A stretch of DNA of 64,000 nucleotides from Microbacterium pseudoresistens. GTDB lineage: Bacteria > Actinomycetota > Actinomycetes > Actinomycetales > Microbacteriaceae. Position numbers and translations under genes: made by a program. The notes under the pieces were generated by a model. It did no database searches. It was not told the DNA's origin and worked only from the letters and a program-made list of their open reading frames with translations. Location of the stretch: NCBI RefSeq assembly GCF_013409745.1, contig NZ_JACCBH010000001.1, forward strand, positions 310,001 through 374,000, read 5' to 3'. Shown in pieces: positions 1-64,000 of this stretch; the first letter of the stretch is position 1; the number at the start of each line of letters is the position of its first letter.

Positions 1-1656
1 AACGGCGCCCCGCTGGAGCGGCTCAGCATCAGCTATGCCCTCCCTTTCTTATGGGACGCCAGCGATGCGCCGAAAGCTTGGACGATCAGCCTCATGGCGG
101 CGCTGATCGTCTTGTTCGCGTCGTACTTCGCGGACCGATGGACAGGGTTGCTCATCCCGCTGTGGGTATCCGCGATCGGAATTCTTGCGCCGGTGGTCAC
201 CGGGCAGGTTCTGGTCGGCCCTGACCACGACTTCGGCGGCGATGCCGCGGTCTTCCAGACCGTCGCGGTGTACGCGTTCTTCGGCGCAGTCTGTGTCTCC
301 GGCCTGCGCGTCGCTTCCGGGCGCTTTGTACCCCCGGAAACGCTGCGTCGCCTGTTCCTGCTCGGAATCATCGCGCTGCCGCTGATCATCGTCAGCGATG
401 CGGTTATCGGAGTGTTCAAGCTCGCTGGTTCTCCCATCACCGGTTCGGTGACGGGATGGCTGATTCTGTCCGGTGGTGCGTGCTTGGCTGTCCTCACCGG
501 GGCCATGTCATACGGATGGTGGCAAGCCCGACGCGGCCGAATGCGCGCCGGCGCCCTCACAGTTCTTCTGACCGTGTGCGGTGTGGCGGTGGCCGGGTGG
601 ATCGGCACAGGAGTGGCGATGACTCGGCAGCCCCCGCCGCAATACTTCGTGCCGACAAGTATCGGCCAGGTCTTCATGGGCTTCGAGGTGCCCGACGCGC
701 CGACCCTACTGGTGCTGTTCGGACAGTGGCGACCCAACCTCCTCTTCCTCGGCATCGCGGCCGCGGCGATCACCGTCTACCTGGTCGCGGTGCGTACGCT
801 GCACCGTCGTGGAGACACGTGGCCCATCGGACGAACGACCGCCTGGCTGGCCGGATGGGCCGTGGTAATCGTGGCGACCAGTTCCGGGTTCGGGAAGTAC
901 TCCGCCCCCGATTTCGGGGTGCACATGATCGTGCACATGTCGTTGAACATGCTCGCCCCCGGACTCCTCGTCCTCGGCGGCGTCGTCACCCTGCTGCTGC
1001 GCGCGAGCCGCTCCGACCGGAACAAGCCGGCAGGTCTTCACGACTGGATCACCTGGGTGCTGCAGTGGCGGGTGCTGCGCTTCCTCTACAACCCGCTGAT
1101 CGTCTTCATCCTCTTCGTCGGCTCATACTATGGCCTGTACTTCACGGGGATCTTCGGCGAGTACATGCGGTTCCATTGGGCGCATCAGCTCATGAACCTG
1201 CACTTCCTCATCGTCGGCTACCTCTACTACAGCCTCATCATCGGCGTCGACCGCCCCCCACGACCCCTGCCGCACATCGGCAAACTCGGTTACGTTCTCG
1301 CGGCGATGCCGTTCCACGCCTTCTTCGGAGTAATCCTGATGACCACCCCCGAGATCATCGCCGAAGACTTCTACCTGCGACTCGACCTTCCCTGGGCTGA
1401 CCTGCAGGCGCAGCAGTATCTCGGCGGGGGTGTCGCCTGGGCGGGCGGAGAAATCCCGCTGATGATCGTCATCGTCGCCCTCGCCATCCAATGGAGCCGC
1501 CAAGACGCCCGCGAAGCCCGTCGGAAAGACCGCCACCTCGACACCGGACGGGATGATGAATTCGATGCCTACAACCGGATGCTCAACCAGCTCACCGAAC
1601 GCGAGGCATCTCGTCCCGGCCCGAGACCGGCGACCCAGGAGGAGCCACTACCATGA
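1..1656 (+). CDS. CopD-CtaG fusion membrane protein (5' end outside window)
   Basis: The frame is open from the first base, so the start lies upstream and the first internal ATG (94) is probably not the true start. The visible ~550 residues are almost entirely hydrophobic helices. The N-terminal part resembles the CopD copper-import domain and the C-terminal ~270 residues are a caa3-type CtaG domain, with the HxxH-like region HWAHQLMNLH and the segment PFHAFFGVIL. Such fusions are known in actinobacteria as cytochrome c oxidase assembly or copper proteins. The stop overlaps copA by ATGA, which suggests translational coupling. The C-terminal tail carries DDEFDAYNRML, a motif shared with the two stand-alone CtaG proteins downstream. 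The exact copper role is inferred. Confidence 0.85.
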   Translation, partial: NGAPLERLSISYALPFLWDASDAPKAWTISLMAALIVLFASYFADRWTGLLIPLWVSAIGILAPVVTGQVLVGPDHDFGGDAAVFQTVAVYAFFGAVCVSGLRVASGRFVPPETLRRLFLLGIIALPLIIVSDAVIGVFKLAGSPITGSVTGWLILSGGACLAVLTGAMSYGWWQARRGRMRAGALTVLLTVCGVAVAGWIGTGVAMTRQPPPQYFVPTSIGQVFMGFEVPDAPTLLVLFGQWRPNLLFLGIAAAAITVYLVAVRTLHRRGDTWPIGRTTAWLAGWAVVIVATSSGFGKYSAPDFGVHMIVHMSLNMLAPGLLVLGGVVTLLLRASRSDRNKPAGLHDWITWVLQWRVLRFLYNPLIVFILFVGSYYGLYFTGIFGEYMRFHWAHQLMNLHFLIVGYLYYSLIIGVDRPPRPLPHIGKLGYVLAAMPFHAFFGVILMTTPEIIAEDFYLRLDLPWADLQAQQYLGGGVAWAGGEIPLMIVIVALAIQWSRQDAREARRKDRHLDTGRDDEFDAYNRMLNQLTEREASRPGPRPATQEEPLP

Positions 1657-3926
1657 CGATCTCTGACACCAGAGCCAGACGAACGTCGGCTGCGCCTGTC
1701 GAACTCGACGTCTCAGGCATGACCTGCGCCGCGTGCGCCGGACGCGTCGAACGGGCCCTGAACAAGCTCGACGGCGTGACCGCGAGCGTCAACTACGCCA
1801 CCGAACGCGCCATCATCACAGGGCTCCCCGACAGTGAGGTGCCCACGGCGATCCGTCAGGTCGAGAACGCGGGATACGGTGCGCACCTGCGCGACGGCAG
1901 CGACGACGCCTGGTCCGCGCGCGCCACCGAGGTGCGGATCTCCTCCCTGCGCCGCCGCCTGGCGGTCTCCGCTCTGCTCACCGTGCCACTGATGGACATC
2001 ACCATCGTCCTCGCGCTCGTCCCCGGGTGGCGGTTCCCCGGCTGGGAATGGGTCTGCGTGCTGATGGCGCTGCCGATCGTGACCTGGGCTGCGTGGCCGT
2101 TTCACCGGGCTACGCTCCGCAACCTCCGTCACGGCGCGGTCAGCATGGACACCCTTGTCTCCCTCGGCATCGCCGCCTCGTTCGGGTGGGCGATACTCAC
2201 CCTGCTGCTTGGGTTCGGCACCACGGAAGCCGCCGGCTACTGGCTCGGGTTCGGTGTCACCCCCGCAGGCGCGGACTCGATCTATCTCGACGTCGCCGCC
2301 GGCATGACGACGTTCCAGCTCGCCGGCCGCTACTTCGAGACCCGCTCCCGCCGTAAGGCCGGAGACGTGCTCGGGGCGCTGAACGCTCTCGCCGCCACCC
2401 ACGTCCGGGTCGTCCGCGACGGCGTCGAGGCGATTGAGCCCGCCACGGCGCTGCGGATCGGCGACATTTTCGTCGTCCTCCCGGGGGAGATCATCCCCGC
2501 CGATGGCACTGTCCGTGCGGGCACAGCCGCGGTCGATGCGAGCATGATGACGGGAGAACCCGTCCCCGTCCCGGTCGGCCCCGGCGCATCGGTGACCGGC
2601 GGCACGATCAGCACCGACGGCCGGCTGGAAGTGACCACGACCTCGGTTGGCGCGAACACGCAGCTGGCGCAGATGGCGGCCCTCACCGAACAGGCACAGG
2701 CACGTAAAGCGCGCGTGCAGAACCTCGTCGACCGCATCGTCACCTGGTTCGTGCCCGCCGTCATCACCCTCGCGATCATCGTCACTGTCGCCTGGACGCT
2801 CACCGGAACCCCGTTCGCGCAGGCATTCGGCATCGGGATCAGCGTCCTCATCATCGCCTGCCCCTGCGCCCTGGGTCTGGCGACCCCCACCGCGCTCATG
2901 GTCGGCATCGGCAGGGCCGCGACCCTTGGCATCCTCATCAAAGGCCATGACGCCCTCGAAGCCTCCGGCACCATCACCACCGTTGTCCTCGACAAGACCG
3001 GCACCCTGACCACCGGCCGCATGACCGTCGAGACCGCGACCGCCTTCGGAATCCCCGAGCACGAACTCTGGCGCCTCGCCGCGTCCGTCGAGCAGGGCTC
3101 CGAGCATGCGATCGCTCGCGCCATCCAGGACGCCGCCCGCGCTCACGTCACCGACCTGCACTCCTTGGAAGACTTCACCGCGCTCCCCGGTCTCGGCGCC
3201 ACCGCCCGCATTGCCGGCAGCACCCTCCTCATCGGCAACGCCGACCTCCTCCGCGAACACGACATCGACCTCACCCCCGCCGCCACTGCGCTCGCCGACG
3301 CCCACGAACAAGGGCACACCGTCGCCCTCGTCGCCCGCGACGGACACCTAATCGGGCTACTGGCCCTGGCCGACACCATCAAACCCGGCGCCGCCGACGC
3401 CATCAGTGCGCTGCGCGCGCAGGACCTCACCACCGTTCTCCTCACCGGGGACAGTCCCGCCGCCGGCGCCCGCATCGCCGCCGAGCTCGGCATCGAACGC
3501 GTCCACGCCGGTGTCGCCCCCGCCCAGAAGGCCGACGTCGTCCGTGAACTCCAAGCGGCAGGGGAGAAGGTGGCGATGGTCGGCGATGGCATCAACGACG
3601 CCGTCGCTCTCGCTACCGCCGACCTCGGCCTCGCGCTCGTCTCCGGGACCGACATCGCCCTCAAGGCCGCCGACATCATCCTCGTCCGCGACGACCTCCA
3701 CGTCATCCCCGACGCGATCGCGATCTCCCGCAAGACACTCCGCACGATCCGCACCAACCTCGGCTGGGCCTTCGGATACAACATCGCCGCGATCCCCATC
3801 GCCGCAGCAGGCCTCCTCAACCCCCTCATCGCCGCGGCCGCGATGTCTTTGTCCTCCGTGCTCGTCGTCTACAACAGCCTCCGCATCCAACGCGTCCGCA
3901 GCACCGAGACTGGGTCTGTCCGCTGA
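1653..3926 (+). CDS. copA: Copper-translocating P1B-type ATPase
   Basis: 757 residues, full length for the family. It exports Cu(I) across the cytoplasmic membrane using ATP. An N-terminal heavy-metal-associated domain holds the metal motif CAAC at residues 25-28. The membrane CPC motif is at 403-405, the phosphorylated aspartate is D447 in DKTGT, and the hinge GDGIND is near 644-649. The CPC motif and MTCAAC metal domain favour monovalent copper, possibly silver, over zinc. Its ATG overlaps the stop of the CopD-CtaG gene. No CsoR-type regulator is adjacent. Confidence 0.96.
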   Translation: MTISDTRARRTSAAPVELDVSGMTCAACAGRVERALNKLDGVTASVNYATERAIITGLPDSEVPTAIRQVENAGYGAHLRDGSDDAWSARATEVRISSLRRRLAVSALLTVPLMDITIVLALVPGWRFPGWEWVCVLMALPIVTWAAWPFHRATLRNLRHGAVSMDTLVSLGIAASFGWAILTLLLGFGTTEAAGYWLGFGVTPAGADSIYLDVAAGMTTFQLAGRYFETRSRRKAGDVLGALNALAATHVRVVRDGVEAIEPATALRIGDIFVVLPGEIIPADGTVRAGTAAVDASMMTGEPVPVPVGPGASVTGGTISTDGRLEVTTTSVGANTQLAQMAALTEQAQARKARVQNLVDRIVTWFVPAVITLAIIVTVAWTLTGTPFAQAFGIGISVLIIACPCALGLATPTALMVGIGRAATLGILIKGHDALEASGTITTVVLDKTGTLTTGRMTVETATAFGIPEHELWRLAASVEQGSEHAIARAIQDAARAHVTDLHSLEDFTALPGLGATARIAGSTLLIGNADLLREHDIDLTPAATALADAHEQGHTVALVARDGHLIGLLALADTIKPGAADAISALRAQDLTTVLLTGDSPAAGARIAAELGIERVHAGVAPAQKADVVRELQAAGEKVAMVGDGINDAVALATADLGLALVSGTDIALKAADIILVRDDLHVIPDAIAISRKTLRTIRTNLGWAFGYNIAAIPIAAAGLLNPLIAAAAMSLSSVLVVYNSLRIQRVRSTETGSVR

Positions 3927-4008
3927 ACGGGGACTGTCGACGGACTCGAGATCGTCGCGATATACCCGGAGAGATCGGTGCTGTTTCGAAAGTAGGGTCT
4001 AGCGGCGC

Positions 4009-4386
4009 TCAGGCAGTCGTTGCCTCCGCCTTGTCCCCTCGCCGTGCGGTGAGGAACAATCGGACACCGGTGACGATGTAGACGATGAGCAGGACGAACG
4101 TCACGGTGCTGGCCCCAATGGCCAGCGGGCACTCGGCTTGGCCGGAGATGAGCTCGCCGACTTTCAGTACGTTCATGCTGGTTCCGAGGACTCCGAGGAC
4201 CGATATCACGAGTGCGATCGAGAGCCCGCTCGTAGTGTTCTTGAGCGCGATGAGCCCGCAGATCACGATGAGCATTCCGAGGAAGGCGGGGATCAGCGCC
4301 GTCCAGCTGATGAAGCCGGTCACGGCGTAGGAGATGATTCCGACGGAAATGAGCAGGCCGCCAAATGTGAGCGTTGTACGGGGCAT
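4009..4386 (-). CDS. Small membrane protein of unknown function
   Basis: 125 residues starting MPRTTLTFGG with about four predicted membrane helices and a short basic C-terminus (TARRGDKAE). I chose ATG 4386 because GGAGG lies 3 bases upstream on the minus strand; longer versions of the frame have a non-membrane, Arg-rich N-terminus that looks like noise. It is the last gene of the minus-strand copper and cytochrome operon, about 57 bp after ctaG, and converges on copA. I do not recognise the family. A role in the same membrane process is inferred only from position. Confidence 0.6.
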   Translation of the reverse strand: MPRTTLTFGGLLISVGIISYAVTGFISWTALIPAFLGMLIVICGLIALKNTTSGLSIALVISVLGVLGTSMNVLKVGELISGQAECPLAIGASTVTFVLLIVYIVTGVRLFLTARRGDKAEATTA

Positions 4387-4442
4387 TTTCCTCCAGAGGT
4401 GGGTGCGAGAGCGGGGATGAGGGAGTTGCGACGCGCAGGAAG

Positions 4443-5345
4443 CTAGCTCTCGTTCCGTCTTCGGGAGAGGCTGGCGAGGTACTCGTTGTAAGAGTCGAGT
4501 TCGGCGTCCTCGGCTTTCTGTCGCTGTCTCGAGGTGCGCACGTCGCGGGCTCGCCAGCGGGACAGGCAGACGATGAGCACTACGAACATCGGCAGCTCCG
4601 CGTAGGTCCATACCAGCGTGCCGGCGATCGCCTGGTCGATGACGGGGTCATGGCTGCCTGTGGGGGTGGCGTATGCGCTGAACAGCGGCGTGGCGGTACG
4701 AAGGAGGATGAGGCCGAAAATGGCGTGGATCTGGATCTCGACTGCGATGTCGATGAATCGTGCGGCGAAGGAGGGTTGGCGCGGTAGCGGATCGGAGGAC
4801 CATAGCGGTGTTGCCGAGACGATGCCGAGGATGAGGATGACGACGAGCAGGACGTCGTGGCCGAAGGGGATGCGCATGATGACGCTGATCGCGTCGGTCA
4901 GGTAGAGGACCGGGTACAGCAGTATCGCAATGACGATGGCGACCACAGGGTGCAGTGCCGCGCTCCAGAATCGTGAGCGCAGTCCCCCGTGTGCAGCACG
5001 GAGGACGAGACGCCCGAGGCCGGTGTGCGGTGTGCTGCGCAGGAGCAGCAGCCCGGGTGACCCTGCGATGAGGAGCGGCGGAACGACGGTCAGCAGGGTG
5101 ATCTGCTGGAACACCAGCGCTGTGATGGATTCCGTTGCGAGACGGTTCACACCGAACATCGTGATAGCGAAGATCAGGACGCACCCGATCAGGAACGATG
5201 CTGTGCGGGCGATCGCCCAACGGCGCCCGCGTCGCCACATCCAGATCGCTCCTCGCAGGTACAGCGCCGCGAGCAGCAGGGCGGCGATGGCGACGGGTGA
5301 GCCGGTGAGGGGTTCGAACGTGACCCACTGGTCGATCGGCGGCAT
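4443..5345 (-). CDS. CtaG-family cytochrome c oxidase assembly protein (copy A)
   Basis: 300 residues with about seven membrane helices. The family motif region is present: LLLLRSTPHTGLGRLVLR, a conserved SSDPLPRQPS loop and HAIFGLILL. caa3-type CtaG proteins are linked to insertion of copper into cytochrome c oxidase. The preferred ATG at 5345 has AAGGGAA upstream. The C-terminal cytoplasmic tail has DAELDSYNEYL, which recurs in the other two CtaG proteins here. A 69-bp gap separates it from ccsB. It is more diverged from copy B (8030-8968) than a recent duplication would be. Confidence 0.87.
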   Translation of the reverse strand: MPPIDQWVTFEPLTGSPVAIAALLLAALYLRGAIWMWRRGRRWAIARTASFLIGCVLIFAITMFGVNRLATESITALVFQQITLLTVVPPLLIAGSPGLLLLRSTPHTGLGRLVLRAAHGGLRSRFWSAALHPVVAIVIAILLYPVLYLTDAISVIMRIPFGHDVLLVVILILGIVSATPLWSSDPLPRQPSFAARFIDIAVEIQIHAIFGLILLRTATPLFSAYATPTGSHDPVIDQAIAGTLVWTYAELPMFVVLIVCLSRWRARDVRTSRQRQKAEDAELDSYNEYLASLSRRRNES

Positions 5346-5414
5346 AGCGGATTTCCCTTCATCGAGGCGATCAAACGTCGGCGACTTCGGCCGCGGTGGT
5401 GGTGCCGGAGCGGG

Positions 5415-6440
5415 TCAGGTGAGGCCGGAGTAGGAGTGCAGGCCGGGGAAGTACACGTTAACGACGGTGAAGTTGAACAGCACGGCGGCGAATCCGATGA
5501 TGCACAGCCAGGCTGAGCGGTTGCCTCGCCAGCCGCGGGTGGCGCGGGCGTGGATGTACCCGGCGTAGAGCACCCAGATCACGAATGTCCAGACCTCCTT
5601 GGTGTCGAAGCCCCAGTAGCGTCCCCAGGAGTCGTTCGCCCAGATCGCTCCGGCGATCAGAGTGAAGGTCCAGAACATGAAGCCGACGATCACGAACCGA
5701 TAGGCGAGCGTCTCGAGCACCTCGCCGGAGGGCAGGGTACGCAGGAACCCGCCGCGTTGCCCTGCGGATTCAGGGGAAATGCTCGCGCGACGTTCACGGC
5801 GGGATTGCAGCAGCTGCGTGACGGAGAGACCGCAAGCGAGGGCGAACAGGGCGGTGGCGAGGGAGGCAACGAAGACGTGAATGACGAGCCAGATGCTCTT
5901 GAGCGGGTCCATCAGCGGGACGACCTCGACGTAGAAGCTGAGCGTGGCACCGCCCAACAGCAGCACGATCATGCCCACCAGGAACGCGCCGAGAAATCGC
6001 AGGTCATACCGCCGGAGGGCGAGGAGGTAGACGGCGACGATCAGGACCGTCCCAGTGAGCGCGAACTCGTACATGTTCGCCCAGGGAACCCGCTCTGCGG
6101 CGATGCCGCGCGCGATGGTCCCGGCGAGCTGGAAGAGGAAGGCGAGCACGGTGAGCGCCGTGCCGATCCTCGCCCACAGCAACCGCGGGCGTTGTGCGGG
6201 CGGGACGTGGATGTCGTCCGGCCGCGCCTGTGCGGGCAGAGCCGGAGCATTCGGAGACCCCTGGTCAACGGCGCCGACAAGGGTCGGCGTGCGCTGCTGC
6301 TCCAGAGCCGGGTTCGTGCGGGCGGAGCGCTGTGCGAGATCGACCGTGTAAGCGACGAACGCCAGCGCGTAGGTGGCGATGGCTGTCCACACCAGCAGCA
6401 GTGAGATGCCATCGAGGGAGAGCGTTTCTGTTCCGGGCAT
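5415..6440 (-). CDS. ccsB: Cytochrome c biogenesis protein CcsB/CcsA (System II)
   Basis: 341 residues, normal for CcsB. It is the heme-handling half of the System II synthase that exports heme and attaches it to apocytochrome c with ResB. Multiple membrane helices are followed by the Trp-rich heme-binding segment WGRYWGFDTKEVW, where the second Trp of the usual WxWD is Gly-Phe. Conserved histidines lie near helix ends (LVIHVF, GYIHAR). I chose ATG 6440 because GGAG lies 6 bases upstream. An ATG at 6455 overlapping the lnt stop (ATGA) is the alternative. Its partner resB is three genes upstream in the same operon. Confidence 0.92.
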   Translation of the reverse strand: MPGTETLSLDGISLLLVWTAIATYALAFVAYTVDLAQRSARTNPALEQQRTPTLVGAVDQGSPNAPALPAQARPDDIHVPPAQRPRLLWARIGTALTVLAFLFQLAGTIARGIAAERVPWANMYEFALTGTVLIVAVYLLALRRYDLRFLGAFLVGMIVLLLGGATLSFYVEVVPLMDPLKSIWLVIHVFVASLATALFALACGLSVTQLLQSRRERRASISPESAGQRGGFLRTLPSGEVLETLAYRFVIVGFMFWTFTLIAGAIWANDSWGRYWGFDTKEVWTFVIWVLYAGYIHARATRGWRGNRSAWLCIIGFAAVLFNFTVVNVYFPGLHSYSGLT

Positions 6441-6451
6441 GGTGAGCTCCT

Positions 6452-8026
6452 TCATACGGACGAGCGATTGCGGATGCGGTGGAGGATCCCGAGCGCGGTC
6501 AAGACACCGAGAGCGCCGACCGGGACCAGCACACTGATCCAGGGTCCGAGAATCGTGGCAGGTGTGAGGCCGGTACGCAGGGGGACGGTGGTGATCGCTG
6601 CGGAGGCGGTGTCGACGGGGATGGTGGCGACGGTTGTCCCATCGGGGGCGATCACCTGGCTGGTGCCGGTCGTGGAGACGTTGACGATGGCGCGGCCGGT
6701 CTCGATCGCGCGCATGCGGGCGAAGGCGAGTTGCTGCAGGTTCTCCGCGGTACCGCGGAAGTCGGCGTTGTTGGTCTGGAAGACGTACAGCTGGGCCCCC
6801 TCGCGTGCGCCGTCCCATATGACCTGGTCGTAGATCACATCGAAGCAGATCGCCAACCCGACTCCGACGTCATCGACAGTGACCAGCGGCGGGAGTGTGC
6901 CCGGGGTGTACTCGCGTTGGATCAGTCCGACAAGGTCCGGGACGATCATCTCGTATAGCCAGCGATCGGGGACGTACTCCCCGAACGGGACGGGGTTGAT
7001 CTTGTCGTGCCGCTGGCGTTCATCAGGCTGCGTGGTCCAGAGCAGGGACGAGTTGAACACATCCCCTCCCCGCGCGGTCGCGGCGTTCATCAGTAGCGGG
7101 GCGTCGGCTTCGCGGACGATGCGGTCGAGCGTGGCAGCGGTGGCGGTATCGGCGAGGGGATCGTCGTCCACTCCCCCTTCGGGCCAGGCCAGGAGATCCA
7201 TCGGTTGTCCAAGTAGCGGAGCGGTCGCCTGCGCCTGTGCGGCGAGCACATCACCAGGTTCTCGGGTGTCGAAGTATGCCGCCGGGCCGTTGCCTTGCAC
7301 CCACCCGACCTCGAACGTGCCCGCGGGCGAGGTCGGGAACTGCGGGGCGAGGAGCAGGAGAGCCATGACAGCGGCGGCCGGAAGGGTGCCGCGCAGGAAT
7401 CTGAGCCCGCCGGCGCGCGCCCACTGCACGACGCCGGCGCACATCGCGACGAACAGGAAGGAGAGCCCTGTTACGCCCGTCCAGGAGGCGACTTCCGCCA
7501 TCGGGCTCTCGACGAGCGTCATCCCGATGCGCGCCCAGGGGAACCCGGAGTACGGCCACGAACCGAGAACGACTTCCCTGCCCGCCCACAGGCCGCCAAC
7601 TAGCAGGGGGATCCCGACCAGCTGCGCTGCACCCCGATGTGGGAGTCGTGCCGCCCACCGGTAGGCGAGGGCGATCAGGACGGCACCGATGCTGAACAGG
7701 ATCGTCTCCAGACCGGCAAGAGCAATCCACGGAACAGGACCAAGAAACTCTCCCACCCAGATCAGATGGGTGAAGAAGAACACTCCCCCGAAGCCGGCGC
7801 CGACCAGCGCTGCCCCGCCGATGCTCCGGCCGACGAGGGTGATCAACGCCAGGGTCACGCCAAGCAGAGCCAGCGGCCACCACCCCACCGGCGGCGAGGC
7901 CAGGCTCAGCGCGAGCCCTCCGATGAGCGCGGCGGGAATCGCTGCCCAGAGCGGCAGCCCGCTCGACGAGGAAGAGACGTCGGCGGTGGGCACGGCACCG
8001 GCCGCGGGTGTCAGGGACAGTTGCAT
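6452..8026 (-). CDS. lnt: Apolipoprotein N-acyltransferase
   Basis: 524 residues. An N-terminal bundle of about six membrane helices is followed by an extracytoplasmic nitrilase-fold domain. The catalytic triad is visible as E283 (WPEGG), K342 (HDKINPVPFGEY) and C394 (ICFDVIYD). The enzyme adds the third acyl chain to the N-terminal cysteine of mature lipoproteins. Actinobacteria often encode more than one Lnt, and this one sits with lspA and a TlpA lipoprotein in one operon, so it may serve locally encoded lipoproteins (inference). It lies 3 bp from the upstream ctaG stop. Confidence 0.93.
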   Translation of the reverse strand: MQLSLTPAAGAVPTADVSSSSSGLPLWAAIPAALIGGLALSLASPPVGWWPLALLGVTLALITLVGRSIGGAALVGAGFGGVFFFTHLIWVGEFLGPVPWIALAGLETILFSIGAVLIALAYRWAARLPHRGAAQLVGIPLLVGGLWAGREVVLGSWPYSGFPWARIGMTLVESPMAEVASWTGVTGLSFLFVAMCAGVVQWARAGGLRFLRGTLPAAAVMALLLLAPQFPTSPAGTFEVGWVQGNGPAAYFDTREPGDVLAAQAQATAPLLGQPMDLLAWPEGGVDDDPLADTATAATLDRIVREADAPLLMNAATARGGDVFNSSLLWTTQPDERQRHDKINPVPFGEYVPDRWLYEMIVPDLVGLIQREYTPGTLPPLVTVDDVGVGLAICFDVIYDQVIWDGAREGAQLYVFQTNNADFRGTAENLQQLAFARMRAIETGRAIVNVSTTGTSQVIAPDGTTVATIPVDTASAAITTVPLRTGLTPATILGPWISVLVPVGALGVLTALGILHRIRNRSSV

Positions 8027-8029
8027 CGG

Positions 8030-8968
8030 TCAGGTGTCCTTCTTGCGGAGGGCATCGAGGTAGGCGTTGTAGGCGTCGAGCTCGGGATCGCCATGGGTAT
8101 CGGCGTACGTGTCGGCCTTGGCGGCACGGGTGGTGTCGTCACGGAACCACCGGTGCATGACGTAGAGGAGCATCACCACGGTGGGTCCTTCCCCGTAGGA
8201 CCAGGCCAAGCCTCCGGCGAGCCACTGATCGTCCAGCGGGTCGATGCCCATCGACCTCGTGGGGCCGGCGAAGTGCTCGACGAATAGCGTCGGGCTCATC
8301 ATCAGGAACACGCCGAAGAAGGCGTGGAGGGCTGCTTCGGCGAACAGGTCCATCGCTCGGCCGGGGTACGTCATCCGCACGGGGAGCGGGTCGTGGGACA
8401 GGATCGGGATGGTGAACAGCACGCCGGCTGCGAGGAACGCGATCTCCAGCAGCGGATGCCCGCCCGGGGTCTGCAGGATCGGGTCGGCGAGACCTCCGAG
8501 GTAGAGGCCGTAGAACGATATCAGGAACAGCGGCATCGCGACCCAGGGGCTCAGTGCCCATCGTGCGATGCGACTGCGCAGCCCGGCCAGAGCGAGACGG
8601 AGGATCACTCGCCCGAACCCGCGATGCGGGGTGGCGCGCAGCAGCAGAGTGCCCGGAGAGCCGAGCACGAGCAGCGGCGGGATGGCCATTAGCAGGGTGA
8701 GCTGCTGGAACATGAAGACCGAGAACAGCAGGTACCCGTACCCCTCCACCGCCAGGCCGGTCACGGCGACCAGGACGATGCATCCGAGGAGGAAACACAC
8801 CGTCCGGGTCACCGACCATCCTCGTCGCTGCCGCCAGAGCCGGATGGCACCGGCCAAGTACAGCACGGCCATGAGCAGGCCGAGCGCCGGCAGCACCGGA
8901 GCCGGCGGCAGGATTGGCGTGAGAAACGCCCCCAGCGTCGGCGGTGTGTCGGGAATCCAGTCGTTCAT
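8030..8968 (-). CDS. CtaG-family cytochrome c oxidase assembly protein (copy B)
   Basis: 312 residues with about seven membrane helices and family segments LLLRATPHRGFGRVILRL, SHDPLPVRMTYPGR and LHAFFGVFLMM. It is closer to the CtaG half of the fusion at the left edge than to copy A in the AFFGVxL region. The C-terminal tail has DPELDAYNAYL. No clear Shine-Dalgarno precedes ATG 8968; it follows a truncated zinc-ribbon fragment by 24 bp, so its translation may have relied on coupling to the now-broken gene (inference). Confidence 0.88.
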   Translation of the reverse strand: MNDWIPDTPPTLGAFLTPILPPAPVLPALGLLMAVLYLAGAIRLWRQRRGWSVTRTVCFLLGCIVLVAVTGLAVEGYGYLLFSVFMFQQLTLLMAIPPLLVLGSPGTLLLRATPHRGFGRVILRLALAGLRSRIARWALSPWVAMPLFLISFYGLYLGGLADPILQTPGGHPLLEIAFLAAGVLFTIPILSHDPLPVRMTYPGRAMDLFAEAALHAFFGVFLMMSPTLFVEHFAGPTRSMGIDPLDDQWLAGGLAWSYGEGPTVVMLLYVMHRWFRDDTTRAAKADTYADTHGDPELDAYNAYLDALRKKDT

Positions 8969-8992
8969 GGTGTGTGATCGGTCGGGGGGGGT

Positions 8993-9061
8993 TCAGGAGT
9001 CGATCTCGACGCGGGAGCGGTCGGTGGCTGGGAGTGTCGTGCCGTCAACGGGGCATCTCAT
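8993..9061 (-). pseudogene. Vestigial zf-TFIIB-type zinc-ribbon gene (22 codons)
   Basis: An ATG at 9061 overlaps the resB stop as ATGA and opens a 22-codon frame beginning MRCPVDGTTLP and ending SRVEIDS. This matches the beginning of short zf-TFIIB zinc-ribbon proteins, which continue with a second Cys pair (IDxCPxCxGVWLDRGEL). Here a TGA falls where that second Cys pair should start, just before a run of eight Cs on the minus strand (8984-8991). Only 24 bp remain before ctaG, so most of the gene appears deleted. It could instead be a genuine tiny coupled peptide. Confidence 0.5.
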
Positions 9062-10752
9062 CGGTTCTCTCCCGTCTTCGGGGATGAGTCGGAGGTGCCC
9101 GTGAGCGCCGCCGTGTGGGCGTCGGCGATGTCGACGACGGCTTTGCGGAGGGTGGGGTCTTCGCCGCGGGCCAGTCCCGCGTACTCGAGGCGGACACCGT
9201 CGTCGGTCGGGTGTGCTTTGATCCAGATGCGGCGTCGGGGCACGAAGAGCCCGGCGAAGAGGCCGAGCATCGCGAAGATTGAGAAGGCCAGCACCCATCC
9301 GGCGGTCGGGTCGCGCTGGATCTGCAGCGACGCGAATCGCTTGACCGGGTCCTCAGGCGACGCGATCTCCCAGGTGACGGTGCCCCACCCGTTCGGCAGG
9401 TCGGCGGTCTCCCCCGGGGTCAGCTCGATGGAGTCCACTCCCGTCGTGCCACCGGTGAGCTGGGTGAGCCCGCCGGTTTCGAGAGTGTATACCGATCGCG
9501 GAGTGCCATCGTCGATACCGAGATCGCCGCTGTACACGTTGAAGGTGAGCAGCGGGTTGATGACGTCGCCGTAGATGGAGGTGTAAGCGCCGGAGTCCAG
9601 CACACCTGCAGTGGGATAGAAGAACCCCGTCAGACCGACCTGCTCGGGCAGCCCGTCGGGGATCTTGATGATCCCAAGGGAGGTCATGTTCGAGTCCTGC
9701 GGGAGGAACGGCTGCGACTCGGTGTACACAAGTTCTCCGGCCGCATCGCGTACGGTGATCGTGGGGGCGTAGCCATTGCCCAGCAGATGGATGCGGTCGC
9801 CGGCGACGGAGATGGGATAGTTCACGATCACACTCTCGGCCCGGTCCTGCTCACCGGGGATGCGGACTGTGACGTCGGCGGAGAAGTCTCCCGCCTGCCC
9901 AGCCCCCGGCGTGCCAGGCGGCTGATATGTGACCTGGAACTCGTCAAGGGTGAGCGAGTACGGGGCGAGGCCGGTGCCGTCGATGAACCGGCCGGCATCG
10001 AACGAGGAGTAGTCGCTGAGAGCGTTGACGAAGGTGGTGCCCTCGACGACGACACGCTGGCCTGTGTAGGAGAAGCCGCCTCCGAGACCGACGGAGACGA
10101 GCACGCCGATCAGCGCGGTGTGGAAGACGAGGTTGCCGGTCTCGCGCAGGTATCCGCGCTCGGCGGACACAGAGAGCGTCCCGCGGCCGTCGTAGCGGTG
10201 CACCCGATAGCCGGTGCGCCGCAGCTGCCTCTCAGCGGCATCGACCGCCTCGCGTGCCCGTTCCGCAGGATCGGTGGCCGAAACTGTGCGCTCGTCATAG
10301 TCGGCGAGCCGGGACAGGCGCGCCGGCGTGCGGGGAGGCTGGGATCGGAGGGCCTTGTAGTGGTGTTTCGTGCGCGGGGTTACGCATCCGATCAGCGACG
10401 TGAACAGCAGCAGGTAGATCGCCGAGAACCATGGCGACAGGTACACGTCGAACAGCCCTATGGCATCCACGATCGGATAGGCCTCGGGGTTCTCGCGCTG
10501 CCACTGGATCACCCCGTTGGGGTCAGCGCTGCGCTGCGGGAACAGCGATCCGGGCACGGCGGCGATCGCCAGCAGCAGCAACAACACCAGGGCGGTGCGC
10601 ATGCTGGTCAGCTGACGCCACGCCCATCTCGCCCACCCCATGATCCCTAACGTCGGCTGGGCGATGGCAGAGTCGTTGCCGTCGGCGTGGTCGTCGGGTC
10701 GCAGGGGGTCGACGGGCGCGTCGGTGATGGTCTCAGAGCGGGAGGGGGACAT
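9058..10752 (-). CDS. resB: Cytochrome c biogenesis protein ResB/Ccs1
   Basis: 564 residues. Three N-terminal membrane helices (LVLLLLLAIAAVPGSLFP; WFSAIYLLLFTSLIGC; LVFHTALIGVLVSVGLGGG) precede a large extracytoplasmic domain and a final helix (AFSIFAMLGLFAGLF) with a basic cytoplasmic tail. This is the ResB architecture. It holds apocytochrome c and works with CcsB in heme attachment. Its start overlaps the end of ccdA by 20 bp, and its stop overlaps the zinc-ribbon remnant by ATGA. With ccdA, the TlpA-like gene and ccsB, the System II set is complete. Confidence 0.94.
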   Translation of the reverse strand: MSPSRSETITDAPVDPLRPDDHADGNDSAIAQPTLGIMGWARWAWRQLTSMRTALVLLLLLAIAAVPGSLFPQRSADPNGVIQWQRENPEAYPIVDAIGLFDVYLSPWFSAIYLLLFTSLIGCVTPRTKHHYKALRSQPPRTPARLSRLADYDERTVSATDPAERAREAVDAAERQLRRTGYRVHRYDGRGTLSVSAERGYLRETGNLVFHTALIGVLVSVGLGGGFSYTGQRVVVEGTTFVNALSDYSSFDAGRFIDGTGLAPYSLTLDEFQVTYQPPGTPGAGQAGDFSADVTVRIPGEQDRAESVIVNYPISVAGDRIHLLGNGYAPTITVRDAAGELVYTESQPFLPQDSNMTSLGIIKIPDGLPEQVGLTGFFYPTAGVLDSGAYTSIYGDVINPLLTFNVYSGDLGIDDGTPRSVYTLETGGLTQLTGGTTGVDSIELTPGETADLPNGWGTVTWEIASPEDPVKRFASLQIQRDPTAGWVLAFSIFAMLGLFAGLFVPRRRIWIKAHPTDDGVRLEYAGLARGEDPTLRKAVVDIADAHTAALTGTSDSSPKTGENR

Positions 10753-11494
10753 TGATCACCACCTGCTGGAGGGCGGACATCATGACAGTCCACAGCCCGG
10801 TCACCATCAGGATGCCGAGGAGGACGAGCATTCCCCCGCCGACGATGTTCAGGGTGCGGATGTGGCGGCGCAGGAATGCGACCGACCGGGATGCCCATCC
10901 CCATCCGAGAGCGAGCGCGAGGAAAGGCAGGCCGAGCCCGAGCGAGTAGGCCAGGCCCAGGAGGCCCGCCCGAGCTGGGTCGCCGAGGTTCCAGGAGACC
11001 GACAGGATCGCGGCGAGCGTCGGGCCGATGCACGGTGTCCACCCGACGCCGAGGGCGAACCCGAGCAGCGGTGCGCCGAGCAGCCCAGCACGGGTCTGCA
11101 GGCGTGGGCGGAGGGTGCGCTGCGCGATCCCGAAGAACCCGATGAATACCAGGCCGAGGATGATCACTACGACACCGAACACACGGGTCAGGACGTTCGC
11201 ATATTGCAGCAGCAACAACCCGAACGTCCCGCCCAGGATCGTCACGGTAACGAACACGACAGTGAACCCGGCTATGAACAGGAACACGCCCAGCAGCAGC
11301 CGCATGCGCTCCGCCGTCGCCGCGCCGGTCGACCCGCGTGCGGCGGTGCCGCTCGAGGTGCCGCCGAGGTACCCGAGGTATCCGGGCACCAGAGGCAGCA
11401 CGCACGGGGAGACGAAGGAGATCAGGCCCGCAAGGGTCGCGATCGGGACCGCGACCCACAGGGCGCCGTCTGCGACGAGATCTCCCGGGTTCAT
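10733..11494 (-). CDS. ccdA: Cytochrome c biogenesis protein CcdA (thiol reductant transporter)
   Basis: 253 residues with six membrane helices. The two redox cysteines are C31 in SPCVLPLVPGYL and C155 in GWTPCIGPTL, the signatures of the DsbD/CcdA family. It carries reducing equivalents from cytoplasmic thioredoxin to exported thiol proteins. The likely recipient is the TlpA-like lipoprotein encoded directly upstream, whose stop overlaps this start (ATGA). It extends 20 bp into resB. Confidence 0.95.
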   Translation of the reverse strand: MNPGDLVADGALWVAVPIATLAGLISFVSPCVLPLVPGYLGYLGGTSSGTAARGSTGAATAERMRLLLGVFLFIAGFTVVFVTVTILGGTFGLLLLQYANVLTRVFGVVVIILGLVFIGFFGIAQRTLRPRLQTRAGLLGAPLLGFALGVGWTPCIGPTLAAILSVSWNLGDPARAGLLGLAYSLGLGLPFLALALGWGWASRSVAFLRRHIRTLNIVGGGMLVLLGILMVTGLWTVMMSALQQVVINVPLPL

Positions 11495-12090
11495 GGTGAT
11501 TCCCCAAGGACGTCGCGGACGAGGGTGGACAGGATGGATGCGCTCTGCAGCTGCCCGATGATCCGCGCAGCGACCCGCCCCTCCCGGTCGACCACGAGCG
11601 TCGTCGGAGTCGCCTGGATCGGGGTGACCTGCGCGAACACCAACTTGACCTTGCCGTCATTGACGTCGATCACGCTGGGGTAGGTAACGTTGTTGTCCCT
11701 GGCGAAGGAGAGCGCTGTGGCGGGCTGGTCGTAGGTGTTCACGCCAAGGAAGGACACGCCCTGGTCCTGGTACTCCTGCCACACCTCCTCCAGCATCGGC
11801 GCTTCGACGATGCACGGTCCGCAGGCGGCGTACCAGAAGTTCACGACCAGCACCTCGCCTCGGTAGTCGTCGCCGGAGACTGTCTCCCCGGTCTCGGTGA
11901 CACCCTCGAAGGCCACCGGGTCGCCCCGCTCTCCCGCTGCGATCTCCTGCACCTGGAAGTCCCCAGAGATGTACCCCTTCTCATCCCCCTCCTGGTACTG
12001 CTGCGCCAGGGAGTCGCTCGCGGCGCACCCCGTCAGAGCGATGGCACCCAGGAGTACCGCGACGACAGCGACCATGATCCGGCAGGTCAT
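11491..12090 (-). CDS. TlpA/ResA-type thioredoxin-fold lipoprotein
   Basis: 199 residues. An N-terminal hydrophobic signal ends in a lipobox with C22 (LTGC), so it should be an outward-facing lipoprotein. The thioredoxin-like AhpC-TSA/Redoxin fold has the active site CGPC at residues 90-93 (WYAACGPC) and a cis-Pro region IQATPTTLVV. Such proteins reduce the CxxCH motif of apocytochrome c and receive electrons from CcdA. The ATG at 12090 was chosen because it overlaps the preceding stop and places the signal peptide at the N-terminus. Confidence 0.92.
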   Translation of the reverse strand: MTCRIMVAVVAVLLGAIALTGCAASDSLAQQYQEGDEKGYISGDFQVQEIAAGERGDPVAFEGVTETGETVSGDDYRGEVLVVNFWYAACGPCIVEAPMLEEVWQEYQDQGVSFLGVNTYDQPATALSFARDNNVTYPSVIDVNDGKVKLVFAQVTPIQATPTTLVVDREGRVAARIIGQLQSASILSTLVRDVLGESP

Positions 12091-12422
12091 GGTCGACGCA
12101 CCTTGATCAGTGCCCCCGCGACCAGAAAAACGATGGCCGCAGCCGGCTGCGCCGCCGCCCAGACCGGACCTGTGAACGGGAAGGGCACGACCGGGTTCCA
12201 CAGCACGAGGACCGCGACGAACACAGGAATCCACCACCATTGGCGTGCCTGCCCGGCAAACCAGGCCACGATCGCTGCGAGGATCGCTGTCACGAACAGC
12301 ACCACCTGGAACAGACCGCCGTTCGTCCACAGCGGAGCGGTGAACAGCACGGCCGCACCCAACAGTCCCGGTGCCAGAGCATTGCGCTGGAAGGTGGACG
12401 GGGTGCGTTGCTTCGCGCTCAT
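12087..12422 (-). CDS. Small four-helix membrane protein (DUF6804-like)
   Basis: 111 residues with four predicted membrane helices and the motif WNPVVPFPF in the loop before the last helix. It resembles the DUF6804 family of small actinobacterial membrane proteins; that assignment is from memory and moderate. Its start overlaps the lspA stop and its stop overlaps the TlpA-like start, both by ATGA, so it is an integral part of the operon. Function unknown. Confidence 0.65.
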   Translation of the reverse strand: MSAKQRTPSTFQRNALAPGLLGAAVLFTAPLWTNGGLFQVVLFVTAILAAIVAWFAGQARQWWWIPVFVAVLVLWNPVVPFPFTGPVWAAAQPAAAIVFLVAGALIKVRRP

Positions 12423-12937
12423 GCGGCACCTGCTTCCACTCGTGCCGAGCGAGCCGGCTCGACCGTGCGCCGTCGGGTCCAGGTCACCCCGAGAAGGAGG
12501 ACGACGCCGATACCGAGGGCGATGTCGGCGAGGTTCCCGATGAACAGGTTCCCGTAGGCGAGGAAGTCGGTCACATGCCCGACGCCGAACCCGGGTGGTG
12601 AGAACAGCCGGTCGATCAAGTTCCCTAGTGCGCCGCCCAGGATGAACCCGAACGCCACCGCGAACTCTGCCGTGCGTGCACGGCTCGCCGCGAGAAACAC
12701 CCAGACCACCGCTCCGACTCCGACCAGGGTGATCACGCCAGTAAACCCGGACCCGAGGGAGAGGATCGCACCCGGATTGAACGCGAGCTGGAGGCCGAAC
12801 AGGTCACCCAGGAGCGGGATACGAGTCTCCTCGCTCAGCGTCGCGAGAGCAGCCGCCTTCGTGGCCTGATCGATCACCACGATCCCCGCCGCCACAAGGG
12901 CAGTCACCGCGAGATATCGCGCCCGGTTAGGACTCAT
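12419..12937 (-). CDS. lspA: Lipoprotein signal peptidase II
   Basis: 172 residues with four membrane helices. The catalytic aspartates are D124 (HVTDFL) and D138 (GNLADIAL); the conserved GNLIDR is at 105-110. It cleaves prolipoprotein signal peptides ahead of the lipid-modified cysteine. ATG 12937 has AAAGGAGAA upstream and overlaps the end of the copC-like gene by 11 bp. A chromosomal lspA probably exists elsewhere, making this an accessory copy coupled to the island's lipoproteins (inference). Confidence 0.92.
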   Translation of the reverse strand: MSPNRARYLAVTALVAAGIVVIDQATKAAALATLSEETRIPLLGDLFGLQLAFNPGAILSLGSGFTGVITLVGVGAVVWVFLAASRARTAEFAVAFGFILGGALGNLIDRLFSPPGFGVGHVTDFLAYGNLFIGNLADIALGIGVVLLLGVTWTRRRTVEPARSARVEAGAA

Positions 12938-13667
12938 CAGTGTTCTCCTTTCCCTGCTGTGCCGCACGATCACGACGGCGCCGGTTACGACCGGCCATGA
13001 CCGTCAGCAGTGCTGAGCTGCCCAGGAGGGCAACTCCCCCGGTGATGACCAGAATGGGGAGGGCCGCGAGATCCGCGCTCGGTTGGCTGTGGATGTCTCC
13101 GTTCCCGGACGCAGCACTCGGCGTCGCGGTCTCCGTACCCTCCTCCGATGGAGAAGGGCTACTCACCGGCGTGGGACTACTCGTGGGGGTGGGGCTGCTC
13201 GTCAGCGTCCCCGTCGGCTCCACCATGAACGTGTACTCGTCGCTGATCGGATGCCCGTCGCTGGACACCACCCGCCACCTCACCGTGACCTCGCCGACGA
13301 CCGACCCGTCGGACAGGTCCTGTGTGACCGTCGCCTCGAGGACCTCGGGGGCGCCGTTGGCGAGGTTGCTGCCATCTTCCGCGAGGACCTCGATCACCGT
13401 CGCACCCTCAAGCCCCTGCGGCTCACCTGTGAAAGTGAGGGAGATCTCCGCCGGGACACCAGGTGTGGTTGCGGAGGCTTCGGGGTAGGTGGAGAGCAGT
13501 TCGTCGTGAGCGGCGGCGGGACTCGCCGTGCCGAACACGGTTCCGCCGATGATCAGCAGGGCAGACAAGCTAGCAAACGCGGCGAAGCCACGGCCGCGCC
13601 TATCCGACGTTCGAGAGGTCGAAAGCCCTCGACGGTGGATGGATCTCATGGATTCTGCTTTCTTCAT
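12927..13667 (-). CDS. CopC-domain copper-binding exported protein
   Basis: 246 residues. A long basic N-region and hydrophobic core end at AAAHDELL, so H54 would be the first residue after cleavage. An N-terminal His is the Cu(II) ligand in CopC proteins. A CopC domain follows, with the second conserved histidine in SSDGHPISDEY. Residues ~150-190 are a Ser/Thr/Pro-rich linker with repeated SPTP units, then a C-terminal membrane anchor and basic tail. It probably binds copper outside the cell and passes it to CopD-like proteins such as the fusion at the left edge. Confidence 0.88.
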   Translation of the reverse strand: MKKAESMRSIHRRGLSTSRTSDRRGRGFAAFASLSALLIIGGTVFGTASPAAAHDELLSTYPEASATTPGVPAEISLTFTGEPQGLEGATVIEVLAEDGSNLANGAPEVLEATVTQDLSDGSVVGEVTVRWRVVSSDGHPISDEYTFMVEPTGTLTSSPTPTSSPTPVSSPSPSEEGTETATPSAASGNGDIHSQPSADLAALPILVITGGVALLGSSALLTVMAGRNRRRRDRAAQQGKENTDES

Positions 13668-14671
13668 GGGCGTTCGATGATGTGGCGGGCGATGATCGTG
13701 GCATCTCGAAAGACTCCTGCGATGGTGTCCGAGCCCCCACCGCCGTACTGGGGGATCCCGGCGACGAACATTCCCGGCAGCCCGGTCATCGTCCGCTGGG
13801 GAGGAACGGTCCGGGCGTCATCCGGTAGCCAGTCGTCACCAGGGTCGAATCCGGTCGCGAGAATCACGGACCCCGGCGTTGCCACTGTTCCGTCGACGAA
13901 TGTGACAGCGTTCCTCCCCGCCTTTGCCACTGCAGGGCGGATGCTTACGCCAACATCACGCAATTGTTCGTAGTTGTCCCCGAATACCGGCTCCGGTCGC
14001 GATCCTCGGGCAAAGAGTTGCCTTCGCAGGTACCGCGATGCCGGCTTGTGCCTACGAGCCGTGCGAACAGCCAAGGTCACCGCATGCGACGGTGCGAGTT
14101 CACGGGCCAACTCCACACCGCTGTTCCCGCCGCCGACGATGAGCACATCGTTCGTGGGAATCTGCCGCGGATACAGATACTCGCTGCTGTGCAGCACAAC
14201 CCCGGGCACCTGAAGCTCCTTTGCCCATGTCGGGGTGCGCGGATGTGTGGCGGCACCCGTTGCGCACACGACGTTTCGTGTCTGCACCTCGCCTTCCGTG
14301 GTCGACAGGTGCAAGACCGAGCCGGACCCGCGCCGCTCCAAACCTGTCGCCCGGACACCCCAGAGAGTCTTGACTCCGAGATCGACCTCGACATCGCTGA
14401 GGTATTCGATCATCTCGTCGACACGCGGCCGCCGTCGTTGATTGCCTGGAAAGGGTAGGCCCGGCAGAGCGCTGTGACGGGCATCGCTAAGAAGCACCAT
14501 CGAGTGCCATCGAGAAGCCCAGCTGCGCAAGCCTGGTGCGGCCTCGTCGATCACGACGAAATCCTGCTGGGGCTGCAGCCCTTTCGCGATCAGGGCGGCC
14601 GCCACGGCGAGACCGGCCTGACCGCTGCCGACGATGATCACTCGTCTATGCGACAGTCCTGCCCGCATCAC
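13664..14671 (-). CDS. FAD/NAD(P)-dependent oxidoreductase, flavin monooxygenase-like (CzcO type)
   Basis: 335 residues. The N-terminal FAD-binding GSGQAGLAVAAALI and the internal NAD(P)-binding GGGNSGVELARELA are both present, with ATGFDPGDDWLP near the C-terminus. This matches flavin-containing monooxygenase-like proteins often annotated CzcO/YdhS. The substrate is unknown. Starts at GTG 14671 or ATG 14668 are both possible, since both overlap the DsbA-like stop. Its stop overlaps the copC-like start by ATGA, placing it firmly in the operon. A redox role in thiol or metal homeostasis is inferred from context. Confidence 0.8.
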   Translation of the reverse strand: MMRAGLSHRRVIIVGSGQAGLAVAAALIAKGLQPQQDFVVIDEAAPGLRSWASRWHSMVLLSDARHSALPGLPFPGNQRRRPRVDEMIEYLSDVEVDLGVKTLWGVRATGLERRGSGSVLHLSTTEGEVQTRNVVCATGAATHPRTPTWAKELQVPGVVLHSSEYLYPRQIPTNDVLIVGGGNSGVELARELAPSHAVTLAVRTARRHKPASRYLRRQLFARGSRPEPVFGDNYEQLRDVGVSIRPAVAKAGRNAVTFVDGTVATPGSVILATGFDPGDDWLPDDARTVPPQRTMTGLPGMFVAGIPQYGGGGSDTIAGVFRDATIIARHIIERP

Positions 14672-15375
14672 CGATCACCGTTCACCGCTGCTTCGATGGC
14701 GTTCTCGAGGTCGTCCAGCTGCTGCAAATCGAGCTGCTCGCCCTCGAGGAAGAACGTCGGCGTGCTGTTGACGCCGAGCTCCTGTCCCGCGTTGAAGTCG
14801 AACTCGACTCGTTCCAATGTGGCGGGGTCTGCGATGGCGGTGTCGTACGCGGCCATGTCCAGTCCGATCTCCTCAGCGAAACCCCGAAAGAGATCAGCAC
14901 GGGATTCCTGGGCCTCGCCCCACTCCGCCTGCGTCTCAAACAGTCGGCCGTACATCTCCTCCAGCCGATCCTGCTGGGCAGCAGCCTCCGCGGCCAACGC
15001 CGCGTTCTGTGAGTTGAAATGTCCGGGAAGCGGGAAGTACCGCACCACGTAGGTGATCTCTCCCGCGAATCTCTCACGAAGATCCTCGACGATCGGATAG
15101 AACATCCCGCAGGCCTCGCACTCGAAATCGAGGAACTCAACGACCTCGACAGCACCCTCCCCACCGTCGTCGAGGATGTGCGAACTAGCGTCAACAACCG
15201 CGGGCGGCGGAACTGTCTGCCCGTCCGGCACCTCGGCTGAAGGGGCGGTCGGGTCTTGGCTATTAATCACCACATAGATGATCGCTGCCACGACAAGGGC
15301 GGCGACGATCCCTGCGCTGATCAGGATCGGCCGCCAGTTGAAAGCGGGGTCGCGCGGCTTTCCAGAAGGGTTCAT
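14668..15375 (-). CDS. Membrane-anchored DsbA-family thiol oxidoreductase
   Basis: 235 residues. One N-terminal membrane anchor (~residues 17-38) is followed by a Pro/Thr-rich linker and a DsbA-like thioredoxin domain with CEAC at residues 86-89 (FECEAC) and cis-Pro in NSTPTFFL. It likely oxidises or isomerises exported thiols, possibly opposing the reducing CcdA/TlpA branch. ATG 15375 has GGAG at a good distance; TTG 15378 is an alternative. It looks like the first gene of the minus-strand operon. Confidence 0.88.
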   Translation of the reverse strand: MNPSGKPRDPAFNWRPILISAGIVAALVVAAIIYVVINSQDPTAPSAEVPDGQTVPPPAVVDASSHILDDGGEGAVEVVEFLDFECEACGMFYPIVEDLRERFAGEITYVVRYFPLPGHFNSQNAALAAEAAAQQDRLEEMYGRLFETQAEWGEAQESRADLFRGFAEEIGLDMAAYDTAIADPATLERVEFDFNAGQELGVNSTPTFFLEGEQLDLQQLDDLENAIEAAVNGDR

Positions 15376-15468
15376 CAATTACTCCAAACAAGAACAATCG
15401 GCATGGAACAGGCACCGGGAGGGTATCCGGGTGCGAAGTGCCGTCCGCACGAGACGGCATGCCAAATA

Positions 15469-15921
15469 TCAGGTTCGGGAAAGACCCAACTGTGTCAGCG
15501 ACAGTGCCCCGGTCCGGGCAACGATGATGCGCACCGGGACGAGCCAGAGTGCCATCCATCGGGGGACGAGATATGCGACCCCCCGACGGCGCGAAACCAT
15601 CCGAGCAAAGATCACGAAGACGAGCCCGCACAACAAGCCGAGGGCGCACAGCGCTGCCCCGACGAGGACCCCCGCCGTCGAGGCATCGGCGGCTGCCATA
15701 TGCTCGTCGACAGTACTCCCGGGCTCTCCCGAAGCAAGGTGCGGATCGAGGAGTGTGCTCGCCACGAGCAGTGAAGACGAAGCCTCCTCGCTCTCGGAAT
15801 GCGATGCACCCGCTGCCCCCAGAAGCAGGAGGAGAGCCAAGCCGACTGCCGTAATGATCCTCGTTATCAGAAGCTGCTCACTGAGCACCCTTGAGGGTTG
15901 CACTTGAGCCGAGGGGACCAT
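15469..15921 (-). CDS. Hypothetical two-helix membrane protein
   Basis: 150 residues starting MVPSAQVQPS, with hydrophobic segments at about residues 19-38 and 83-107 and a Ser/Glu-rich exposed loop between them containing DPHLASG and DEHMAAADA. That His/Asp/Glu-rich loop could bind metal, but this is speculation. GGAG lies close to ATG 15921. It is separated from the DsbA-like gene by about 90 bp on the same strand, so it may lead the operon. I do not recognise a family. Confidence 0.55.
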   Translation of the reverse strand: MVPSAQVQPSRVLSEQLLITRIITAVGLALLLLLGAAGASHSESEEASSSLLVASTLLDPHLASGEPGSTVDEHMAAADASTAGVLVGAALCALGLLCGLVFVIFARMVSRRRGVAYLVPRWMALWLVPVRIIVARTGALSLTQLGLSRT

Positions 15922-16219
15922 CTCTCCAATACTACCGTGCCAACTTTCTGAGTCTCCTCCATGTACGCGGATCCAGCTCTCTAAGCAGATGCTGTGAAAG
16001 CGCATCCCAATTTGACCTAAGCGAATCGGACTATCTACCGTTACAGATCAGTGACGATCGGGTCTGCGATCGAGATAAGTAATCTGCTCCACCGGAAGGA
16101 TCACGATCATTTCTGGGTTACCCGAGCGCGCATCCGAAAAGGCGACGACGACGTCGACAGACCCCGGCTTCCCCGATCGCCCCCTCCTTCGTCGCGATCT
16201 CCGCGGCCAAGGCCGCCCG
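15922..16219. other. Divergent intergenic region without a supported gene
   Basis: About 300 bp between the minus-strand hypothetical gene and the plus-strand M23 peptidase. It looks visibly less GC-rich than the flanks. Short open frames here have no recognisable content. It presumably holds promoters for both directions, but I see no clear -35/-10 pair. Confidence 0.4.
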
Positions 16220-17029
16220 GTGTCACAGGAAGCTCCGACGACCCACCAGGCCCCCGTCATCCCGCGGCACGGAACTGAAGCCCCCGTACAGGCAGTGTCT
16301 GCAACACCTCTCCACCGTCCACGCGCCCGGAGCCCGTGGGCTCAAGCAAAGGCACTCGGAGCCGTCCTCGCCGTCAGCGTGTTGATCACCGGCGCCGCCC
16401 TTCCAGGAATATCCGACGCAGAACCGGAGCAGGTCGAGGCCGCGGCCACCGTTGAGACACAGTCCTACACCGCAGGAGAAGACATCCGTGTCGAGGTCCT
16501 CCCTCGCGGGGACTTCTCCGCGACGACAGAGAAAGAGATCGCCGCGTCGCGCGCGCAGGCAATCGCTGCCGCCGTCGCATCTGGCCGGCCCCTCTCGACA
16601 GCTGTGAACCTGCCAACAGCTCAACAGGTTCTCATGCCGTTATCCTCCGGAACCTACTCGATCAGCGACGGGTTCGGCGCCTCTCGTCCGGGTCGCTCGC
16701 ACATGGGTCAAGATCTCGCGGCGTCAATCGGGACGCCCATCTATGCGGCTGTCGAAGGCTGTGTGTCGCTCTCAACCGAGAGCAACAGCGGCTATGGCGT
16801 GAGCATTCAGGTCGAGAGCCTGCTCGATGGAGAGACAGTCAGCACCCTCTACTCGCATCTGAACAGCGGAACCCGTGCGGTCGAGGTCGGGGACTGCGTC
16901 GCTCCCGGCCAGTATCTCGGCGACGTCGGCTCCACCGGCTACGTCTTCGGATCCTGCCTGCATTTCGAGGTCGACATCAACGGTCGCCCCATCGATCCCA
17001 TGCCGTGGCTCAGGAAGAACGTGCAGTGA
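16220..17029 (+). CDS. Secreted M23 (LytM-type) peptidase
   Basis: 269 residues from a GTG start. A hydrophobic segment (AKALGAVLAVSVLITGAALPG) acts as signal or anchor. The C-terminal lysostaphin-like domain has the zinc-binding HMGQD, the LYSHL segment and a final CLHFEVDI. Two of its cysteines (EGC, GDC) flank the fold and may form a disulfide. It probably cuts peptidoglycan cross-links. The GTPIYAA segment is identical in the conjugative hydrolase at 22094-23713, so it may be a relative associated with the element. A terminator-like hairpin follows. Confidence 0.85.
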   Translation: MSQEAPTTHQAPVIPRHGTEAPVQAVSATPLHRPRARSPWAQAKALGAVLAVSVLITGAALPGISDAEPEQVEAAATVETQSYTAGEDIRVEVLPRGDFSATTEKEIAASRAQAIAAAVASGRPLSTAVNLPTAQQVLMPLSSGTYSISDGFGASRPGRSHMGQDLAASIGTPIYAAVEGCVSLSTESNSGYGVSIQVESLLDGETVSTLYSHLNSGTRAVEVGDCVAPGQYLGDVGSTGYVFGSCLHFEVDINGRPIDPMPWLRKNVQ

Positions 17030-17034
17030 GATCA

Positions 17035-17060
17035 GTTCAGCTCCGGAAAAGGGGCTGAAC
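17035..17060 (+). terminator. Hairpin terminator after the M23 peptidase gene
   Basis: GTTCAGCTCC and GGGGCTGAAC form a 10-bp stem (one G-U pair) around the loop GGAAAA, starting 5 bp after the stop. There is no long T tract, as is common in high-GC actinobacteria. Confidence 0.55.
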
Positions 17061-17467
17061 AATCATCGACCTGCTGAGGCCGAACAGCGCGCCGACGCCC
17101 GTGGGGAGAAAGGGTGGTCCGCCCGGGGCATACCTCCTCAGCGGCCGCAGCACACTACTGGGCCACTCCGCATCTCGTACACTCGCGGCGTGGGCTATGT
17201 CGGTGAGCCCGAAGCCAACGTCTCGCAGAACCCAGGGCAGTGCACAGCAGGATGCGGGACACTATCGGGATATGGAACGCTTCTGGTGCCGCAATTCAGG
17301 TGGTGGCCTTCATGTTTTCTCGGCTGGGACGACCCCGCAAAGGAGAAAACCGTCTGGGACTACTGCCTCACCGTGCTGCGCCCCTATCTGAACTGACCAA
17401 ACATACCCCACCTGAGCAGACGTATCAACGGGCAACTCTTCATCGCCCAACAGAAAGTGAGCACACC
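17061..17467. other. Region without a supported gene
   Basis: About 400 bp between the M23 terminator and the truncated serine hydrolase. Several short overlapping plus-strand frames exist, but none has a domain, a good ribosome site or plausible composition. It looks like degraded or recombined DNA. Confidence 0.4.
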
Positions 17468-17719
17468 ATGACCAGAGAACGTACCGCGACCGATTCATTC
17501 GCTGACATCAGAGAACTGTTCGAGAGCAAGCTCGACGGCAACCAAGAGCTGGGCGCGTCGATCGCGCTCGATATCGACGGCCAGCGGGTTTTCGGTTTCT
17601 GGCGCGGCTACCGCAATCCCGAGCGGATCAACCCCTGGACTCGCGACACCATCATGAACGCCTTCTCGACTACCAAGCTCGCCACTGCCCTGACAGTGCT
17701 CGCGCTCACCGACCGCTGA
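17468..17719 (+). pseudogene. Truncated beta-lactamase-like serine hydrolase (EstB family), N-terminal 83 residues
   Basis: ATG 17468 opens a frame whose content fits the first fifth of class C beta-lactamase-like esterases: ELGASIALDIDGQ, then GFWRGYRNPERINPWTRDTI, then the nucleophile motif STTK (SxxK). The family is normally ~380 residues; here a TGA follows ALTDR, and the sequence after it runs straight into the AraC gene. The catalytic Tyr and C-terminal parts are absent, so it should be inactive. Adjacent decay suggests an old deletion. Confidence 0.75.
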
Positions 17720-17728
17720 CAGCGCGCC

Positions 17729-18709
17729 GTGCGCCGCTTCGCGGCTACGCGAGAGGACTCATTCGAGGCCAGGCATGATCTGCCGCTCCCTCCGCCGCTC
17801 GGGGTCACGCTCTCCTACCCAGCGATCCAGATACCAGGTGACATCGCGGCCATCGAGATGGTGCGCACGATTCCGTCAAGCCGTACCGTTTTCCGGCATG
17901 TGAAGGTGATCAATGTCGTCGAGGGCTCTTGCGCCTTCGAGACCGCAGAGAGCATGCACATCCTGCGCCCGGGCATGTCGCTGGCACTCGGCACCGGCAA
18001 GTGGTGCCGAGTTTGGCCAGCACCCACAGCACGAATCTGGGCCATCTACGCCGACGAACAGTTCTGGCGCACACAGATGGCATGGTTTCTCCCCGATGCG
18101 GATCGAGTGCTCCGAGGAGTGCACCCCCTCGAGTGGGACGGTCGCGCGATTGTCCTTGCACCGGGCGTCGCCACACTGCAACAGGCCGAACCGCTATGGC
18201 GACAGATGAGCGTCATACGCAGCAAAGCCGAATCACCCGAAGTCGTCGCAACTCACACTCTCGAGCTTCTCGCACGATGGATGAGGCTGGTGCTGCCGAC
18301 CTTCTTGAATGCGGCGCCAGCCACTCCCCCAGCCCCGTGGACGCCCATTAGTGGACGACTGACCGACACTGGATCTATCGGCTACATCGGTCGGGCAATC
18401 CAGTTGCTCCGCAGGCGCATCGCAGAACCGTGGACTATTGCGGCACTCTCACGAGAACTCTCGCTTTCACGAACCCACCTCACCCGCTTGTTCGTACAGC
18501 ACGCCGGCGCCGCACCGATGCGCCTGCTCACTGAACTCCGGCTCACAGAGTTCACGCGGCTCATAGAAGAAACAGATCTTTCAGTGATGCGTGCCGCGAA
18601 CGATGTTGGATGGAACGATCCGCGCGTCGCGTCCCACTGGTTTCGTCGTCGCTACGGCACCACGCCCACGCAGTACCGGCGCACGCCACACACGGTTGCT
18701 GAGGATTGA
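17729..18709 (+). CDS. AraC-family transcriptional regulator
   Basis: 326 residues from GTG 17729, though the true start may be later because the first ~15 residues may be remnant of the preceding pseudogene. The N-terminal half is an AraC-type sensor domain (cupin-like). The C-terminal ~100 residues carry two helix-turn-helix units: IAALSRELSLSRTHLTRLF and VMRAANDVGWNDPRVASHWF, followed by YGTTPTQYRR. It may once have controlled the neighbouring serine hydrolase. Ligand unknown. Confidence 0.85.
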   Translation: MRRFAATREDSFEARHDLPLPPPLGVTLSYPAIQIPGDIAAIEMVRTIPSSRTVFRHVKVINVVEGSCAFETAESMHILRPGMSLALGTGKWCRVWPAPTARIWAIYADEQFWRTQMAWFLPDADRVLRGVHPLEWDGRAIVLAPGVATLQQAEPLWRQMSVIRSKAESPEVVATHTLELLARWMRLVLPTFLNAAPATPPAPWTPISGRLTDTGSIGYIGRAIQLLRRRIAEPWTIAALSRELSLSRTHLTRLFVQHAGAAPMRLLTELRLTEFTRLIEETDLSVMRAANDVGWNDPRVASHWFRRRYGTTPTQYRRTPHTVAED

Positions 18710-19283
18710 CAAGGCCACGTTATCCCAATCAACCGCACGGAGCTCGATCCGACGTCGTTGTCCCAACGAACTTGCTCATCAGATTCTCGGGAACTACCGT
18801 TGGCTGGCCGCCTCGGCGTCTCTTACCGCCACTCGCCGCATGAACCGTGATTCTCGACGAAGGGCTCACGTTCGTCATGTGCATCTCGACGGATGCGCCG
18901 CAGGCCAGTAGACCGAAGCAGACACGTCGGGTTCGTTGTGGAGCCTGACGGTCGGCCCTCCGTCCGCCATCCGTCCTCGCTCCGCTGATCTTCCCGGCGC
19001 ACCACATGGTCGCAAGGCCGTCCGCATCTTGTGGGAGCCCTGGGAAGGAGTAGCGCATGGCTATAGAGGCGATACGGGACGACGCTCGCAAGACCTGCCA
19101 CGGGTTCGCGAAGGTCATGACCAACTTACGCCAGCGGCAGTCGGCCAAAGCTGTAGGCCGCGAGTTCGCTGCGGCATGTCCACTGGCGGAGGTGGTGATG
19201 GTCGAGCGTGAGCGAAGAGCAACACTCATGGCAGACCCGTCGCCCGAGTGCAAAGGATCGATTCCGTGCCGCGAAGAGAATTT
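18710..19283. other. Region without a supported gene, left flank of the conjugative element
   Basis: About 570 bp. A minus-strand frame of 190 codons spans most of it but has erratic composition and no domain, and plus-strand frames are likewise unconvincing. It probably contains remnants of older insertions and the promoter region for the conjugative operon. I could not find a repeat of the integrase-side sequence that would mark an attachment site. Confidence 0.4.
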
Positions 19284-19332
19284 GGGGTCGCCGTCACACA
19301 CCTATTGGTCACCTCGTCCTAAGGAGTTGACC
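19284..19332 (+). promoter_or_regulatory. Element-specific motif GGGG-N9-CACACCT plus hairpin (copy 1)
   Basis: GGGG at 19284-19287, nine bases, then CACACCT at 19297-19303. Three bases later GGTCACCTC (19307-19315) and GAGTTGACC (19324-19332) form an 8-of-9-pair stem whose loop and right arm contain the AAGGAG ribosome site of the gene starting at 19335. Four further copies of this arrangement occur in the same operon. Confidence 0.6.
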
Positions 19333-19334
19333 TC

Positions 19335-20138
19335 ATGAGAGAGCCTTCATCTGAACCGCTTCCCGACTTCACCACCGGCGAAGGACTCCGCGTCCTGCTG
19401 GAGCAGCTCACCGCCGAGCATCTCTGGCGCACGCACCCCGCCGCCCGCGCGTTGATGCAGTATGCGCAGGAGAAGTACCTTCCGCTGGCACGGTCCTGGC
19501 ACCGTGACCCCGCCGATGCCGCGTATGAGGCGTTCATGGCGATGCGGACGCCAGCGATCCGCCGTGCCGCGGACCCGTGGGCCGCGATCACTCGCGCGGT
19601 GGAGCTTGGCATCGCCGCCGAGGTGCACGCCGAACGTCTCCTCACCTCAACCGACAAGGCCCGCAGGCCCGATCAGCGTCCCGACGAGTACCCGATGCGG
19701 GCCGGCCACTACGAGACGTTCTTTTACCACGTGCTCGCCGCCGCAACCCCGCCTGCCTCACCGACCGTGGCTGTGGAGAGGGTGGTGCGATCCGCGTCCG
19801 TGTTCCTGGTGACCACCGGCTGGTATCCCCGCACCATCGAGACCGCGGTGGAATACATCTGCCACCGCCTCACGACTCTGGCGAGCACCCAGTCCGGGAT
19901 CGACGTGCTCCGCAAAGACGACGCGATGCGGCAACGACTCGGGTTCTCCGCCCGCGACTGGAACGGGCTGCTGCGTTTGCTACTCGGGCCGCGGTCAAAG
20001 AAAGAGGTCACCGGCGCCGACCCCGCACGGCTGGGGATCTTCGCGCGGCTGCTGCTCGGCGACCGCACCGAAGACCTCCTCGCGGATCACCAACTCGCCG
20101 CCATCTCCCGCAAGTTCACGCGAGGGACCGCAGCATGA
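19335..20138 (+). CDS. Conserved conjugative-element protein of unknown function
   Basis: 267 residues, soluble, with no membrane segments. Composition is mostly helical, with ALMQYAQEKYLPLARSW near the N-terminus and a region DAMRQRLGFSARDWNGLLRLLL that could hold a helix-turn-helix, though I cannot show it. It is the first gene of the operon and its stop overlaps the parB-like start by ATGA. Position before ParB suggests a replication, partition or regulatory role, which is inference only. AAGGAG precedes the ATG. Confidence 0.65.
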   Translation: MREPSSEPLPDFTTGEGLRVLLEQLTAEHLWRTHPAARALMQYAQEKYLPLARSWHRDPADAAYEAFMAMRTPAIRRAADPWAAITRAVELGIAAEVHAERLLTSTDKARRPDQRPDEYPMRAGHYETFFYHVLAAATPPASPTVAVERVVRSASVFLVTTGWYPRTIETAVEYICHRLTTLASTQSGIDVLRKDDAMRQRLGFSARDWNGLLRLLLGPRSKKEVTGADPARLGIFARLLLGDRTEDLLADHQLAAISRKFTRGTAA

Positions 20139-21310
20139 ACACCACGGCGTCCGCGAGCGAGCAAACCGTAGCCCAGTTCCCCATCGAGAGCCTCGTCCTG
20201 GGTCGCTCCTACCGGCGTGAGCTCGGTGATCTGACCGACCTGACCACGTCGATCCAAACGCTCGGGTTGCTGTGCCCGATCGTGATCACCTCCGACGGGG
20301 TCCTCATCTCCGGCAGGCGCCGCCTGGAAGTGATGCGGCAGCTTGGGCACGCGACCGTCCCGGTGTGGATCGCTTCTGAGGTGTCGGACAAGCTGCGGAC
20401 GTTGCTGGCGATCCAGGACGACAACTTTCTGCACAAGCACTTCACCACCACGGAGAAGGCAGCCCTGTACGCGGAGTACAAGACGCTCCTCACCGAGGAG
20501 AACGCCCGCCGTCAGGCCGCGACCCGGTTCGGCGCCGCCGCCCTCCCGGACTCGGACGATGGCGAGGCCGATGACACCGACCCGGATGAACGAGAAGCGA
20601 TGATCGTCGCGACCTATCAGGGCAGCGGCAGCGGCCGTTGGGATTCACAACCGCCGTCGAAACGGAAGTCCCGTGTGCAGGCCGCGACCGCGGTGACCGG
20701 TCGGGACTCTTCCCAACAGCTCGAGCAGGTCCTCGCGCTGGAAAGGCTGGCAACCAACGAGGACGAAGACGAACGGGTCCGGCGAGCAGCAGCCGAAGCG
20801 GTCGTGGAGATCAACGGCGACGCGAAGGTCCACGGCCGTTACCACGAGGTCATCGCCCTGCGCGGGGTGTGCTGGCTGGAGAAGACCGCAGTGAACGAGA
20901 CCGCCACCGCCGCCGTCCGGGAAGCCGCCGACGACGAACTCCGCGCGGTGCGACAGATTGACCGGCCGGTAGAACGATCCCGGGCGGTCGCAGCCGCCAT
21001 CGCCCGCGTCCGCAAGCTCGCCCTCACCCCGACTTCCGCTGCGACAACCGCGGAGAGCGGCGAGTCGGGCGCCGAGGACGACGGGATGTCCGCTGACGGG
21101 GTACGGGGCCGCTACCACGCCCGCCGACTGGTCGACATTCTCGCAAAGGCCGAGGGGTGGTGGGAGATCAACGACGCCGCCCTCGTCGGCCAGTACGCCA
21201 CCGTCGAGCAATGGGACGCGATCACTCGCCACCGTGACCAGGCGAACGCGTTCCTCGACACCGCCGCCCACGCACGGGGCGCCACCAGCGGAGCGGGCGT
21301 CCTGCCGTGA
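20135..21310 (+). CDS. ParB/Srx N-terminal-domain protein
   Basis: 391 residues. Residues ~15-75 are a ParB N-terminal domain: an IESLVLGRSYRRE start, SIQTLGLLCPIVI, then GVLISGRRRLEVMRQLG, typical of the ParB/Spo0J nucleotide-binding fold. A helical middle region and acidic linkers follow, then RVRRAAAEAVVEIN-type helical segments. No ParA ATPase is adjacent, so it may act in element maintenance or gene regulation rather than as half of a partition pair. ATG 20135 overlaps the preceding stop. Confidence 0.8.
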   Translation: MNTTASASEQTVAQFPIESLVLGRSYRRELGDLTDLTTSIQTLGLLCPIVITSDGVLISGRRRLEVMRQLGHATVPVWIASEVSDKLRTLLAIQDDNFLHKHFTTTEKAALYAEYKTLLTEENARRQAATRFGAAALPDSDDGEADDTDPDEREAMIVATYQGSGSGRWDSQPPSKRKSRVQAATAVTGRDSSQQLEQVLALERLATNEDEDERVRRAAAEAVVEINGDAKVHGRYHEVIALRGVCWLEKTAVNETATAAVREAADDELRAVRQIDRPVERSRAVAAAIARVRKLALTPTSAATTAESGESGAEDDGMSADGVRGRYHARRLVDILAKAEGWWEINDAALVGQYATVEQWDAITRHRDQANAFLDTAAHARGATSGAGVLP

Positions 21311-21320
21311 AGTGACCGGT

Positions 21321-21392
21321 GGGGTCAGGCGTCCGCACCTGCATGGCACACACCGTTGACCGTTCTGCTGTGAAAGGACGTCCCCTGCCATG
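21321..21392 (+). promoter_or_regulatory. Element-specific motif GGGG-N9-CGCACCT plus inverted repeat (copy 2)
   Basis: GGGG at 21321-21324, nine bases, CGCACCT at 21334-21340. CATGGCA (21342-21348) is complementary to TGCCATG (21386-21392); the right arm contains the start codon of the next gene (ATG 21390) and the enclosed segment holds its AAAGGA ribosome site. Confidence 0.55.
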
Positions 21393-22079
21393 TCGACTGA
21401 TTTCCCCGATGCGGCCTCGCGTAAGCGGGGCCGCGCCCTGTTGATCGCCGGTATCTCCGGAACGGTCATCCTCCTCGTCCTGGTGGGACTGGGCGTGTAC
21501 GGGCTGATCGCCCGCCCACACGAGAACACCCCCACCCCTGCACCGACCACCTCCGAGCAGCGGCCAACGGCCCCGGCGCCGTCCGGACCGCCCGAGCTGA
21601 CGCCGCTGCCGCGGACGAACGACCCGATCCGGTACGCACGCGCCGTCGCCGAGGCCCTCTTCACCTGGGACACCGCCTCCGGGCTCAGGCCCGCCGACTA
21701 CGGGCAGGTGGTGCTCTCCGACGCAGACCCCACCGGAACCGAGACCCCCGGTCTCGCCTCGGACATCGCCGGCTACTACCCGGCGCCCGACGCCTGGCGC
21801 CAGCTCACTGGGCACGCCACCACCCAGCACCTCACCACCGAGACGGCGGTCATCCCCGACGCCTGGGCCGACGCTATCGCGCAAGACCGGTCCGGCACCC
21901 TCGTGGAAGGGATGATCGCGGTCACCATCGACGGCACCCGGCACCGCACCGGCACCGTCTCCGGGCAGGAAGCGACCAGCGAACACCCGGTGTCGTTCAC
22001 CGTGTTCCTCGCGTGCGAGCCCGCGTTCGAGTCGTGCCACACGCTGCGGCTGTCCGAGCTCGACAACCCGCTGCGCTGA
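21390..22079 (+). CDS. Single-pass membrane protein of the conjugation apparatus (VirB8-like position)
   Basis: 229 residues: a short cytoplasmic N-terminus, one membrane helix (~residues 18-40), a Pro/Thr-rich linker and an extracellular C-terminal domain. The topology matches actinobacterial conjugation proteins with an NTF2-like/VirB8 outer domain (e.g. DPIRYARAVAEALFTWDT), but sequence evidence for that fold is weak. AAAGGA lies upstream of ATG 21390. It precedes the wall hydrolase by 14 bp. Confidence 0.6.
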   Translation: MSTDFPDAASRKRGRALLIAGISGTVILLVLVGLGVYGLIARPHENTPTPAPTTSEQRPTAPAPSGPPELTPLPRTNDPIRYARAVAEALFTWDTASGLRPADYGQVVLSDADPTGTETPGLASDIAGYYPAPDAWRQLTGHATTQHLTTETAVIPDAWADAIAQDRSGTLVEGMIAVTIDGTRHRTGTVSGQEATSEHPVSFTVFLACEPAFESCHTLRLSELDNPLR

Positions 22080-22093
22080 GTCCGGGGTCTGTC

Positions 22094-23713
22094 GTGCTGA
22101 AGAAGATCCTTGCCGCGCTGGCGGTCGTCGTCCTGTGCGTGGGACCGGCGGCCGTGCTGGTCGGGGTCGGGGTGCTGATGAACCCCGCCGCGAACGCGAG
22201 CTGCGGTCCCGGGTCATCGCTGACCGTGGGGCCGATCCCTGACGAGCTGGAAGTGACCACGCGGGACGGGGAGACATTCACGCTGAACAAGAAGCAACTC
22301 ACTCACGCCGCCACGATCATCACCGTCGGCGGGCAGACCGACGGCGTCGATGCCCGCGGGGCCACGATCGCCCTCATGGCAGCGCTGACCGAATCGACAC
22401 TGCGGCAACTGGCGAACACCGGCACCTACCCGGAGTCGGGGAACTACCCCAACGACGGCAACGGGTCCGACCACGACTCGCTCGGCTTGTTCCAGATGCG
22501 CCCGCAGGCCGGGTGGGGAACCGTCGCCGAGCTGATGGACACCACCTACCAGGCCAGAGCGTTCTACGGAGGACCTTCGGGTCCGAACTATCCCTCCCCA
22601 CGGGGCATGCTGGACGTCCCGGGCTGGGAAACGATGGACATGGGCGAGGTCGCGCAGGCCGTCGAGGTCAGCGCGTTCCCAGAGCGGTATCAGAACTACC
22701 AGCCCGTCGCCGAAGCGATCCTCGATGCCCTCACCGTGCCCGCTCCCTCCAGCACTGGCGGCGGCACGGGGTCGGTGCCGGAGACCACCCGCATCATGTT
22801 CCCGCTGCCCGAGGGGACGTGGATGAAGACCAGCGACTGGGGATATCGGTCCGATCCCTTCACCGGGGAGACCACCTACCACGCCGGCACCGACTACGCC
22901 GCCGCCGACGGCACCCCGATCTACGCGGCAGCCGACGGTCGGGTCGTGTGGGCCGAGCTCAACGGAGGCTACGGCGGCCTCATCATCATCGAACACACCG
23001 TGCAGGGCGAAGCCGTCCGCTCCGTGTACGCGCATATGTGGGAACGCGGCATCCACGTGCAAGAAGGACAGACTGTCACCGCTGGCACCCACATCGGCGA
23101 CGTCGGCTCCTCGGGACGCTCCACCGGCGCAAACCTGCATTTCGAGATCCGGCCCGGCTCCACCGGCACCGAGTCGATCGACGCCGACCAGTGGCTCGCC
23201 GACCACGGCGCCACCGAACCCGACGGCACCAGCACCCCCGGGCCCGGCTGCGCACCTGACGGGGCCGGGGCGGACGCGGCGGAGTTCACCGGGGACGGCG
23301 GGAAGTTGGTCGATGACCCGACCGGCACCGGCGGGCAGGTCACCGCCCGCACCGCGCATATGGTCGTCCAGACCCGCAACGCGTTCCCCGGCACCGGGTG
23401 GGCATGTTACTCGCCACGTCCCGGGACACGGTCGGATTATCCGCTCGGGCGGGCCTGCGATGTCACCGTCGGCAATCAGATCGGTCATTACCCGAGCGCG
23501 GAGCAGGTCGACTACGGGTGGCGACTGACCGACTGGCTCGAGACGAACGCTGAGACCCTCGGGATCAGTTACCTCATTTGGCAAGGACAGATCTGGTCGA
23601 CTGCTCGCGCAGACGAGGGATGGCAGCCGTACGACGGCGGCGGGATGCACGACCCGGGGAACGTCACCGGAGGGTATTTCGACCACATCCACATCTCCGT
23701 GAAAGAAGGGTGA
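22094..23713 (+). CDS. Conjugation-associated peptidoglycan hydrolase with M23 domain
   Basis: 539 residues from GTG 22094, chosen to place the signal-anchor KKILAALAVVVLCVGPAAV at the N-terminus. Domain order: a transglycosylase-like region (~residues 60-190; AALTESTLRQLAN, SDHDSLGLFQMRP), an M23 peptidase domain (~240-370; YHAGTDYAAADGTPIYAA, VYAHMWERG, NLHFEIRPG) and a C-terminal domain (~420-539; LGRACDVTVG, DHIHISVKEG) seen in related actinobacterial wall proteins. It should open the cell wall locally for the secretion channel. Confidence 0.85.
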   Translation: MLKKILAALAVVVLCVGPAAVLVGVGVLMNPAANASCGPGSSLTVGPIPDELEVTTRDGETFTLNKKQLTHAATIITVGGQTDGVDARGATIALMAALTESTLRQLANTGTYPESGNYPNDGNGSDHDSLGLFQMRPQAGWGTVAELMDTTYQARAFYGGPSGPNYPSPRGMLDVPGWETMDMGEVAQAVEVSAFPERYQNYQPVAEAILDALTVPAPSSTGGGTGSVPETTRIMFPLPEGTWMKTSDWGYRSDPFTGETTYHAGTDYAAADGTPIYAAADGRVVWAELNGGYGGLIIIEHTVQGEAVRSVYAHMWERGIHVQEGQTVTAGTHIGDVGSSGRSTGANLHFEIRPGSTGTESIDADQWLADHGATEPDGTSTPGPGCAPDGAGADAAEFTGDGGKLVDDPTGTGGQVTARTAHMVVQTRNAFPGTGWACYSPRPGTRSDYPLGRACDVTVGNQIGHYPSAEQVDYGWRLTDWLETNAETLGISYLIWQGQIWSTARADEGWQPYDGGGMHDPGNVTGGYFDHIHISVKEG

Positions 23714-23720
23714 CCCGCCG

Positions 23721-24035
23721 ATGACGTTTTCCTTGTCCCGGCTGCAACCGGCCGGATTCCTGGTCTCGGGGAACGTGTTCCCCGACTTCGGCGCCGTGGG
23801 CGGCTCCAACGAGCTGGAGAGCATCATCGGCGCGCTGTTGACGATCGTGCTGATCCTGTCGGTGTTGATGATCGTGGTGAGCGCGGTGATCTGGGCGATC
23901 GGCTCCACGAACGGGCACCACCAGGTCGCCACGAAAGCACGCATCGGCGTGTGGACGGCGCTCGGCGCGGCAGCTCTCGCCGGGGCCGGGATCGCGTGGA
24001 TGAACTGGCTGATCGCTCTCGGCGGGCAACTCTAG
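23721..24035 (+). CDS. Small two-helix membrane protein, pilin-like position (DUF6112-like)
   Basis: 104 residues with two long hydrophobic helices (~38-62 and 78-98). Size, topology and location before VirB6-like and SCO6880 genes match the small integral membrane proteins of actinobacterial type IV secretion clusters, possibly playing the VirB2/TrbC role. It resembles the protein at 24183-24515 in layout. Start ATG 23721 lies 7 bp after the previous stop. Confidence 0.65.
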   Translation: MTFSLSRLQPAGFLVSGNVFPDFGAVGGSNELESIIGALLTIVLILSVLMIVVSAVIWAIGSTNGHHQVATKARIGVWTALGAAALAGAGIAWMNWLIALGGQL

Positions 24036-24055
24036 CCCGGACGCGAAGAACCGGC

Positions 24056-24156
24056 GGGGGCGGTGGAGGCGACGGGGCTCCACCGCCCCCGCTTCCTGCG
24101 CCGTGGGGTGCAGGAAGCGCACCTATGCGATACCCGGCCGATGCCGGCCGGGTATC
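24056..24156 (+). promoter_or_regulatory. Three consecutive hairpins with motif GGGG-N9-CGCACCT (copy 3)
   Basis: Stem 1: GGGGGCGGTGGAG (24056-24068) with CTCCACCGCCCCC (24078-24090), 13 bp. Stem 2: GCTTCCTGC (24091-24099) with GCAGGAAGC (24110-24118). Its loop carries the motif GGGG (24105-24108), with CGCACCT at 24118-24124. Stem 3: GATACCCGGCC (24129-24139) with GGCCGGGTATC (24146-24156). All lie between two small membrane-protein genes. Stem 1 could be a terminator or processing barrier. Confidence 0.7.
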
Positions 24157-24182
24157 CCCGCTTGGTTCATGAAGGAGCACCC

Positions 24183-24515
24183 GTGTCCGCCGTTCTCGAT
24201 CTCACCACCACCGTCCTGCCTCACCTGGCCGCACTCGTCCCGATGCAGGTCGATATCGACCCCAACAGTTCCGGGCTGCCCGGTATCGCCCAGCTGCGCA
24301 CCATCGTCGGCGCCGTGATGACGGTCGGCCTGATCCTCAGCGTCCTGGCGTTGATCATCTCGGCAATCATCTGGGGCTTCGGCGCGAACAGCAGCAACCC
24401 GCATCTGGCCGGGCGGGGAAAGATCGGAGTCCTCGTCTCCTGCGGCGCCGCGATCATCTGCGGCGCAAGCGTCACCCTCATCAACTTCTTCTGGAACGTC
24501 GGCCAGGCCGTCTGA
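24183..24515 (+). CDS. Small two-helix membrane protein (DUF6112-like)
   Basis: 110 residues from GTG 24183, chosen for the AAGGAG 6 bases upstream. Two hydrophobic helices (~42-65 and 82-105) flank a short basic loop. It resembles the preceding small membrane protein and families annotated DUF6112 beside SCO6880-type genes. A pilin-like or channel accessory role is inferred. Its expression may be uncoupled from the upstream gene by three hairpins. Confidence 0.7.
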   Translation: MSAVLDLTTTVLPHLAALVPMQVDIDPNSSGLPGIAQLRTIVGAVMTVGLILSVLALIISAIIWGFGANSSNPHLAGRGKIGVLVSCGAAIICGASVTLINFFWNVGQAV

Positions 24516-24554
24516 ACGGCCCCTCCACCGCACCGCCCCGGAAGGAGACCCGTC

Positions 24555-26027
24555 ATGGCACTGTGCGACGTCCCGGTCATCTCGAACGTCTGCGACGCCG
24601 TCGGAGAAGGGGCCGCGACGCTCGTCGCGGCCCCTTTCGACTGGCTCGCCCAAGCAATGGGACAAGCCGCCGCCTGGCTGTTCGAGGGCGTCTGGTATGT
24701 CTTCGACACCACCACGCTCGTCGACGTCCAGTCCCCGGAGTACCTCGGCGTCTATAACATCCTTTTCGGCGTCGCCGTGCTGATCATGCTCGTGTTCTTC
24801 TGCCTGCAACTGATCACCGGCCTCATCCGCCGAGACCCCACCGCCCTCTCTCGGGCGGCGCTCGGACTCGGCAAGAGCGTGCTCGGGTCGTTCCTCATCA
24901 TCACGCTCACCGCGACGCTGCTGGAGATCACCGACCAGTTGGCCATCGGCATCATCCAAGCCACTGGCAATTCGATGGAAGCGATGGGCGACAAGATCGC
25001 CCTGCTCGCCGCGGGGCTCACCGCGATCAACCTCACCGCCCCCGGTGTCGGCGCGATCATCACCATCTTCTTCGCCGGCCTCGCGATCACCGCCGCGGCG
25101 ATCGTGTGGTTCTCGCTCCTGATCCGCAAAGCGTTGCTGCTCGTCGCGATCGTGCTCGGGCCGATCGCGATCAGCGGCGCGAGCTGGGACGTCACCCGCG
25201 GCTGGTTCGGGAAATGGGTGTCGTTCGTGATCGCCCTGATCCTGTCCAAGCTCGTCCTCGTCGTGGTGTTCCTCGTCGCGATCACCCAGGTCTCCCAGCC
25301 AATCGACTTTGACCTGGCATCCATCGCCGACCCCATTGCGGGGATCGTGCTCATGTTCGTCGCCGCGTTCGCGCCGTACATGGTCTACAAGTTCATCTCC
25401 TTCATTGGGTTTGACATGTATCACGCGATGAGCGCGGAGCAAGAGGCCAAGCAATCCATGAATCGACCCGTGCCCACTCCGTCCAAGCCCGCTGGCGACG
25501 GCCCGCAGAAAGTCCTCGACGGGAAAGGTCAAGGCGACGGACCACCGCCCGGCAGCGGGGGTGGTGGAGGCGGAGGCACGCCGCCCCCACCTCCGGACGG
25601 CGGGAGCGGCGCGACCGCTGCTGGTACCGGTGGAGGCGGAGGCGGCGCTGCGGCTGGTGGCGGGGGCGGCGCTGCCGGTGGTGCTGCCGGTGGTGGCGGG
25701 GCTGCTGCAGGTGGCGGGGCTGCTGCGGGAGGTGCGGCAGCGGCCGGACCCGCCGCAGTCGCGGTCGTCGCGGCGGCGGCCGTCAAGGAAGCCGCCACGG
25801 CCGGCCCCAAGCTCGGCGGCGCGATCGGCGGTGCTGCAGAGGACCAGGCATCAGCGGCCGGCCAAGATAGCGCCCCACCTCCGTCCGGTAACGCACCCCC
25901 GCCGTCAGCCCCATCGGCGCCGCAGGAGCCGCCGTCCAGCACACCGCCGGCATCGTCTGGCCCGTCGTCGACGCCACCGCCGAAGGACCCGCCGCCACCG
26001 AACACGGCGCCCGAAGGGAAGGAGTAA
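24555..26027 (+). CDS. VirB6/TrbL-like polytopic conjugation channel protein
   Basis: 490 residues. The first ~290 hold six or more membrane helices in a TrbL/VirB6-like pattern, including LLIRKALLLVAIVLGPIAI. The last ~190 are low complexity: Gly/Ala runs then Pro/Ser-rich sequence, presumably disordered. GGAAGGAG precedes ATG 24555. The protein is expected in the cytoplasmic membrane as part of the DNA-transfer channel. The next gene's ribosome site lies inside this gene's 3' end. Confidence 0.8.
   Translation: MALCDVPVISNVCDAVGEGAATLVAAPFDWLAQAMGQAAAWLFEGVWYVFDTTTLVDVQSPEYLGVYNILFGVAVLIMLVFFCLQLITGLIRRDPTALSRAALGLGKSVLGSFLIITLTATLLEITDQLAIGIIQATGNSMEAMGDKIALLAAGLTAINLTAPGVGAIITIFFAGLAITAAAIVWFSLLIRKALLLVAIVLGPIAISGASWDVTRGWFGKWVSFVIALILSKLVLVVVFLVAITQVSQPIDFDLASIADPIAGIVLMFVAAFAPYMVYKFISFIGFDMYHAMSAEQEAKQSMNRPVPTPSKPAGDGPQKVLDGKGQGDGPPPGSGGGGGGGTPPPPPDGGSGATAAGTGGGGGGAAAGGGGGAAGGAAGGGGAAAGGGAAAGGAAAAGPAAVAVVAAAAVKEAATAGPKLGGAIGGAAEDQASAAGQDSAPPPSGNAPPPSAPSAPQEPPSSTPPASSGPSSTPPPKDPPPPNTAPEGKE
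25550..25745 (+). repeat. GGC/GCT-rich imperfect tandem repeats coding a Gly/Ala tail
   Basis: Repeated GGTGGCGGGGCTGCTGC-like units encode alternating Gly and Ala runs in the C-terminal tail of the VirB6-like protein. Repeat number is likely variable between strains through slippage. Confidence 0.75.
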
Positions 26028-26030
26028 CCC

Positions 26031-27500
26031 GTGGCGAAACCGCAGAACACGAAAGACGACTACCCGCTGACGGCGGTGAAGTTCTCCCGCCTCACCCGGC
26101 GTGGCCTCATCCTCGGCTTGTCGCTATCGCAGGTGATCGCGCTCGCGATCGCCGGGCTGGCGTTCATCGGGTCGCTGTACGCGGGAGGCGGGATGATCCT
26201 CGCCTATACCGCCCCGATCTGGGTCACCTGCCTGGGCATCACCTGGGCCCCGATCGCAGGCCGCAAGACCGTCGAGTGGCTGCCCGTCGGGGTGCACTGG
26301 CTGTGGCGGGTCACCGTGAAGCAGACGATCTACCGGATGCGGGTCGTCAAGCCCCGCCCCGCCGGGACCCTCGCGCTCCCGGGGGATATGGCAGCGCTGC
26401 GTCAGTACGAAGACCCGATCACCGGAGCGGTCATGGTGCATCACCCCTACGCGGCCACGCTGACAGCGCTGCTGGAAGTCACCCATCCCGCGTTCGTGCT
26501 CCTGGACCCTGGCGAGCAGGAACGCCGCGTGGCCAGTTGGGGGCGAGTCCTCGCGACATGCTGCCGGTCCGGGCGCATCGCCCGCCTACAGGTGCTGGAG
26601 CGCACCCTCCCGGATTCAGGGAGCGGGCTGGCGCAGTGGTGGGCCGAGCACGGCAACTCTGACGACGAGTCGTGGACGTCGCGCACCTACGCCGAGCTCA
26701 TCAACCGGGCAGGCCCTGCCGGGGAACGCCACGCGACGACGATCTCCCTCGCCCTGGACATGAAGGCCGCTGCCCGGGCGATCCGCACCGCCGGCGGCGG
26801 CATGAAAGGTGCGGCCGCCGTGCTGCGACAGGAGATGAACACCCTCACCGCCGCGCTCCACTCCGCCGAGCTGAAAGCCATCGGATGGCTCACACCCGGC
26901 CAGCTCGCCGTGATCCTACGCTCCGCGTACGACCCGGCGATCGCCGCGACCCTGGAACGCTCCGGGAACCTCGGGCAGGACCTGGCCACGGCAGGACCGG
27001 TTGCGTTGGAGGAGACCTGGAACGGGCTCCGCTCCGACAGCGCACACCATGCCGTGCTCTGGGTCAGCGAATGGCCCCGATCGCTCGTGTACCCGGGGTT
27101 CCTGTCCCCGGTGCTCCTCGCCTCCGGGGTGCGGAGATCGTTCTCGTTACTGTGCACGCCGATCCGGTCGGATCAAGCGGCCCGTGACATTCGGAAGAAG
27201 AAGGTCGAGTACATCTCCGACGCCGCACAACGCCAGAAGATCGGACAGGTCGAGGACGCCCAACAGTCCGCCGAGTATCAGGACGTGCTGCAGCAAGAAG
27301 CCGACCTCACCAGCGGGCACGGCATCCTCCGCTACACCGGGCTGATCTCTGTCAGCGCCCCCACCCCGGACGAGCTGGAAGCGGCGGTCTCAAAGATCGA
27401 GCAGGCCGCCATCCAAGCCTCCTGCGAGACCCGGCGGCTGGTCGGTCAGCAAGCCCAGGCGTTCACCGCGGCCGCACTGCCGCTCGCACGCACCGTCTGA
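26031..27500 (+). CDS. SCO6880-family conjugation protein
   Basis: 489 residues from GTG 26031 with GGGAAGGAG upstream. Two N-terminal membrane helices (~33-75) precede a large soluble domain ending in an Arg/Ala-rich helix. It matches the SCO6880 family found beside VirB4 in actinobacterial conjugative elements, thought to take part in the type IV secretion channel, perhaps acting as the N-terminal membrane part of a split VirB3/VirB4 system. No Walker motif is present; the ATPase is the next gene. Confidence 0.8.
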   Translation: MAKPQNTKDDYPLTAVKFSRLTRRGLILGLSLSQVIALAIAGLAFIGSLYAGGGMILAYTAPIWVTCLGITWAPIAGRKTVEWLPVGVHWLWRVTVKQTIYRMRVVKPRPAGTLALPGDMAALRQYEDPITGAVMVHHPYAATLTALLEVTHPAFVLLDPGEQERRVASWGRVLATCCRSGRIARLQVLERTLPDSGSGLAQWWAEHGNSDDESWTSRTYAELINRAGPAGERHATTISLALDMKAAARAIRTAGGGMKGAAAVLRQEMNTLTAALHSAELKAIGWLTPGQLAVILRSAYDPAIAATLERSGNLGQDLATAGPVALEETWNGLRSDSAHHAVLWVSEWPRSLVYPGFLSPVLLASGVRRSFSLLCTPIRSDQAARDIRKKKVEYISDAAQRQKIGQVEDAQQSAEYQDVLQQEADLTSGHGILRYTGLISVSAPTPDELEAAVSKIEQAAIQASCETRRLVGQQAQAFTAAALPLARTV

Positions 27501-27504
27501 CCCT

Positions 27505-27565
27505 GGGGCGCCGGTCCCGCACCTCCTTCCTGCACACCGCCTGCCCGGGCGGGTGCAGGAAGGAG
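27505..27565 (+). promoter_or_regulatory. Element-specific motif GGGG-N9-CGCACCT plus long hairpin sequestering a ribosome site (copy 4)
   Basis: GGGG at 27505-27508, nine bases, CGCACCT at 27518-27524. CTCCTTCCTGCAC (27523-27535) pairs perfectly with GTGCAGGAAGGAG (27553-27565), extended inward by CCGCC/GGCGG. The right arm contains AGGAAGGAG, the ribosome site of the virB4-like gene starting at GTG 27573. Transcript folding would hide it. Confidence 0.7.
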
Positions 27566-27572
27566 TCGTGCT

Positions 27573-29063
27573 GTGAGCATCCCGAAACCTCGCGTGTACT
27601 CGACCGTGCTGATCGGACCGGAATCCGAGCACCGCAAGCAGCGCCGAGCCCGCCGGAAGGCCGCCGCGCAGATCCAAGCGAAGGACGTCGCCGCCCGCAA
27701 GGCCGAAGCCCGCGCCCAGTGGGAGGCGGAGCAGGCCGAGCGCCGCGCCACCACCTACCTCCCCCGATCTGGTGAGTCAGGTCCCGCCGCGCTGCGCTCG
27801 CACCGAGGGCTGCGGCTTCCCTCCCATCAGGACACCAGCGCCGCGCTCGCCGGTGCGTATCCGTTCCTCGCCGAAGGTGGCCTCGGGCCGGAAGGCGTGT
27901 TCGTCGGACAAGATATGTACTCGGGCGGGTCGTTCGTGTATGACCCGTGGGAGCTGTACAAGCGTGGCGTCATCACCGCCCCGAATCTGGTCTTGGCCGG
28001 GATCGTCGGCTCCGGGAAGTCTTCCCTCGCCAAGAGCCTCTACACGCGGTCGATTCCGTTCGGACGTCGCGTGTACGTGCCGGGTGACCCGAAGGGCGAG
28101 CACACGCCCGTCGCTGAGGCGGTCGGCGGGAAGGCGATCGTCCTCGGTCATGGGCTGCGTACGCGGCTGAACCCGCTCGACGAGGGCCACCGGCCCTCGG
28201 GTCTGACCGATGTCGAGTGGGCGTCGCAGATCGCCTCACGGCGGCGCGAACTCATCGGCGCTCTCGCCGAGACCGTCCTCGAGCGGTCCCTGTCGCCGTT
28301 GGAGCACACCGCGATCGACGTCGCCCTCGCCGCCGTCGTCGCCGGCAACGATGTCCCGATTCTGCCTATGGTCGTCGACCGCATCCTCACCCCGGACCGT
28401 GGGGGTGATACGGACAGTCGTCTCGCGGAGGACGGCCGGCTCGTCGGTCATGCGCTGAGGCGGCTCGTGGCCGGCGACCTCCAGGGACTGTTCGATGGGC
28501 CGTCCACGGTCGTGTTCGACCCGACGCTGCCGATGATCTCCCTGGATCTGTCACGGGTGGCGGAGAACTCGACTTTGATCTCGGTGCTGATGACGTGCTC
28601 GTCGGCGTGGATGGAGTCCGCGCTGCTGGACCCGGCCGGCGGGCAGCGGTGGGTGATCTACGACGAGGCGTGGAGGCTCATGTCCCATCCGGCTCTGCTG
28701 AAGCGGATGGACGCGCAGTGGCGGCTCGCGAGGCATTTCGGCATCGCCAACATGTTGATCTTCCACAAGCTGAGCGACCTCGACAACGTCGGCGACTCCG
28801 GGTCCGCGATGCGCGCCCTCGCTTCCTCGCTGCTGGCGAACGCGGAGACCCGGATCATCTACCGGCAGGAAGCCGACCAGCTCGGCGCGACGGCGACCGC
28901 GCTCGGCCTCACCGGCACTGAACAGTCCCTTCTGCCGGGTCTGGGCACCGGGCAGGGCTTGTGGCGGATTAAGGAGCGGTCTTTCGCCGTCCAGCACCAG
29001 ATGCACCCGGACGAGTTGTCCACGTTCGACACGACCACGCGGATGATTGGGCGGCAAAAATGA
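27573..29063 (+). CDS. VirB4/TraC-like conjugation ATPase
   Basis: 496 residues from GTG 27573. A basic, helical N-terminus (~18-60) precedes a P-loop ATPase: Walker A GIVGSGKS at 143-150 and Walker B WVIYDEAW at 360-367. Further VirB4 features are YVPGDPKGEH after Walker A, and RIIYRQEADQLG and GLGTGQGLWRI near the C-terminus. It powers assembly or substrate transport by the type IV channel. Its stop overlaps the next start by ATGA. Confidence 0.92.
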   Translation: MSIPKPRVYSTVLIGPESEHRKQRRARRKAAAQIQAKDVAARKAEARAQWEAEQAERRATTYLPRSGESGPAALRSHRGLRLPSHQDTSAALAGAYPFLAEGGLGPEGVFVGQDMYSGGSFVYDPWELYKRGVITAPNLVLAGIVGSGKSSLAKSLYTRSIPFGRRVYVPGDPKGEHTPVAEAVGGKAIVLGHGLRTRLNPLDEGHRPSGLTDVEWASQIASRRRELIGALAETVLERSLSPLEHTAIDVALAAVVAGNDVPILPMVVDRILTPDRGGDTDSRLAEDGRLVGHALRRLVAGDLQGLFDGPSTVVFDPTLPMISLDLSRVAENSTLISVLMTCSSAWMESALLDPAGGQRWVIYDEAWRLMSHPALLKRMDAQWRLARHFGIANMLIFHKLSDLDNVGDSGSAMRALASSLLANAETRIIYRQEADQLGATATALGLTGTEQSLLPGLGTGQGLWRIKERSFAVQHQMHPDELSTFDTTTRMIGRQK

Positions 29064-29608
29064 GCGAACATGCACCCTCACGCCGCTCCCGCCGTAACCA
29101 CGCCGCGACGGGCGAATCCGGCCGGGATCTCGTGGTGCCTATTGTACTCCCGCACCTGGTCGTCCGGGTAGACGCGAACGATCGGATCAGCGTCGACCTC
29201 GACGGTGGGGCGGTCACCGGGGAGCCGGTTGGCAGGCACGCCCTCGGCGGTCTGATCGACGAGATCCTGCGTCGGCGGAAGGTGCCGGTGCGGGTGGAGA
29301 TCATCGAGCACGACGGCACCACCTACACGGACGTGCTCACCCCGCCGGCCCCAGAATCCGATCCTGCGCCGACCGCGACGGCCGAGCCCGCGGCGGCGCG
29401 GGAGCTGCCGCTGCTGTACGAGGCGACCGGGGACGGTTTCGTGCCTGGGGAGGACGTCGCCCTCGCCGTGATCCTCCGTCATTCCTCCTCTGATGGTGAC
29501 GGTCATGTGCGGCACATGATCGAGGATCGTGAGCTGCCCGAAGGCGGCGAGGTGGTGCTGTTCGGCCGGATCTCCGGCACGACTCACGTCGTCAGGGGCA
29601 TGGGATGA
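29060..29608 (+). CDS. Conjugative-element protein of unknown function
   Basis: 182 residues, no membrane segment. A basic N-terminus (SRRSRRNHA) precedes two compact regions separated by a Pro/Ala/Glu linker (~95-110). The first, LVVPIVLPHLVVRVDANDRISVDLDGG, and the last, DVALAVILRHSSSDGDG followed by GGEVVLFGRISGT, look beta-rich. It lies between the VirB4 and VirD4 genes with ATGA overlaps on both sides, so it likely assists coupling between them. No family recognised. Confidence 0.65.
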   Translation: MSEHAPSRRSRRNHAATGESGRDLVVPIVLPHLVVRVDANDRISVDLDGGAVTGEPVGRHALGGLIDEILRRRKVPVRVEIIEHDGTTYTDVLTPPAPESDPAPTATAEPAAARELPLLYEATGDGFVPGEDVALAVILRHSSSDGDGHVRHMIEDRELPEGGEVVLFGRISGTTHVVRGMG

Positions 29609-31356
29609 ACCCGCACCAGCCTTCCCAGGTGCTCGCGAACCTGGGGCTTGCGGCATTGGCTGGTTTCGCGATTCTCGCCGGGCTGCTCCGTGCCGCCGGT
29701 AGTGCCGCCGCGTTGCTCACCGGGCATCCGCAACCCACCGGTGGGCCTTCCGCCGGGCTCGGCGTGCTGCTCGCCCCGGCCGACCCGGGGCAGGCCCTCG
29801 GTGCTCCGGGGCTGAACCCGGTCGTCTACTGGCTGGTCCTCGCCCTCGCTCTCGCGATCCTCGGAGCTGTCGCGTGGTGGGTGTGGCGGATCGTCGCCCG
29901 TGCGAAAGAGACCCGAGCGCAGGACCCACGGCTGCTCCGGGGCACCGCTACGCCGCGTGATGTCGCCAAGGCCGCCGGAGCGAAGGCCCTCGCGAAACGA
30001 GCGGGCACGTTCCGCCCTTCGTTGGAAGACCCGTCTCCGGAGGACGTCGGTTACCTCCTCGGCCGGTCGAAAGGGCAACAGGTGTGGGCGACGGTCGAAG
30101 ATTCGATTCTGCTGATCGGCCCTCCCCGCTCCGGCAAGGGGCTGCATGTGGTGATCAATGCGATCCTCGACGCCCCCGGTGCCGTCATCACCACCTCCAC
30201 CCGGCCGGACAATCTCACCGCGACGCTGAAGGCACGTCAACGCGTCGGACCCGTCGCGGTGTTCGATCCGCAGCGCCTCGCCGACGGGCTTCCCGCGGGG
30301 ATGAAGTGGTCTCCGGTGCGGGGATGCGAAGACCCTCTGACGGCGATGATCCGGGCCACTGGACTTGCGACGGCTACGAACTTCGGGTCCGTGTCCGGCG
30401 GTGACTTCTGGCAGGGGAAGACCGCGGCCGCCATCCAAGGGCTCCTCCATGCTGCGGCGCTGGATGGACGGGACGCGGCGACGCTGTATCAGTGGGCGTT
30501 GAACCCGACTGCTGCAGCGGATGCGGTACGGGTCCTGCAGTCCCACCCGCAGGCGGCGCCCGGCTGGGCGGACTCGCTCGACGCGATGCTGCAAGCAGAC
30601 CCCAAGACGCGCGACTCGATCTGGCAGGGCGTCTCCCTCGCGTTCAGCGCATTCGCCGATCCGCGGGTGCTGGCGGCGGTGACACCGGGTCCGCGGGACC
30701 GGTTCGACCCGGAGACGTTCATCCGGTCTCGCGGCACTCTCTATCTCCTCGCCACCGGTGCCGGCGCGGGGGCATCTTCGGCGTTGGTGGCGGCATTCAT
30801 CGAGGACCTGGTGGAGACCGCCCGGAAGATCGCCGCGACCTCTGCCGGTACGCGGTTGGACCCGCCGATGCTTCTCGCCCTCGACGAGATCGGCAACCTC
30901 GCGCCGTTGCCGTCCTTGCCCACGCTCATGGCGGAAGGCGGCGGCACGGGCATCACCACTCTGCCGGTGCTGCAATCGCTCGCCCAGGCGCGGGAGAAGT
31001 GGGGGGAGAACAACGCCAACGCGCTGTGGGACGCGTCGATCGTGAAGGTCATCCTCGGCGGCGCGTCGAACTCGCGAGACTTGCAGGACCTCTCGGCGCT
31101 GATCGGAGAGCGAGACGAGATCACCGACTCGGTCACCATCGGCGAGCAAGGACACCGGTCCGCGCAACGTTCGATCCGGCGGGTCGCGATCATGCCCCCG
31201 GACGTGATCCGCACCCTGCCGTTCGGGATCGGGGTGGTGATGCTCCGCACCGCCCGGCCCATCATTACTGATCTGCGCGCCTGGCCGACACGCAAAGATG
31301 CTGCTCAACTGAGCCACGACCGGAAGGAGATCGAGAAGCTCCTGCGCCGATCCTGA
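29605..31356 (+). CDS. VirD4/TraG-type coupling protein
   Basis: 583 residues. Two N-terminal membrane helices (~10-35 and 72-97) precede a cytoplasmic ATPase domain with Walker A GPPRSGKG at 172-179 and Walker B LLALDEIGN around 425. The segment ITTSTRPDNLTAT after Walker A and TTLPVLQSLAQ are typical of TraG/VirD4 proteins. It recruits the DNA substrate to the type IV channel. No relaxase partner is seen nearby. A GGGG-N9-CGCACCT site and hairpin follow. Confidence 0.93.
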   Translation: MNPHQPSQVLANLGLAALAGFAILAGLLRAAGSAAALLTGHPQPTGGPSAGLGVLLAPADPGQALGAPGLNPVVYWLVLALALAILGAVAWWVWRIVARAKETRAQDPRLLRGTATPRDVAKAAGAKALAKRAGTFRPSLEDPSPEDVGYLLGRSKGQQVWATVEDSILLIGPPRSGKGLHVVINAILDAPGAVITTSTRPDNLTATLKARQRVGPVAVFDPQRLADGLPAGMKWSPVRGCEDPLTAMIRATGLATATNFGSVSGGDFWQGKTAAAIQGLLHAAALDGRDAATLYQWALNPTAAADAVRVLQSHPQAAPGWADSLDAMLQADPKTRDSIWQGVSLAFSAFADPRVLAAVTPGPRDRFDPETFIRSRGTLYLLATGAGAGASSALVAAFIEDLVETARKIAATSAGTRLDPPMLLALDEIGNLAPLPSLPTLMAEGGGTGITTLPVLQSLAQAREKWGENNANALWDASIVKVILGGASNSRDLQDLSALIGERDEITDSVTIGEQGHRSAQRSIRRVAIMPPDVIRTLPFGIGVVMLRTARPIITDLRAWPTRKDAAQLSHDRKEIEKLLRRS

Positions 31357-31359
31357 CTC

Positions 31360-31433
31360 GGCGCGGGCTCGCGCCTGGGGTCTGGACCACGCACCTGTCT
31401 GGTGTCTCCGCTGTACCGCGGGACACCAGACAG
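31360..31433 (+). promoter_or_regulatory. Element-specific motif GGGG-N9-CGCACCT plus hairpins (copy 5)
   Basis: A 6-bp stem GGCGCG/CGCGCC (31360-31375, loop GGCT) leads directly into GGGG (31377-31380), nine bases, and CGCACCT (31390-31396). CTGTCTGGTGTC (31395-31406) then pairs perfectly with GACACCAGACAG (31422-31433). The ssb-like gene begins 32 bp later with its own AGGAAGGA outside the stem. Confidence 0.7.
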
Positions 31434-31464
31434 TTCGTTGTTATCAGGAAGGACCTCAGTTCTC

Positions 31465-31962
31465 ATGGCGATCAAGACCTCGCAGGCGATCAACGGCTTC
31501 ATCTCCGCCGACCCCCGCCTCACCTTCTCCGAATCCGGGCAGGCACGCTTCTACGCGCGCGTCGGCATCAACCACTACGAGCCCCAGCAGGACGGGTCGT
31601 TTCGCAAGCTCGACCCGACCTATCACGACCTGATCCAGTTCGGGAAGTCCGCCGAGATGTCGGCAGACCGGTACGTCAAGGGCGACGACATCGTCGCTCA
31701 GGGCTACACCCGCGAGTACACCCGCGACGTCAACGGCGAGGAGCGCACCGACGAGCAGTTCGTCGCCAAGCGCATCGCTCCCGATCCGAACATCACCGAC
31801 TTCACGATCGACCGGCGGCCCGCCGCCGAGCGTCAGGTGGAACGCGAAGCGGAACGTGAGGTCGAGCGTGAGGAGCCCGACCGAGCAGCACAGCTCGGCT
31901 CGCCCACTCCGACCGCGTCGCGGGAGACGGAAGCACCCGCGATGGAAGCCGTCGGCCGGTAA
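31465..31962 (+). CDS. ssb: Single-stranded DNA-binding protein
   Basis: 165 residues from ATG 31465, preceded by AGGAAGGA. The N-terminal ~110 residues are an OB-fold SSB domain (INGFISADPRLTFSESGQ, FYARVGINHY, DLIQFGKSAE, GDDIVAQGY). The C-terminus is charged and disordered (REAEREVEREEP) and lacks the usual acidic DDDIPF-type tip, so it may not recruit the host proteins that bind that tip. In this context it probably coats transferred single strands. Confidence 0.85.
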   Translation: MAIKTSQAINGFISADPRLTFSESGQARFYARVGINHYEPQQDGSFRKLDPTYHDLIQFGKSAEMSADRYVKGDDIVAQGYTREYTRDVNGEERTDEQFVAKRIAPDPNITDFTIDRRPAAERQVEREAEREVEREEPDRAAQLGSPTPTASRETEAPAMEAVGR

Positions 31963-31982
31963 CGACTCAGGAGGACAGCGAC

Positions 31983-32618
31983 GTGGCCGACACGGACCCG
32001 ACCCACGACCCCGAACCGGGCGACCCGGATGTGGACTTCGAGCCCGAGACCGACGAGCCCGACATCGAGGACTCCGGCGACGGTCCCGACGAGGGCGAGA
32101 CCGGGGAGGGCGGCAGCCCGGCAGGCACGGGCGGGAGCGATGATCTCCCGCCCGTGCCTCGTCCGATCAACTGGCGCACCCTGTCTTCCGACGACGCCGA
32201 ACATGAGTGGCTCGACCTCAACGAGTGGGTGAACTGGCTACGACACGAGTTCGCCCTTCCCGCCCAGATCATTCCGCCGATGTGGCACCGTCATCGCGAG
32301 CTCGTCTGGGAGCTCTCCGCGCTCTACACCCGGTGGCTGGGCTGTTACGACCCTGAGCAGGACGCCGCCGGCCCCATCTCGTTCATGACCGACTTCGCCG
32401 CCGCGCGCACCAGGTTCCGCGAGTGGGTGCAGATCGCCGGCACCCGGCTCGATCGCGACCGTCCCTCCCGGCAGACGGTGTGGCCCGGCGAAGATCCGAT
32501 CTCGGCAGGCGAAGAGACCCCGATCACCGATCGGGACGAGGACTTCGTCGACTTCGTCGTCGAGGACGTCACCCGTCGCGCGGAGGCGGAGGCCGCGTTC
32601 CTGCGCGGCGAGCCGTAG
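31983..32618 (+). CDS. DUF4913-like conjugative-element protein
   Basis: 211 residues from GTG 31983. The first ~55 residues are acidic and disordered. A Trp-rich domain follows (LNEWVNWLRHEF, MWHRHRELVWELSALYTRWLG, FREWVQIAGTRLDRDR) that resembles DUF4913, a family found in actinobacterial mobile elements. Function unknown. It ends the plus-strand operon; a strong bidirectional hairpin follows 19 bp later. Confidence 0.65.
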   Translation: MADTDPTHDPEPGDPDVDFEPETDEPDIEDSGDGPDEGETGEGGSPAGTGGSDDLPPVPRPINWRTLSSDDAEHEWLDLNEWVNWLRHEFALPAQIIPPMWHRHRELVWELSALYTRWLGCYDPEQDAAGPISFMTDFAAARTRFREWVQIAGTRLDRDRPSRQTVWPGEDPISAGEETPITDRDEDFVDFVVEDVTRRAEAEAAFLRGEP

Positions 32619-32636
32619 AGCATGTCCCCAGGAGCA

Positions 32637-32678
32637 CATGGATGTGGGCGGGTCCTTTCGGACTCGCCCACATCCATG
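32637..32678. terminator. Bidirectional hairpin terminator between convergent genes
   Basis: A near-perfect 19-bp stem (one G-U pair) with loop TTTC: CATGGATGTGGGCG (32637-32650) pairs with CGCCCACATCCATG (32665-32678), closed by GTCC/GGAC. It lies 19 bp after the plus-strand operon and 4 bp after the excisionase stop, so it can end both transcripts. Confidence 0.8.
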
Positions 32679-32681
32679 CGC

Positions 32682-32888
32682 TCACTTCGCGGATGGCATC
32701 TCGATGAGCAACTTCTCGCGAAGCTCGTCCGCGTCGACCCGAATCAGTCGGCCCACCCGGTAGCCGTGCACGGTGCCATCCGAAATGCGGCGACGCAGCG
32801 TCTTGATGGACACTCCGTACGTCTCAGCGGCAACCGCCAACGAGACCAGCGTGAGCGCCGAGGACTGTGAACGATCATGAACGGCCAC
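32682..32888 (-). CDS. Excisionase-like MerR/HTH_17 DNA-binding protein
   Basis: 68 residues from GTG 32888, chosen over an ATG at 32936 because GGGAGG lies 8 bases upstream. It contains a winged helix-turn-helix of the excisionase type: LAVAAETYGVSIKTLRRRIS followed by GYRVGRLIRVDADEL. Such small proteins bend DNA and steer the integrase towards excision. It sits 67 bp downstream of the integrase on the same strand. Confidence 0.8.
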   Translation of the reverse strand: MAVHDRSQSSALTLVSLAVAAETYGVSIKTLRRRISDGTVHGYRVGRLIRVDADELREKLLIEMPSAK

Positions 32889-32955
32889 GGGCCTACCTCC
32901 CTTGTTGATGAACTCTTTCCCCACATAGGTGTCCATGGCTGTCCCACGGCGACTC

Positions 32956-34242
32956 TCACACCTTCCTCGTCGCGTTGATCTGTTCCGCGACACGATCGCT
33001 CATGCGATCGGCGAGCTCGCGATCGCGGGCCATCGTGGCGTGCTGGTAGCGGAGGACGACTCGGATGTCGGCGTGTCCGCCGCGGCGCATCAGCTCTGCG
33101 AGCGTGGCGCCTTCCTGGGCGAAGATCGTCAGGCCCGTGTGACGGAGGTCGTGGAAGCGGAATCGCGGCCGGAGATCCGCGACACCGTCTCGAGCATCCG
33201 CCCAGACGTATCCCCAGCGCGTGTTCGACAGCGGGACGCTGCCGCGGATGTTCGTCGGGATCAGTGGCGCCTTGGCTTCGGTCGCCACGTTGTCCCGCAA
33301 GTGGTCTCTGAGCCGGTCGATCATGAGCTTCGGGATGCTGAGCGTCCGCCTTCCCGCGTCGCTCTTCAACCGCTCCGAGTAGTCGCCGGTGTTCGCGTTC
33401 AGTTGCCGGCGCACATGCAGGGTCGCGGTAGCGTCGTCGTGCCACTCGATGTCCCTGCGCTGCAGCCCCAGGCACTCTCCGCGGCGCAGCTGGCACCATG
33501 CGGCGAAGAGCACCATGATCGCCCAGCGATCCGGCGTCGCCGCATACAGGGCCTCGACCTGTTCCGGGCTCGCGACATCTTCGTCCTCGTCGTGGTCGGC
33601 ATCGTGCCGCACAGCCTCCTGCTTCGGGATCGAGATGTTCGGCGCAGCCGGGATGATCCCCTCGCGGGCTGCCTGACGCAAGATCATCATGAGCACGATC
33701 AGCACCGGTCGCGTGATGCCGTTGAACTTCGACTTCGGATTCAACGGCGAGGGGATCGCGTCGAGGCGATCGGTCATCTCTCGGATGCGCGCCTCGTCGA
33801 TCTGCCGTACCGGTGTGTCTTCGAACTCCGGGACGAGGTAGCCGTCGACCTTGCTCTTGTAGGAGCGCACAGTGGCGATGGCGCGTTTCCTCCCGCTGCG
33901 GTTCGGCTGCGTGCGGATCAAGGCAACCCACCGTTCCGCGTACTCGGAGAATCCGATGGATCGCGCCTTCTCCGCTTCCGCGACCACACGGCGGCGAGCG
34001 GCGACCACCGAAGGCGGCTCCCACTGCTGACGGGCGATCTTCGTGTGGACGCTGGCGAGCCACGCACGCGCGTCGGTCTTCGTGAGGAACGTCAGCGGCT
34101 TGTCGTCCTCCGTCCGGGCGGTGTACATCTCACCGTCGGGTGCGGGGTAGCGGGCCTGCCACCGGCCGGAGGGGAGCTTGCGAAGGCTCCCCCAGCTCTC
34201 ACGCCTGACTGCTGCTATCTCCCGGGTCTTGGTGGCGCTCAT
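32956..34242 (-). CDS. int: Tyrosine-family site-specific integrase
   Basis: 428 residues. An N-terminal arm-binding region (~20-75; LPSGRWQARYPAPDG) and a SAM-like core-binding domain (~95-200) precede the catalytic domain. Catalytic residues are visible as R253 (LRRGE), H364-x-x-R367 (HDLRH), H390 (GGH) and the nucleophile Y399 (LRYQH). It integrates and excises the element. Upstream lie paired repeats that look like its arm sites. The catalytic set is complete, so it is probably functional. Confidence 0.95.
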   Translation of the reverse strand: MSATKTREIAAVRRESWGSLRKLPSGRWQARYPAPDGEMYTARTEDDKPLTFLTKTDARAWLASVHTKIARQQWEPPSVVAARRRVVAEAEKARSIGFSEYAERWVALIRTQPNRSGRKRAIATVRSYKSKVDGYLVPEFEDTPVRQIDEARIREMTDRLDAIPSPLNPKSKFNGITRPVLIVLMMILRQAAREGIIPAAPNISIPKQEAVRHDADHDEDEDVASPEQVEALYAATPDRWAIMVLFAAWCQLRRGECLGLQRRDIEWHDDATATLHVRRQLNANTGDYSERLKSDAGRRTLSIPKLMIDRLRDHLRDNVATEAKAPLIPTNIRGSVPLSNTRWGYVWADARDGVADLRPRFRFHDLRHTGLTIFAQEGATLAELMRRGGHADIRVVLRYQHATMARDRELADRMSDRVAEQINATRKV

Positions 34243-34282
34243 CGTGTCCTCCGCTGGTCTCGAGCGTACTCACGCGAACCGT

Positions 34283-34470
34283 CGTGCCACTCCGTGCCAC
34301 AAAAGGCCAGGAATCCCCAAAACTGGCTTCCCACCTGGCTTTTCTTGTCGCACTTGACATGCCCTATGGCACGCTGTGGCACGAGGTCGGTGGCACGCCA
34401 GGACCGAATTTCGGCCGACGGACCACCCCGCTCTCTCCTGGAAGGTGCGGGCGTGCCACCCGCGTGCCAC
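34283..34470. repeat. Seven copies of CGTGCCAC/GTGGCACG upstream of int: candidate arm-type integrase sites
   Basis: Direct copies CGTGCCAC start at 34283, 34293, 34452 and 34463. Inverted copies GTGGCACG start at 34376 and 34390, and a one-mismatch copy ATGGCACG at 34366. Three clusters with 10-14 bp internal spacing, near one helical turn, fit cooperative protein binding next to an attachment site. The attachment core should lie nearby, between here and the nrd terminator, but I cannot place it. Confidence 0.7.
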
Positions 34471-34524
34471 ACCCAACGACTGCTGACGTCCATATCCGTC
34501 CTCCTCTGTTCTCAGGAAGGCGGC

Positions 34525-34569
34525 ACAAAAAGAGGCCCGGATCTGCAGAAACCTGCAGATCCGGGCCTC
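34525..34569 (-). terminator. Rho-independent terminator of the nrd operon
   Basis: A perfect stem of 17 bp, including AGGCCCGGATCTGCAG (34533-34548) with CTGCAGATCCGGGCCT (34553-34568), loop AAAC. Read on the minus strand it is followed by TTTTT (complement of 34527-34531). It lies about 40 bp after the nrdF stop and marks chromosomal sequence to the right of the mobile element. Confidence 0.9.
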
Positions 34570-34607
34570 CCATCAGCCCTTTTCCGGGCCGGACGAGAAC
34601 CGGTGCT

Positions 34608-37797
<3,190 letters not shown>

Positions 37798-38263
37798 CGT
37801 TCCAATCCGTCGCTCACGCGATCGACGTCTTCCTGCGTGCCGAATACCTCTAGCCGGTACAAGTGAGGCACATGGCACTTGCGGCTGACGATCTCGCCGG
37901 CGAGGCAGAAGGCCTCGCCGAAGTTCGTGTTCCCCGCGGAGATCACTCCGCGGATGTTGCTCCGGTTGCGCTCATCGTTGAGGAACCGGATGACCTGCTT
38001 CGGGACCGCGCCCTTCTCCTCGCCCCTGCCCTGGCCTCCGCCGTAGGTGGGGGTGACGAGGACGAACGGCTCGTCCACGACGAGGGGCTCGTCCTGCCGG
38101 TGCAGCGGGATGCGCCGCGCCGGCAACCCCAGCTTCTCGATGAAGCGACCGGTGTTGCCGGAGACGCTCGAGAAATAGACCAGGAGAGGCGCAGTCGTAG
38201 CGACGGTGCTCATCGCGCCCTCCCTCCGTCTGGACTGTTCGTCTGGACTCGTCGTCTCAGGCG

Positions 38264-38494
38264 TCAGAGGCGAGCGGCGAGCTCGTCGATCTTGTCCGGG
38301 CGGAAGCCGGACCAGTGGTCCTCATCGGTGATGACGACCGGCGCCTGCATGTAACCCAGCGCCTTGACCTGCTCGAGTGCCGCGGGGTCCTCGGAGAGGT
38401 CGTGCACCTCGTAGTCGATGCCCTTCGCGTCGAGCGCGCGGTAGGTCGCGTTGCACTGCACGCAGGCCGGCTTCGTATAGACAGTGATCGACAT
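38264..38494 (-). CDS. nrdH: Glutaredoxin-like protein NrdH
   Basis: 76 residues. The redox motif CVQC is at residues 11-14 after the first strand, and WSGFRPDKI near the C-terminus is a hallmark of NrdH. It reduces NrdE using thioredoxin reductase. It is the first gene of the operon; the regulatory region lies directly upstream. Confidence 0.97.
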
Positions 38495-38557
38495 GGATTC
38501 CGCCCCTTCTTCCCTCAGATCCGCATGTTTTCCGGTAGGCCCCCCACCGGGACTCCA

Positions 38558-38605
38558 ATACTACATATGGGTGCCGACATTCGGGGTGACCACAAGGTCT
38601 AGTAG
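38558..38605 (-). promoter_or_regulatory. Candidate pair of NrdR boxes upstream of nrdH
   Basis: ATACTACATATGGGTG (38558-38573) and CCACAAGGTCTAGTAG (38590-38605) are imperfect palindromes resembling the ACAC-AT-rich-GTGT NrdR box. Their centres are 32 bp apart, the usual three-turn spacing of paired NrdR boxes. They lie about 65 bp before the nrdH start. Confidence 0.5.
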
Positions 38606-38619
38606 TTACATCCGTGTAG

Positions 38620-38795
38620 TTTTCCACCGTCGTCCCCTGGTTACAACACAGGTTGTCCACCTTTTCATCCACAGGGGCGAAACGATTCCGAAGCCACCGA
38701 AGCGCGGATTCCCGCGGCTCGCAGAGCACCGTTCACGATCCGTCCACAGGGGGCACGCTAAACGGGGCATCCGACATTCCCCAGGGTGTGGAAAT
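38620..38795. promoter_or_regulatory. Cluster of DnaA-box-like sequences upstream of nrdHIEF
   Basis: Nine-mers close to the actinobacterial DnaA box TTGTCCACA occur at 38620 (TTTTCCACC), 38653 (TTGTCCACC), 38665 (TCATCCACA), 38740 (CCGTCCACA) and, inverted, 38787 (ATTTCCACA on the minus strand). The rest of the ~390-bp gap between nrdH and the lipoprotein gene shows no coding signal. Confidence 0.45.
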
Positions 38796-38885
38796 CGCCC
38801 TCCGGCGTGTCGTCGGCGTGTCGCGTCATCCGTGCGCGGCGGGATCGAACAGAGCGCGCTGCGCAACGACTCAGCCGGCGAAGGC

Positions 38886-39815
38886 TCAGCCCGCGAAGGC
38901 GCAGTGCGTCAGCTTGTCGGAGGTCGTGCTGCCGTGCGCCATGATCTCTTCGGTCTGGAACCCGAAGAAACGTGTCCCGTCGGCGGTGAGCAACGGCGCG
39001 TCAGGCAATTCGTACAGCGACACGGCCTCGCCCGGTGCGATCACTTGAGGCGCGGATGCGGGCGGCGCGGCTCGGGCGTCGACCTCTTCGTCGATCAGCC
39101 CGTCCATCCACTCCGATCGCGGGCACACCCCGCCCCAGGCGGGGATCGGCGCGGTCTGGATCGGATAGGCGACACCGTCGATCCGTTCGACGTGCACCTC
39201 GCGCACCTGCTGCCCTGTGCCGCCGCTCGCGCAGTCGGTGGTGTCGAAGGGCAGGCGAAGGACCTGGTCGATGCGATACCCGCCGTCCACAGCCGCCACG
39301 TCGTTCACGACATCACCGCACCTGCTCATCCTGGCGATCGGATAGACGACCTGCTCGGCCGCGGGCTCCCCCTCGCCGGGGCGATCGACGCCGAGCCATA
39401 CGTACCAGAGCCGCAGCACGCCGTTGCCGTCGTGCTGGGTGACGGGAATCGCGACATCGATGACACCGTCGCCGTCCGCATCCGCTTCGACGCCGTCGCC
39501 GAGCTCGTATGTCCGCCCGCTGTCGTCCACGGCCGCGCCGTCGGTGAAGGCAACAGGGAACGGCGTCTGCAGACCGTCTGGCGCGAAGGACCACTCGGCC
39601 CCGCTCGCCCAGGCGACGACATCCCCCGCGGTCGTCGCCGGTGCGCTCGGCGACGACTCCGGTGAGGTCTCGGACGCACCCGGATTCGACGGCGGAGCGC
39701 AGGCGGTGAGCCCCACCCCCAGCACAACGGCGACAACGGGGGCCAGGCGGCGAAGGCCGCGGATCGACCAGGGCCGAGGATGCGGCGCGATGACGTTCGA
39801 TACGGTGCTGGACAC
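38886..39815 (-). CDS. Secreted lipoprotein of unknown function
   Basis: 309 residues. A long N-region and hydrophobic core end in the lipobox LTAC, so the mature protein should be lipid-anchored outside the membrane. A Ser/Pro/Thr/Glu-rich linker follows (~45-65), then a folded domain with DADGDGVIDVAIP, which resembles a calcium-binding DxDxDG loop. Cysteines in SRCGDVV, TTDCASG, GGVCPRS and THCAFAG could form two disulfides. No family recognised. Confidence 0.75.
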   Translation of the reverse strand: MSSTVSNVIAPHPRPWSIRGLRRLAPVVAVVLGVGLTACAPPSNPGASETSPESSPSAPATTAGDVVAWASGAEWSFAPDGLQTPFPVAFTDGAAVDDSGRTYELGDGVEADADGDGVIDVAIPVTQHDGNGVLRLWYVWLGVDRPGEGEPAAEQVVYPIARMSRCGDVVNDVAAVDGGYRIDQVLRLPFDTTDCASGGTGQQVREVHVERIDGVAYPIQTAPIPAWGGVCPRSEWMDGLIDEEVDARAAPPASAPQVIAPGEAVSLYELPDAPLLTADGTRFFGFQTEEIMAHGSTTSDKLTHCAFAG

Positions 39816-39837
39816 AAGCTCCCCTCACGGCCGACGT

Positions 39838-39855
39838 TGCGCTCACAGTAGCGCA
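39838..39855. promoter_or_regulatory. Inverted repeat in a divergent promoter region
   Basis: TGCGCT and AGCGCA, spaced by six bases, lie in the 62-bp gap between the divergent lipoprotein and MFS genes. TAATGT (39867-39872) just downstream could be a -10 element for the MFS gene, though it is very close to the start at 39878. Operator function is inferred. Confidence 0.3.
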
Positions 39856-39877
39856 GCGGCGGCGCTAATGTTGCCTG

Positions 39878-41095
39878 GTGGCGGGATACCGAGACCTTCT
39901 GCGCACCCCCGGAGTGGGCCGCATGATCGCGGCGCAACTGGCGGCGCGATTCCCCAACGGCATGTCGAGCCTGGCGATTCTGCTGCACGTCGAGCACACG
40001 ACCGGCTCCTACGGCGCCGCAGGTCTCGCGCTGGCCGCGGCGTCGGTCGGCCAGGCCGTCGCCGGCCCCGTCACAAGCCGCTGGATGGGGGCCTGGGGCA
40101 TGCGCCGCGTGCTCACGCTCACCCTCTCGGTGTGCGTGCTCGCCTTCGTCGCGCTCGCCCTGCTGCCCTTGCAGATCCCCGGGTACATGGCGCTGGGGCT
40201 CGTCGCCGGCCTGTCCACTCCGCCGGTGCAGGCGGCGGTGCGCACGATCTATCCGAAGCTCGTCAACTCCTCGCAGCTGACCCCGCTGTTCTCGCTGGAC
40301 GCGTCGCTGCAGGAGATCATCTGGATCCTCGCCCCCGTGGCGATCACGCTGGTGTCCACGCAGATCGGATCGTCGGTCGGGCTCCTCCTGGTCGCCGCGA
40401 TCCTCGTACTCGGCGGCGGCTGGTTCATCCTCTCCCCCGAGCTCGGGCGCGTACGCATCCCGCGCAGTCGGCGCGGCTTCGGCGCCGTCGTGCTGCGTCC
40501 TCCGGTGATGCTGGCCACGGTGATCGGCTTCCTCCTCATCGGCTCGTGCGCCGCCGTGGAGGTCGGCGTCGTCGCCACCTTCGATCACGGCGGGCTGGAG
40601 GCGGGGATCGTGCTGGCCGTGTTCGCGGTCGGCAGCCTCGCCGGTGGCCTGGCCACCGGCCACGTGCCGATCGGTCCGTGGGCGATGGCGCGGCGCCTGG
40701 CCGTCGTCACGGTCGGCCTTTCTCTCACCCTGGTGTCGCTGAACGTGTTCTGGCTCGGCGGAACCCTGCTCGTCGCGGGGATCGGCATCGCCCCCGCCCT
40801 GGCCGTCCTGTTCGCGATCACGACGGCGAGCGTGAAGTTCAGTGAGACGGCCGAGGCGTTCGGATGGGCCGGCACCGGCCAGCTCATCGGCGCGGCCGCG
40901 GGCTCGGCCATCGCCGGATTCCTCATCGACCTCTCCGGAACCCCGCAGGGCGCCTATCTCGCCGCGATCCTGTTCGCGGTGGCCGCCCTCATCGTCTCCG
41001 TGGTCTTCGTACGGGCCTTCCCCGACCTGCGCACGCGCGACCCCAGCCCCATTCCCGACACCGAACCGGTGTCGACGCTCATGCAGCAGCCCTGA
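39878..41095 (+). CDS. Major facilitator superfamily transporter
   Basis: 405 residues from GTG 39878, with about twelve hydrophobic segments and the MFS loop between helices 2 and 3 (TSRWMGAWGMRRVL). It resembles drug/metabolite:H+ antiporters of the YcaD/Bcr-like actinobacterial group. Substrate unknown. It is followed 35 bp later by an alpha/beta hydrolase that may share its promoter. Confidence 0.85.
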   Translation: MAGYRDLLRTPGVGRMIAAQLAARFPNGMSSLAILLHVEHTTGSYGAAGLALAAASVGQAVAGPVTSRWMGAWGMRRVLTLTLSVCVLAFVALALLPLQIPGYMALGLVAGLSTPPVQAAVRTIYPKLVNSSQLTPLFSLDASLQEIIWILAPVAITLVSTQIGSSVGLLLVAAILVLGGGWFILSPELGRVRIPRSRRGFGAVVLRPPVMLATVIGFLLIGSCAAVEVGVVATFDHGGLEAGIVLAVFAVGSLAGGLATGHVPIGPWAMARRLAVVTVGLSLTLVSLNVFWLGGTLLVAGIGIAPALAVLFAITTASVKFSETAEAFGWAGTGQLIGAAAGSAIAGFLIDLSGTPQGAYLAAILFAVAALIVSVVFVRAFPDLRTRDPSPIPDTEPVSTLMQQP

Positions 41096-41130
41096 TCCGG
41101 CATCCGCTCGGCTCCTCTTAGGATGAGCGC

Positions 41131-41901
41131 ATGCCCGCACCGCTCGTCCTGCCCCGCCTGGTGTGGGGCTCGCCCGACGCCGAGCGGCACGCCCTGCTCG
41201 TACACGGCCTCGGCTCGTCGGCGGCCCTGATGTGGCGACTCGGCACGGCACTCGCCGTTGCCGGATGGTGCGCGACCGCGGTCGATCTGCGCGGTCACGG
41301 CGAGGCCCCGCGCGCACTCGACTACACGGTCGCCGCCTATGCCGCCGATGTCGGCGCCGTTCGGCCCGACCGCGGAGGGGCATGGGATGCGGTGATCGGG
41401 CATTCGCTCGGCGGTGCGGCCAGCACCTCGGCGGCGGCGCACGATGCGGCATGGACCCGTCGGCTGGTGCTCATCGATCCGGCGATCATGCTCACGGGCC
41501 ACGATGCGGCCGTCATCCGCGCGAGTCAGAAGCGGGCCTTCGACGACGATCGGATCGAGACCGTGCGCGACGAGCATCCGCACTGGCACGAGCAGGATCT
41601 GGAGCTGAAGGTCGACGCGGTGCACCGCGCGAGCCGGTGGGCGGTGGAGCAGACGAGCGCGCAGAACTCGGATGACGGTGTCCCGTGGGATGTGCGGGCG
41701 GATGCGGTACGGCTCACGATCCCCACGCACGTGATCGGCGCCGACCCGGCCGTCTACAGCCTGTTCACCGGCGATCTCGCCGCCGAGGTGCTCGCCGCGA
41801 ACGAGCGCATCACGATGTCGATCGTCACTGACGCCGGCCACTCCCCGCACCGCGACCGTCCCGACGAGACGATCCGCCAGCTCCTCGACGCTCTCGACTG
41901 A
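41131..41901 (+). CDS. Alpha/beta-fold hydrolase
   Basis: 256 residues. The oxyanion-hole region HGLGSSAALMWR, nucleophile elbow GHSLGG, acid region GADPAVYS and catalytic His in DAGHSPHRDRPDE are all present in the right order. The substrate cannot be told; esterase or lactonase are possible. It converges on the GntR gene with a 9-bp gap. Confidence 0.87.
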   Translation: MPAPLVLPRLVWGSPDAERHALLVHGLGSSAALMWRLGTALAVAGWCATAVDLRGHGEAPRALDYTVAAYAADVGAVRPDRGGAWDAVIGHSLGGAASTSAAAHDAAWTRRLVLIDPAIMLTGHDAAVIRASQKRAFDDDRIETVRDEHPHWHEQDLELKVDAVHRASRWAVEQTSAQNSDDGVPWDVRADAVRLTIPTHVIGADPAVYSLFTGDLAAEVLAANERITMSIVTDAGHSPHRDRPDETIRQLLDALD

Positions 41902-41910
41902 CCCTCCAGC

Positions 41911-42258
41911 TCACCAGATCGCACGGAGGATGCGGATCGCCTCGTCGACGTCGACGCCGTCGCCGAGCGCGGCCGCACGGAGAGAGCGCGCCGCGTCGAG
42001 CACCGCGGGCGACAGCGAGGTCGCCTCCGCGCTCACCCGCGTTCCCGCGCCCATGCGAGTCACGACCTGGCCGTTCGCTTCGAGCACCCGATACGCTTTC
42101 GCCACGGTTCCCGGGGCGACGCCGAGGTCGGCGGCGAGTTGCCGCACCGAGGGCAGCCGCTCGCCCGCCGCGAGCTGTCCCGACGTGATGAAGCCGGCGA
42201 TCTGATCGCGAATCTGCTCGGCGGGCGACCCTCCGGACGAACCGATCGTGATGATCAT
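41911..42258 (-). CDS. GntR-family regulator, YtrA type
   Basis: 115 residues. The N-terminal winged helix-turn-helix is clear: AEQIRDQIAGFI, ERLPSVRQLAADLGVAPGTV, AYRVLEANGQVVTR. Only a short helical C-terminus follows, as in the YtrA subfamily. Its start overlaps the membrane-protein stop by ATGA, so they form an operon. Candidate palindromic operators lie upstream of the operon at 43176-43221. Confidence 0.9.
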   Translation of the reverse strand: MIITIGSSGGSPAEQIRDQIAGFITSGQLAAGERLPSVRQLAADLGVAPGTVAKAYRVLEANGQVVTRMGAGTRVSAEATSLSPAVLDAARSLRAAALGDGVDVDEAIRILRAIW

Positions 42259-43145
42259 CTCGGCAGCTCACTCCGTCGCGCCGGAAGGGCGGTGATGGCG
42301 ACCATCATCCACAGCACCGCGCCGATGACGAGGACCGCGTATCCGCTGTACTGCAGAAAGGGTCCGATCGCTGCGAACGTCGGCTGCGCTCGGAGCGGCA
42401 CGGGGTTGTCCGCCGCGTGAACCAAGCGCATGCCGGCCGTCGCGCCCAACGACAGCAGAATCGTGGAGAGATGGAGTGTGAGGCCACCGGTCACGATCAA
42501 GAGGACGTTGCGACTGCGCACCTGCCGTTGCGTGCGCTCACGATCGACGTCCACACCGAGCGGCGGGTGTGCGATGAGCACGAGGGAGAGGAATCCGGCG
42601 ACGAGCAGGACTGCGAGCAGGATCACGCTCGGAAGCGAGTAGTACCAGCCGTAGATCGTCGTACCGCCCTCCACTTCCCCCAGAGCGATGACGTACATCG
42701 TGCGCCGACCGTTGGGGTCCGGCGAGGACGCCGCCCCCGCCGCGATCGTGAGCGAGACGACGAGGATCGTGACGATCGCGGCGATGATCACCCACCTCGG
42801 TGTCACGAAGCTCAACGGCGTGCGCCGGCGCACATCCGCGATCCCGCGCGCAGCGCGAGGCATCGGAAAGGATGCGATCACAAGGGCGACCATTGCCGCA
42901 GCCAGCGGGACGGCATGCTTCACGGCGATCACGTCGTCACTGTCGAAGACGTCGTACATCCACGTCTGCGCCGACAGGACGATCTCCATCGCCATCGCCG
43001 CGGCGATGGCGACCAGGGCAGAGATACGGGCCGCCCCATCGAGCGCATGTCGGGTGCCCCGCAGCAGCCACCACATCAAGGCGATGAGGAGCGCGAGAAC
43101 CCACGGCCCGACGACGATGAGTCCGGCGAGCCAGTGGATGTTCAT
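42255..43145 (-). CDS. Polytopic membrane protein of unknown function
   Basis: 296 residues with about eight predicted helices. No ATP-binding partner is present, unlike many YtrA operons that encode ABC transporters. A cytoplasmic loop DVDRERTQRQVRSRN is strongly charged. It is co-transcribed with the GntR regulator. I do not recognise a family; a role in envelope stress or transport is possible but unsupported. Confidence 0.7.
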   Translation of the reverse strand: MNIHWLAGLIVVGPWVLALLIALMWWLLRGTRHALDGAARISALVAIAAAMAMEIVLSAQTWMYDVFDSDDVIAVKHAVPLAAAMVALVIASFPMPRAARGIADVRRRTPLSFVTPRWVIIAAIVTILVVSLTIAAGAASSPDPNGRRTMYVIALGEVEGGTTIYGWYYSLPSVILLAVLLVAGFLSLVLIAHPPLGVDVDRERTQRQVRSRNVLLIVTGGLTLHLSTILLSLGATAGMRLVHAADNPVPLRAQPTFAAIGPFLQYSGYAVLVIGAVLWMMVAITALPARRSELPR

Positions 43146-43175
43146 CCGCGTCTCCTACCCCGTCTCACGACGTTC

Positions 43176-43221
43176 GTATCATCCCGTTGATACAAAGCGT
43201 ACCATCTTAATGACACGCTTT
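43176..43221. promoter_or_regulatory. Two palindromes, candidate GntR operators
   Basis: GTATCATCCCGTTGATAC (43176-43193) is an inverted repeat with perfect 6-bp arms (GTATCA/TGATAC). AAAGCGT (43194-43200) and ACGCTTT (43215-43221) form a second with a 14-bp spacer. They lie 30-75 bp before the membrane-protein/GntR operon and in the divergent region with the acyl-CoA dehydrogenase gene. Confidence 0.5.
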
Positions 43222-43263
43222 GCTGCCGAGCCCGCGGCCCGTCTGCGGAACTAGCCTGGAGGC

Positions 43264-44421
43264 ATGACGTTCGATCCCGCCGCGCACCTTCCCGACGACC
43301 TGCTGGCACGCATCCGCGAGCGGGCGCCGATCCACGACCGCGACAACACCTTCCCCGACGACGACCTGCGCGAGTTGCGGGATGCGGGGTACCTCTCGAT
43401 CCTCGTGCCCGCCGAACTCGGCGGGGCGGGCCTGGGTCTGGAGCAGGCCGCCGTGCTGCAGCAGCGGCTGGCCGAGGCAGCGCCCGCCACCGCCCTGGCG
43501 ATCAACATGCACCTCGTCTGGACCGGCGTGGCCAAGGTCTTCTCCGACCGCGGCGTGCCGGGGTTGGAGTTCGTGCAGCGCGGCGCCGCCGCCGGCGAGG
43601 TGTTCGCATTCGGGATCAGCGAGGGCGGCAACGACCTCGTGCTCTTCGGCAGCGACACGGCCGCCGAGCCACAGGACGACGGCGCGTACGCCTTTACCGG
43701 AACCAAGATCTTCACCTCGCTCGCCCCGGTGTGGACCAAGCTCGGCCTGCACGGTCTCGACACGACGAGCGACGACGCCCCGAAGCTCGTGTTCGCCTTC
43801 GTCGACCGCACGGATGCCGTGGAGACCGCCGACGACTGGGACACGCTCGGCATGCGCGGCACGCAGAGCCGCACGACACGGCTGCGCAGGGCCGTCGCCT
43901 CTGCCGAGCACGTCGTGCGCCGCATCGACCCCGGCCCGAATCCCGACCCGATCGTGTTCGGCATCTTCAGCGTCTTCGAGCTGCTGCTCGCCTCGGTGTA
44001 CACCGGCATCGCGCGACGAACGCTGGATCTCGCCGTCGATGCGGCGAGCACCCGGCGATCCAAGAAGAGCGGGAAGACGTACGCGCAGGACCCCGACATC
44101 CGCTGGCGCATCGCCGACATGGCCCTCGCCTACGACGCCCTGCCACCGCAGATCGCCGCGCTCGCCCGCGACGTCGACGAGCGCGCGGATCACGGCGCGC
44201 GCTGGTTCACCCTGCTGTCGGGTACGAAGCACCGCGCGGTGACGATGGCCAAGCACGTCGCGGATCAGGCGATGCTCGTCGCCGGCGGTTCGTCGTACTT
44301 CACTCGCAACGAGCTGTCGCGCCTCTACCGCGACGTGCTGGCGGGCATGTTCCACCCCTCCGATCCCGAATCGGCGCACTCCACCGCAGCGAGCGCCTGG
44401 CTCGGCCCCGTGGAGGACTGA
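43264..44421 (+). CDS. Acyl-CoA dehydrogenase-family protein
   Basis: 385 residues. Family layout: a helical N-terminal domain with YLSILVPAELGGAGLGLEQAA, a beta domain with FTGTKIFTSLAP and MRGTQSRT, and a C-terminal helical domain. The usual catalytic Glu cannot be assigned with confidence, so it may be an acyl-CoA dehydrogenase or a related flavin oxidase or monooxygenase. GGAGG precedes ATG 43264. It stands alone in its transcription unit. Confidence 0.85.
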   Translation: MTFDPAAHLPDDLLARIRERAPIHDRDNTFPDDDLRELRDAGYLSILVPAELGGAGLGLEQAAVLQQRLAEAAPATALAINMHLVWTGVAKVFSDRGVPGLEFVQRGAAAGEVFAFGISEGGNDLVLFGSDTAAEPQDDGAYAFTGTKIFTSLAPVWTKLGLHGLDTTSDDAPKLVFAFVDRTDAVETADDWDTLGMRGTQSRTTRLRRAVASAEHVVRRIDPGPNPDPIVFGIFSVFELLLASVYTGIARRTLDLAVDAASTRRSKKSGKTYAQDPDIRWRIADMALAYDALPPQIAALARDVDERADHGARWFTLLSGTKHRAVTMAKHVADQAMLVAGGSSYFTRNELSRLYRDVLAGMFHPSDPESAHSTAASAWLGPVED

Positions 44422-44501
44422 AGGGGCCGGCTACTGCCTCGCAATCGACGCGGGAGCACCTCCATTCGAGCAACGGCACACACGATGGTCTTCGGCCCCG
44501 A

Positions 44502-45470
44502 TCAGTCGACGAGACGCTTTATCGTGCCCTCACGTGCGCTGTGCTCAGCCGCCGCGAGAACACGCAGTGAGGAAAGCACATCGTCATTGGATGCCGAAGA
44601 ACCGCTGCAGAGCCGGTCGACGAAGGCACGTAACTGTCGTCGGAATCCTGCGGCGAGGATCTCGGTCTCCTCTCCTTCACACACCGTTTCGCCATCAACG
44701 GCGACAGAGCGGTAGCAATCCAGCGTGACGGTAGCGCCAGTGCCGATGAGCACAAGATCATGAACCTTCACGCGCGAGGAAAACGACATCGAAGACGTCA
44801 TCCGCAATCCCGAGTGGAACCGAACCAGTAAGGAGAAGTCATCGATGACGCCGAAGTCACTTCGTACCGAGTCCGCTTCGCAGACAACGCGGCGCGCCTC
44901 GTCGGCGAACAGGTGGCAGATGAGGTCTACGCTGTGAGATCCCCAGTGCGAGATGAGGAACGCCGGCAGTTCACGCCACCACGGGAAGTTGTCCGCACGG
45001 TCCACCAGCCGACGTTCGATGGCCTGCACCGGTGAACCGAAACGCCCCGAAGCAAGCACCTCACGGATGGGGTCGATCAACGGAAGGTGGCGGAGCACCT
45101 GGGCTGGCATGAGCGTAACCTTGCACCGCTCAGCGAGGGCCAGCAACGCGGTCGCCTCGCCGAGATCATCGGACAGCGGCTTCTCCACCATGACGCCGAT
45201 GCCGCGAGTCACGAGTGTACGAGCCTGCTCGGCATGCACTCGCGTCGGCGAGCAGAGGATCGCCCCATCGACGCCGTCGGGCAGTTCGTCGATCGACACT
45301 GCGGTCAGTCCGGCACCGCTGAGATCAGCCAGCCTGCGGGCTGCGTCCCGATCTGGATCGACGACGGCGACTATCTCGACGTCGGGCAGCTCATTCGCGG
45401 CCCTCACGTGGTCGTGCGCGATCCGACCGGCTCCGACGACGGCGAGCCGCGTGATGTTCGGCACAGTCAC
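44502..45470 (-). CDS. Gfo/Idh/MocA-family oxidoreductase
   Basis: 322 residues from GTG 45470, which overlaps the aminotransferase stop (GTGA). The N-terminal Rossmann motif AVVGAGRIAHDHVRAA binds NAD(P), and EKPLSDDL is the conserved family EKP motif. The C-terminal GFO_IDH_MocA domain has SHWGSHSVDLICHLF. It probably reduces or oxidises a sugar- or amino-alcohol-like substrate; specificity is unknown. It is the last gene of the ten-gene leftward catabolic operon. Confidence 0.88.
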   Translation of the reverse strand: MTVPNITRLAVVGAGRIAHDHVRAANELPDVEIVAVVDPDRDAARRLADLSGAGLTAVSIDELPDGVDGAILCSPTRVHAEQARTLVTRGIGVMVEKPLSDDLGEATALLALAERCKVTLMPAQVLRHLPLIDPIREVLASGRFGSPVQAIERRLVDRADNFPWWRELPAFLISHWGSHSVDLICHLFADEARRVVCEADSVRSDFGVIDDFSLLVRFHSGLRMTSSMSFSSRVKVHDLVLIGTGATVTLDCYRSVAVDGETVCEGEETEILAAGFRRQLRAFVDRLCSGSSASNDDVLSSLRVLAAAEHSAREGTIKRLVD

Positions 45471-46594
45471 ACTCCGATCCTCTTCAGCTGTGCGAGCACC
45501 GTCTCCGTGTCGGCATCCGACGTGTACGCGTGAGCGGCGAGACGTACTCGCCCGTCCCGCGCCCAGACGGTCGTGCCCCGGCGGGCGAGCTCCTCGGCGA
45601 TTCTGACATGATCGTCGGATTCGAAGGCGATGATCCCGCCCGTCTCGACGCGGTCGTCGGCGAGGATCGGAGTGATCCCGAGTTCGCGGAGTCCATCGCG
45701 CAGTACCCGCACCGCACGCCTGTTGTGCTCGCCGATGCGCGCGTAGCCCCACTCTTCGAGTTCGGCGAGGGAGGCCGCAAGCACCGCGAGGGCCGGGAAC
45801 GCGGGCATCCCCTCCTCGAAGCGCCGCGTGTCCGGATGGAGCCGGAAGTCCGAGGTGAGCGCCGGGAACAGCTCCACCACGCTGCGGTAACCGGCGTAGC
45901 TGGGGGCGAGGATCTCGCGGGCGCGCCGAGTGGCCGCGAAGCCCGCTGTGCCGTGCACGCCGAGCTGCCACTTGAACGTCGCCGCGCAGAGCACGTCGAT
46001 CCCCTCCATCGACACCTCGCCTGCGCCGACGGCCTGCACGGCATCGGCGAACACGAGTGCACCGATCTGCTCCGCACGTGCGCCGATCGACCTGAGATCC
46101 AGCCGCTGTCCCGAGCGAAAGCTCACCAGGCTGGCGACCACGAGGCGCGTGCGCTCGTCCATCGCGGCGACGATGTCGTCCTCGCGGAGCGCACCGTCAC
46201 GGGCAGCGACCAACCGCACTTCGACCCCACGGGACCGCAGCAGCTCGACGTTGAAGAGCGTGGAGGGGAACTCCCCCTCCAGCGTCACGAGCACGTCGCC
46301 GTCACGCCAGTCGATCCCCTTCAGCACGATATCCAGGCCGCGGGAGGTCGAGGCGACGAAGGCGACGTCGTGCACGGCGGCGGAGACGGCCGTGGCGAAG
46401 CGACGTCGCGCCTCCGCTTCGATGGCCGCGAACTCCTCCCGACCGAGCGCACCCCGAGCCTTTGCCGCACCGTAGCGGTCCCAGGCGGCAGCGGCGGATG
46501 CGAGCAGAAGGCCCTCAGCCGCGGTGTTCAGGTAGACGCCCTCGGGCGCGACGGCGAGCGCCTGCCGCGCCCGAGACGCCAGGGAGTCGCTCAT
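45467..46594 (-). CDS. Class V aminotransferase / desulfurase-fold PLP enzyme
   Basis: 375 residues. PLP features: FVASTSRGLDIVLKG near the cofactor phosphate, FADAVQAVG with the pyridine-binding Asp, and the Schiff-base Lys in CAATFKWQLGVHGTAG. It groups with cysteine desulfurase and isopenicillin-N-epimerase-like enzymes. Start ATG 46594 overlaps the ABC ATPase stop. It likely removes or moves an amino group from the imported compound or an intermediate. Confidence 0.87.
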   Translation of the reverse strand: MSDSLASRARQALAVAPEGVYLNTAAEGLLLASAAAAWDRYGAAKARGALGREEFAAIEAEARRRFATAVSAAVHDVAFVASTSRGLDIVLKGIDWRDGDVLVTLEGEFPSTLFNVELLRSRGVEVRLVAARDGALREDDIVAAMDERTRLVVASLVSFRSGQRLDLRSIGARAEQIGALVFADAVQAVGAGEVSMEGIDVLCAATFKWQLGVHGTAGFAATRRAREILAPSYAGYRSVVELFPALTSDFRLHPDTRRFEEGMPAFPALAVLAASLAELEEWGYARIGEHNRRAVRVLRDGLRELGITPILADDRVETGGIIAFESDDHVRIAEELARRGTTVWARDGRVRLAAHAYTSDADTETVLAQLKRIGV

Positions 46595-47628
46595 GCCGTC
46601 ACGGGAATCCCGGACGCCGCGCGCTCGACATCCTCGGCGAAGTGGCAGGCAGATGCATGCGCCCCCGCCGCCGGAGGCGTCTCGGCCGACACCTCGCGGA
46701 ACGACGGACGCTCGGTGACGCAGCGCTCGGGGTTGCCGAGCTGTTCGCGCAACCAGCAGCGCGCAGCGAACGGACACCCGACGGAGGTGTCATCGACGGG
46801 TGCCGGGGTGCTGTGCATCCACGGGCGCTCGGGGACGACGCCGGGAGTGTCGACGGGGGCCGCGCCGATCAGCATCCGCGTGTACGGATGCCACGAGCGA
46901 TTCATGATCTCGGCGCGCGACCCGAGCTCGACGAGCGCCCCCATGTACATCACGGCGATCCGGTCGCAGAAGAAGTTCACCACTCGCAGATCGTGCGTCA
47001 CCATGACGATGGTGAGACCGAGCGATCGCTTCAGGTCGCCCAGGAGGTTGAGCACCTGCGCCTGGATGGACACGTCGAGGGCGGACAGCGGCTCGTCGGC
47101 CACGATGACCGAGGGGTCGACGGTGAGCGCCCTGGCGAGCACGATGCGCTGCCGTTGCCCGCCGCTGAACTCGTGCGGATAACGATCGAGGACCCCCTCG
47201 TGCAGACCCACCTGGTCGAGCAGCTCCCGCATCCGCCGCTCGCGCTCGGCGCCCTTGACCCCGATCACCCGGTATCCATCCGCAAGCGTGGCGCGGATGG
47301 AGCGGAACGGGTTGAGCGATGCGTAGGGGTTCTGGAACACCATCTGCACCAGGCGCCGGAACTCGCGCCGCCGCCTACCGCGCAGCTTCGGGATGGACTC
47401 CCCCCGAACACGGGACTCGCCCGAGGACGCGGTCTCGAAGCCCATGAGGATGCGCGCGAGGGTCGTCTTGCCCGAACCGCTCTCGCCGACGATGCCCAGG
47501 GCCTCGCCCTCGGTGACTGAGAGCGACACACCGGCGACGGCGGGCCTGTTGTGTCGGCGTCCGAAGACCTTGACGACGTCGCGGGCCTCGAGGATGGGCC
47601 GTTGCGGAGCGCTCTGGTCGGTGTTCAT
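46591..47628 (-). CDS. Peptide/opine-type ABC transporter ATPase (OppF/DppF-like)
   Basis: 345 residues. Walker A GESGSGKTT, Q-loop VFQNPYASLNP, signature SGGQRQRIVLARAL, Walker B VIVADEPLSALDVS and switch His VTHD are intact. The C-terminal oligopeptide/dipeptide transporter domain carries Cys residues (GCPFAARC, ERCVTE, ACHF). GGAGGA precedes ATG 47628, 3 bp inside the partner ATPase gene. Confidence 0.93.
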   Translation of the reverse strand: MNTDQSAPQRPILEARDVVKVFGRRHNRPAVAGVSLSVTEGEALGIVGESGSGKTTLARILMGFETASSGESRVRGESIPKLRGRRRREFRRLVQMVFQNPYASLNPFRSIRATLADGYRVIGVKGAERERRMRELLDQVGLHEGVLDRYPHEFSGGQRQRIVLARALTVDPSVIVADEPLSALDVSIQAQVLNLLGDLKRSLGLTIVMVTHDLRVVNFFCDRIAVMYMGALVELGSRAEIMNRSWHPYTRMLIGAAPVDTPGVVPERPWMHSTPAPVDDTSVGCPFAARCWLREQLGNPERCVTERPSFREVSAETPPAAGAHASACHFAEDVERAASGIPVTA

Positions 47629-48641
47629 TCCGATTCCTCCTCGGTGGCGAAGTGGCAGGCGGCCCAGTGCGAGCCGTCGCCCCGAGCACGCGGATCGTGG
47701 GTGCGGCACTGCTCCGGCTCGCCCTTGGCCCGGTAGAGCGGACAGCGGGGGGAGAAACGGCACCCGGTCGGCCAGGAGCCCGGCCGCGGAGGCTGACCGG
47801 GGATGGCGTCGAGGCGCGCCGGCGGCTCACCTCCCAACGGCAGTAGGCTCGCCAGCAGCGCACGCGTGTACGGATGCTCCGGACTGCGGAAGACGTCCTT
47901 CACTGGGCCCGACTCGACGATCCTTCCGGCATACATCACCATCACCCGGTCGCCGATTTCGGCGACGGTCGCCAGGTCGTGCGTGACGAAGATGATGCTC
48001 GTGCCGTGGGTGGCGGCGATCGACTTCAACAAGGCGAGGATCTGCGCCTGCACGGTCACGTCGAGTGCCGTGGTCGGCTCGTCGGCGATGATGAGCTTCG
48101 GTTCCAGGATGAGTCCCTGCGCGATGGCGACGCGCTGCTGCATCCCTCCGCTCAGTTCGTGCGGATATCGACGCATCACGTCTTCCGGATCGGGGAGTCG
48201 AACTTCGCCAAGGGCCCGGATCGCCCGTTCCCGGTGTTCCCGTCGCGTCCCGGGGACGGCGTGGTCGCGAAGGATTCGCGTGATCTGTTCGCCGATCGTC
48301 GTGACCGGGTTCATGGTGGCGAGCGCATCCTGCACGACGAGCGCTATCTCGGCACTGCGCACCGTGCGCAGCTCAGTCTCGCTCAGGCCGAGGAGGTCGC
48401 GGTCCTCGAGGCGCAGTTCCTCGGCGCTCGTGCGTCCGGGGGCAGGCACGGCCCGAAGGAGCGAGAGCCCGAGTGTGCTCTTTCCGGACGCGGATTCACC
48501 GACGAGCCCGATGATCTCCCCCGCTCCCGCGGTGAAGGAGACGTCGTCGACGGCGCGGACCGTACCCTCCTGGGTGGCGAACTCGACCGAGAGGCCGCGC
48601 ACGGTGACGAGCGGAACTGTCGCTTCGACGATGTCAGTCAT
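47625..48641 (-). CDS. Peptide/opine-type ABC transporter ATPase (OppD/DppD-like)
   Basis: 338 residues. Walker A GESASGKST, Q-loop VVQDALATMNPV, signature SGGMQQRVAIAQGL, Walker B LIIADEPTTALDVT and switch His FVTHD are present, with the C-terminal Cys-containing Opp/Dpp domain (GCRFSPRCPLY). It pairs with the OppF-like ATPase. Start overlaps the permease stop by ATGA. Confidence 0.93.
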   Translation of the reverse strand: MTDIVEATVPLVTVRGLSVEFATQEGTVRAVDDVSFTAGAGEIIGLVGESASGKSTLGLSLLRAVPAPGRTSAEELRLEDRDLLGLSETELRTVRSAEIALVVQDALATMNPVTTIGEQITRILRDHAVPGTRREHRERAIRALGEVRLPDPEDVMRRYPHELSGGMQQRVAIAQGLILEPKLIIADEPTTALDVTVQAQILALLKSIAATHGTSIIFVTHDLATVAEIGDRVMVMYAGRIVESGPVKDVFRSPEHPYTRALLASLLPLGGEPPARLDAIPGQPPRPGSWPTGCRFSPRCPLYRAKGEPEQCRTHDPRARGDGSHWAACHFATEEESE

Positions 48642-49552
48642 GAGTTCACTCCTCCGCTACGGGGATCGACGATGTCGCGCAGACCGTCGCCGAGCAGGTT
48701 GACGCCCAGCACGGCAACGACGACCACCGCGCCCGCTCCGACGGCGAGCCATGGCGCCTCGTACATGAACTCACGTCCTTCGATCAACAGGGATCCCCAC
48801 GACGGATCGGGGGGTTGCACGCCGAGGCCGAGGAACCCGATCGACGCCTCGTCGAGGATGCCCCACGCGAAAGCGGTCGTGACCTGCACGATGAGTACGG
48901 GGAGCAGGCTCGGGAAGACGTCGCGCCCGATGATCCCGAACGCGGAGGAGCCGACACCGCGTGAGGCCTCGACGTATGGCCTGGATCTCGCCGACACGAC
49001 GGAACTGCGCACGATGCGGGCGAACTGCCAGCTGTACACGGCGATGAGCGCGACCGTCACCGACTGCGCGGAGGGCCCCAGGAGCGTGACGATGCCGAGG
49101 GCCATGACCAGACCGGGGATGGCCAGCAGGATGTCGATCGTCCTGGTGAGCACGGCATCGGCGATTCCGCCGAAGTATCCGGCGGCGACGCCGAACACCG
49201 TGCCGATCACGAGCGCCCCCGCCACCGCCGCCGCCGAGACCGTGAGGGACACGCCGGATCCGGCCATCACCCGGGAGAGGATGTCTCGTCCGTAGACGTC
49301 GGTCCCCATAGGGTAGGCGAAGTCGGGGGCTGTGAAGGGAGCTCCCGCGTTGAACTCCGTCGGGTTGTAGGGGGTCCAGAAGGCGCCGAGAACGGCTACG
49401 CCGATGACCAGGAGCGTCATGATGAGTCCGAGGAGGGCGCGGGGTGTGCGCGCAATGCTGCGCAGCGTGATCGCACGCACTCCTCCCGCCGGTACGGGTG
49501 AGACGCGCCTCCCCAGGCGCGAGACCAGTGTCGCTGTCGTCGTGGTGGTCAC
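48638..49552 (-). CDS. ABC transporter permease (DppC-like)
   Basis: 304 residues from GTG 49552 (GTGA overlap with the partner permease). It has an N-terminal cytoplasmic extension, six membrane helices, the DppC-typical PMGTDVYGRDILSRVMAG and the ATPase-contact EAA-like loop EASRGVGSSAFGIIGRDVFP. It forms the channel with the DppB-like subunit. Confidence 0.93.
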   Translation of the reverse strand: MTTTTTATLVSRLGRRVSPVPAGGVRAITLRSIARTPRALLGLIMTLLVIGVAVLGAFWTPYNPTEFNAGAPFTAPDFAYPMGTDVYGRDILSRVMAGSGVSLTVSAAAVAGALVIGTVFGVAAGYFGGIADAVLTRTIDILLAIPGLVMALGIVTLLGPSAQSVTVALIAVYSWQFARIVRSSVVSARSRPYVEASRGVGSSAFGIIGRDVFPSLLPVLIVQVTTAFAWGILDEASIGFLGLGVQPPDPSWGSLLIEGREFMYEAPWLAVGAGAVVVVAVLGVNLLGDGLRDIVDPRSGGVNS

Positions 49553-50493
49553 GTCAGTCTCACTCTCGGATCAAGCCAGGCCTGGATGACCTCGACGGCG
49601 AGGTTGACCAGGATGTATATGGTCGCGACGACCAGGATCAGCGACTGCACGACGAGGTAGTCGCGCTGCACGGCGCCTTCGACGAGCAGCCGACCGATTC
49701 CCGGCCAGTTGAACAGCTGCTCGACGATCACCTGGCCGCCCAGCAGGGCGCCGAGGTTCATGCCGACGACGACGAGCACGGGCAGGATCGCGTTGCGCAG
49801 CACGAACCGCTGGTTCACCGTCCGGGGCAGAAGCCCCCGGATCCTCGCCTGCACGACGAACTGCTCGCGCATCAGCTCGGAAGTGGAGACCCGGACCATC
49901 CGGGCGAGGAATGGCGACAGATGCAATCCCAGCACGAGCGCCGGCATGAGCGTCAGACGCAGGCTCTGCCACGGGTCGTCGGCGAACGGCACATAGCCGG
50001 CCGTCGGCAGCCAACGCAGTTGCACGCCCAGGAGGAGGATCAGCAGCGTGCCGATCCAGAACACCGGCAGCGACAGACCGATCAGTGCCGCCGGTGACAG
50101 GATGCGGTCGAGCCATCCGCCCTTGTGCTTGCCTGCGTAGTACCCGAGGGGGAAGCCGATGAGCACGGTGAAGAGGAGTCCGGCCAGCGTCAACTGCAGG
50201 GTCGCCGGGATGCGATTCACCACGAGCGGCGTGAGCGGCGCACCGGTGATGAGCGAGACCCCCAGGTCCCCCTGGAACAGGCCGAAGAACCACGTGAAGT
50301 ACTGCTCGACGAGAGGGCGATCCAGCCCCCGCTCGTGGCGGAGCTGCGCGATGAGCTCCGGTGTGCCGTTCGGTCCCAGCATGCCGGCGATCGGATCGCC
50401 GGGCACGGCATGCACGTAGAAGAACAGCAGGAGGGTCAGTGCCCACAGCAGCGGGATCACGAAGAGTAGTCGTCGGAGGACGTACCTGATCAT
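49549..50493 (-). CDS. ABC transporter permease (DppB-like)
   Basis: 314 residues with six membrane helices. DppB-type start MIRYVLRRLLFVIPLLWAL, PGDPIAGMLG and the EAA loop QARIRGLLPRTVNQRFVLRNA are clear, as is NWPGIGRLLVEG. It is separated from the binding-protein gene by 64 bp holding a hairpin, consistent with higher expression of the binding protein. Confidence 0.93.
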   Translation of the reverse strand: MIRYVLRRLLFVIPLLWALTLLLFFYVHAVPGDPIAGMLGPNGTPELIAQLRHERGLDRPLVEQYFTWFFGLFQGDLGVSLITGAPLTPLVVNRIPATLQLTLAGLLFTVLIGFPLGYYAGKHKGGWLDRILSPAALIGLSLPVFWIGTLLILLLGVQLRWLPTAGYVPFADDPWQSLRLTLMPALVLGLHLSPFLARMVRVSTSELMREQFVVQARIRGLLPRTVNQRFVLRNAILPVLVVVGMNLGALLGGQVIVEQLFNWPGIGRLLVEGAVQRDYLVVQSLILVVATIYILVNLAVEVIQAWLDPRVRLT

Positions 50494-50519
50494 CGAGAGG
50501 ACTCCAGTGTCGGTGGGAA

Positions 50520-50550
50520 GCCCGGGACGACCGTCATGGCCGTCCCGGGC
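50520..50550 (-). terminator. Hairpin between binding-protein and permease genes
   Basis: GCCCGGGACG (50520-50529) pairs perfectly with CGTCCCGGGC (50541-50550). It lies just after the binding-protein stop and before dppB on the minus strand, with no T tract. It could stabilise the upstream mRNA or cause partial termination. Confidence 0.55.
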
Positions 50551-50557
50551 GCGGGCG

Positions 50558-52144
50558 TCAGTCCGCCAGGGTGGCGTACATCAGAGCACGGTTCGAGGCG
50601 TCGGCCCTCGGGTAGTAGCCCGTGAGCTTCGGCGAGGCTCCGATCACCGCGTACTGGGCTCCGGTGGTGATCGTCGGCTGCTCGTCGAGGACGATGTCCT
50701 GCACCTGACGGTAGAGGTCGGTGACCTCGGCGGTGTCGCTCGAGGCGATCGCCTGGGCGATGAGCGCGTCGACGTCCTCGTTGCACCACTTGGCGATGAG
50801 CTCGTTGGCCGAGCCCTCGCACGTGTACGTCTGCTGGAAGTAGGCGTCCACCGTCGCGTAGTTGTTGCCCGCGTGGTACATCTGGAACTTGTCGGCGGCG
50901 ACGTCGGTCCAGAAGTTGGCCCGGTCATAGGCGACGGGGGTGATGTCGATGCCGGCGGGCAACAGCGCCTGCTGCAGCATCTCCGTGTTGCACCGCGCCT
51001 GGGTCCAGGTGTTCTCATAGGGCACCTCCAGCGCGAACCTCACACCGTCCTTCTCGCGGATGCCGTCGGCCCCGGGCACCCAGCCAGCCTCGTCGAGGAG
51101 GTCCTCGGCTTTGGAGAGGGCGTCATCCGCATCGATATCGAAGCGCTGCTCGCCCTCGCTGTAGAAGTCCTGCCCCTCGAAGATGAGGTCGCCGAAGGAC
51201 ACCGGGCCGATGTCGCTCCAGCATGTGGTGAGACGATCGGCACGCGGCGCGAGGTACGCGACCGCCTGACGCACGTCGACGTCGTCGAAGGGCGGACGGG
51301 TCTTGTCCAGCCCCCAGGAGAGGATGCCCGGGCTCGGGGCCTCGAAGAACTGGATCGTGCCGGCGTCGTCGAGCCGCACGGCGTCCGCGGGCCGCATGTT
51401 GTACGTCATGTCTGCCGTTCCCGTCTCAACCGCCGCAGCCATCGCCGTGGTGTCGGTCGAGTAGGTGTAGGTGATGGTGTCGAACAACGTGAGGTCTTCG
51501 TTCCAGTAGCTCTCGTTGGCCCTGAGGGTCGCGTGACTCTGCTGCACGTTCTCCTCCAGCTGCCACGGACCCGAGGTCGCCGTGGGCTGGGTGAAGTAGT
51601 CGGGGTCGGCTTCCACGGCCTCCTGCTTGAGGATCGCGGCACTGCCGGTGGCTGCCAGCGCTCCGAGGAAGACCCGCGACGGCTCGGACAGTGTCATGGT
51701 CACCTCCAGGTCACCGGTCGCCTCCACCGACGCGAGCGCGGCGAGGCGCCCGCCCAACGCTTCGCTCGCCGCGGCGCGCTCGATCGAGTAGACGACGTCG
51801 GCGGCGGTGATCGCGCTGCCGTCGCTGAACGACGCGTCACGAAGCGTGAAGACGTACGTGAGACCGTCGTCGGACATCTCCCAGTCCTCGGCGATCATCG
51901 GGATGAGGTTGTTGTCCTCGTCGTAGTCGATCAGGGTGTCGTACATCAGCTCCATCACGCGTAGCGATGCCTGGGTGACGGCGATGGCGGGGTCGAGACC
52001 GGCCGACGGTTCGGTCGCGATGATGCGGAACTCCTGTGCTCCGCCGCCCTCACCCGGCTCGGGTGACGACGAGGAGCACGAGGTCAGCAGCAGAGCGCCG
52101 GCGACGATGCCGGTGATCGCTGCGGTGAGCGGTTTGCGATTCAT
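50558..52144 (-). CDS. Extracellular solute-binding lipoprotein, family 5 (peptide/opine type)
   Basis: 528 residues. A signal peptide ends in the lipobox LLTSC. The SBP_bac_5 fold is evident: ATEPSAGLDPAIAVTQASLRV, LTYVFTLRDASFSDGSAITAADVVYS, and SPGILSWGLDKTRPPFDDVDVRQAVAY. It binds the substrate for the four-gene ABC transporter downstream. Start overlaps the PLP-enzyme stop by ATGA. Family members bind peptides, opines, nickel or glutathione, so the ligand is open. Confidence 0.92.
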   Translation of the reverse strand: MNRKPLTAAITGIVAGALLLTSCSSSSPEPGEGGGAQEFRIIATEPSAGLDPAIAVTQASLRVMELMYDTLIDYDEDNNLIPMIAEDWEMSDDGLTYVFTLRDASFSDGSAITAADVVYSIERAAASEALGGRLAALASVEATGDLEVTMTLSEPSRVFLGALAATGSAAILKQEAVEADPDYFTQPTATSGPWQLEENVQQSHATLRANESYWNEDLTLFDTITYTYSTDTTAMAAAVETGTADMTYNMRPADAVRLDDAGTIQFFEAPSPGILSWGLDKTRPPFDDVDVRQAVAYLAPRADRLTTCWSDIGPVSFGDLIFEGQDFYSEGEQRFDIDADDALSKAEDLLDEAGWVPGADGIREKDGVRFALEVPYENTWTQARCNTEMLQQALLPAGIDITPVAYDRANFWTDVAADKFQMYHAGNNYATVDAYFQQTYTCEGSANELIAKWCNEDVDALIAQAIASSDTAEVTDLYRQVQDIVLDEQPTITTGAQYAVIGASPKLTGYYPRADASNRALMYATLAD

Positions 52145-53262
52145 GCTGTCTCTCTACTTTCAGGATGGGACTTGTGCGATTGCGGTGTTTCTGGGAGTTG
52201 CTCGCCGACGCCGTGCGGCGAGCGGGAACCGGTGAGCCGCTCGGCATACTCGAACAGTGCGGGCAACCCGCCGGTGTGGAGGAAGACGACGGTCGATGAT
52301 GCGGGGATGCGCTGCGCGACGATGTGCGCGAGGAGCCCGGCGAACCCCTTCCCGGTGTACACCGGGTCCAGCAGGATCCCCTCGGTCGAGGCGAGCCGGT
52401 GGATGGCGGCGATGCCGTCAGTCGACGGCACGCCGTACCCTTCACCGACGAAATCGGTGTCGTGGATGACGTCCTCGAGCCCGACGCTCGTCTCCACGCC
52501 CAGTCGCCGAGCGGCGCCCTGGACGAGCTCGAGGATCCCTCGAGGCGGGATGTATGCCTCGTGGCTCGCGTCGAGCGGTCCGATCCCGACGACGCGTGTG
52601 GGGAGTTCCAGCAGTTCGCAGGCGAGCAGGAGTCCGGCCTGGGTGCTGCCCTGGGAGGTCGTGTACAGATAGTCGAGCGTGGTGTCCGGCGGCAGCTGCT
52701 CGACGATCTCGAACAGGGCCTCGACGTAGGCGACGGCGGCCAGTTCGAGGGCGGCCTGCGCCCCCATCCCGACCACGTAGGGCGTGCGCCCCTCCGCCCG
52801 CAGGGAGGCGGCCAGTTCCGCCTTCGCGTCGATGACCGAGGCGCCCTGCGGAACGGGATGGATCCGGGCTCCGAGCAGGTTGCTCACGAGGTAGTTTCCC
52901 TGAATCGGATCGCTGTGCGCATCCTGCAACGGCACCAGATGGGTCTCCACGCCGAGCCTGGCTCCCGCCGCCGCGAGCTGACGCGAATGGTTCGACTGGG
53001 ACGCGGAACCCTGGATGAGGCAGTCCGCCCCGCTCGCGATCGCGTCCCCGAGGACGAACTCGTGCTGGCGCACCTTGTTGCCTCCGAAGGCGAGTCCGGT
53101 GAGGTCGTCGCGTTTGACGAGCACACGGATGCCGTCGAGCTCGGCGGAGAGCCGCGGACAGTCGTCCAGCGGGGTCGGCAGTGTCGCCAGCCGCGTGCGC
53201 GGCAGCTCGGCCAACCGCACTCGGATCTCGGCGATCCGCCCCTGCCACGTCGCAGAGCTCAT
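52141..53262 (-). CDS. PLP-dependent D-cysteine desulfhydrase / ACC deaminase-like enzyme
   Basis: 373 residues. The fold type II PLP Lys is K63 in AFGGNKVRQHEF. QGSASQSNHSRQLAAAGA and TTSQGSTQAGLLLACELL bind the cofactor and substrate carboxylate. The family includes D-cysteine desulfhydrase, ACC deaminase and L-cysteate lyase. Such enzymes release reactive enamines, and the overlapping RidA gene fits that chemistry. It is about 40 residues longer than usual at the C-terminus (HGVGEQLPETPQ tail). Confidence 0.87.
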   Translation of the reverse strand: MSSATWQGRIAEIRVRLAELPRTRLATLPTPLDDCPRLSAELDGIRVLVKRDDLTGLAFGGNKVRQHEFVLGDAIASGADCLIQGSASQSNHSRQLAAAGARLGVETHLVPLQDAHSDPIQGNYLVSNLLGARIHPVPQGASVIDAKAELAASLRAEGRTPYVVGMGAQAALELAAVAYVEALFEIVEQLPPDTTLDYLYTTSQGSTQAGLLLACELLELPTRVVGIGPLDASHEAYIPPRGILELVQGAARRLGVETSVGLEDVIHDTDFVGEGYGVPSTDGIAAIHRLASTEGILLDPVYTGKGFAGLLAHIVAQRIPASSTVVFLHTGGLPALFEYAERLTGSRSPHGVGEQLPETPQSHKSHPESRETA

Positions 53263-53732
53263 GCCGCCTCCGCCCTCACACGCACGACCGCCTCGACCTC
53301 TACCGTGCTGCCGCCGGGGAGCGCTGCCACTCCGACAGCGGAGCGTGCGTGCGTTCCCGCATCGCCGAGCGCCTTTCGCAGCAGCTCGGAGGCGGCGTTG
53401 GCCACGAGGGCCTGCCCGGTGAACTCGGACGCGGAGGCGACGAACACTGTGAGCTTCAGCACACGATCCACACACTCGAGCCCCACGACTGCGTCGAGCG
53501 CGGAGAGCAGTTGGATCGTACACAGACGCGCAGCCTCCTGCCCGCGGGAGATGTCGCCCGCCCCCGCCAGGGAGCCGGCGTAGACGACCGCACCGTCCCT
53601 CATCGCCGTCTTGCCGGAGACATAGAGCGTGTCCCCGTCGCGGGTGGCCACCTCGTAAGGATGACGCGGGGGCGCCTGCGGCAGCAGGTCGATACCCGCG
53701 CTGCGGAGCCGACGGGCGATCCGGTCGTCCAT
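53259..53732 (-). CDS. RidA/YjgF-family enamine/imine deaminase
   Basis: 157 residues, longer than the ~130 typical because of an N-terminal extension with PPRHPYEVATRDGDTLYVSGK. The conserved Arg is in HARSAVGVAALPGG followed by VEVEAVV. RidA proteins hydrolyse enamines and imines released by PLP enzymes. It overlaps the upstream dehydratase stop (TGATG) and the downstream PLP-enzyme start (ATGA). Confidence 0.9.
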   Translation of the reverse strand: MDDRIARRLRSAGIDLLPQAPPRHPYEVATRDGDTLYVSGKTAMRDGAVVYAGSLAGAGDISRGQEAARLCTIQLLSALDAVVGLECVDRVLKLTVFVASASEFTGQALVANAASELLRKALGDAGTHARSAVGVAALPGGSTVEVEAVVRVRAEAA

Positions 53733-54700
53733 CAGAACTCTTCCCCGATCAGGGCCAGTCCGGCGCGGGTGATCTCGTCGAGCCGGCGGATATGGGCGTC
53801 GTGCGGGTCGCTCAGCGGGGCGCGGACAGGTCCGACGTTCTGGCCGCGCAGTCGTGCGCCCGCCTTCACGAGCGCCACGGCGTAGCCGCGTACTTCATCG
53901 CGCAGCTCCACCAAGGGGCCGTAGAAAGTGCGCAGCAGCGCATCCATCGTGTCGTCGTCCCCGGCGCGTGCCGCACGGAAGAACGCGTTGGCGACCTCGG
54001 GCACGAAAGCGTGCACGGCCGACGAGTAGGCGGTGATGCCGATGCTGGCGTAGGGACGGTACTGCAACTCTGCGGTGAGCGCCCCATTGAAGAAGAGGAA
54101 TTCGTCGTCCACCGCGAGAGTCGTCATTTGCAGCGCGGGATAGTTGCTGCGGCCGTCTTTGAGGCCGACGACGTTGGGCAGGTGGGAGAGTTCGCGCACC
54201 GTCTCCGGCGCGTAGTCCGCCTGGCCGCGCTGGTAGATGATCAGGGGGAGGTCGGTGCTCGCCGAGATACGACGGACGTGGGCGGCGAGACCCGCCTGCG
54301 GCGCGCTGACGAGGTAGTGCGGCATCACGAGTGCGGCGTCGGCGCCCGCCTCCTCCGCGATGGCCGCGAAGCGCTGCGCCTGCGCCCAGCCGTAGCCGAC
54401 GCCGGCCACCACCGGCACCGCATCGGAGACCTCGTCGACCGCGACTCCGATCGCCGTGCGGAACTCGTCTTCGCTCAGCGCCCCGAACTCACCGGTTCCG
54501 CAGGCGATGAAGACGGCCGCGGCATCGCCAGCCACACGCGAGGAGAGGTGCGCCCGGAAGGGCTCCTCGGCGATCCGGGCGCCATCGGCCGTGAAGGCCG
54601 TGAGGGGAAAGGACAGCACCCGCTCTTGCATCCCCGCGGACATCCGCTCGGCCAGCGCACGGGAGCGATCCGTACGTACAGGGTAAGAAGGCTGTGTCAT
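53732..54700 (-). CDS. DapA-family dehydratase, 5-dehydro-4-deoxyglucarate dehydratase-like
   Basis: 322 residues from ATG 54700 (GGAG upstream). It is a class I aldolase-fold enzyme with the Schiff-base Lys K181 (VVGLKDG) and Tyr Y156 (LIIYQR). The segments LSFPLTAFTADG, FIACGTGEFGALS, AGVGYG, YSSAVHAFVPEVANAF and GPVRAPL are those of 5-dehydro-4-deoxyglucarate dehydratases, which yield 2-oxoglutarate semialdehyde. A related deaminase acting on a pyrroline carboxylate is an alternative. The matching aldehyde dehydrogenase is in the divergent operon. It leads the ten-gene leftward operon. Confidence 0.83.
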   Translation of the reverse strand: MTQPSYPVRTDRSRALAERMSAGMQERVLSFPLTAFTADGARIAEEPFRAHLSSRVAGDAAAVFIACGTGEFGALSEDEFRTAIGVAVDEVSDAVPVVAGVGYGWAQAQRFAAIAEEAGADAALVMPHYLVSAPQAGLAAHVRRISASTDLPLIIYQRGQADYAPETVRELSHLPNVVGLKDGRSNYPALQMTTLAVDDEFLFFNGALTAELQYRPYASIGITAYSSAVHAFVPEVANAFFRAARAGDDDTMDALLRTFYGPLVELRDEVRGYAVALVKAGARLRGQNVGPVRAPLSDPHDAHIRRLDEITRAGLALIGEEF

Positions 54701-54722
54701 TGTATGTCTCCATATGTAGCTG

Positions 54723-54752
54723 TTGTCTTTCACAGCAGTCAGAGGCTACTAT
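54723..54752 (+). promoter_or_regulatory. Candidate sigma-70-type promoter of the iclR operon
   Basis: TTGTCT (54723-54728) and TACTAT (54747-54752) are separated by 18 bp, about 60 bp before the IclR start. An inverted repeat GCTGT/ACAGC (54719-54736) overlaps the -35 and could be an operator also controlling the divergent operon. Confidence 0.4.
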
Positions 54753-54813
54753 AGGGGTCGCGATGATGCAATGATGGACAGGACGAAAACTCCGGATGCG
54801 AGAAAGAGGTCTC

Positions 54814-55614
54814 ATGACGGATGTGGCGAGCACCGGGGGCGTGCGGCCGGTCAAGTCAGCGCTGCACACGATCGAGGTCCTCGAGTACCTCGCCTCGAGG
54901 AACGACGAACCCGCACGCCTGCGAGACATCGGCGATGACCTGGGGATCCCCCGCAGCAGTCTCTACGCCCTCCTGCGCACCCTCTCCGACCGGGGGTGGG
55001 TCCGCCGCGACACGACGGGAACCCTCTACACGATCGGAATCCGCGCACTGATGGCGGGAACCACCTACATCGACTCGGATCCCTACCTGCGCGCCGCGAT
55101 GCCCTGGCTCGAGGAGCTCAACCGCGAACTCGACGAGACGGTGCATTACGGTCGCCTCGACGGCTCCGACGTCGTGTACCTGACCACCAAGGAGTCCTCG
55201 CAGTACCTCCGCTACATCAACCGCGTCGGTCGGCGCCAGCCCGCATCGGTGACCGCCATGGGGAAGGCGATCCTCGCCGACTGGCTCGACGTCGATCTCG
55301 ACGCGCACCTCCAGGATCCGCTGCCGCAGGTGACGGCGCACTCGCTCACCAGCGTCGACCGTCTCCGAGCCGACCTCGATGAGACCCGGCGACGCGGCTA
55401 CGCGATCGACGCGGAGGAGAACTCCCTGGGCATCCATTGCTTCGGGTTCGTGCTGCATTCCGTCTCACCGGCCACCGACGCGATCAGCTGCTCGGTGCCC
55501 CTCGCCCGCCTCACACCCGCGCGGGAGGACCAGATCGTCGACGCCCTCAAGCGGACGGTCATCGAGATCGAACGACACCTTCCGCGCCTCACCTTCGGAC
55601 CGGTGGCCTGGTGA
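54814..55614 (+). CDS. IclR-family transcriptional regulator
   Basis: 266 residues from ATG 54814 (AAAGAGG upstream; an ATG at 54796 lacks a site). The N-terminal winged helix has SALHTIEVLEYLA, ARLRDIGDDLGIPRSSLYALLRTLSDRGWV. The C-terminal effector domain has YINRVGRRQPASVTAMGKAILA and GYAIDAEENSLGIHCFGF. It lies between two divergent catabolic operons and probably controls both in response to substrate or an intermediate. Its stop overlaps the next start by GTGA. Confidence 0.92.
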   Translation: MTDVASTGGVRPVKSALHTIEVLEYLASRNDEPARLRDIGDDLGIPRSSLYALLRTLSDRGWVRRDTTGTLYTIGIRALMAGTTYIDSDPYLRAAMPWLEELNRELDETVHYGRLDGSDVVYLTTKESSQYLRYINRVGRRQPASVTAMGKAILADWLDVDLDAHLQDPLPQVTAHSLTSVDRLRADLDETRRRGYAIDAEENSLGIHCFGFVLHSVSPATDAISCSVPLARLTPAREDQIVDALKRTVIEIERHLPRLTFGPVAW

Positions 55615-56435
55615 CCGCGGCGGATCACGGCCGATACCGGGCCCACGACGCGCATGTCCACATCACACCCGGCGCCGTGGACTCCGCCGCCGACGAGAAC
55701 GCGTACCTGCGCCTGCGCGACGCGCACGGGGTCGGCATCACGGCGATCGTCACACCGTCGACGATGGGCTGGGACAACGAGACGAGCTTCGCCGTGGCCG
55801 CCGGAGACCCTGATCGGTTCCGGGTGATCGCGCGCGCCGACGTGCGCAGCCTCGGTAGTGCGCAGCGGGTGACGGATCTCCTGGCCAGAGGCGCATCCGG
55901 GATCCGCCTCACCCTCCTCGGCGAGTCCGACATCGCCTGGCTCACCGACGGGTCTCTCGACGAACCGCTCCGCGTGCTCGACGCCGCCGGCGCGGTCGCC
56001 GAGATGCACGCCGCGCCGGAGCAGCTTCCCGACGTCGCACGGTTCGCGGCTCGATGGGAGCGGATCGCCGTCGTGGTCGATCACCTCGGTCGCCCCGATC
56101 CCGTCGCCGGTCCCGCATCGGCGGGCTTCGCCCGCTTCCTCGCACTCGCCGAGCATCCCAACGTCACGGCGAAGACGCCGAACTCGGCGTTCTTCAGCAG
56201 GAGCGGTGCCCCTTTCACCGACCTCATACCGTTCTACGAGACCGCACTGGATGCGTTCGGTCCCAGACGGCTCCTCTGGGCCAGCGACTGGCCCCTGTGC
56301 GTTCAGGACGCTCCCTTCGACGCGGCATTCGAACCGCTCACGACCGTGCTCGGCGGACGATCCAGCCGAGACGCCGACCTCATCTGGCGCGAGAACTTCA
56401 CCCGTGTCTTCACCGGGACGGTGAGCCATGACTGA
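55611..56435 (+). CDS. Amidohydrolase-2 family TIM-barrel hydrolase
   Basis: 274 residues from GTG 55611. Metal-site motifs: HDAHVHI near the N-terminus, VVVDHLGRPDP in the middle and LLWASDWPLC near the end. These match the PDC hydrolase / 2-amino-3-carboxymuconate decarboxylase branch. The preferred reaction is lactone or amide ring hydrolysis, but the substrate is unknown. It overlaps the next amidohydrolase by 8 bp. Confidence 0.87.
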   Translation: MTAADHGRYRAHDAHVHITPGAVDSAADENAYLRLRDAHGVGITAIVTPSTMGWDNETSFAVAAGDPDRFRVIARADVRSLGSAQRVTDLLARGASGIRLTLLGESDIAWLTDGSLDEPLRVLDAAGAVAEMHAAPEQLPDVARFAARWERIAVVVDHLGRPDPVAGPASAGFARFLALAEHPNVTAKTPNSAFFSRSGAPFTDLIPFYETALDAFGPRRLLWASDWPLCVQDAPFDAAFEPLTTVLGGRSSRDADLIWRENFTRVFTGTVSHD

Positions 56436-57690
56436 GCGCTGGTTGCGCGCCGACGCCGTCGTGACCGGAGACGGCGATCTGCTCGCAGACGCCGCGGTCG
56501 GCGTACGCGACGGCCGCATCATCGGGGTGACCTCCGCACACGCCCTCGACGGGGAGCAGCGTCGCGTCAGCGAGGACCTCGGCGCGGTCACCCTCACGCC
56601 AGGGTTCATCGACGCACACGTGCACCTGCTGTTCTCCTGCGACACCGACCACGAGCGCACCCGGCGCCGCTTCGTCGAAGCCCCGGACGCGGCACTGGCG
56701 ACGATCGGCGCCCGCAACGCCATGGAGTGCCTGCTCGGCGGCGTCACCACCGCGCGCGATCTCGGCGACACCCGGTGGGTCGTGCGCGAGATACGCGACG
56801 CCGTCGCGCAGGGTGTGCTGCCCGGCCCGCGGATCCTCACCGCGGGGGCTCCGCTGACGACGAAGACCGGGCATCTCAACTGGTGCGGCAACATCGCCGA
56901 GACCGACGCCGAGGTCCCCGAGCGGGTGCGGGCGCTCCTCGACCACGGAGCCGACGTGATCAAGATCATGTCCAGCGGCGGGAGCATGACCAGGGAGTCG
57001 GACCCGTTCACGCCGCAGTTCACCGCTGCGGCGCTGCACGAGGCCGTCGGTCTCGCCCATGCCGCCGGACGACGGGTCGCCGCGCATTCGCAGAACGCCG
57101 AGGCGATCCGGCGCTGCATCGCCGCCGGGGTCGACACCCTCGAGCACTGCCTCTGGCGGGGATCCGACGGCCGACAGGAGCCGTCCTCCGACCTCGTTTC
57201 CACGTTGCGCGGCGGTTCGTCCACGGTCGTGATCACGCTGGCCGGAATCGCCCGTGCCATGCTCCCCGGCATCTCCGGCTTCACCGCCGACGAAGTGCGA
57301 GACGCGCACGCGGCGTCGCACACCGGCAGCCTTGCGGACGACTTCGCCTGGGCGAGAGACGTGCGCGCCTCCGGACTCCCCGTCGTCGTCGCCAGTGACG
57401 CGGGCGTGCGATTCACCCCCTTCCGCCGGTTCACCGACACCATCCGCGCCGCCGTGGTCGCGCTCGGGCTCACCCCCGCGGAGGCGATCGGAACGGTCAC
57501 CGGTCTCGCCGCCGACGCGATCGGGCTCGAGTCGGAGGTGGGCAGGCTCACCCCCGGCCTTCGCGCGGACCTGACGATCCTCGACGGCGCCGACGTCGAA
57601 CGCGGCCTCGGCGACGTCGTCGCCGTGTACCGCGACGGCGTGCCGGCGATCGACGGCGACCGCGTCATCCTCTCCGATCTTCCCCACTGA
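56428..57690 (+). CDS. Metal-dependent amidohydrolase (imidazolonepropionase/prolidase-like)
   Basis: 420 residues. Ligands in order: HVH in GFIDAHVHLL, a carboxylated-Lys candidate in DVIKIMSSGGS, His in RVAAHSQN, His in TLEHCLW and Asp in VVVASDAGV. The N-terminal beta-sandwich (VVTGDGDLLADAAVGVRDGRI) and C-terminal LRADLTILDG close the fold. It should hydrolyse a cyclic or linear amide. It lies 12 bp before the nitrilase-type gene. Confidence 0.89.
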   Translation: MTERWLRADAVVTGDGDLLADAAVGVRDGRIIGVTSAHALDGEQRRVSEDLGAVTLTPGFIDAHVHLLFSCDTDHERTRRRFVEAPDAALATIGARNAMECLLGGVTTARDLGDTRWVVREIRDAVAQGVLPGPRILTAGAPLTTKTGHLNWCGNIAETDAEVPERVRALLDHGADVIKIMSSGGSMTRESDPFTPQFTAAALHEAVGLAHAAGRRVAAHSQNAEAIRRCIAAGVDTLEHCLWRGSDGRQEPSSDLVSTLRGGSSTVVITLAGIARAMLPGISGFTADEVRDAHAASHTGSLADDFAWARDVRASGLPVVVASDAGVRFTPFRRFTDTIRAAVVALGLTPAEAIGTVTGLAADAIGLESEVGRLTPGLRADLTILDGADVERGLGDVVAVYRDGVPAIDGDRVILSDLPH

Positions 57691-57702
57691 ATCGAGAATC
57701 CG

Positions 57703-58653
57703 ATGTCCAGACACGTCACCGTGAGCTGCGTGACGGCGGCGGCCCTGCCGCTCGGTCGCGATGTCCCGCTGGAGGACGCCGTACACGCGGAAGTCGCTCA
57801 CTGGACCGAACGTATCGAGGCGGTGCTCCCCCATCGCCCCGACCTCGTCGTGCTGCCCGAAGCGGCGGACCGCCCGCTGATCACGACCTTCGGATCGGAC
57901 CGCCAGCGCGAGTACTTCCACGTACGCGGAACCCGGGTCCGCGATGTCCTCGCCGAGATCGCCCGATCCCACGGCTGCAATATCGCCTACTCGGCGCAAC
58001 AGGTCGGCGACGACTTCGCCCGCAACCGCACTGAGTACATCGACCGCACCGGGGCCGTCGTCGGCGCCTACGACAAGAACCACCTCGTCATGCGCGAGCA
58101 CGACCTGAGCGGTCTGGACTACGGCACGGATGCTCCGGTCATCGACCTCGACTTCGGGCGCGTGGGAACGGTGATCTGCTTCGACCTCAACTTCGACGAA
58201 CTGCGGCATGCGTATCGAAACCGCGGGGTGGAGCTCATCGTCTTCAGCTCGGAGTACCATGGCTCGCTCATGCAGAACTACTGGGCGTACTCGTTGCGCG
58301 CGTACCTGGCCGCGTCGATCCGCCCGCCGGCGCCGAGTGCGATCGTCTCCCCCCTGGGAGAGACGATCGCTGAGAGCACCAATTACTTCCCCGACGTCAC
58401 CCGCACCATCAATCTCGACTATGCCGTGGCGCACCTCGACGACAACTGGGACAAGCTCGCCGCCGCCAAACGGCAGTACCGCGACGACGTCACCATCCAT
58501 GACCCGGGACGACTGGGCTCGGTGCTGATCACGGCCGAGTCGCCGGATCTCTCGGCAGCGGCGATCCTCGAAGAGTTCGAGATCGAGACTCTTGACGACT
58601 ACCTCGCCCGAAGCAGGGCACACCGTGCACGAATCCTGGGGAGAGCTTCATGA
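57703..58653 (+). CDS. Carbon-nitrogen (nitrilase superfamily) hydrolase
   Basis: 316 residues. The catalytic triad is visible as E53 (VVLPEAAD), K125 (YDKNHLV) and C159 (ICFDLNFDEL). The superfamily includes amidases, N-carbamoylases and nitrilases. In this operon an amidase or carbamoylase acting after the amidohydrolases is plausible. Its stop overlaps the aldehyde dehydrogenase start by ATGA. Confidence 0.9.
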   Translation: MSRHVTVSCVTAAALPLGRDVPLEDAVHAEVAHWTERIEAVLPHRPDLVVLPEAADRPLITTFGSDRQREYFHVRGTRVRDVLAEIARSHGCNIAYSAQQVGDDFARNRTEYIDRTGAVVGAYDKNHLVMREHDLSGLDYGTDAPVIDLDFGRVGTVICFDLNFDELRHAYRNRGVELIVFSSEYHGSLMQNYWAYSLRAYLAASIRPPAPSAIVSPLGETIAESTNYFPDVTRTINLDYAVAHLDDNWDKLAAAKRQYRDDVTIHDPGRLGSVLITAESPDLSAAAILEEFEIETLDDYLARSRAHRARILGRAS

Positions 58654-60140
58654 CCAGCGCCGACGTTGAACAGATCGCCTCGAACGCCGCCGCGGCGGCA
58701 CCGACATGGTCGCGGATCCCGCTGAATGACCGGGCTCGGCTGCTCGTGAATACGGCGAATCAGCTCGAATCCGCCCGAGCCGAGCTGGTCGCACTTGCAA
58801 GCGAAGAAACCGGACTCGGCGAAGAACGACTGAACAACGAACTCACTCGCACCGTCGTGCAAGCACGACTCTTCGGCGACGTCGCTGCGCGAGGTGAGTT
58901 TCTCGACGTGCGCATCGACGAGCATGATGACCAGTTCGTGCTCGGACCCCGGCCCGATCTGCGACGATACCTCGTACCGATCGGGCCGGTGCTGAACTTC
59001 GCCGCCAGCAACTTTCCCTTCGCTTTCTCGGTCTTCGGAGGCGACAGTGTCAGCGCCCTGGCCGCAGGGTGTCCGGTGATCGTCAAGCTCCACTCGGGCC
59101 ATCCGCGGCTCGGCGCCCGCACGACTCAGCTCGTGCAAGAGGCGGTACGCGATGAGGGACACCCCGACGGTGTTTTCCAGAGCATCTCAGGACAGGCCGC
59201 AGGTGTTGAACTGCTCCAAGATCCGCGCATCCGTGCCGGGAGCTTCACCGGTTCTACACGAATCGGCACCTACCTCGCCCGCATCGCCGCCGAACGCCCG
59301 ACCCCCATCCCGTTCTACGGAGAGCTCGGCAGCGTGAACCCGGTCTTCGTGTTCCCTGGCGCTCTCGGCGACGACGAGGCCCTCGCCCAAGGACTCGCGG
59401 CGAGCGTGTCGAGCTCGGCAGGCCAGCTGTGCACCAAACCCGGCTTCGTCTTCGTCCCCGCCGGCACCGGATGGGCGTCTACGGTGGCCGAGGCCTTGAG
59501 CCCTACCCCCGCGCACCGGTTGCTCACTCCGTCGATATCCACGTCCTTCGAAGAGTCGGTTGATTCTGCCTTGCGGGCGGGAGTCACCGGTGTGCTGCGC
59601 GGCTCCGTTCGCACCGAGGATGGATTGGCCTGGGTCACGCCGTCGTTGCTGCAAACCGACACGGCACATCTCCTCGCCCATCCGGATCTGGCAGACGAGC
59701 TCTTCGGACCCGCAACGATCCTCGTCGAGTACGAGCACATCGACCAGGCGCTCACCGCGGCGACGCAGCTCTTCCCCGGTAACCTCACCTGTACGATCCA
59801 CGCCGCTGACAACGACGACCAAGTCGACGTGGAGCGGGTCCTCGCCTGGGGCATTGAACATGCTGGTCGCGTGTTGTACGGCGGTTGGCCGACGGGAGTG
59901 GGCGTGACCGGCGCGCAGCAACATGGCGGACCGTGGCCGGCGACGACTGACGCTCAGAGCACAGCCGTCGGCACCGCTTCGATTCAACGCTTCCTACGCC
60001 CTGTCGCCCTGCAGAACGTGCCTGAGCGTTTGCGTCCGACCGTCCTCGCCGACGCGAATCACTGGAAGGTGCCGCAGTCCCGCAATGCCGAAGGCCCTTC
60101 CCAAGCCTGGGGAGATAGCGTGCGAGCAGTCGAGCCCTGA
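58650..60140 (+). CDS. Aldehyde dehydrogenase, 2-oxoglutarate-semialdehyde dehydrogenase-like (NADP+)
   Basis: 496 residues. The nucleophile is C261 in SSAGQLCTKPGF and the general base is E225 in FYGELGSVNP. FAASNFPFAFSVFGGDSVSALAAGCPV and the C-terminal PTGVGVTGAQQHGGPWPATT are hallmarks of the 2-oxoglutarate semialdehyde dehydrogenase group. It would finish the pathway begun by the KdgD-like dehydratase, giving 2-oxoglutarate. It is the last gene of the rightward operon. Confidence 0.9.
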   Translation: MTSADVEQIASNAAAAAPTWSRIPLNDRARLLVNTANQLESARAELVALASEETGLGEERLNNELTRTVVQARLFGDVAARGEFLDVRIDEHDDQFVLGPRPDLRRYLVPIGPVLNFAASNFPFAFSVFGGDSVSALAAGCPVIVKLHSGHPRLGARTTQLVQEAVRDEGHPDGVFQSISGQAAGVELLQDPRIRAGSFTGSTRIGTYLARIAAERPTPIPFYGELGSVNPVFVFPGALGDDEALAQGLAASVSSSAGQLCTKPGFVFVPAGTGWASTVAEALSPTPAHRLLTPSISTSFEESVDSALRAGVTGVLRGSVRTEDGLAWVTPSLLQTDTAHLLAHPDLADELFGPATILVEYEHIDQALTAATQLFPGNLTCTIHAADNDDQVDVERVLAWGIEHAGRVLYGGWPTGVGVTGAQQHGGPWPATTDAQSTAVGTASIQRFLRPVALQNVPERLRPTVLADANHWKVPQSRNAEGPSQAWGDSVRAVEP

Positions 60141-60153
60141 CCCGTGTGGATCG

Positions 60154-60426
60154 TCACTTCCGGTCGAAGTCGAACGCCTTCAGAAGCTCGTCGACGGCTT
60201 GCTCGCGCTCGTCGCCGCCCTGCTCGAACATGTGCGTGACGTGCGTGCGCATGTGGTTCTCGAGCAGCAGCCGGTTCAGTGATTCGAGGGACTTCTGGAT
60301 CGCACGGGACTGCGTGATGATGTCCATGCAGTAGTCCTCGTTCTCGATCATCCGCGTCACGCCGCGCAGCTGCCCCTCGAGGATGCTGGCCCGGTGCAGC
60401 GCGCGCTTCTTGATGTCTTCGAGCAT
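60154..60426 (-). CDS. CsoR/RcnR-family metal- or formaldehyde-sensing repressor
   Basis: 90 residues, all helical (DUF156 fold): ILEGQLRGVTRMIENEDYCMDIITQSRAI. Sensor positions are C33, H58 and H62. CsoR copper sensors have Cys-His-Cys; here the third position is His, as in RcnR (Ni/Co). FrmR (formaldehyde) shares the Cys and first His. So it is probably not a copper sensor and need not serve the copA island. It converges on the aldehyde dehydrogenase gene with a 13-bp gap and has no obvious target beside it. Confidence 0.88.
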   Translation of the reverse strand: MLEDIKKRALHRASILEGQLRGVTRMIENEDYCMDIITQSRAIQKSLESLNRLLLENHMRTHVTHMFEQGGDEREQAVDELLKAFDFDRK

Positions 60427-60491
60427 GATCCGAGGTTACCGCCCGGATCATTGTGCGCGGTTAGCCGGTCTGTTCTCTTACGGATCCTTCG

Positions 60492-62666
60492 CTACCGCTG
60501 TCTGCTCGGCCTCCGCAGCATCTCGTCGAGGGCGTTCGCGACGACCGTGGAGATGTTGTTGCGATAGCCGTTGTGCGACAGCGACCCGAGGAAACAGATC
60601 GAGCCCACGCTGAACACCGCGCCGCCGCCCGGCTTCTCGAGCCAGGTCATGTCGGAGCGCACCTCCGGGCTCTGGGTTCCGCCCAGCCCGGCCCGCGACG
60701 CCATCACGTCTTCGCCCGCGAGGAAGTAGAAATCGCTGTGCCCCGTCGACGACGCGAGCACGACGGTCTCGGCAGGGCTTCCTCGGTCGACGTCGAACCG
60801 GTCGATCTCGTCGCCGGATGAGCCGTCCATGATGAGACCGAACGTGCCGATGACCTCTTCGTCGACGCCGTCGAAGACGAAGGCGCACTCTTCCGGCAGA
60901 TCGGGATTGCGTCGATACCCGGGGGCTCTCGAATCCCATCCTTGTGCGGTCATGCCGATGCCCGTGAGGTGGTTCGGCCACCGACCGCGTTGACGCCACA
61001 TTCCCCCGGGCTCACCGGTCGTGCTGTGATGCCCCTCCCCCGGAGCGCCCTCGGAAGGTCGCGTGCCCACGGGGCCTCGACGCACCTCGATGATGTGAGG
61101 ACGAGCAGAATCCTGACTGGTCACCCAGTAGAAGCCGTTGCCGCCCAGATACATCATCGATCCACCGCTGTGGACATGCGCATCCAGAGCGTCCAGCATC
61201 CGGGCGCTCACGTATTCGGGGTGGCTTCCCGTGAGGACCACGTCGTACTCGGCGAGCAGCGCCGCCCCGTCACGATGGAGGTCATGATCGGTGACGACAT
61301 CGAAGGAGTAGCCCTTCTCCGTCAGCCAGTCGATGAGATAGAGGTCGGCGCTGAGGTGGCGCGGAGCGTTCTGCAGCCACGCCCGGTAATCCGGCCGGAG
61401 ATTCGGGATGGGGCGCAGATGCGTCGCGTAGGCGCAGGTGCTGCCGTCGGAGTGCACGTCGTAGAGGCTGAGCCCCCATTCCGGATGCTCCGCGAGCTCC
61501 AGATCGCGATGCCCCGGACGAATAGCGTGATCGCTCATCTGGTCGCCCTCGAAGTCGAGTCTCGTCACCATCCGCTCGTTTCCGTACGCGAGGTAGGTGA
61601 ACGTGGGCAGGAGCACGACGGTCCGTGCCCGGGCTTCCCCGTCGCGCGGGCGAACGACGAACGGCACGTGGTCGATGACATCGCCGGCGCGCAGCTCGAC
61701 GGCGTACACGCCCGAGGTCAGATCCTCGGGAACCGTGAAGCGCAGGCTCGGCTCCCAGCCGGCATCGTCGAGGTCATCGTCATGGAAGTGGATCGCACCG
61801 TACTGCTCAGGCGCCTTCCTGAAGTCCACCTCTTCGTGTCGCCACGAATGTCCCGTCGAGGCGCGCGCCGGCGAGCCGACGACGATGCCGTGGCGCTCGT
61901 GTCCGCTGACGTCGACCGCTACCGCACTGCCGGGCTCCAGTTCGAATCGCCACTCGGCGACCGGGATCCGGCTCCCCTCTGCAGCGACGCGGTGGATCTC
62001 AGGCCTCTCGATCTTGCCGTTGAAGACGCGATCGGGCACCCACTGACGGCCGTCCAGACGGCAACTCGCGGCCGCGATGACCGCAGAGGACACGATCGAT
62101 CCAGCCGGAAGCGGCTGCGCCTCGATCTCCAGCGCCACCTCCTCGCCGAGGCCCCTCGACTCCGCGCACCGGAGCACGAGCGGACCCCCCGCCGGCACCT
62201 CGAGCTGCACGCGGTACCAGCTCCCCCTCCGCCACGCGATGGTGAGATCGGCGAGACGGGCTTCGTCGGCGCCTCGGAGGCCCAGTCGACCCGCCGCGTC
62301 GACAACGATGCCAAGAACGGTCGCACCGTTCGCCGCGAGCAGGGTGAGGACACCCTGCTCGCGGCCAGACGAGGGCGTCGTGGGCTGCATGAGCACCGAC
62401 AGGCTCAACCCTTCGACGGACTGCGTGCCGACGGAGGGAACGACAACGCACGACCCGAGGTGCACGTCACGCAGGCCACCACGCACGGTCTGCGCGATGA
62501 ACTCCGGCACGGGAAGGATCTTCCGCCCTGGCCCCGCCGGATTATCGTCGCCGTGCTGTAGTCGCACCAGGTCGACCTCCACGAGGTCGGCGCTCGCGCT
62601 CATCATGAGGTCGACGGCTTCGCCGGGCTCAGCCGAGAGCGTGTTGAGGTATCCGGTCAGGGTCAT
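60492..62666 (-). CDS. N,N-dimethylformamidase beta-subunit-like protein
   Basis: 724 residues from ATG 62666 (GGAAGGAAC upstream). The N-terminal ~250 residues look like a lectin or LamG-type beta-sandwich (VLTLLAANGATVLGIVVD, VAEWRFELEPGSAVAVDVSG). The C-terminal ~430 match the dimethylformamidase large-subunit domain: RTVVLLPTFTYLAYGNER, DHDLHRDGAALLAEYDVVLTGSHPEY, YLGGNGFYWVT. No small (alpha) subunit gene is adjacent. It follows a sugar-type binding protein by 26 bp. Substrate unknown; carbon-nitrogen bond cleavage is likely. Confidence 0.8.
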   Translation of the reverse strand: MTLTGYLNTLSAEPGEAVDLMMSASADLVEVDLVRLQHGDDNPAGPGRKILPVPEFIAQTVRGGLRDVHLGSCVVVPSVGTQSVEGLSLSVLMQPTTPSSGREQGVLTLLAANGATVLGIVVDAAGRLGLRGADEARLADLTIAWRRGSWYRVQLEVPAGGPLVLRCAESRGLGEEVALEIEAQPLPAGSIVSSAVIAAASCRLDGRQWVPDRVFNGKIERPEIHRVAAEGSRIPVAEWRFELEPGSAVAVDVSGHERHGIVVGSPARASTGHSWRHEEVDFRKAPEQYGAIHFHDDDLDDAGWEPSLRFTVPEDLTSGVYAVELRAGDVIDHVPFVVRPRDGEARARTVVLLPTFTYLAYGNERMVTRLDFEGDQMSDHAIRPGHRDLELAEHPEWGLSLYDVHSDGSTCAYATHLRPIPNLRPDYRAWLQNAPRHLSADLYLIDWLTEKGYSFDVVTDHDLHRDGAALLAEYDVVLTGSHPEYVSARMLDALDAHVHSGGSMMYLGGNGFYWVTSQDSARPHIIEVRRGPVGTRPSEGAPGEGHHSTTGEPGGMWRQRGRWPNHLTGIGMTAQGWDSRAPGYRRNPDLPEECAFVFDGVDEEVIGTFGLIMDGSSGDEIDRFDVDRGSPAETVVLASSTGHSDFYFLAGEDVMASRAGLGGTQSPEVRSDMTWLEKPGGGAVFSVGSICFLGSLSHNGYRNNISTVVANALDEMLRRPSRQR

Positions 62667-62692
62667 CGTGGGTTCCTTCCGCGTCTGCGGGG

Positions 62693-63715
62693 TCAGCTGC
62701 ACTCGGTCTTGTACCGGAGCGATTCGCCCTTCGGGGTGTCCACGTCTTCGCTCGTGAGGATCTCGACGGGTGCGTCCACAGTCTTAGATACTTCGTCGCC
62801 ACGCAACTGGTTCGCGATCTGCTCGATCGCGAGCTCACCCATCGCGAACGGCTGCTGAGCGACCGTGGCCTGGAGGACGCCCTCTTCCAGGAGTTCGATG
62901 TTCGCCGCTCCCGCATCCCAGCTGACCATCTTCACGGCGCCGACGACGTTCGCATTGCGCAGGGCTACTGCCGCGCCCGTGGAGTTGAGGTAGTTCGTGG
63001 TGTAGATCGCCTTCAGGTCTGGATACTTGACCAGGGTCGAGGCGGCGTTGGCCTGGATGACGTCGGCCGAGATCTCCGGGTATGAGATCGACACGACCTC
63101 GATGTCGGGATATTCCTCGAGCGCGTCCTCGAAGCCCTTGATGCGAGCCTGGGTGATCGGGTTCGTGGCCAGGGAGCCGATCGCGGCGATCTGACCCTCT
63201 CCACCGATGAGCTCGGCGAGGTAAGCGGTGATCTCCTTCGCTCCCTCATAGTGATTGGATGCGATGAACGAGTCGTACAGCTCTTCGTCGTCGAGCTGCG
63301 CATCGACATCGATGACCGTGACCCCGTCGGCGCGGGCGGACTGCACGGGAATGCCGCCGGCGACGGGATCCGCAGGTGTGTAGATCAGCGCGTCGGGGGC
63401 GTTGGTGAGCATGTTCTGCACGATCGTGGTCAGTTGCGCCTGATTCTGGTTTTGTGGGGCCTGCAGTTCGCCGACGTCCATGCCGAGCTTGGCGCCGGCC
63501 GCTTGTGCGCCGCAGGCGACCTGCACGTAGTACGGATCGCCGGACTGCGGTCCCGCGATGGCGATCGTGGCGCCGGCGACAGGATCGTCGCCGGCGCCTC
63601 CGGACTCGGGAGCGGTGCTGGAGCATGCAGCGAGCGGGCCCAGCAAGAGCACGGTCGCCGCGGCCGCGGTGAGAGTGCGACGTGAGCGGGACGTGGTGGA
63701 GGCAGTGCTGTTCAT
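62693..63715 (-). CDS. Sugar-type ABC substrate-binding lipoprotein (RbsB-like)
   Basis: 340 residues. Signal peptide with lipobox LAAC, then a type I periplasmic-binding fold: TIAIAGPQSGDPYYVQVACGAQAAG, IVQNMLTNAPDALIYTPADP, DVDAQLDDEELYDSFIASNHYEGA. Such proteins bind sugars, polyols or autoinducer-like ligands. The dimethylformamidase-like gene follows and the permease precedes it, forming one operon that extends past the right edge. Confidence 0.9.
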   Translation of the reverse strand: MNSTASTTSRSRRTLTAAAATVLLLGPLAACSSTAPESGGAGDDPVAGATIAIAGPQSGDPYYVQVACGAQAAGAKLGMDVGELQAPQNQNQAQLTTIVQNMLTNAPDALIYTPADPVAGGIPVQSARADGVTVIDVDAQLDDEELYDSFIASNHYEGAKEITAYLAELIGGEGQIAAIGSLATNPITQARIKGFEDALEEYPDIEVVSISYPEISADVIQANAASTLVKYPDLKAIYTTNYLNSTGAAVALRNANVVGAVKMVSWDAGAANIELLEEGVLQATVAQQPFAMGELAIEQIANQLRGDEVSKTVDAPVEILTSEDVDTPKGESLRYKTECS

Positions 63716-63791
63716 TTCGGACTCCTATGTCGTGTGAATGTGAAGGGGAACTGCGGGTGTAGACGGAGAGGGTGGCACGGGTGCGTGGTTG

Positions 63792-64000
63792 TCAGCCGGG
63801 CTGTGCACTGGAACGCCTCAGGCTGCGGATGCGCCGCAGCCGATCGAGATAGAGCGCGCCGACAAGCACCGCGCCGGTGACAACCTGTTGCCAGAAGCTC
63901 TGCAACCCGGCGATCACGAGACCGCTGGCGAGGACGACGGGGATCGCGTTGCCGATCGCTGTGCCGGCGATCGTACCGACGCCGCCGAACAGGCTCGCAC
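63792..64000 (-). CDS. ABC transporter permease, RbsC-like (3' part only)
   Basis: The last 68 codons are visible, ending in TGA at 63794-63792. The frame reads through SLFGGVGTIAGTAIGN, a conserved segment of RbsC-type permeases, then a final helix (WQQVVTGAVLVGALYLD) and a basic tail RLRRIRSLRR. The start lies outside the window. It pairs with the binding protein 77 bp downstream. Confidence 0.88.
   Translation of the reverse strand, partial: ASLFGGVGTIAGTAIGNAIPVVLASGLVIAGLQSFWQQVVTGAVLVGALYLDRLRRIRSLRRSSAQPG

Follow-up and report, generated by a model that had tools for sequence, protein, structure and literature searches.

The 64 kb stretch of DNA analysed here (hereafter the window) carries an operon of a conjugative element and, on the opposite strand, an integrase gene; these genes, like all the results that follow, were obtained by computation from sequence:

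19335..20138, + strand: orfA, 267 aa, candidate element-encoded sigma-like factor, no Pfam or NCBIfam family
20135..21310, + strand: ParB_N-domain gene (below the Pfam cut-off), overlapping orfA
21390..22079, + strand: gene at the VirB8 position, without a Pfam family above cut-off
22094..23713, + strand: M23 peptidase gene
23721..24035, + strand: DUF6112 gene, first copy
24183..24515, + strand: DUF6112 gene, second copy
24555..26027, + strand: TrbL/VirB6-like gene (below the Pfam cut-off)
26031..27500, + strand: EccE-like domain gene
27573..29063, + strand: VirB4-like ATPase gene (name taken from the earlier note; sub-threshold AAA_10 match only)
29605..31356, + strand: TraG/VirD4 coupling protein gene
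31465..31962, + strand: ssb (just below the Pfam cut-off)
32956-34242, - strand: integrase gene

The label "VirB8-like", which an earlier note on this DNA had given to 21390-22079, is not borne out by any Pfam family above cut-off. The tandem DUF6112 pair (23721-24515) is present in many relatives of the element, and no paper with the term DUF6112 was found in the literature searched, outside which most subscription journals lie. The left part of the element (chromosome ~291-298 kb; positions 7408-9914 and 12791-13675 of the extracted locus L129) holds three genes, perhaps defence cargo, with an ABC-three-component Middle Component 2 domain, a sub-threshold AAA_23 match and a DprA-like (DNA_processg_A) domain, respectively.

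The pattern GGGG-N9-C(G/A)CACCT, searched on both strands of the 64 kb, gave five matches only, and these are the five + strand copies (19284, 21321, 24105, 27505 and 31377) listed in the earlier note, each with exactly nine bases between the blocks, outside the called genes and aimed at the next gene, all as had been described. In the shuffled window the pattern occurred 0.18 times on average and at most twice, none of 100 shuffles reaching five. Chromosome-wide there were 16 matches, vs. 4 for the pattern read backwards; a sixth copy, at chromosome position 299873, belongs to the same element outside the window and stands before two genes, an IrrE/ArdC-like one and then a DUF2637 one; the remaining ten matches were put down to background on visual inspection of the open frames that cover them. 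The window copies are given here as predicted promoters, their +1 taken from the family-wide leaderless offset described below:

19284..19311, + strand: predicted promoter 1, from the GGGG block to the probable +1 at 19311 (A); precedes orfA
21321..21348, + strand: predicted promoter 2, probable +1 at 21348 (A); precedes the gene at the VirB8 position
24105..24132, + strand: predicted promoter 3, probable +1 at 24132 (A); precedes the second DUF6112 gene
27505..27532, + strand: predicted promoter 4, probable +1 at 27532 (G); precedes the VirB4-like gene
31377..31404, + strand: predicted promoter 5, probable +1 at 31404 (G); precedes ssb
34435..34463, - strand: possible further site, weak; antisense, upstream of the integrase gene, without a pyrimidine at position 13

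With motif position 0 set at the Y of YGCACCT, all five sites show a pyrimidine at position 13 followed by a purine at position 14, and promoter 4 has the lowest matrix score among them (7.2). An inverted repeat at 34389-34460 holds a promoter-like site at 34449 (- strand), 207 bases upstream of the integrase start, and the same distance was computed for two other loci (L047 and L090).

The motif in related elements and its predicted start site

Searching genome contigs with the VirB4-like protein gave 484 relatives, the best 80 of which make up the family locus set, and the gene order of the operon is mostly kept in relatives. Homologous elements lacking the motif, named in the earlier note as the finding that would speak against it, do occur if the exact form is meant: GGGG-N9-CRCACCT has 10 matches in the 80 loci, of which Leucobacter sp. 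Ag1, the nearest relative (94% VirB4 identity), has three and the other 79 loci together have seven. The core is nevertheless kept, and since the exact pattern is too strict in relatives the core motif was used instead. The window copies are local forms of a family motif, GG-N8-G[CT]GCACCT, kept across a large family of actinobacterial conjugative elements. In family intergenic DNA YRCACCT occurs 325 times forward and 61 times in reverse, the control patterns TCCACRY (39/25) and YRCACGT (35/37) being near-even, and an iterated weight matrix finds 336 forward vs. 47 reverse intergenic sites. After removal of sites inside called genes and of duplicates, 281 unique sites have G at motif position -11 in 92% and at -1 in 80% of cases, a pyrimidine at position 13 in 90% and a purine at position 14 in 97%. 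The family-wide constant is the G at motif position -11, and the exact GGGG-N9 spacing turns out to be local, GGGG standing at that place in 20 of the 336 forward sites. The matrix was seeded with the pattern YRYACCT, so the fixed ACCT is partly the method's choice, although it was free to change in later rounds. The core CGCACCTGACTGGGGGTC also lies, as judged by eye, within an apparent tRNA gene at three reverse-strand places (L083 399, L087 4846 and L056 4817), which would explain several of the reverse matches.

Within 120 bases upstream, YRYACCT was found in forward orientation in 52 of 54 loci for ssb (none in reverse), 54 of 60 for the second DUF6112 gene (1 in reverse), 41 of 49 for the gene at the VirB8 position (2 in reverse) and 26 of 37 for orfA (none in reverse). 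Operon-internal genes seldom have it: M23 in 2 of 48 loci (1 in reverse), TrbL in 1 of 57 (3 in reverse) and VirB4 in 12 of 80. From 0 to 5 loci per gene were left out of these counts, and our own gene-calling script moved or missed some starts, which may explain part of the missing cases. Four loci (L053, L063, L103 and L123; VirB4 identity ~80%) carry this actinobacterial element on contigs whose labels name Acidobacteria, Trueperaceae and Stenotrophomonas; contamination or binning errors in these records may be the cause.

For the distance between motif and start codon, a new matrix that ends at position 6 was used. It gives 359 unique sites, 22 of which have an ATG opening a frame of at least 80 codons at offset 14, and no other offset between 0 and 22 has more than 4; farther ATG peaks at 27 (21 cases) and 44 (17 cases) were taken for fixed-length leaders of related genes. 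Among the 327 forward sites of this matrix, position 13 is a pyrimidine in 85% and position 14 a purine in 91%. Nine of the 22 ATGs lie before the gene at the VirB8 position, which is leaderless at offset 14 in some lineages and has a downstream ribosome site in others, and another 11 ahead of the gene that stands between VirB4 and VirD4. The window's element itself has a TrwC relaxase gene, on the opposite strand, with a GTG start at offset 14. The fixed ATG offset and the pyrimidine/purine step together point indirectly to transcription starting at position 14, with some mRNAs leaderless, which is the simplest reading of these sequences. Counted from this predicted start, the G run falls at -25 to -23, YGCACCT at -14 to -8 and the conserved A (A3) at -11, where sigma-70 promoters have the base flipped out by sigma region 2. 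Motif positions -45 to -13 hold at most 0.07 bit each, so no -35 box is seen.

The motif is very probably a promoter. The copies would be promoters of the conjugative element rather than RNA elements, and their signal would consist of GG(G) and YGCACCT at the positions just given, without a -35 box.

OrfA as candidate reader

The predicted fold of the N-terminal part of OrfA has sigma factors as its best PDB matches, in a comparison limited to the families in the fold lists. None of 29 OrfA members matches the Sigma70_r2 or r4 models, OrfA is not among the Sigma70_r2 matches of the window genome at E <= 1, and its alignment with hhalign to a sigma alignment, trimmed and widened, is not significant, though it falls in the expected stretch; with no significant sigma-70 sequence match, OrfA is called sigma-like here and not filed as a family member. 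The C-terminal domain of OrfA is unassigned, no clear region 4 is seen, and weak matches to the TetR C-terminal model (TetR_C) were obtained for 5 of the 29 members, with a best E of 0.018. W82 was considered as the region-2.3 tryptophan and dropped, the alignment placing it two columns off. OrfA has at least 1708 homologues, with no match in phages and one plasmid record.

OrfA was found in 29 of 199 family genomes, 27 of them strongly (E below 1e-50), and 26 of these 27 belong to the 32 genomes with a close VirB4. The six close-VirB4 genomes without strong OrfA include one that keeps an OrfA fragment (G096), three with VirB4 near a contig end (G147, G018 and G027), one whose element has lost its left half (G079) and one whose VirB4 contains stop codons (G019). 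The decayed copy in G079 (L142, 1-12500), gone up to TrbL on its left, adjoins an ATPase-like gene and retains two intergenic promoter sites. In G186 a region (L146) carries OrfA and five intergenic sites, one of them before orfA, with no VirB4 homologue detected; its stretch 8474-18456 comprises OrfA, TraI-like helicase stretches (seen by eye) and promoter sites, and is possibly a mobilizable element with the same switch. Strong OrfA was also found in 4 of 396 genomes sharing the phylum or nearer (G360, G444, G454 and G564), all in the "same phylum" class relative to the window genome, with sites in the same kind of gaps.

The density of sites scoring above 9 is 17.5 per 10 kb of intergenic DNA in the family (366 in 208.6 kb, training loci included), 9.2 in six OrfA regions outside training (19 in 20.7 kb) and 1.3 in 14 loci with distant VirB4 relatives (8 in 61.9 kb), two of these 14 coming from genomes with OrfA elsewhere; host DNA beside the window's element has 1 site in 3.2 kb. 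All 19 sites of the six non-training regions have G at motif position -11, and 17 of the 19 show the pyrimidine/purine step. The leaderless pattern has 26 matches in the 27 strong-OrfA genomes and 59 in the other 172, by a hand count of 85 listed places that are raw pattern matches, counted whether or not they stand before a gene. Genome-wide counts of promoter-like patterns over the 199 genomes were high everywhere and did not discriminate.

The promoter might instead be read by an alternative sigma factor of the host, or by host polymerase with an element activator at the G run, OrfA being that activator or having another role. The failure of OrfA to match sigma factors significantly in sequence, its weak TetR C-terminal matches and the seven Sigma70_r2 matches of the window genome all leave room for this reading, which we nonetheless regard as unlikely. 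Elements from many host genera retain the motif, as do genomes that share no more than the phylum; it accompanies OrfA where VirB4 was not found (L146), and few copies occur in the other conjugative loci from this bacterial family. Its -10-like part is moreover unlike TANNNT, the -10 consensus used for comparison.

On balance we lean towards OrfA as the reader of these promoters. RNA polymerase would read them with an element-encoded factor, for which OrfA is the best candidate; since orfA is itself preceded by such a promoter, positive feedback would follow, and the relaxase, the secretion genes, ssb and the IrrE/ArdC-like gene would form one regulon. Among the three proposals of the earlier note, a binding site for an element-encoded regulator fits best, with the qualifications that the site behaves like a promoter and that its likely reader is encoded by the element. 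Nothing observed speaks for the processive antitermination site that the note also proposed.

Stems across the predicted start

Each copy had been described as leading within 0-4 bases of CACCT into a stem, and stems are present there in the five copies as well as in the sixth, those of copies 2 and 6 being weak (z-scores for copies 1-6: -2.5, -0.9, -3.3, -5.3, -3.7 and -1.3). Beginning so close to CACCT, they run across the predicted start:

19307..19332, + strand: copy 1 stem, in read-through RNA; covers AAGGAG of orfA; 4 of 5 outer 5' bases upstream of 19311
21342..21392, + strand: copy 2 stem, in read-through RNA; pairs the ATG start of the following gene; 6 of 7 5' bases precede 21348
24129..24156, + strand: copy 3 hairpin, 12 bp; 9 bp left in RNA from 24132; ribosome site outside
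27523..27565, + strand: copy 4 hairpin; 5' CCTTCCT pairs with the ribosome-site AGGAAGG of the VirB4-like gene
31395..31433, + strand: copy 5 inverted repeat, 12 bp; 9 of 12 5'-arm bases upstream of +1; ribosome site outside

As much of the 5' arm lies upstream of the predicted start, the full stem would form only in read-through RNA. In copy 4 the CCTTCCT arm is wholly upstream of +1 and the ribosome site is open in RNA from +1. RNA of copy 1 from +1 folds weakly (-4.7 kcal/mol, z 0.2) and still touches AGG and ATG; in that of copy 2 the ATG is free, and the ribosome-site AGGAC stays paired in a small hairpin. Hiding of the ribosome site in read-through RNA only is thus clear for copy 4 and partial for copies 1 and 2, and does not apply to copies 3 and 5.

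In related elements this was examined by exchanging the upstream part of a site for that of another promoter. For the cognate-pairing and swap tests, sites at least 70% identical to one already kept were dropped (174 of 252 left), and the swap test further excluded leaders of unsuitable length, short or long, which left 165 of the 174. The unpaired probability of the ribosome site over these 165 sites was 0.361 in native read-through RNA vs. 0.414 in swapped RNA (P 6e-7), a modest effect among sites that are related to one another, and the site was most open in RNA from +1 (0.482). By class, the effect is absent after VirB4 (native/swapped 0.43/0.43) and for the gene between VirB4 and VirD4 (0.49/0.46), and the window's ssb copy shows none (0.43/0.42). 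The stem signal appears only in the cognate-pairing and swap tests: a first count of stems after the motif gave no clear excess (15% for forward YRCACCT, 8-16% for other patterns and strands), and RNAalifold per gene class found little consensus among the results listed. Read-through RNA could, as in phage T4 gene e, have its next ribosome site hidden by the 5' arm, most of which promoter-started RNA would lack; whether silencing of read-through RNA is a selected function we judge to be evenly poised.

The stems could alternatively belong to a structured RNA leader, as the earlier note had also proposed, with CRCACCU and the hairpin bound by a regulator or pairing with the ribosome site and so controlling translation of the transfer genes. 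The proposal is right in part: stems are real in a subset of sites and come after the motif, pairing is possible between CACCT and the AGGTG of the orfA ribosome site, and cognate pairing exceeds chance. Such a leader is however highly improbable, given that much of the 5' arm precedes the predicted start, that leaderless genes have their start codons exactly at position 14, that many sites have no stem, that cognate pairing is slight in the G-run segment (12% in the best 5%, median rank 0.44) and that covariance models of Rfam gave no match in the window at gathering threshold. Similarly improbable is an operator near ordinary promoters, bound by a repressor or activator protein of the element: the motif has two conserved blocks about one helical turn apart and is strongly oriented, but it is not palindromic, has no further conserved block within 45 bases upstream and keeps a fixed distance to leaderless start codons.

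The preferred explanation as a whole, element promoters read by OrfA with read-through RNA silenced by the inverted repeats, we hold to be probable. A stronger version, in which OrfA would found a new element-encoded sigma family and drive the whole transfer regulon of a widespread actinobacterial conjugative element, and in which the promoters would also serve as the 5' arm of hairpins silencing read-through mRNA, is put forward tentatively, at somewhat less than an even chance. OrfA would then combine a region-2-like domain with a new DNA-reading domain in place of region 4, and would read a promoter of -25 GGG and -11 A without a -35 box.

Comparison with known systems

If the preferred explanation is true, a promoter code readable from sequence would predict start sites and regulons for hundreds of such elements (484 relatives), the unnamed OrfA protein family would gain a role, and OrfA would offer a system for asking how a factor without obvious region 4 locates promoters.

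Sigma-54 promoters have a -24 GG / -12 GC geometry, and the motif resembles them in its GG-N10-GC spacing with a start 12 bases past GC. The conserved CCT after GCA is to our knowledge not a sigma-54 feature, and the sigma-54 DNA-binding domain (PF04552) was found in none of 15 host genomes vs. 4 of 14 control genomes. The predicted N-terminal fold of OrfA is like that of the ECF / group 4 sigma-70 factors, from which OrfA differs in lacking an HMM match and a clear region 4, as its putative promoter does in lacking a -35 element.

Among the matches listed in our literature search, outside which most subscription journals lie, there was no report of an element-encoded sigma factor driving conjugation genes, and in the review "Regulation of Gram-Positive Conjugation" the term "sigma factor" appears twice, once for a host factor and once in the references (PMC6540685). 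Sigma factors of mobile elements are known from plasmid pBS32 (SigN), phage T4 (gp55) and a transposon module of Clostridioides difficile, so the kind is not new; what would be new is the form of the promoter and its link to transfer. SigN (ZpdN) of Bacillus subtilis pBS32 is described as a mobile-element sigma factor activating its own expression; it differs in causing cell death after DNA damage (PMC6751061). C. difficile Tn6073, Tn6107 and Tn6110 likewise carry a predicted sigma factor on a transposon, presented in a survey of mobile elements of this species as part of accessory modules maybe aiding adaptation and not as a driver of transfer genes (PMC12291638).

T4 late promoters are read by the sigma factor gp55, which works with gp33 and ongoing replication, and the T4 late element is TATAAATA (PMC3014915). 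The signal of the window has an additional G run at -25 to -23, no sequence relation was found, and the setting is a conjugative element. Late hairpins are described there for genes e, soc, 49 and I-TevI, and in genes e and I-TevI the likeness to the present stems is close in that the late promoter lies within the 5' part of the hairpin (PMC3014915).
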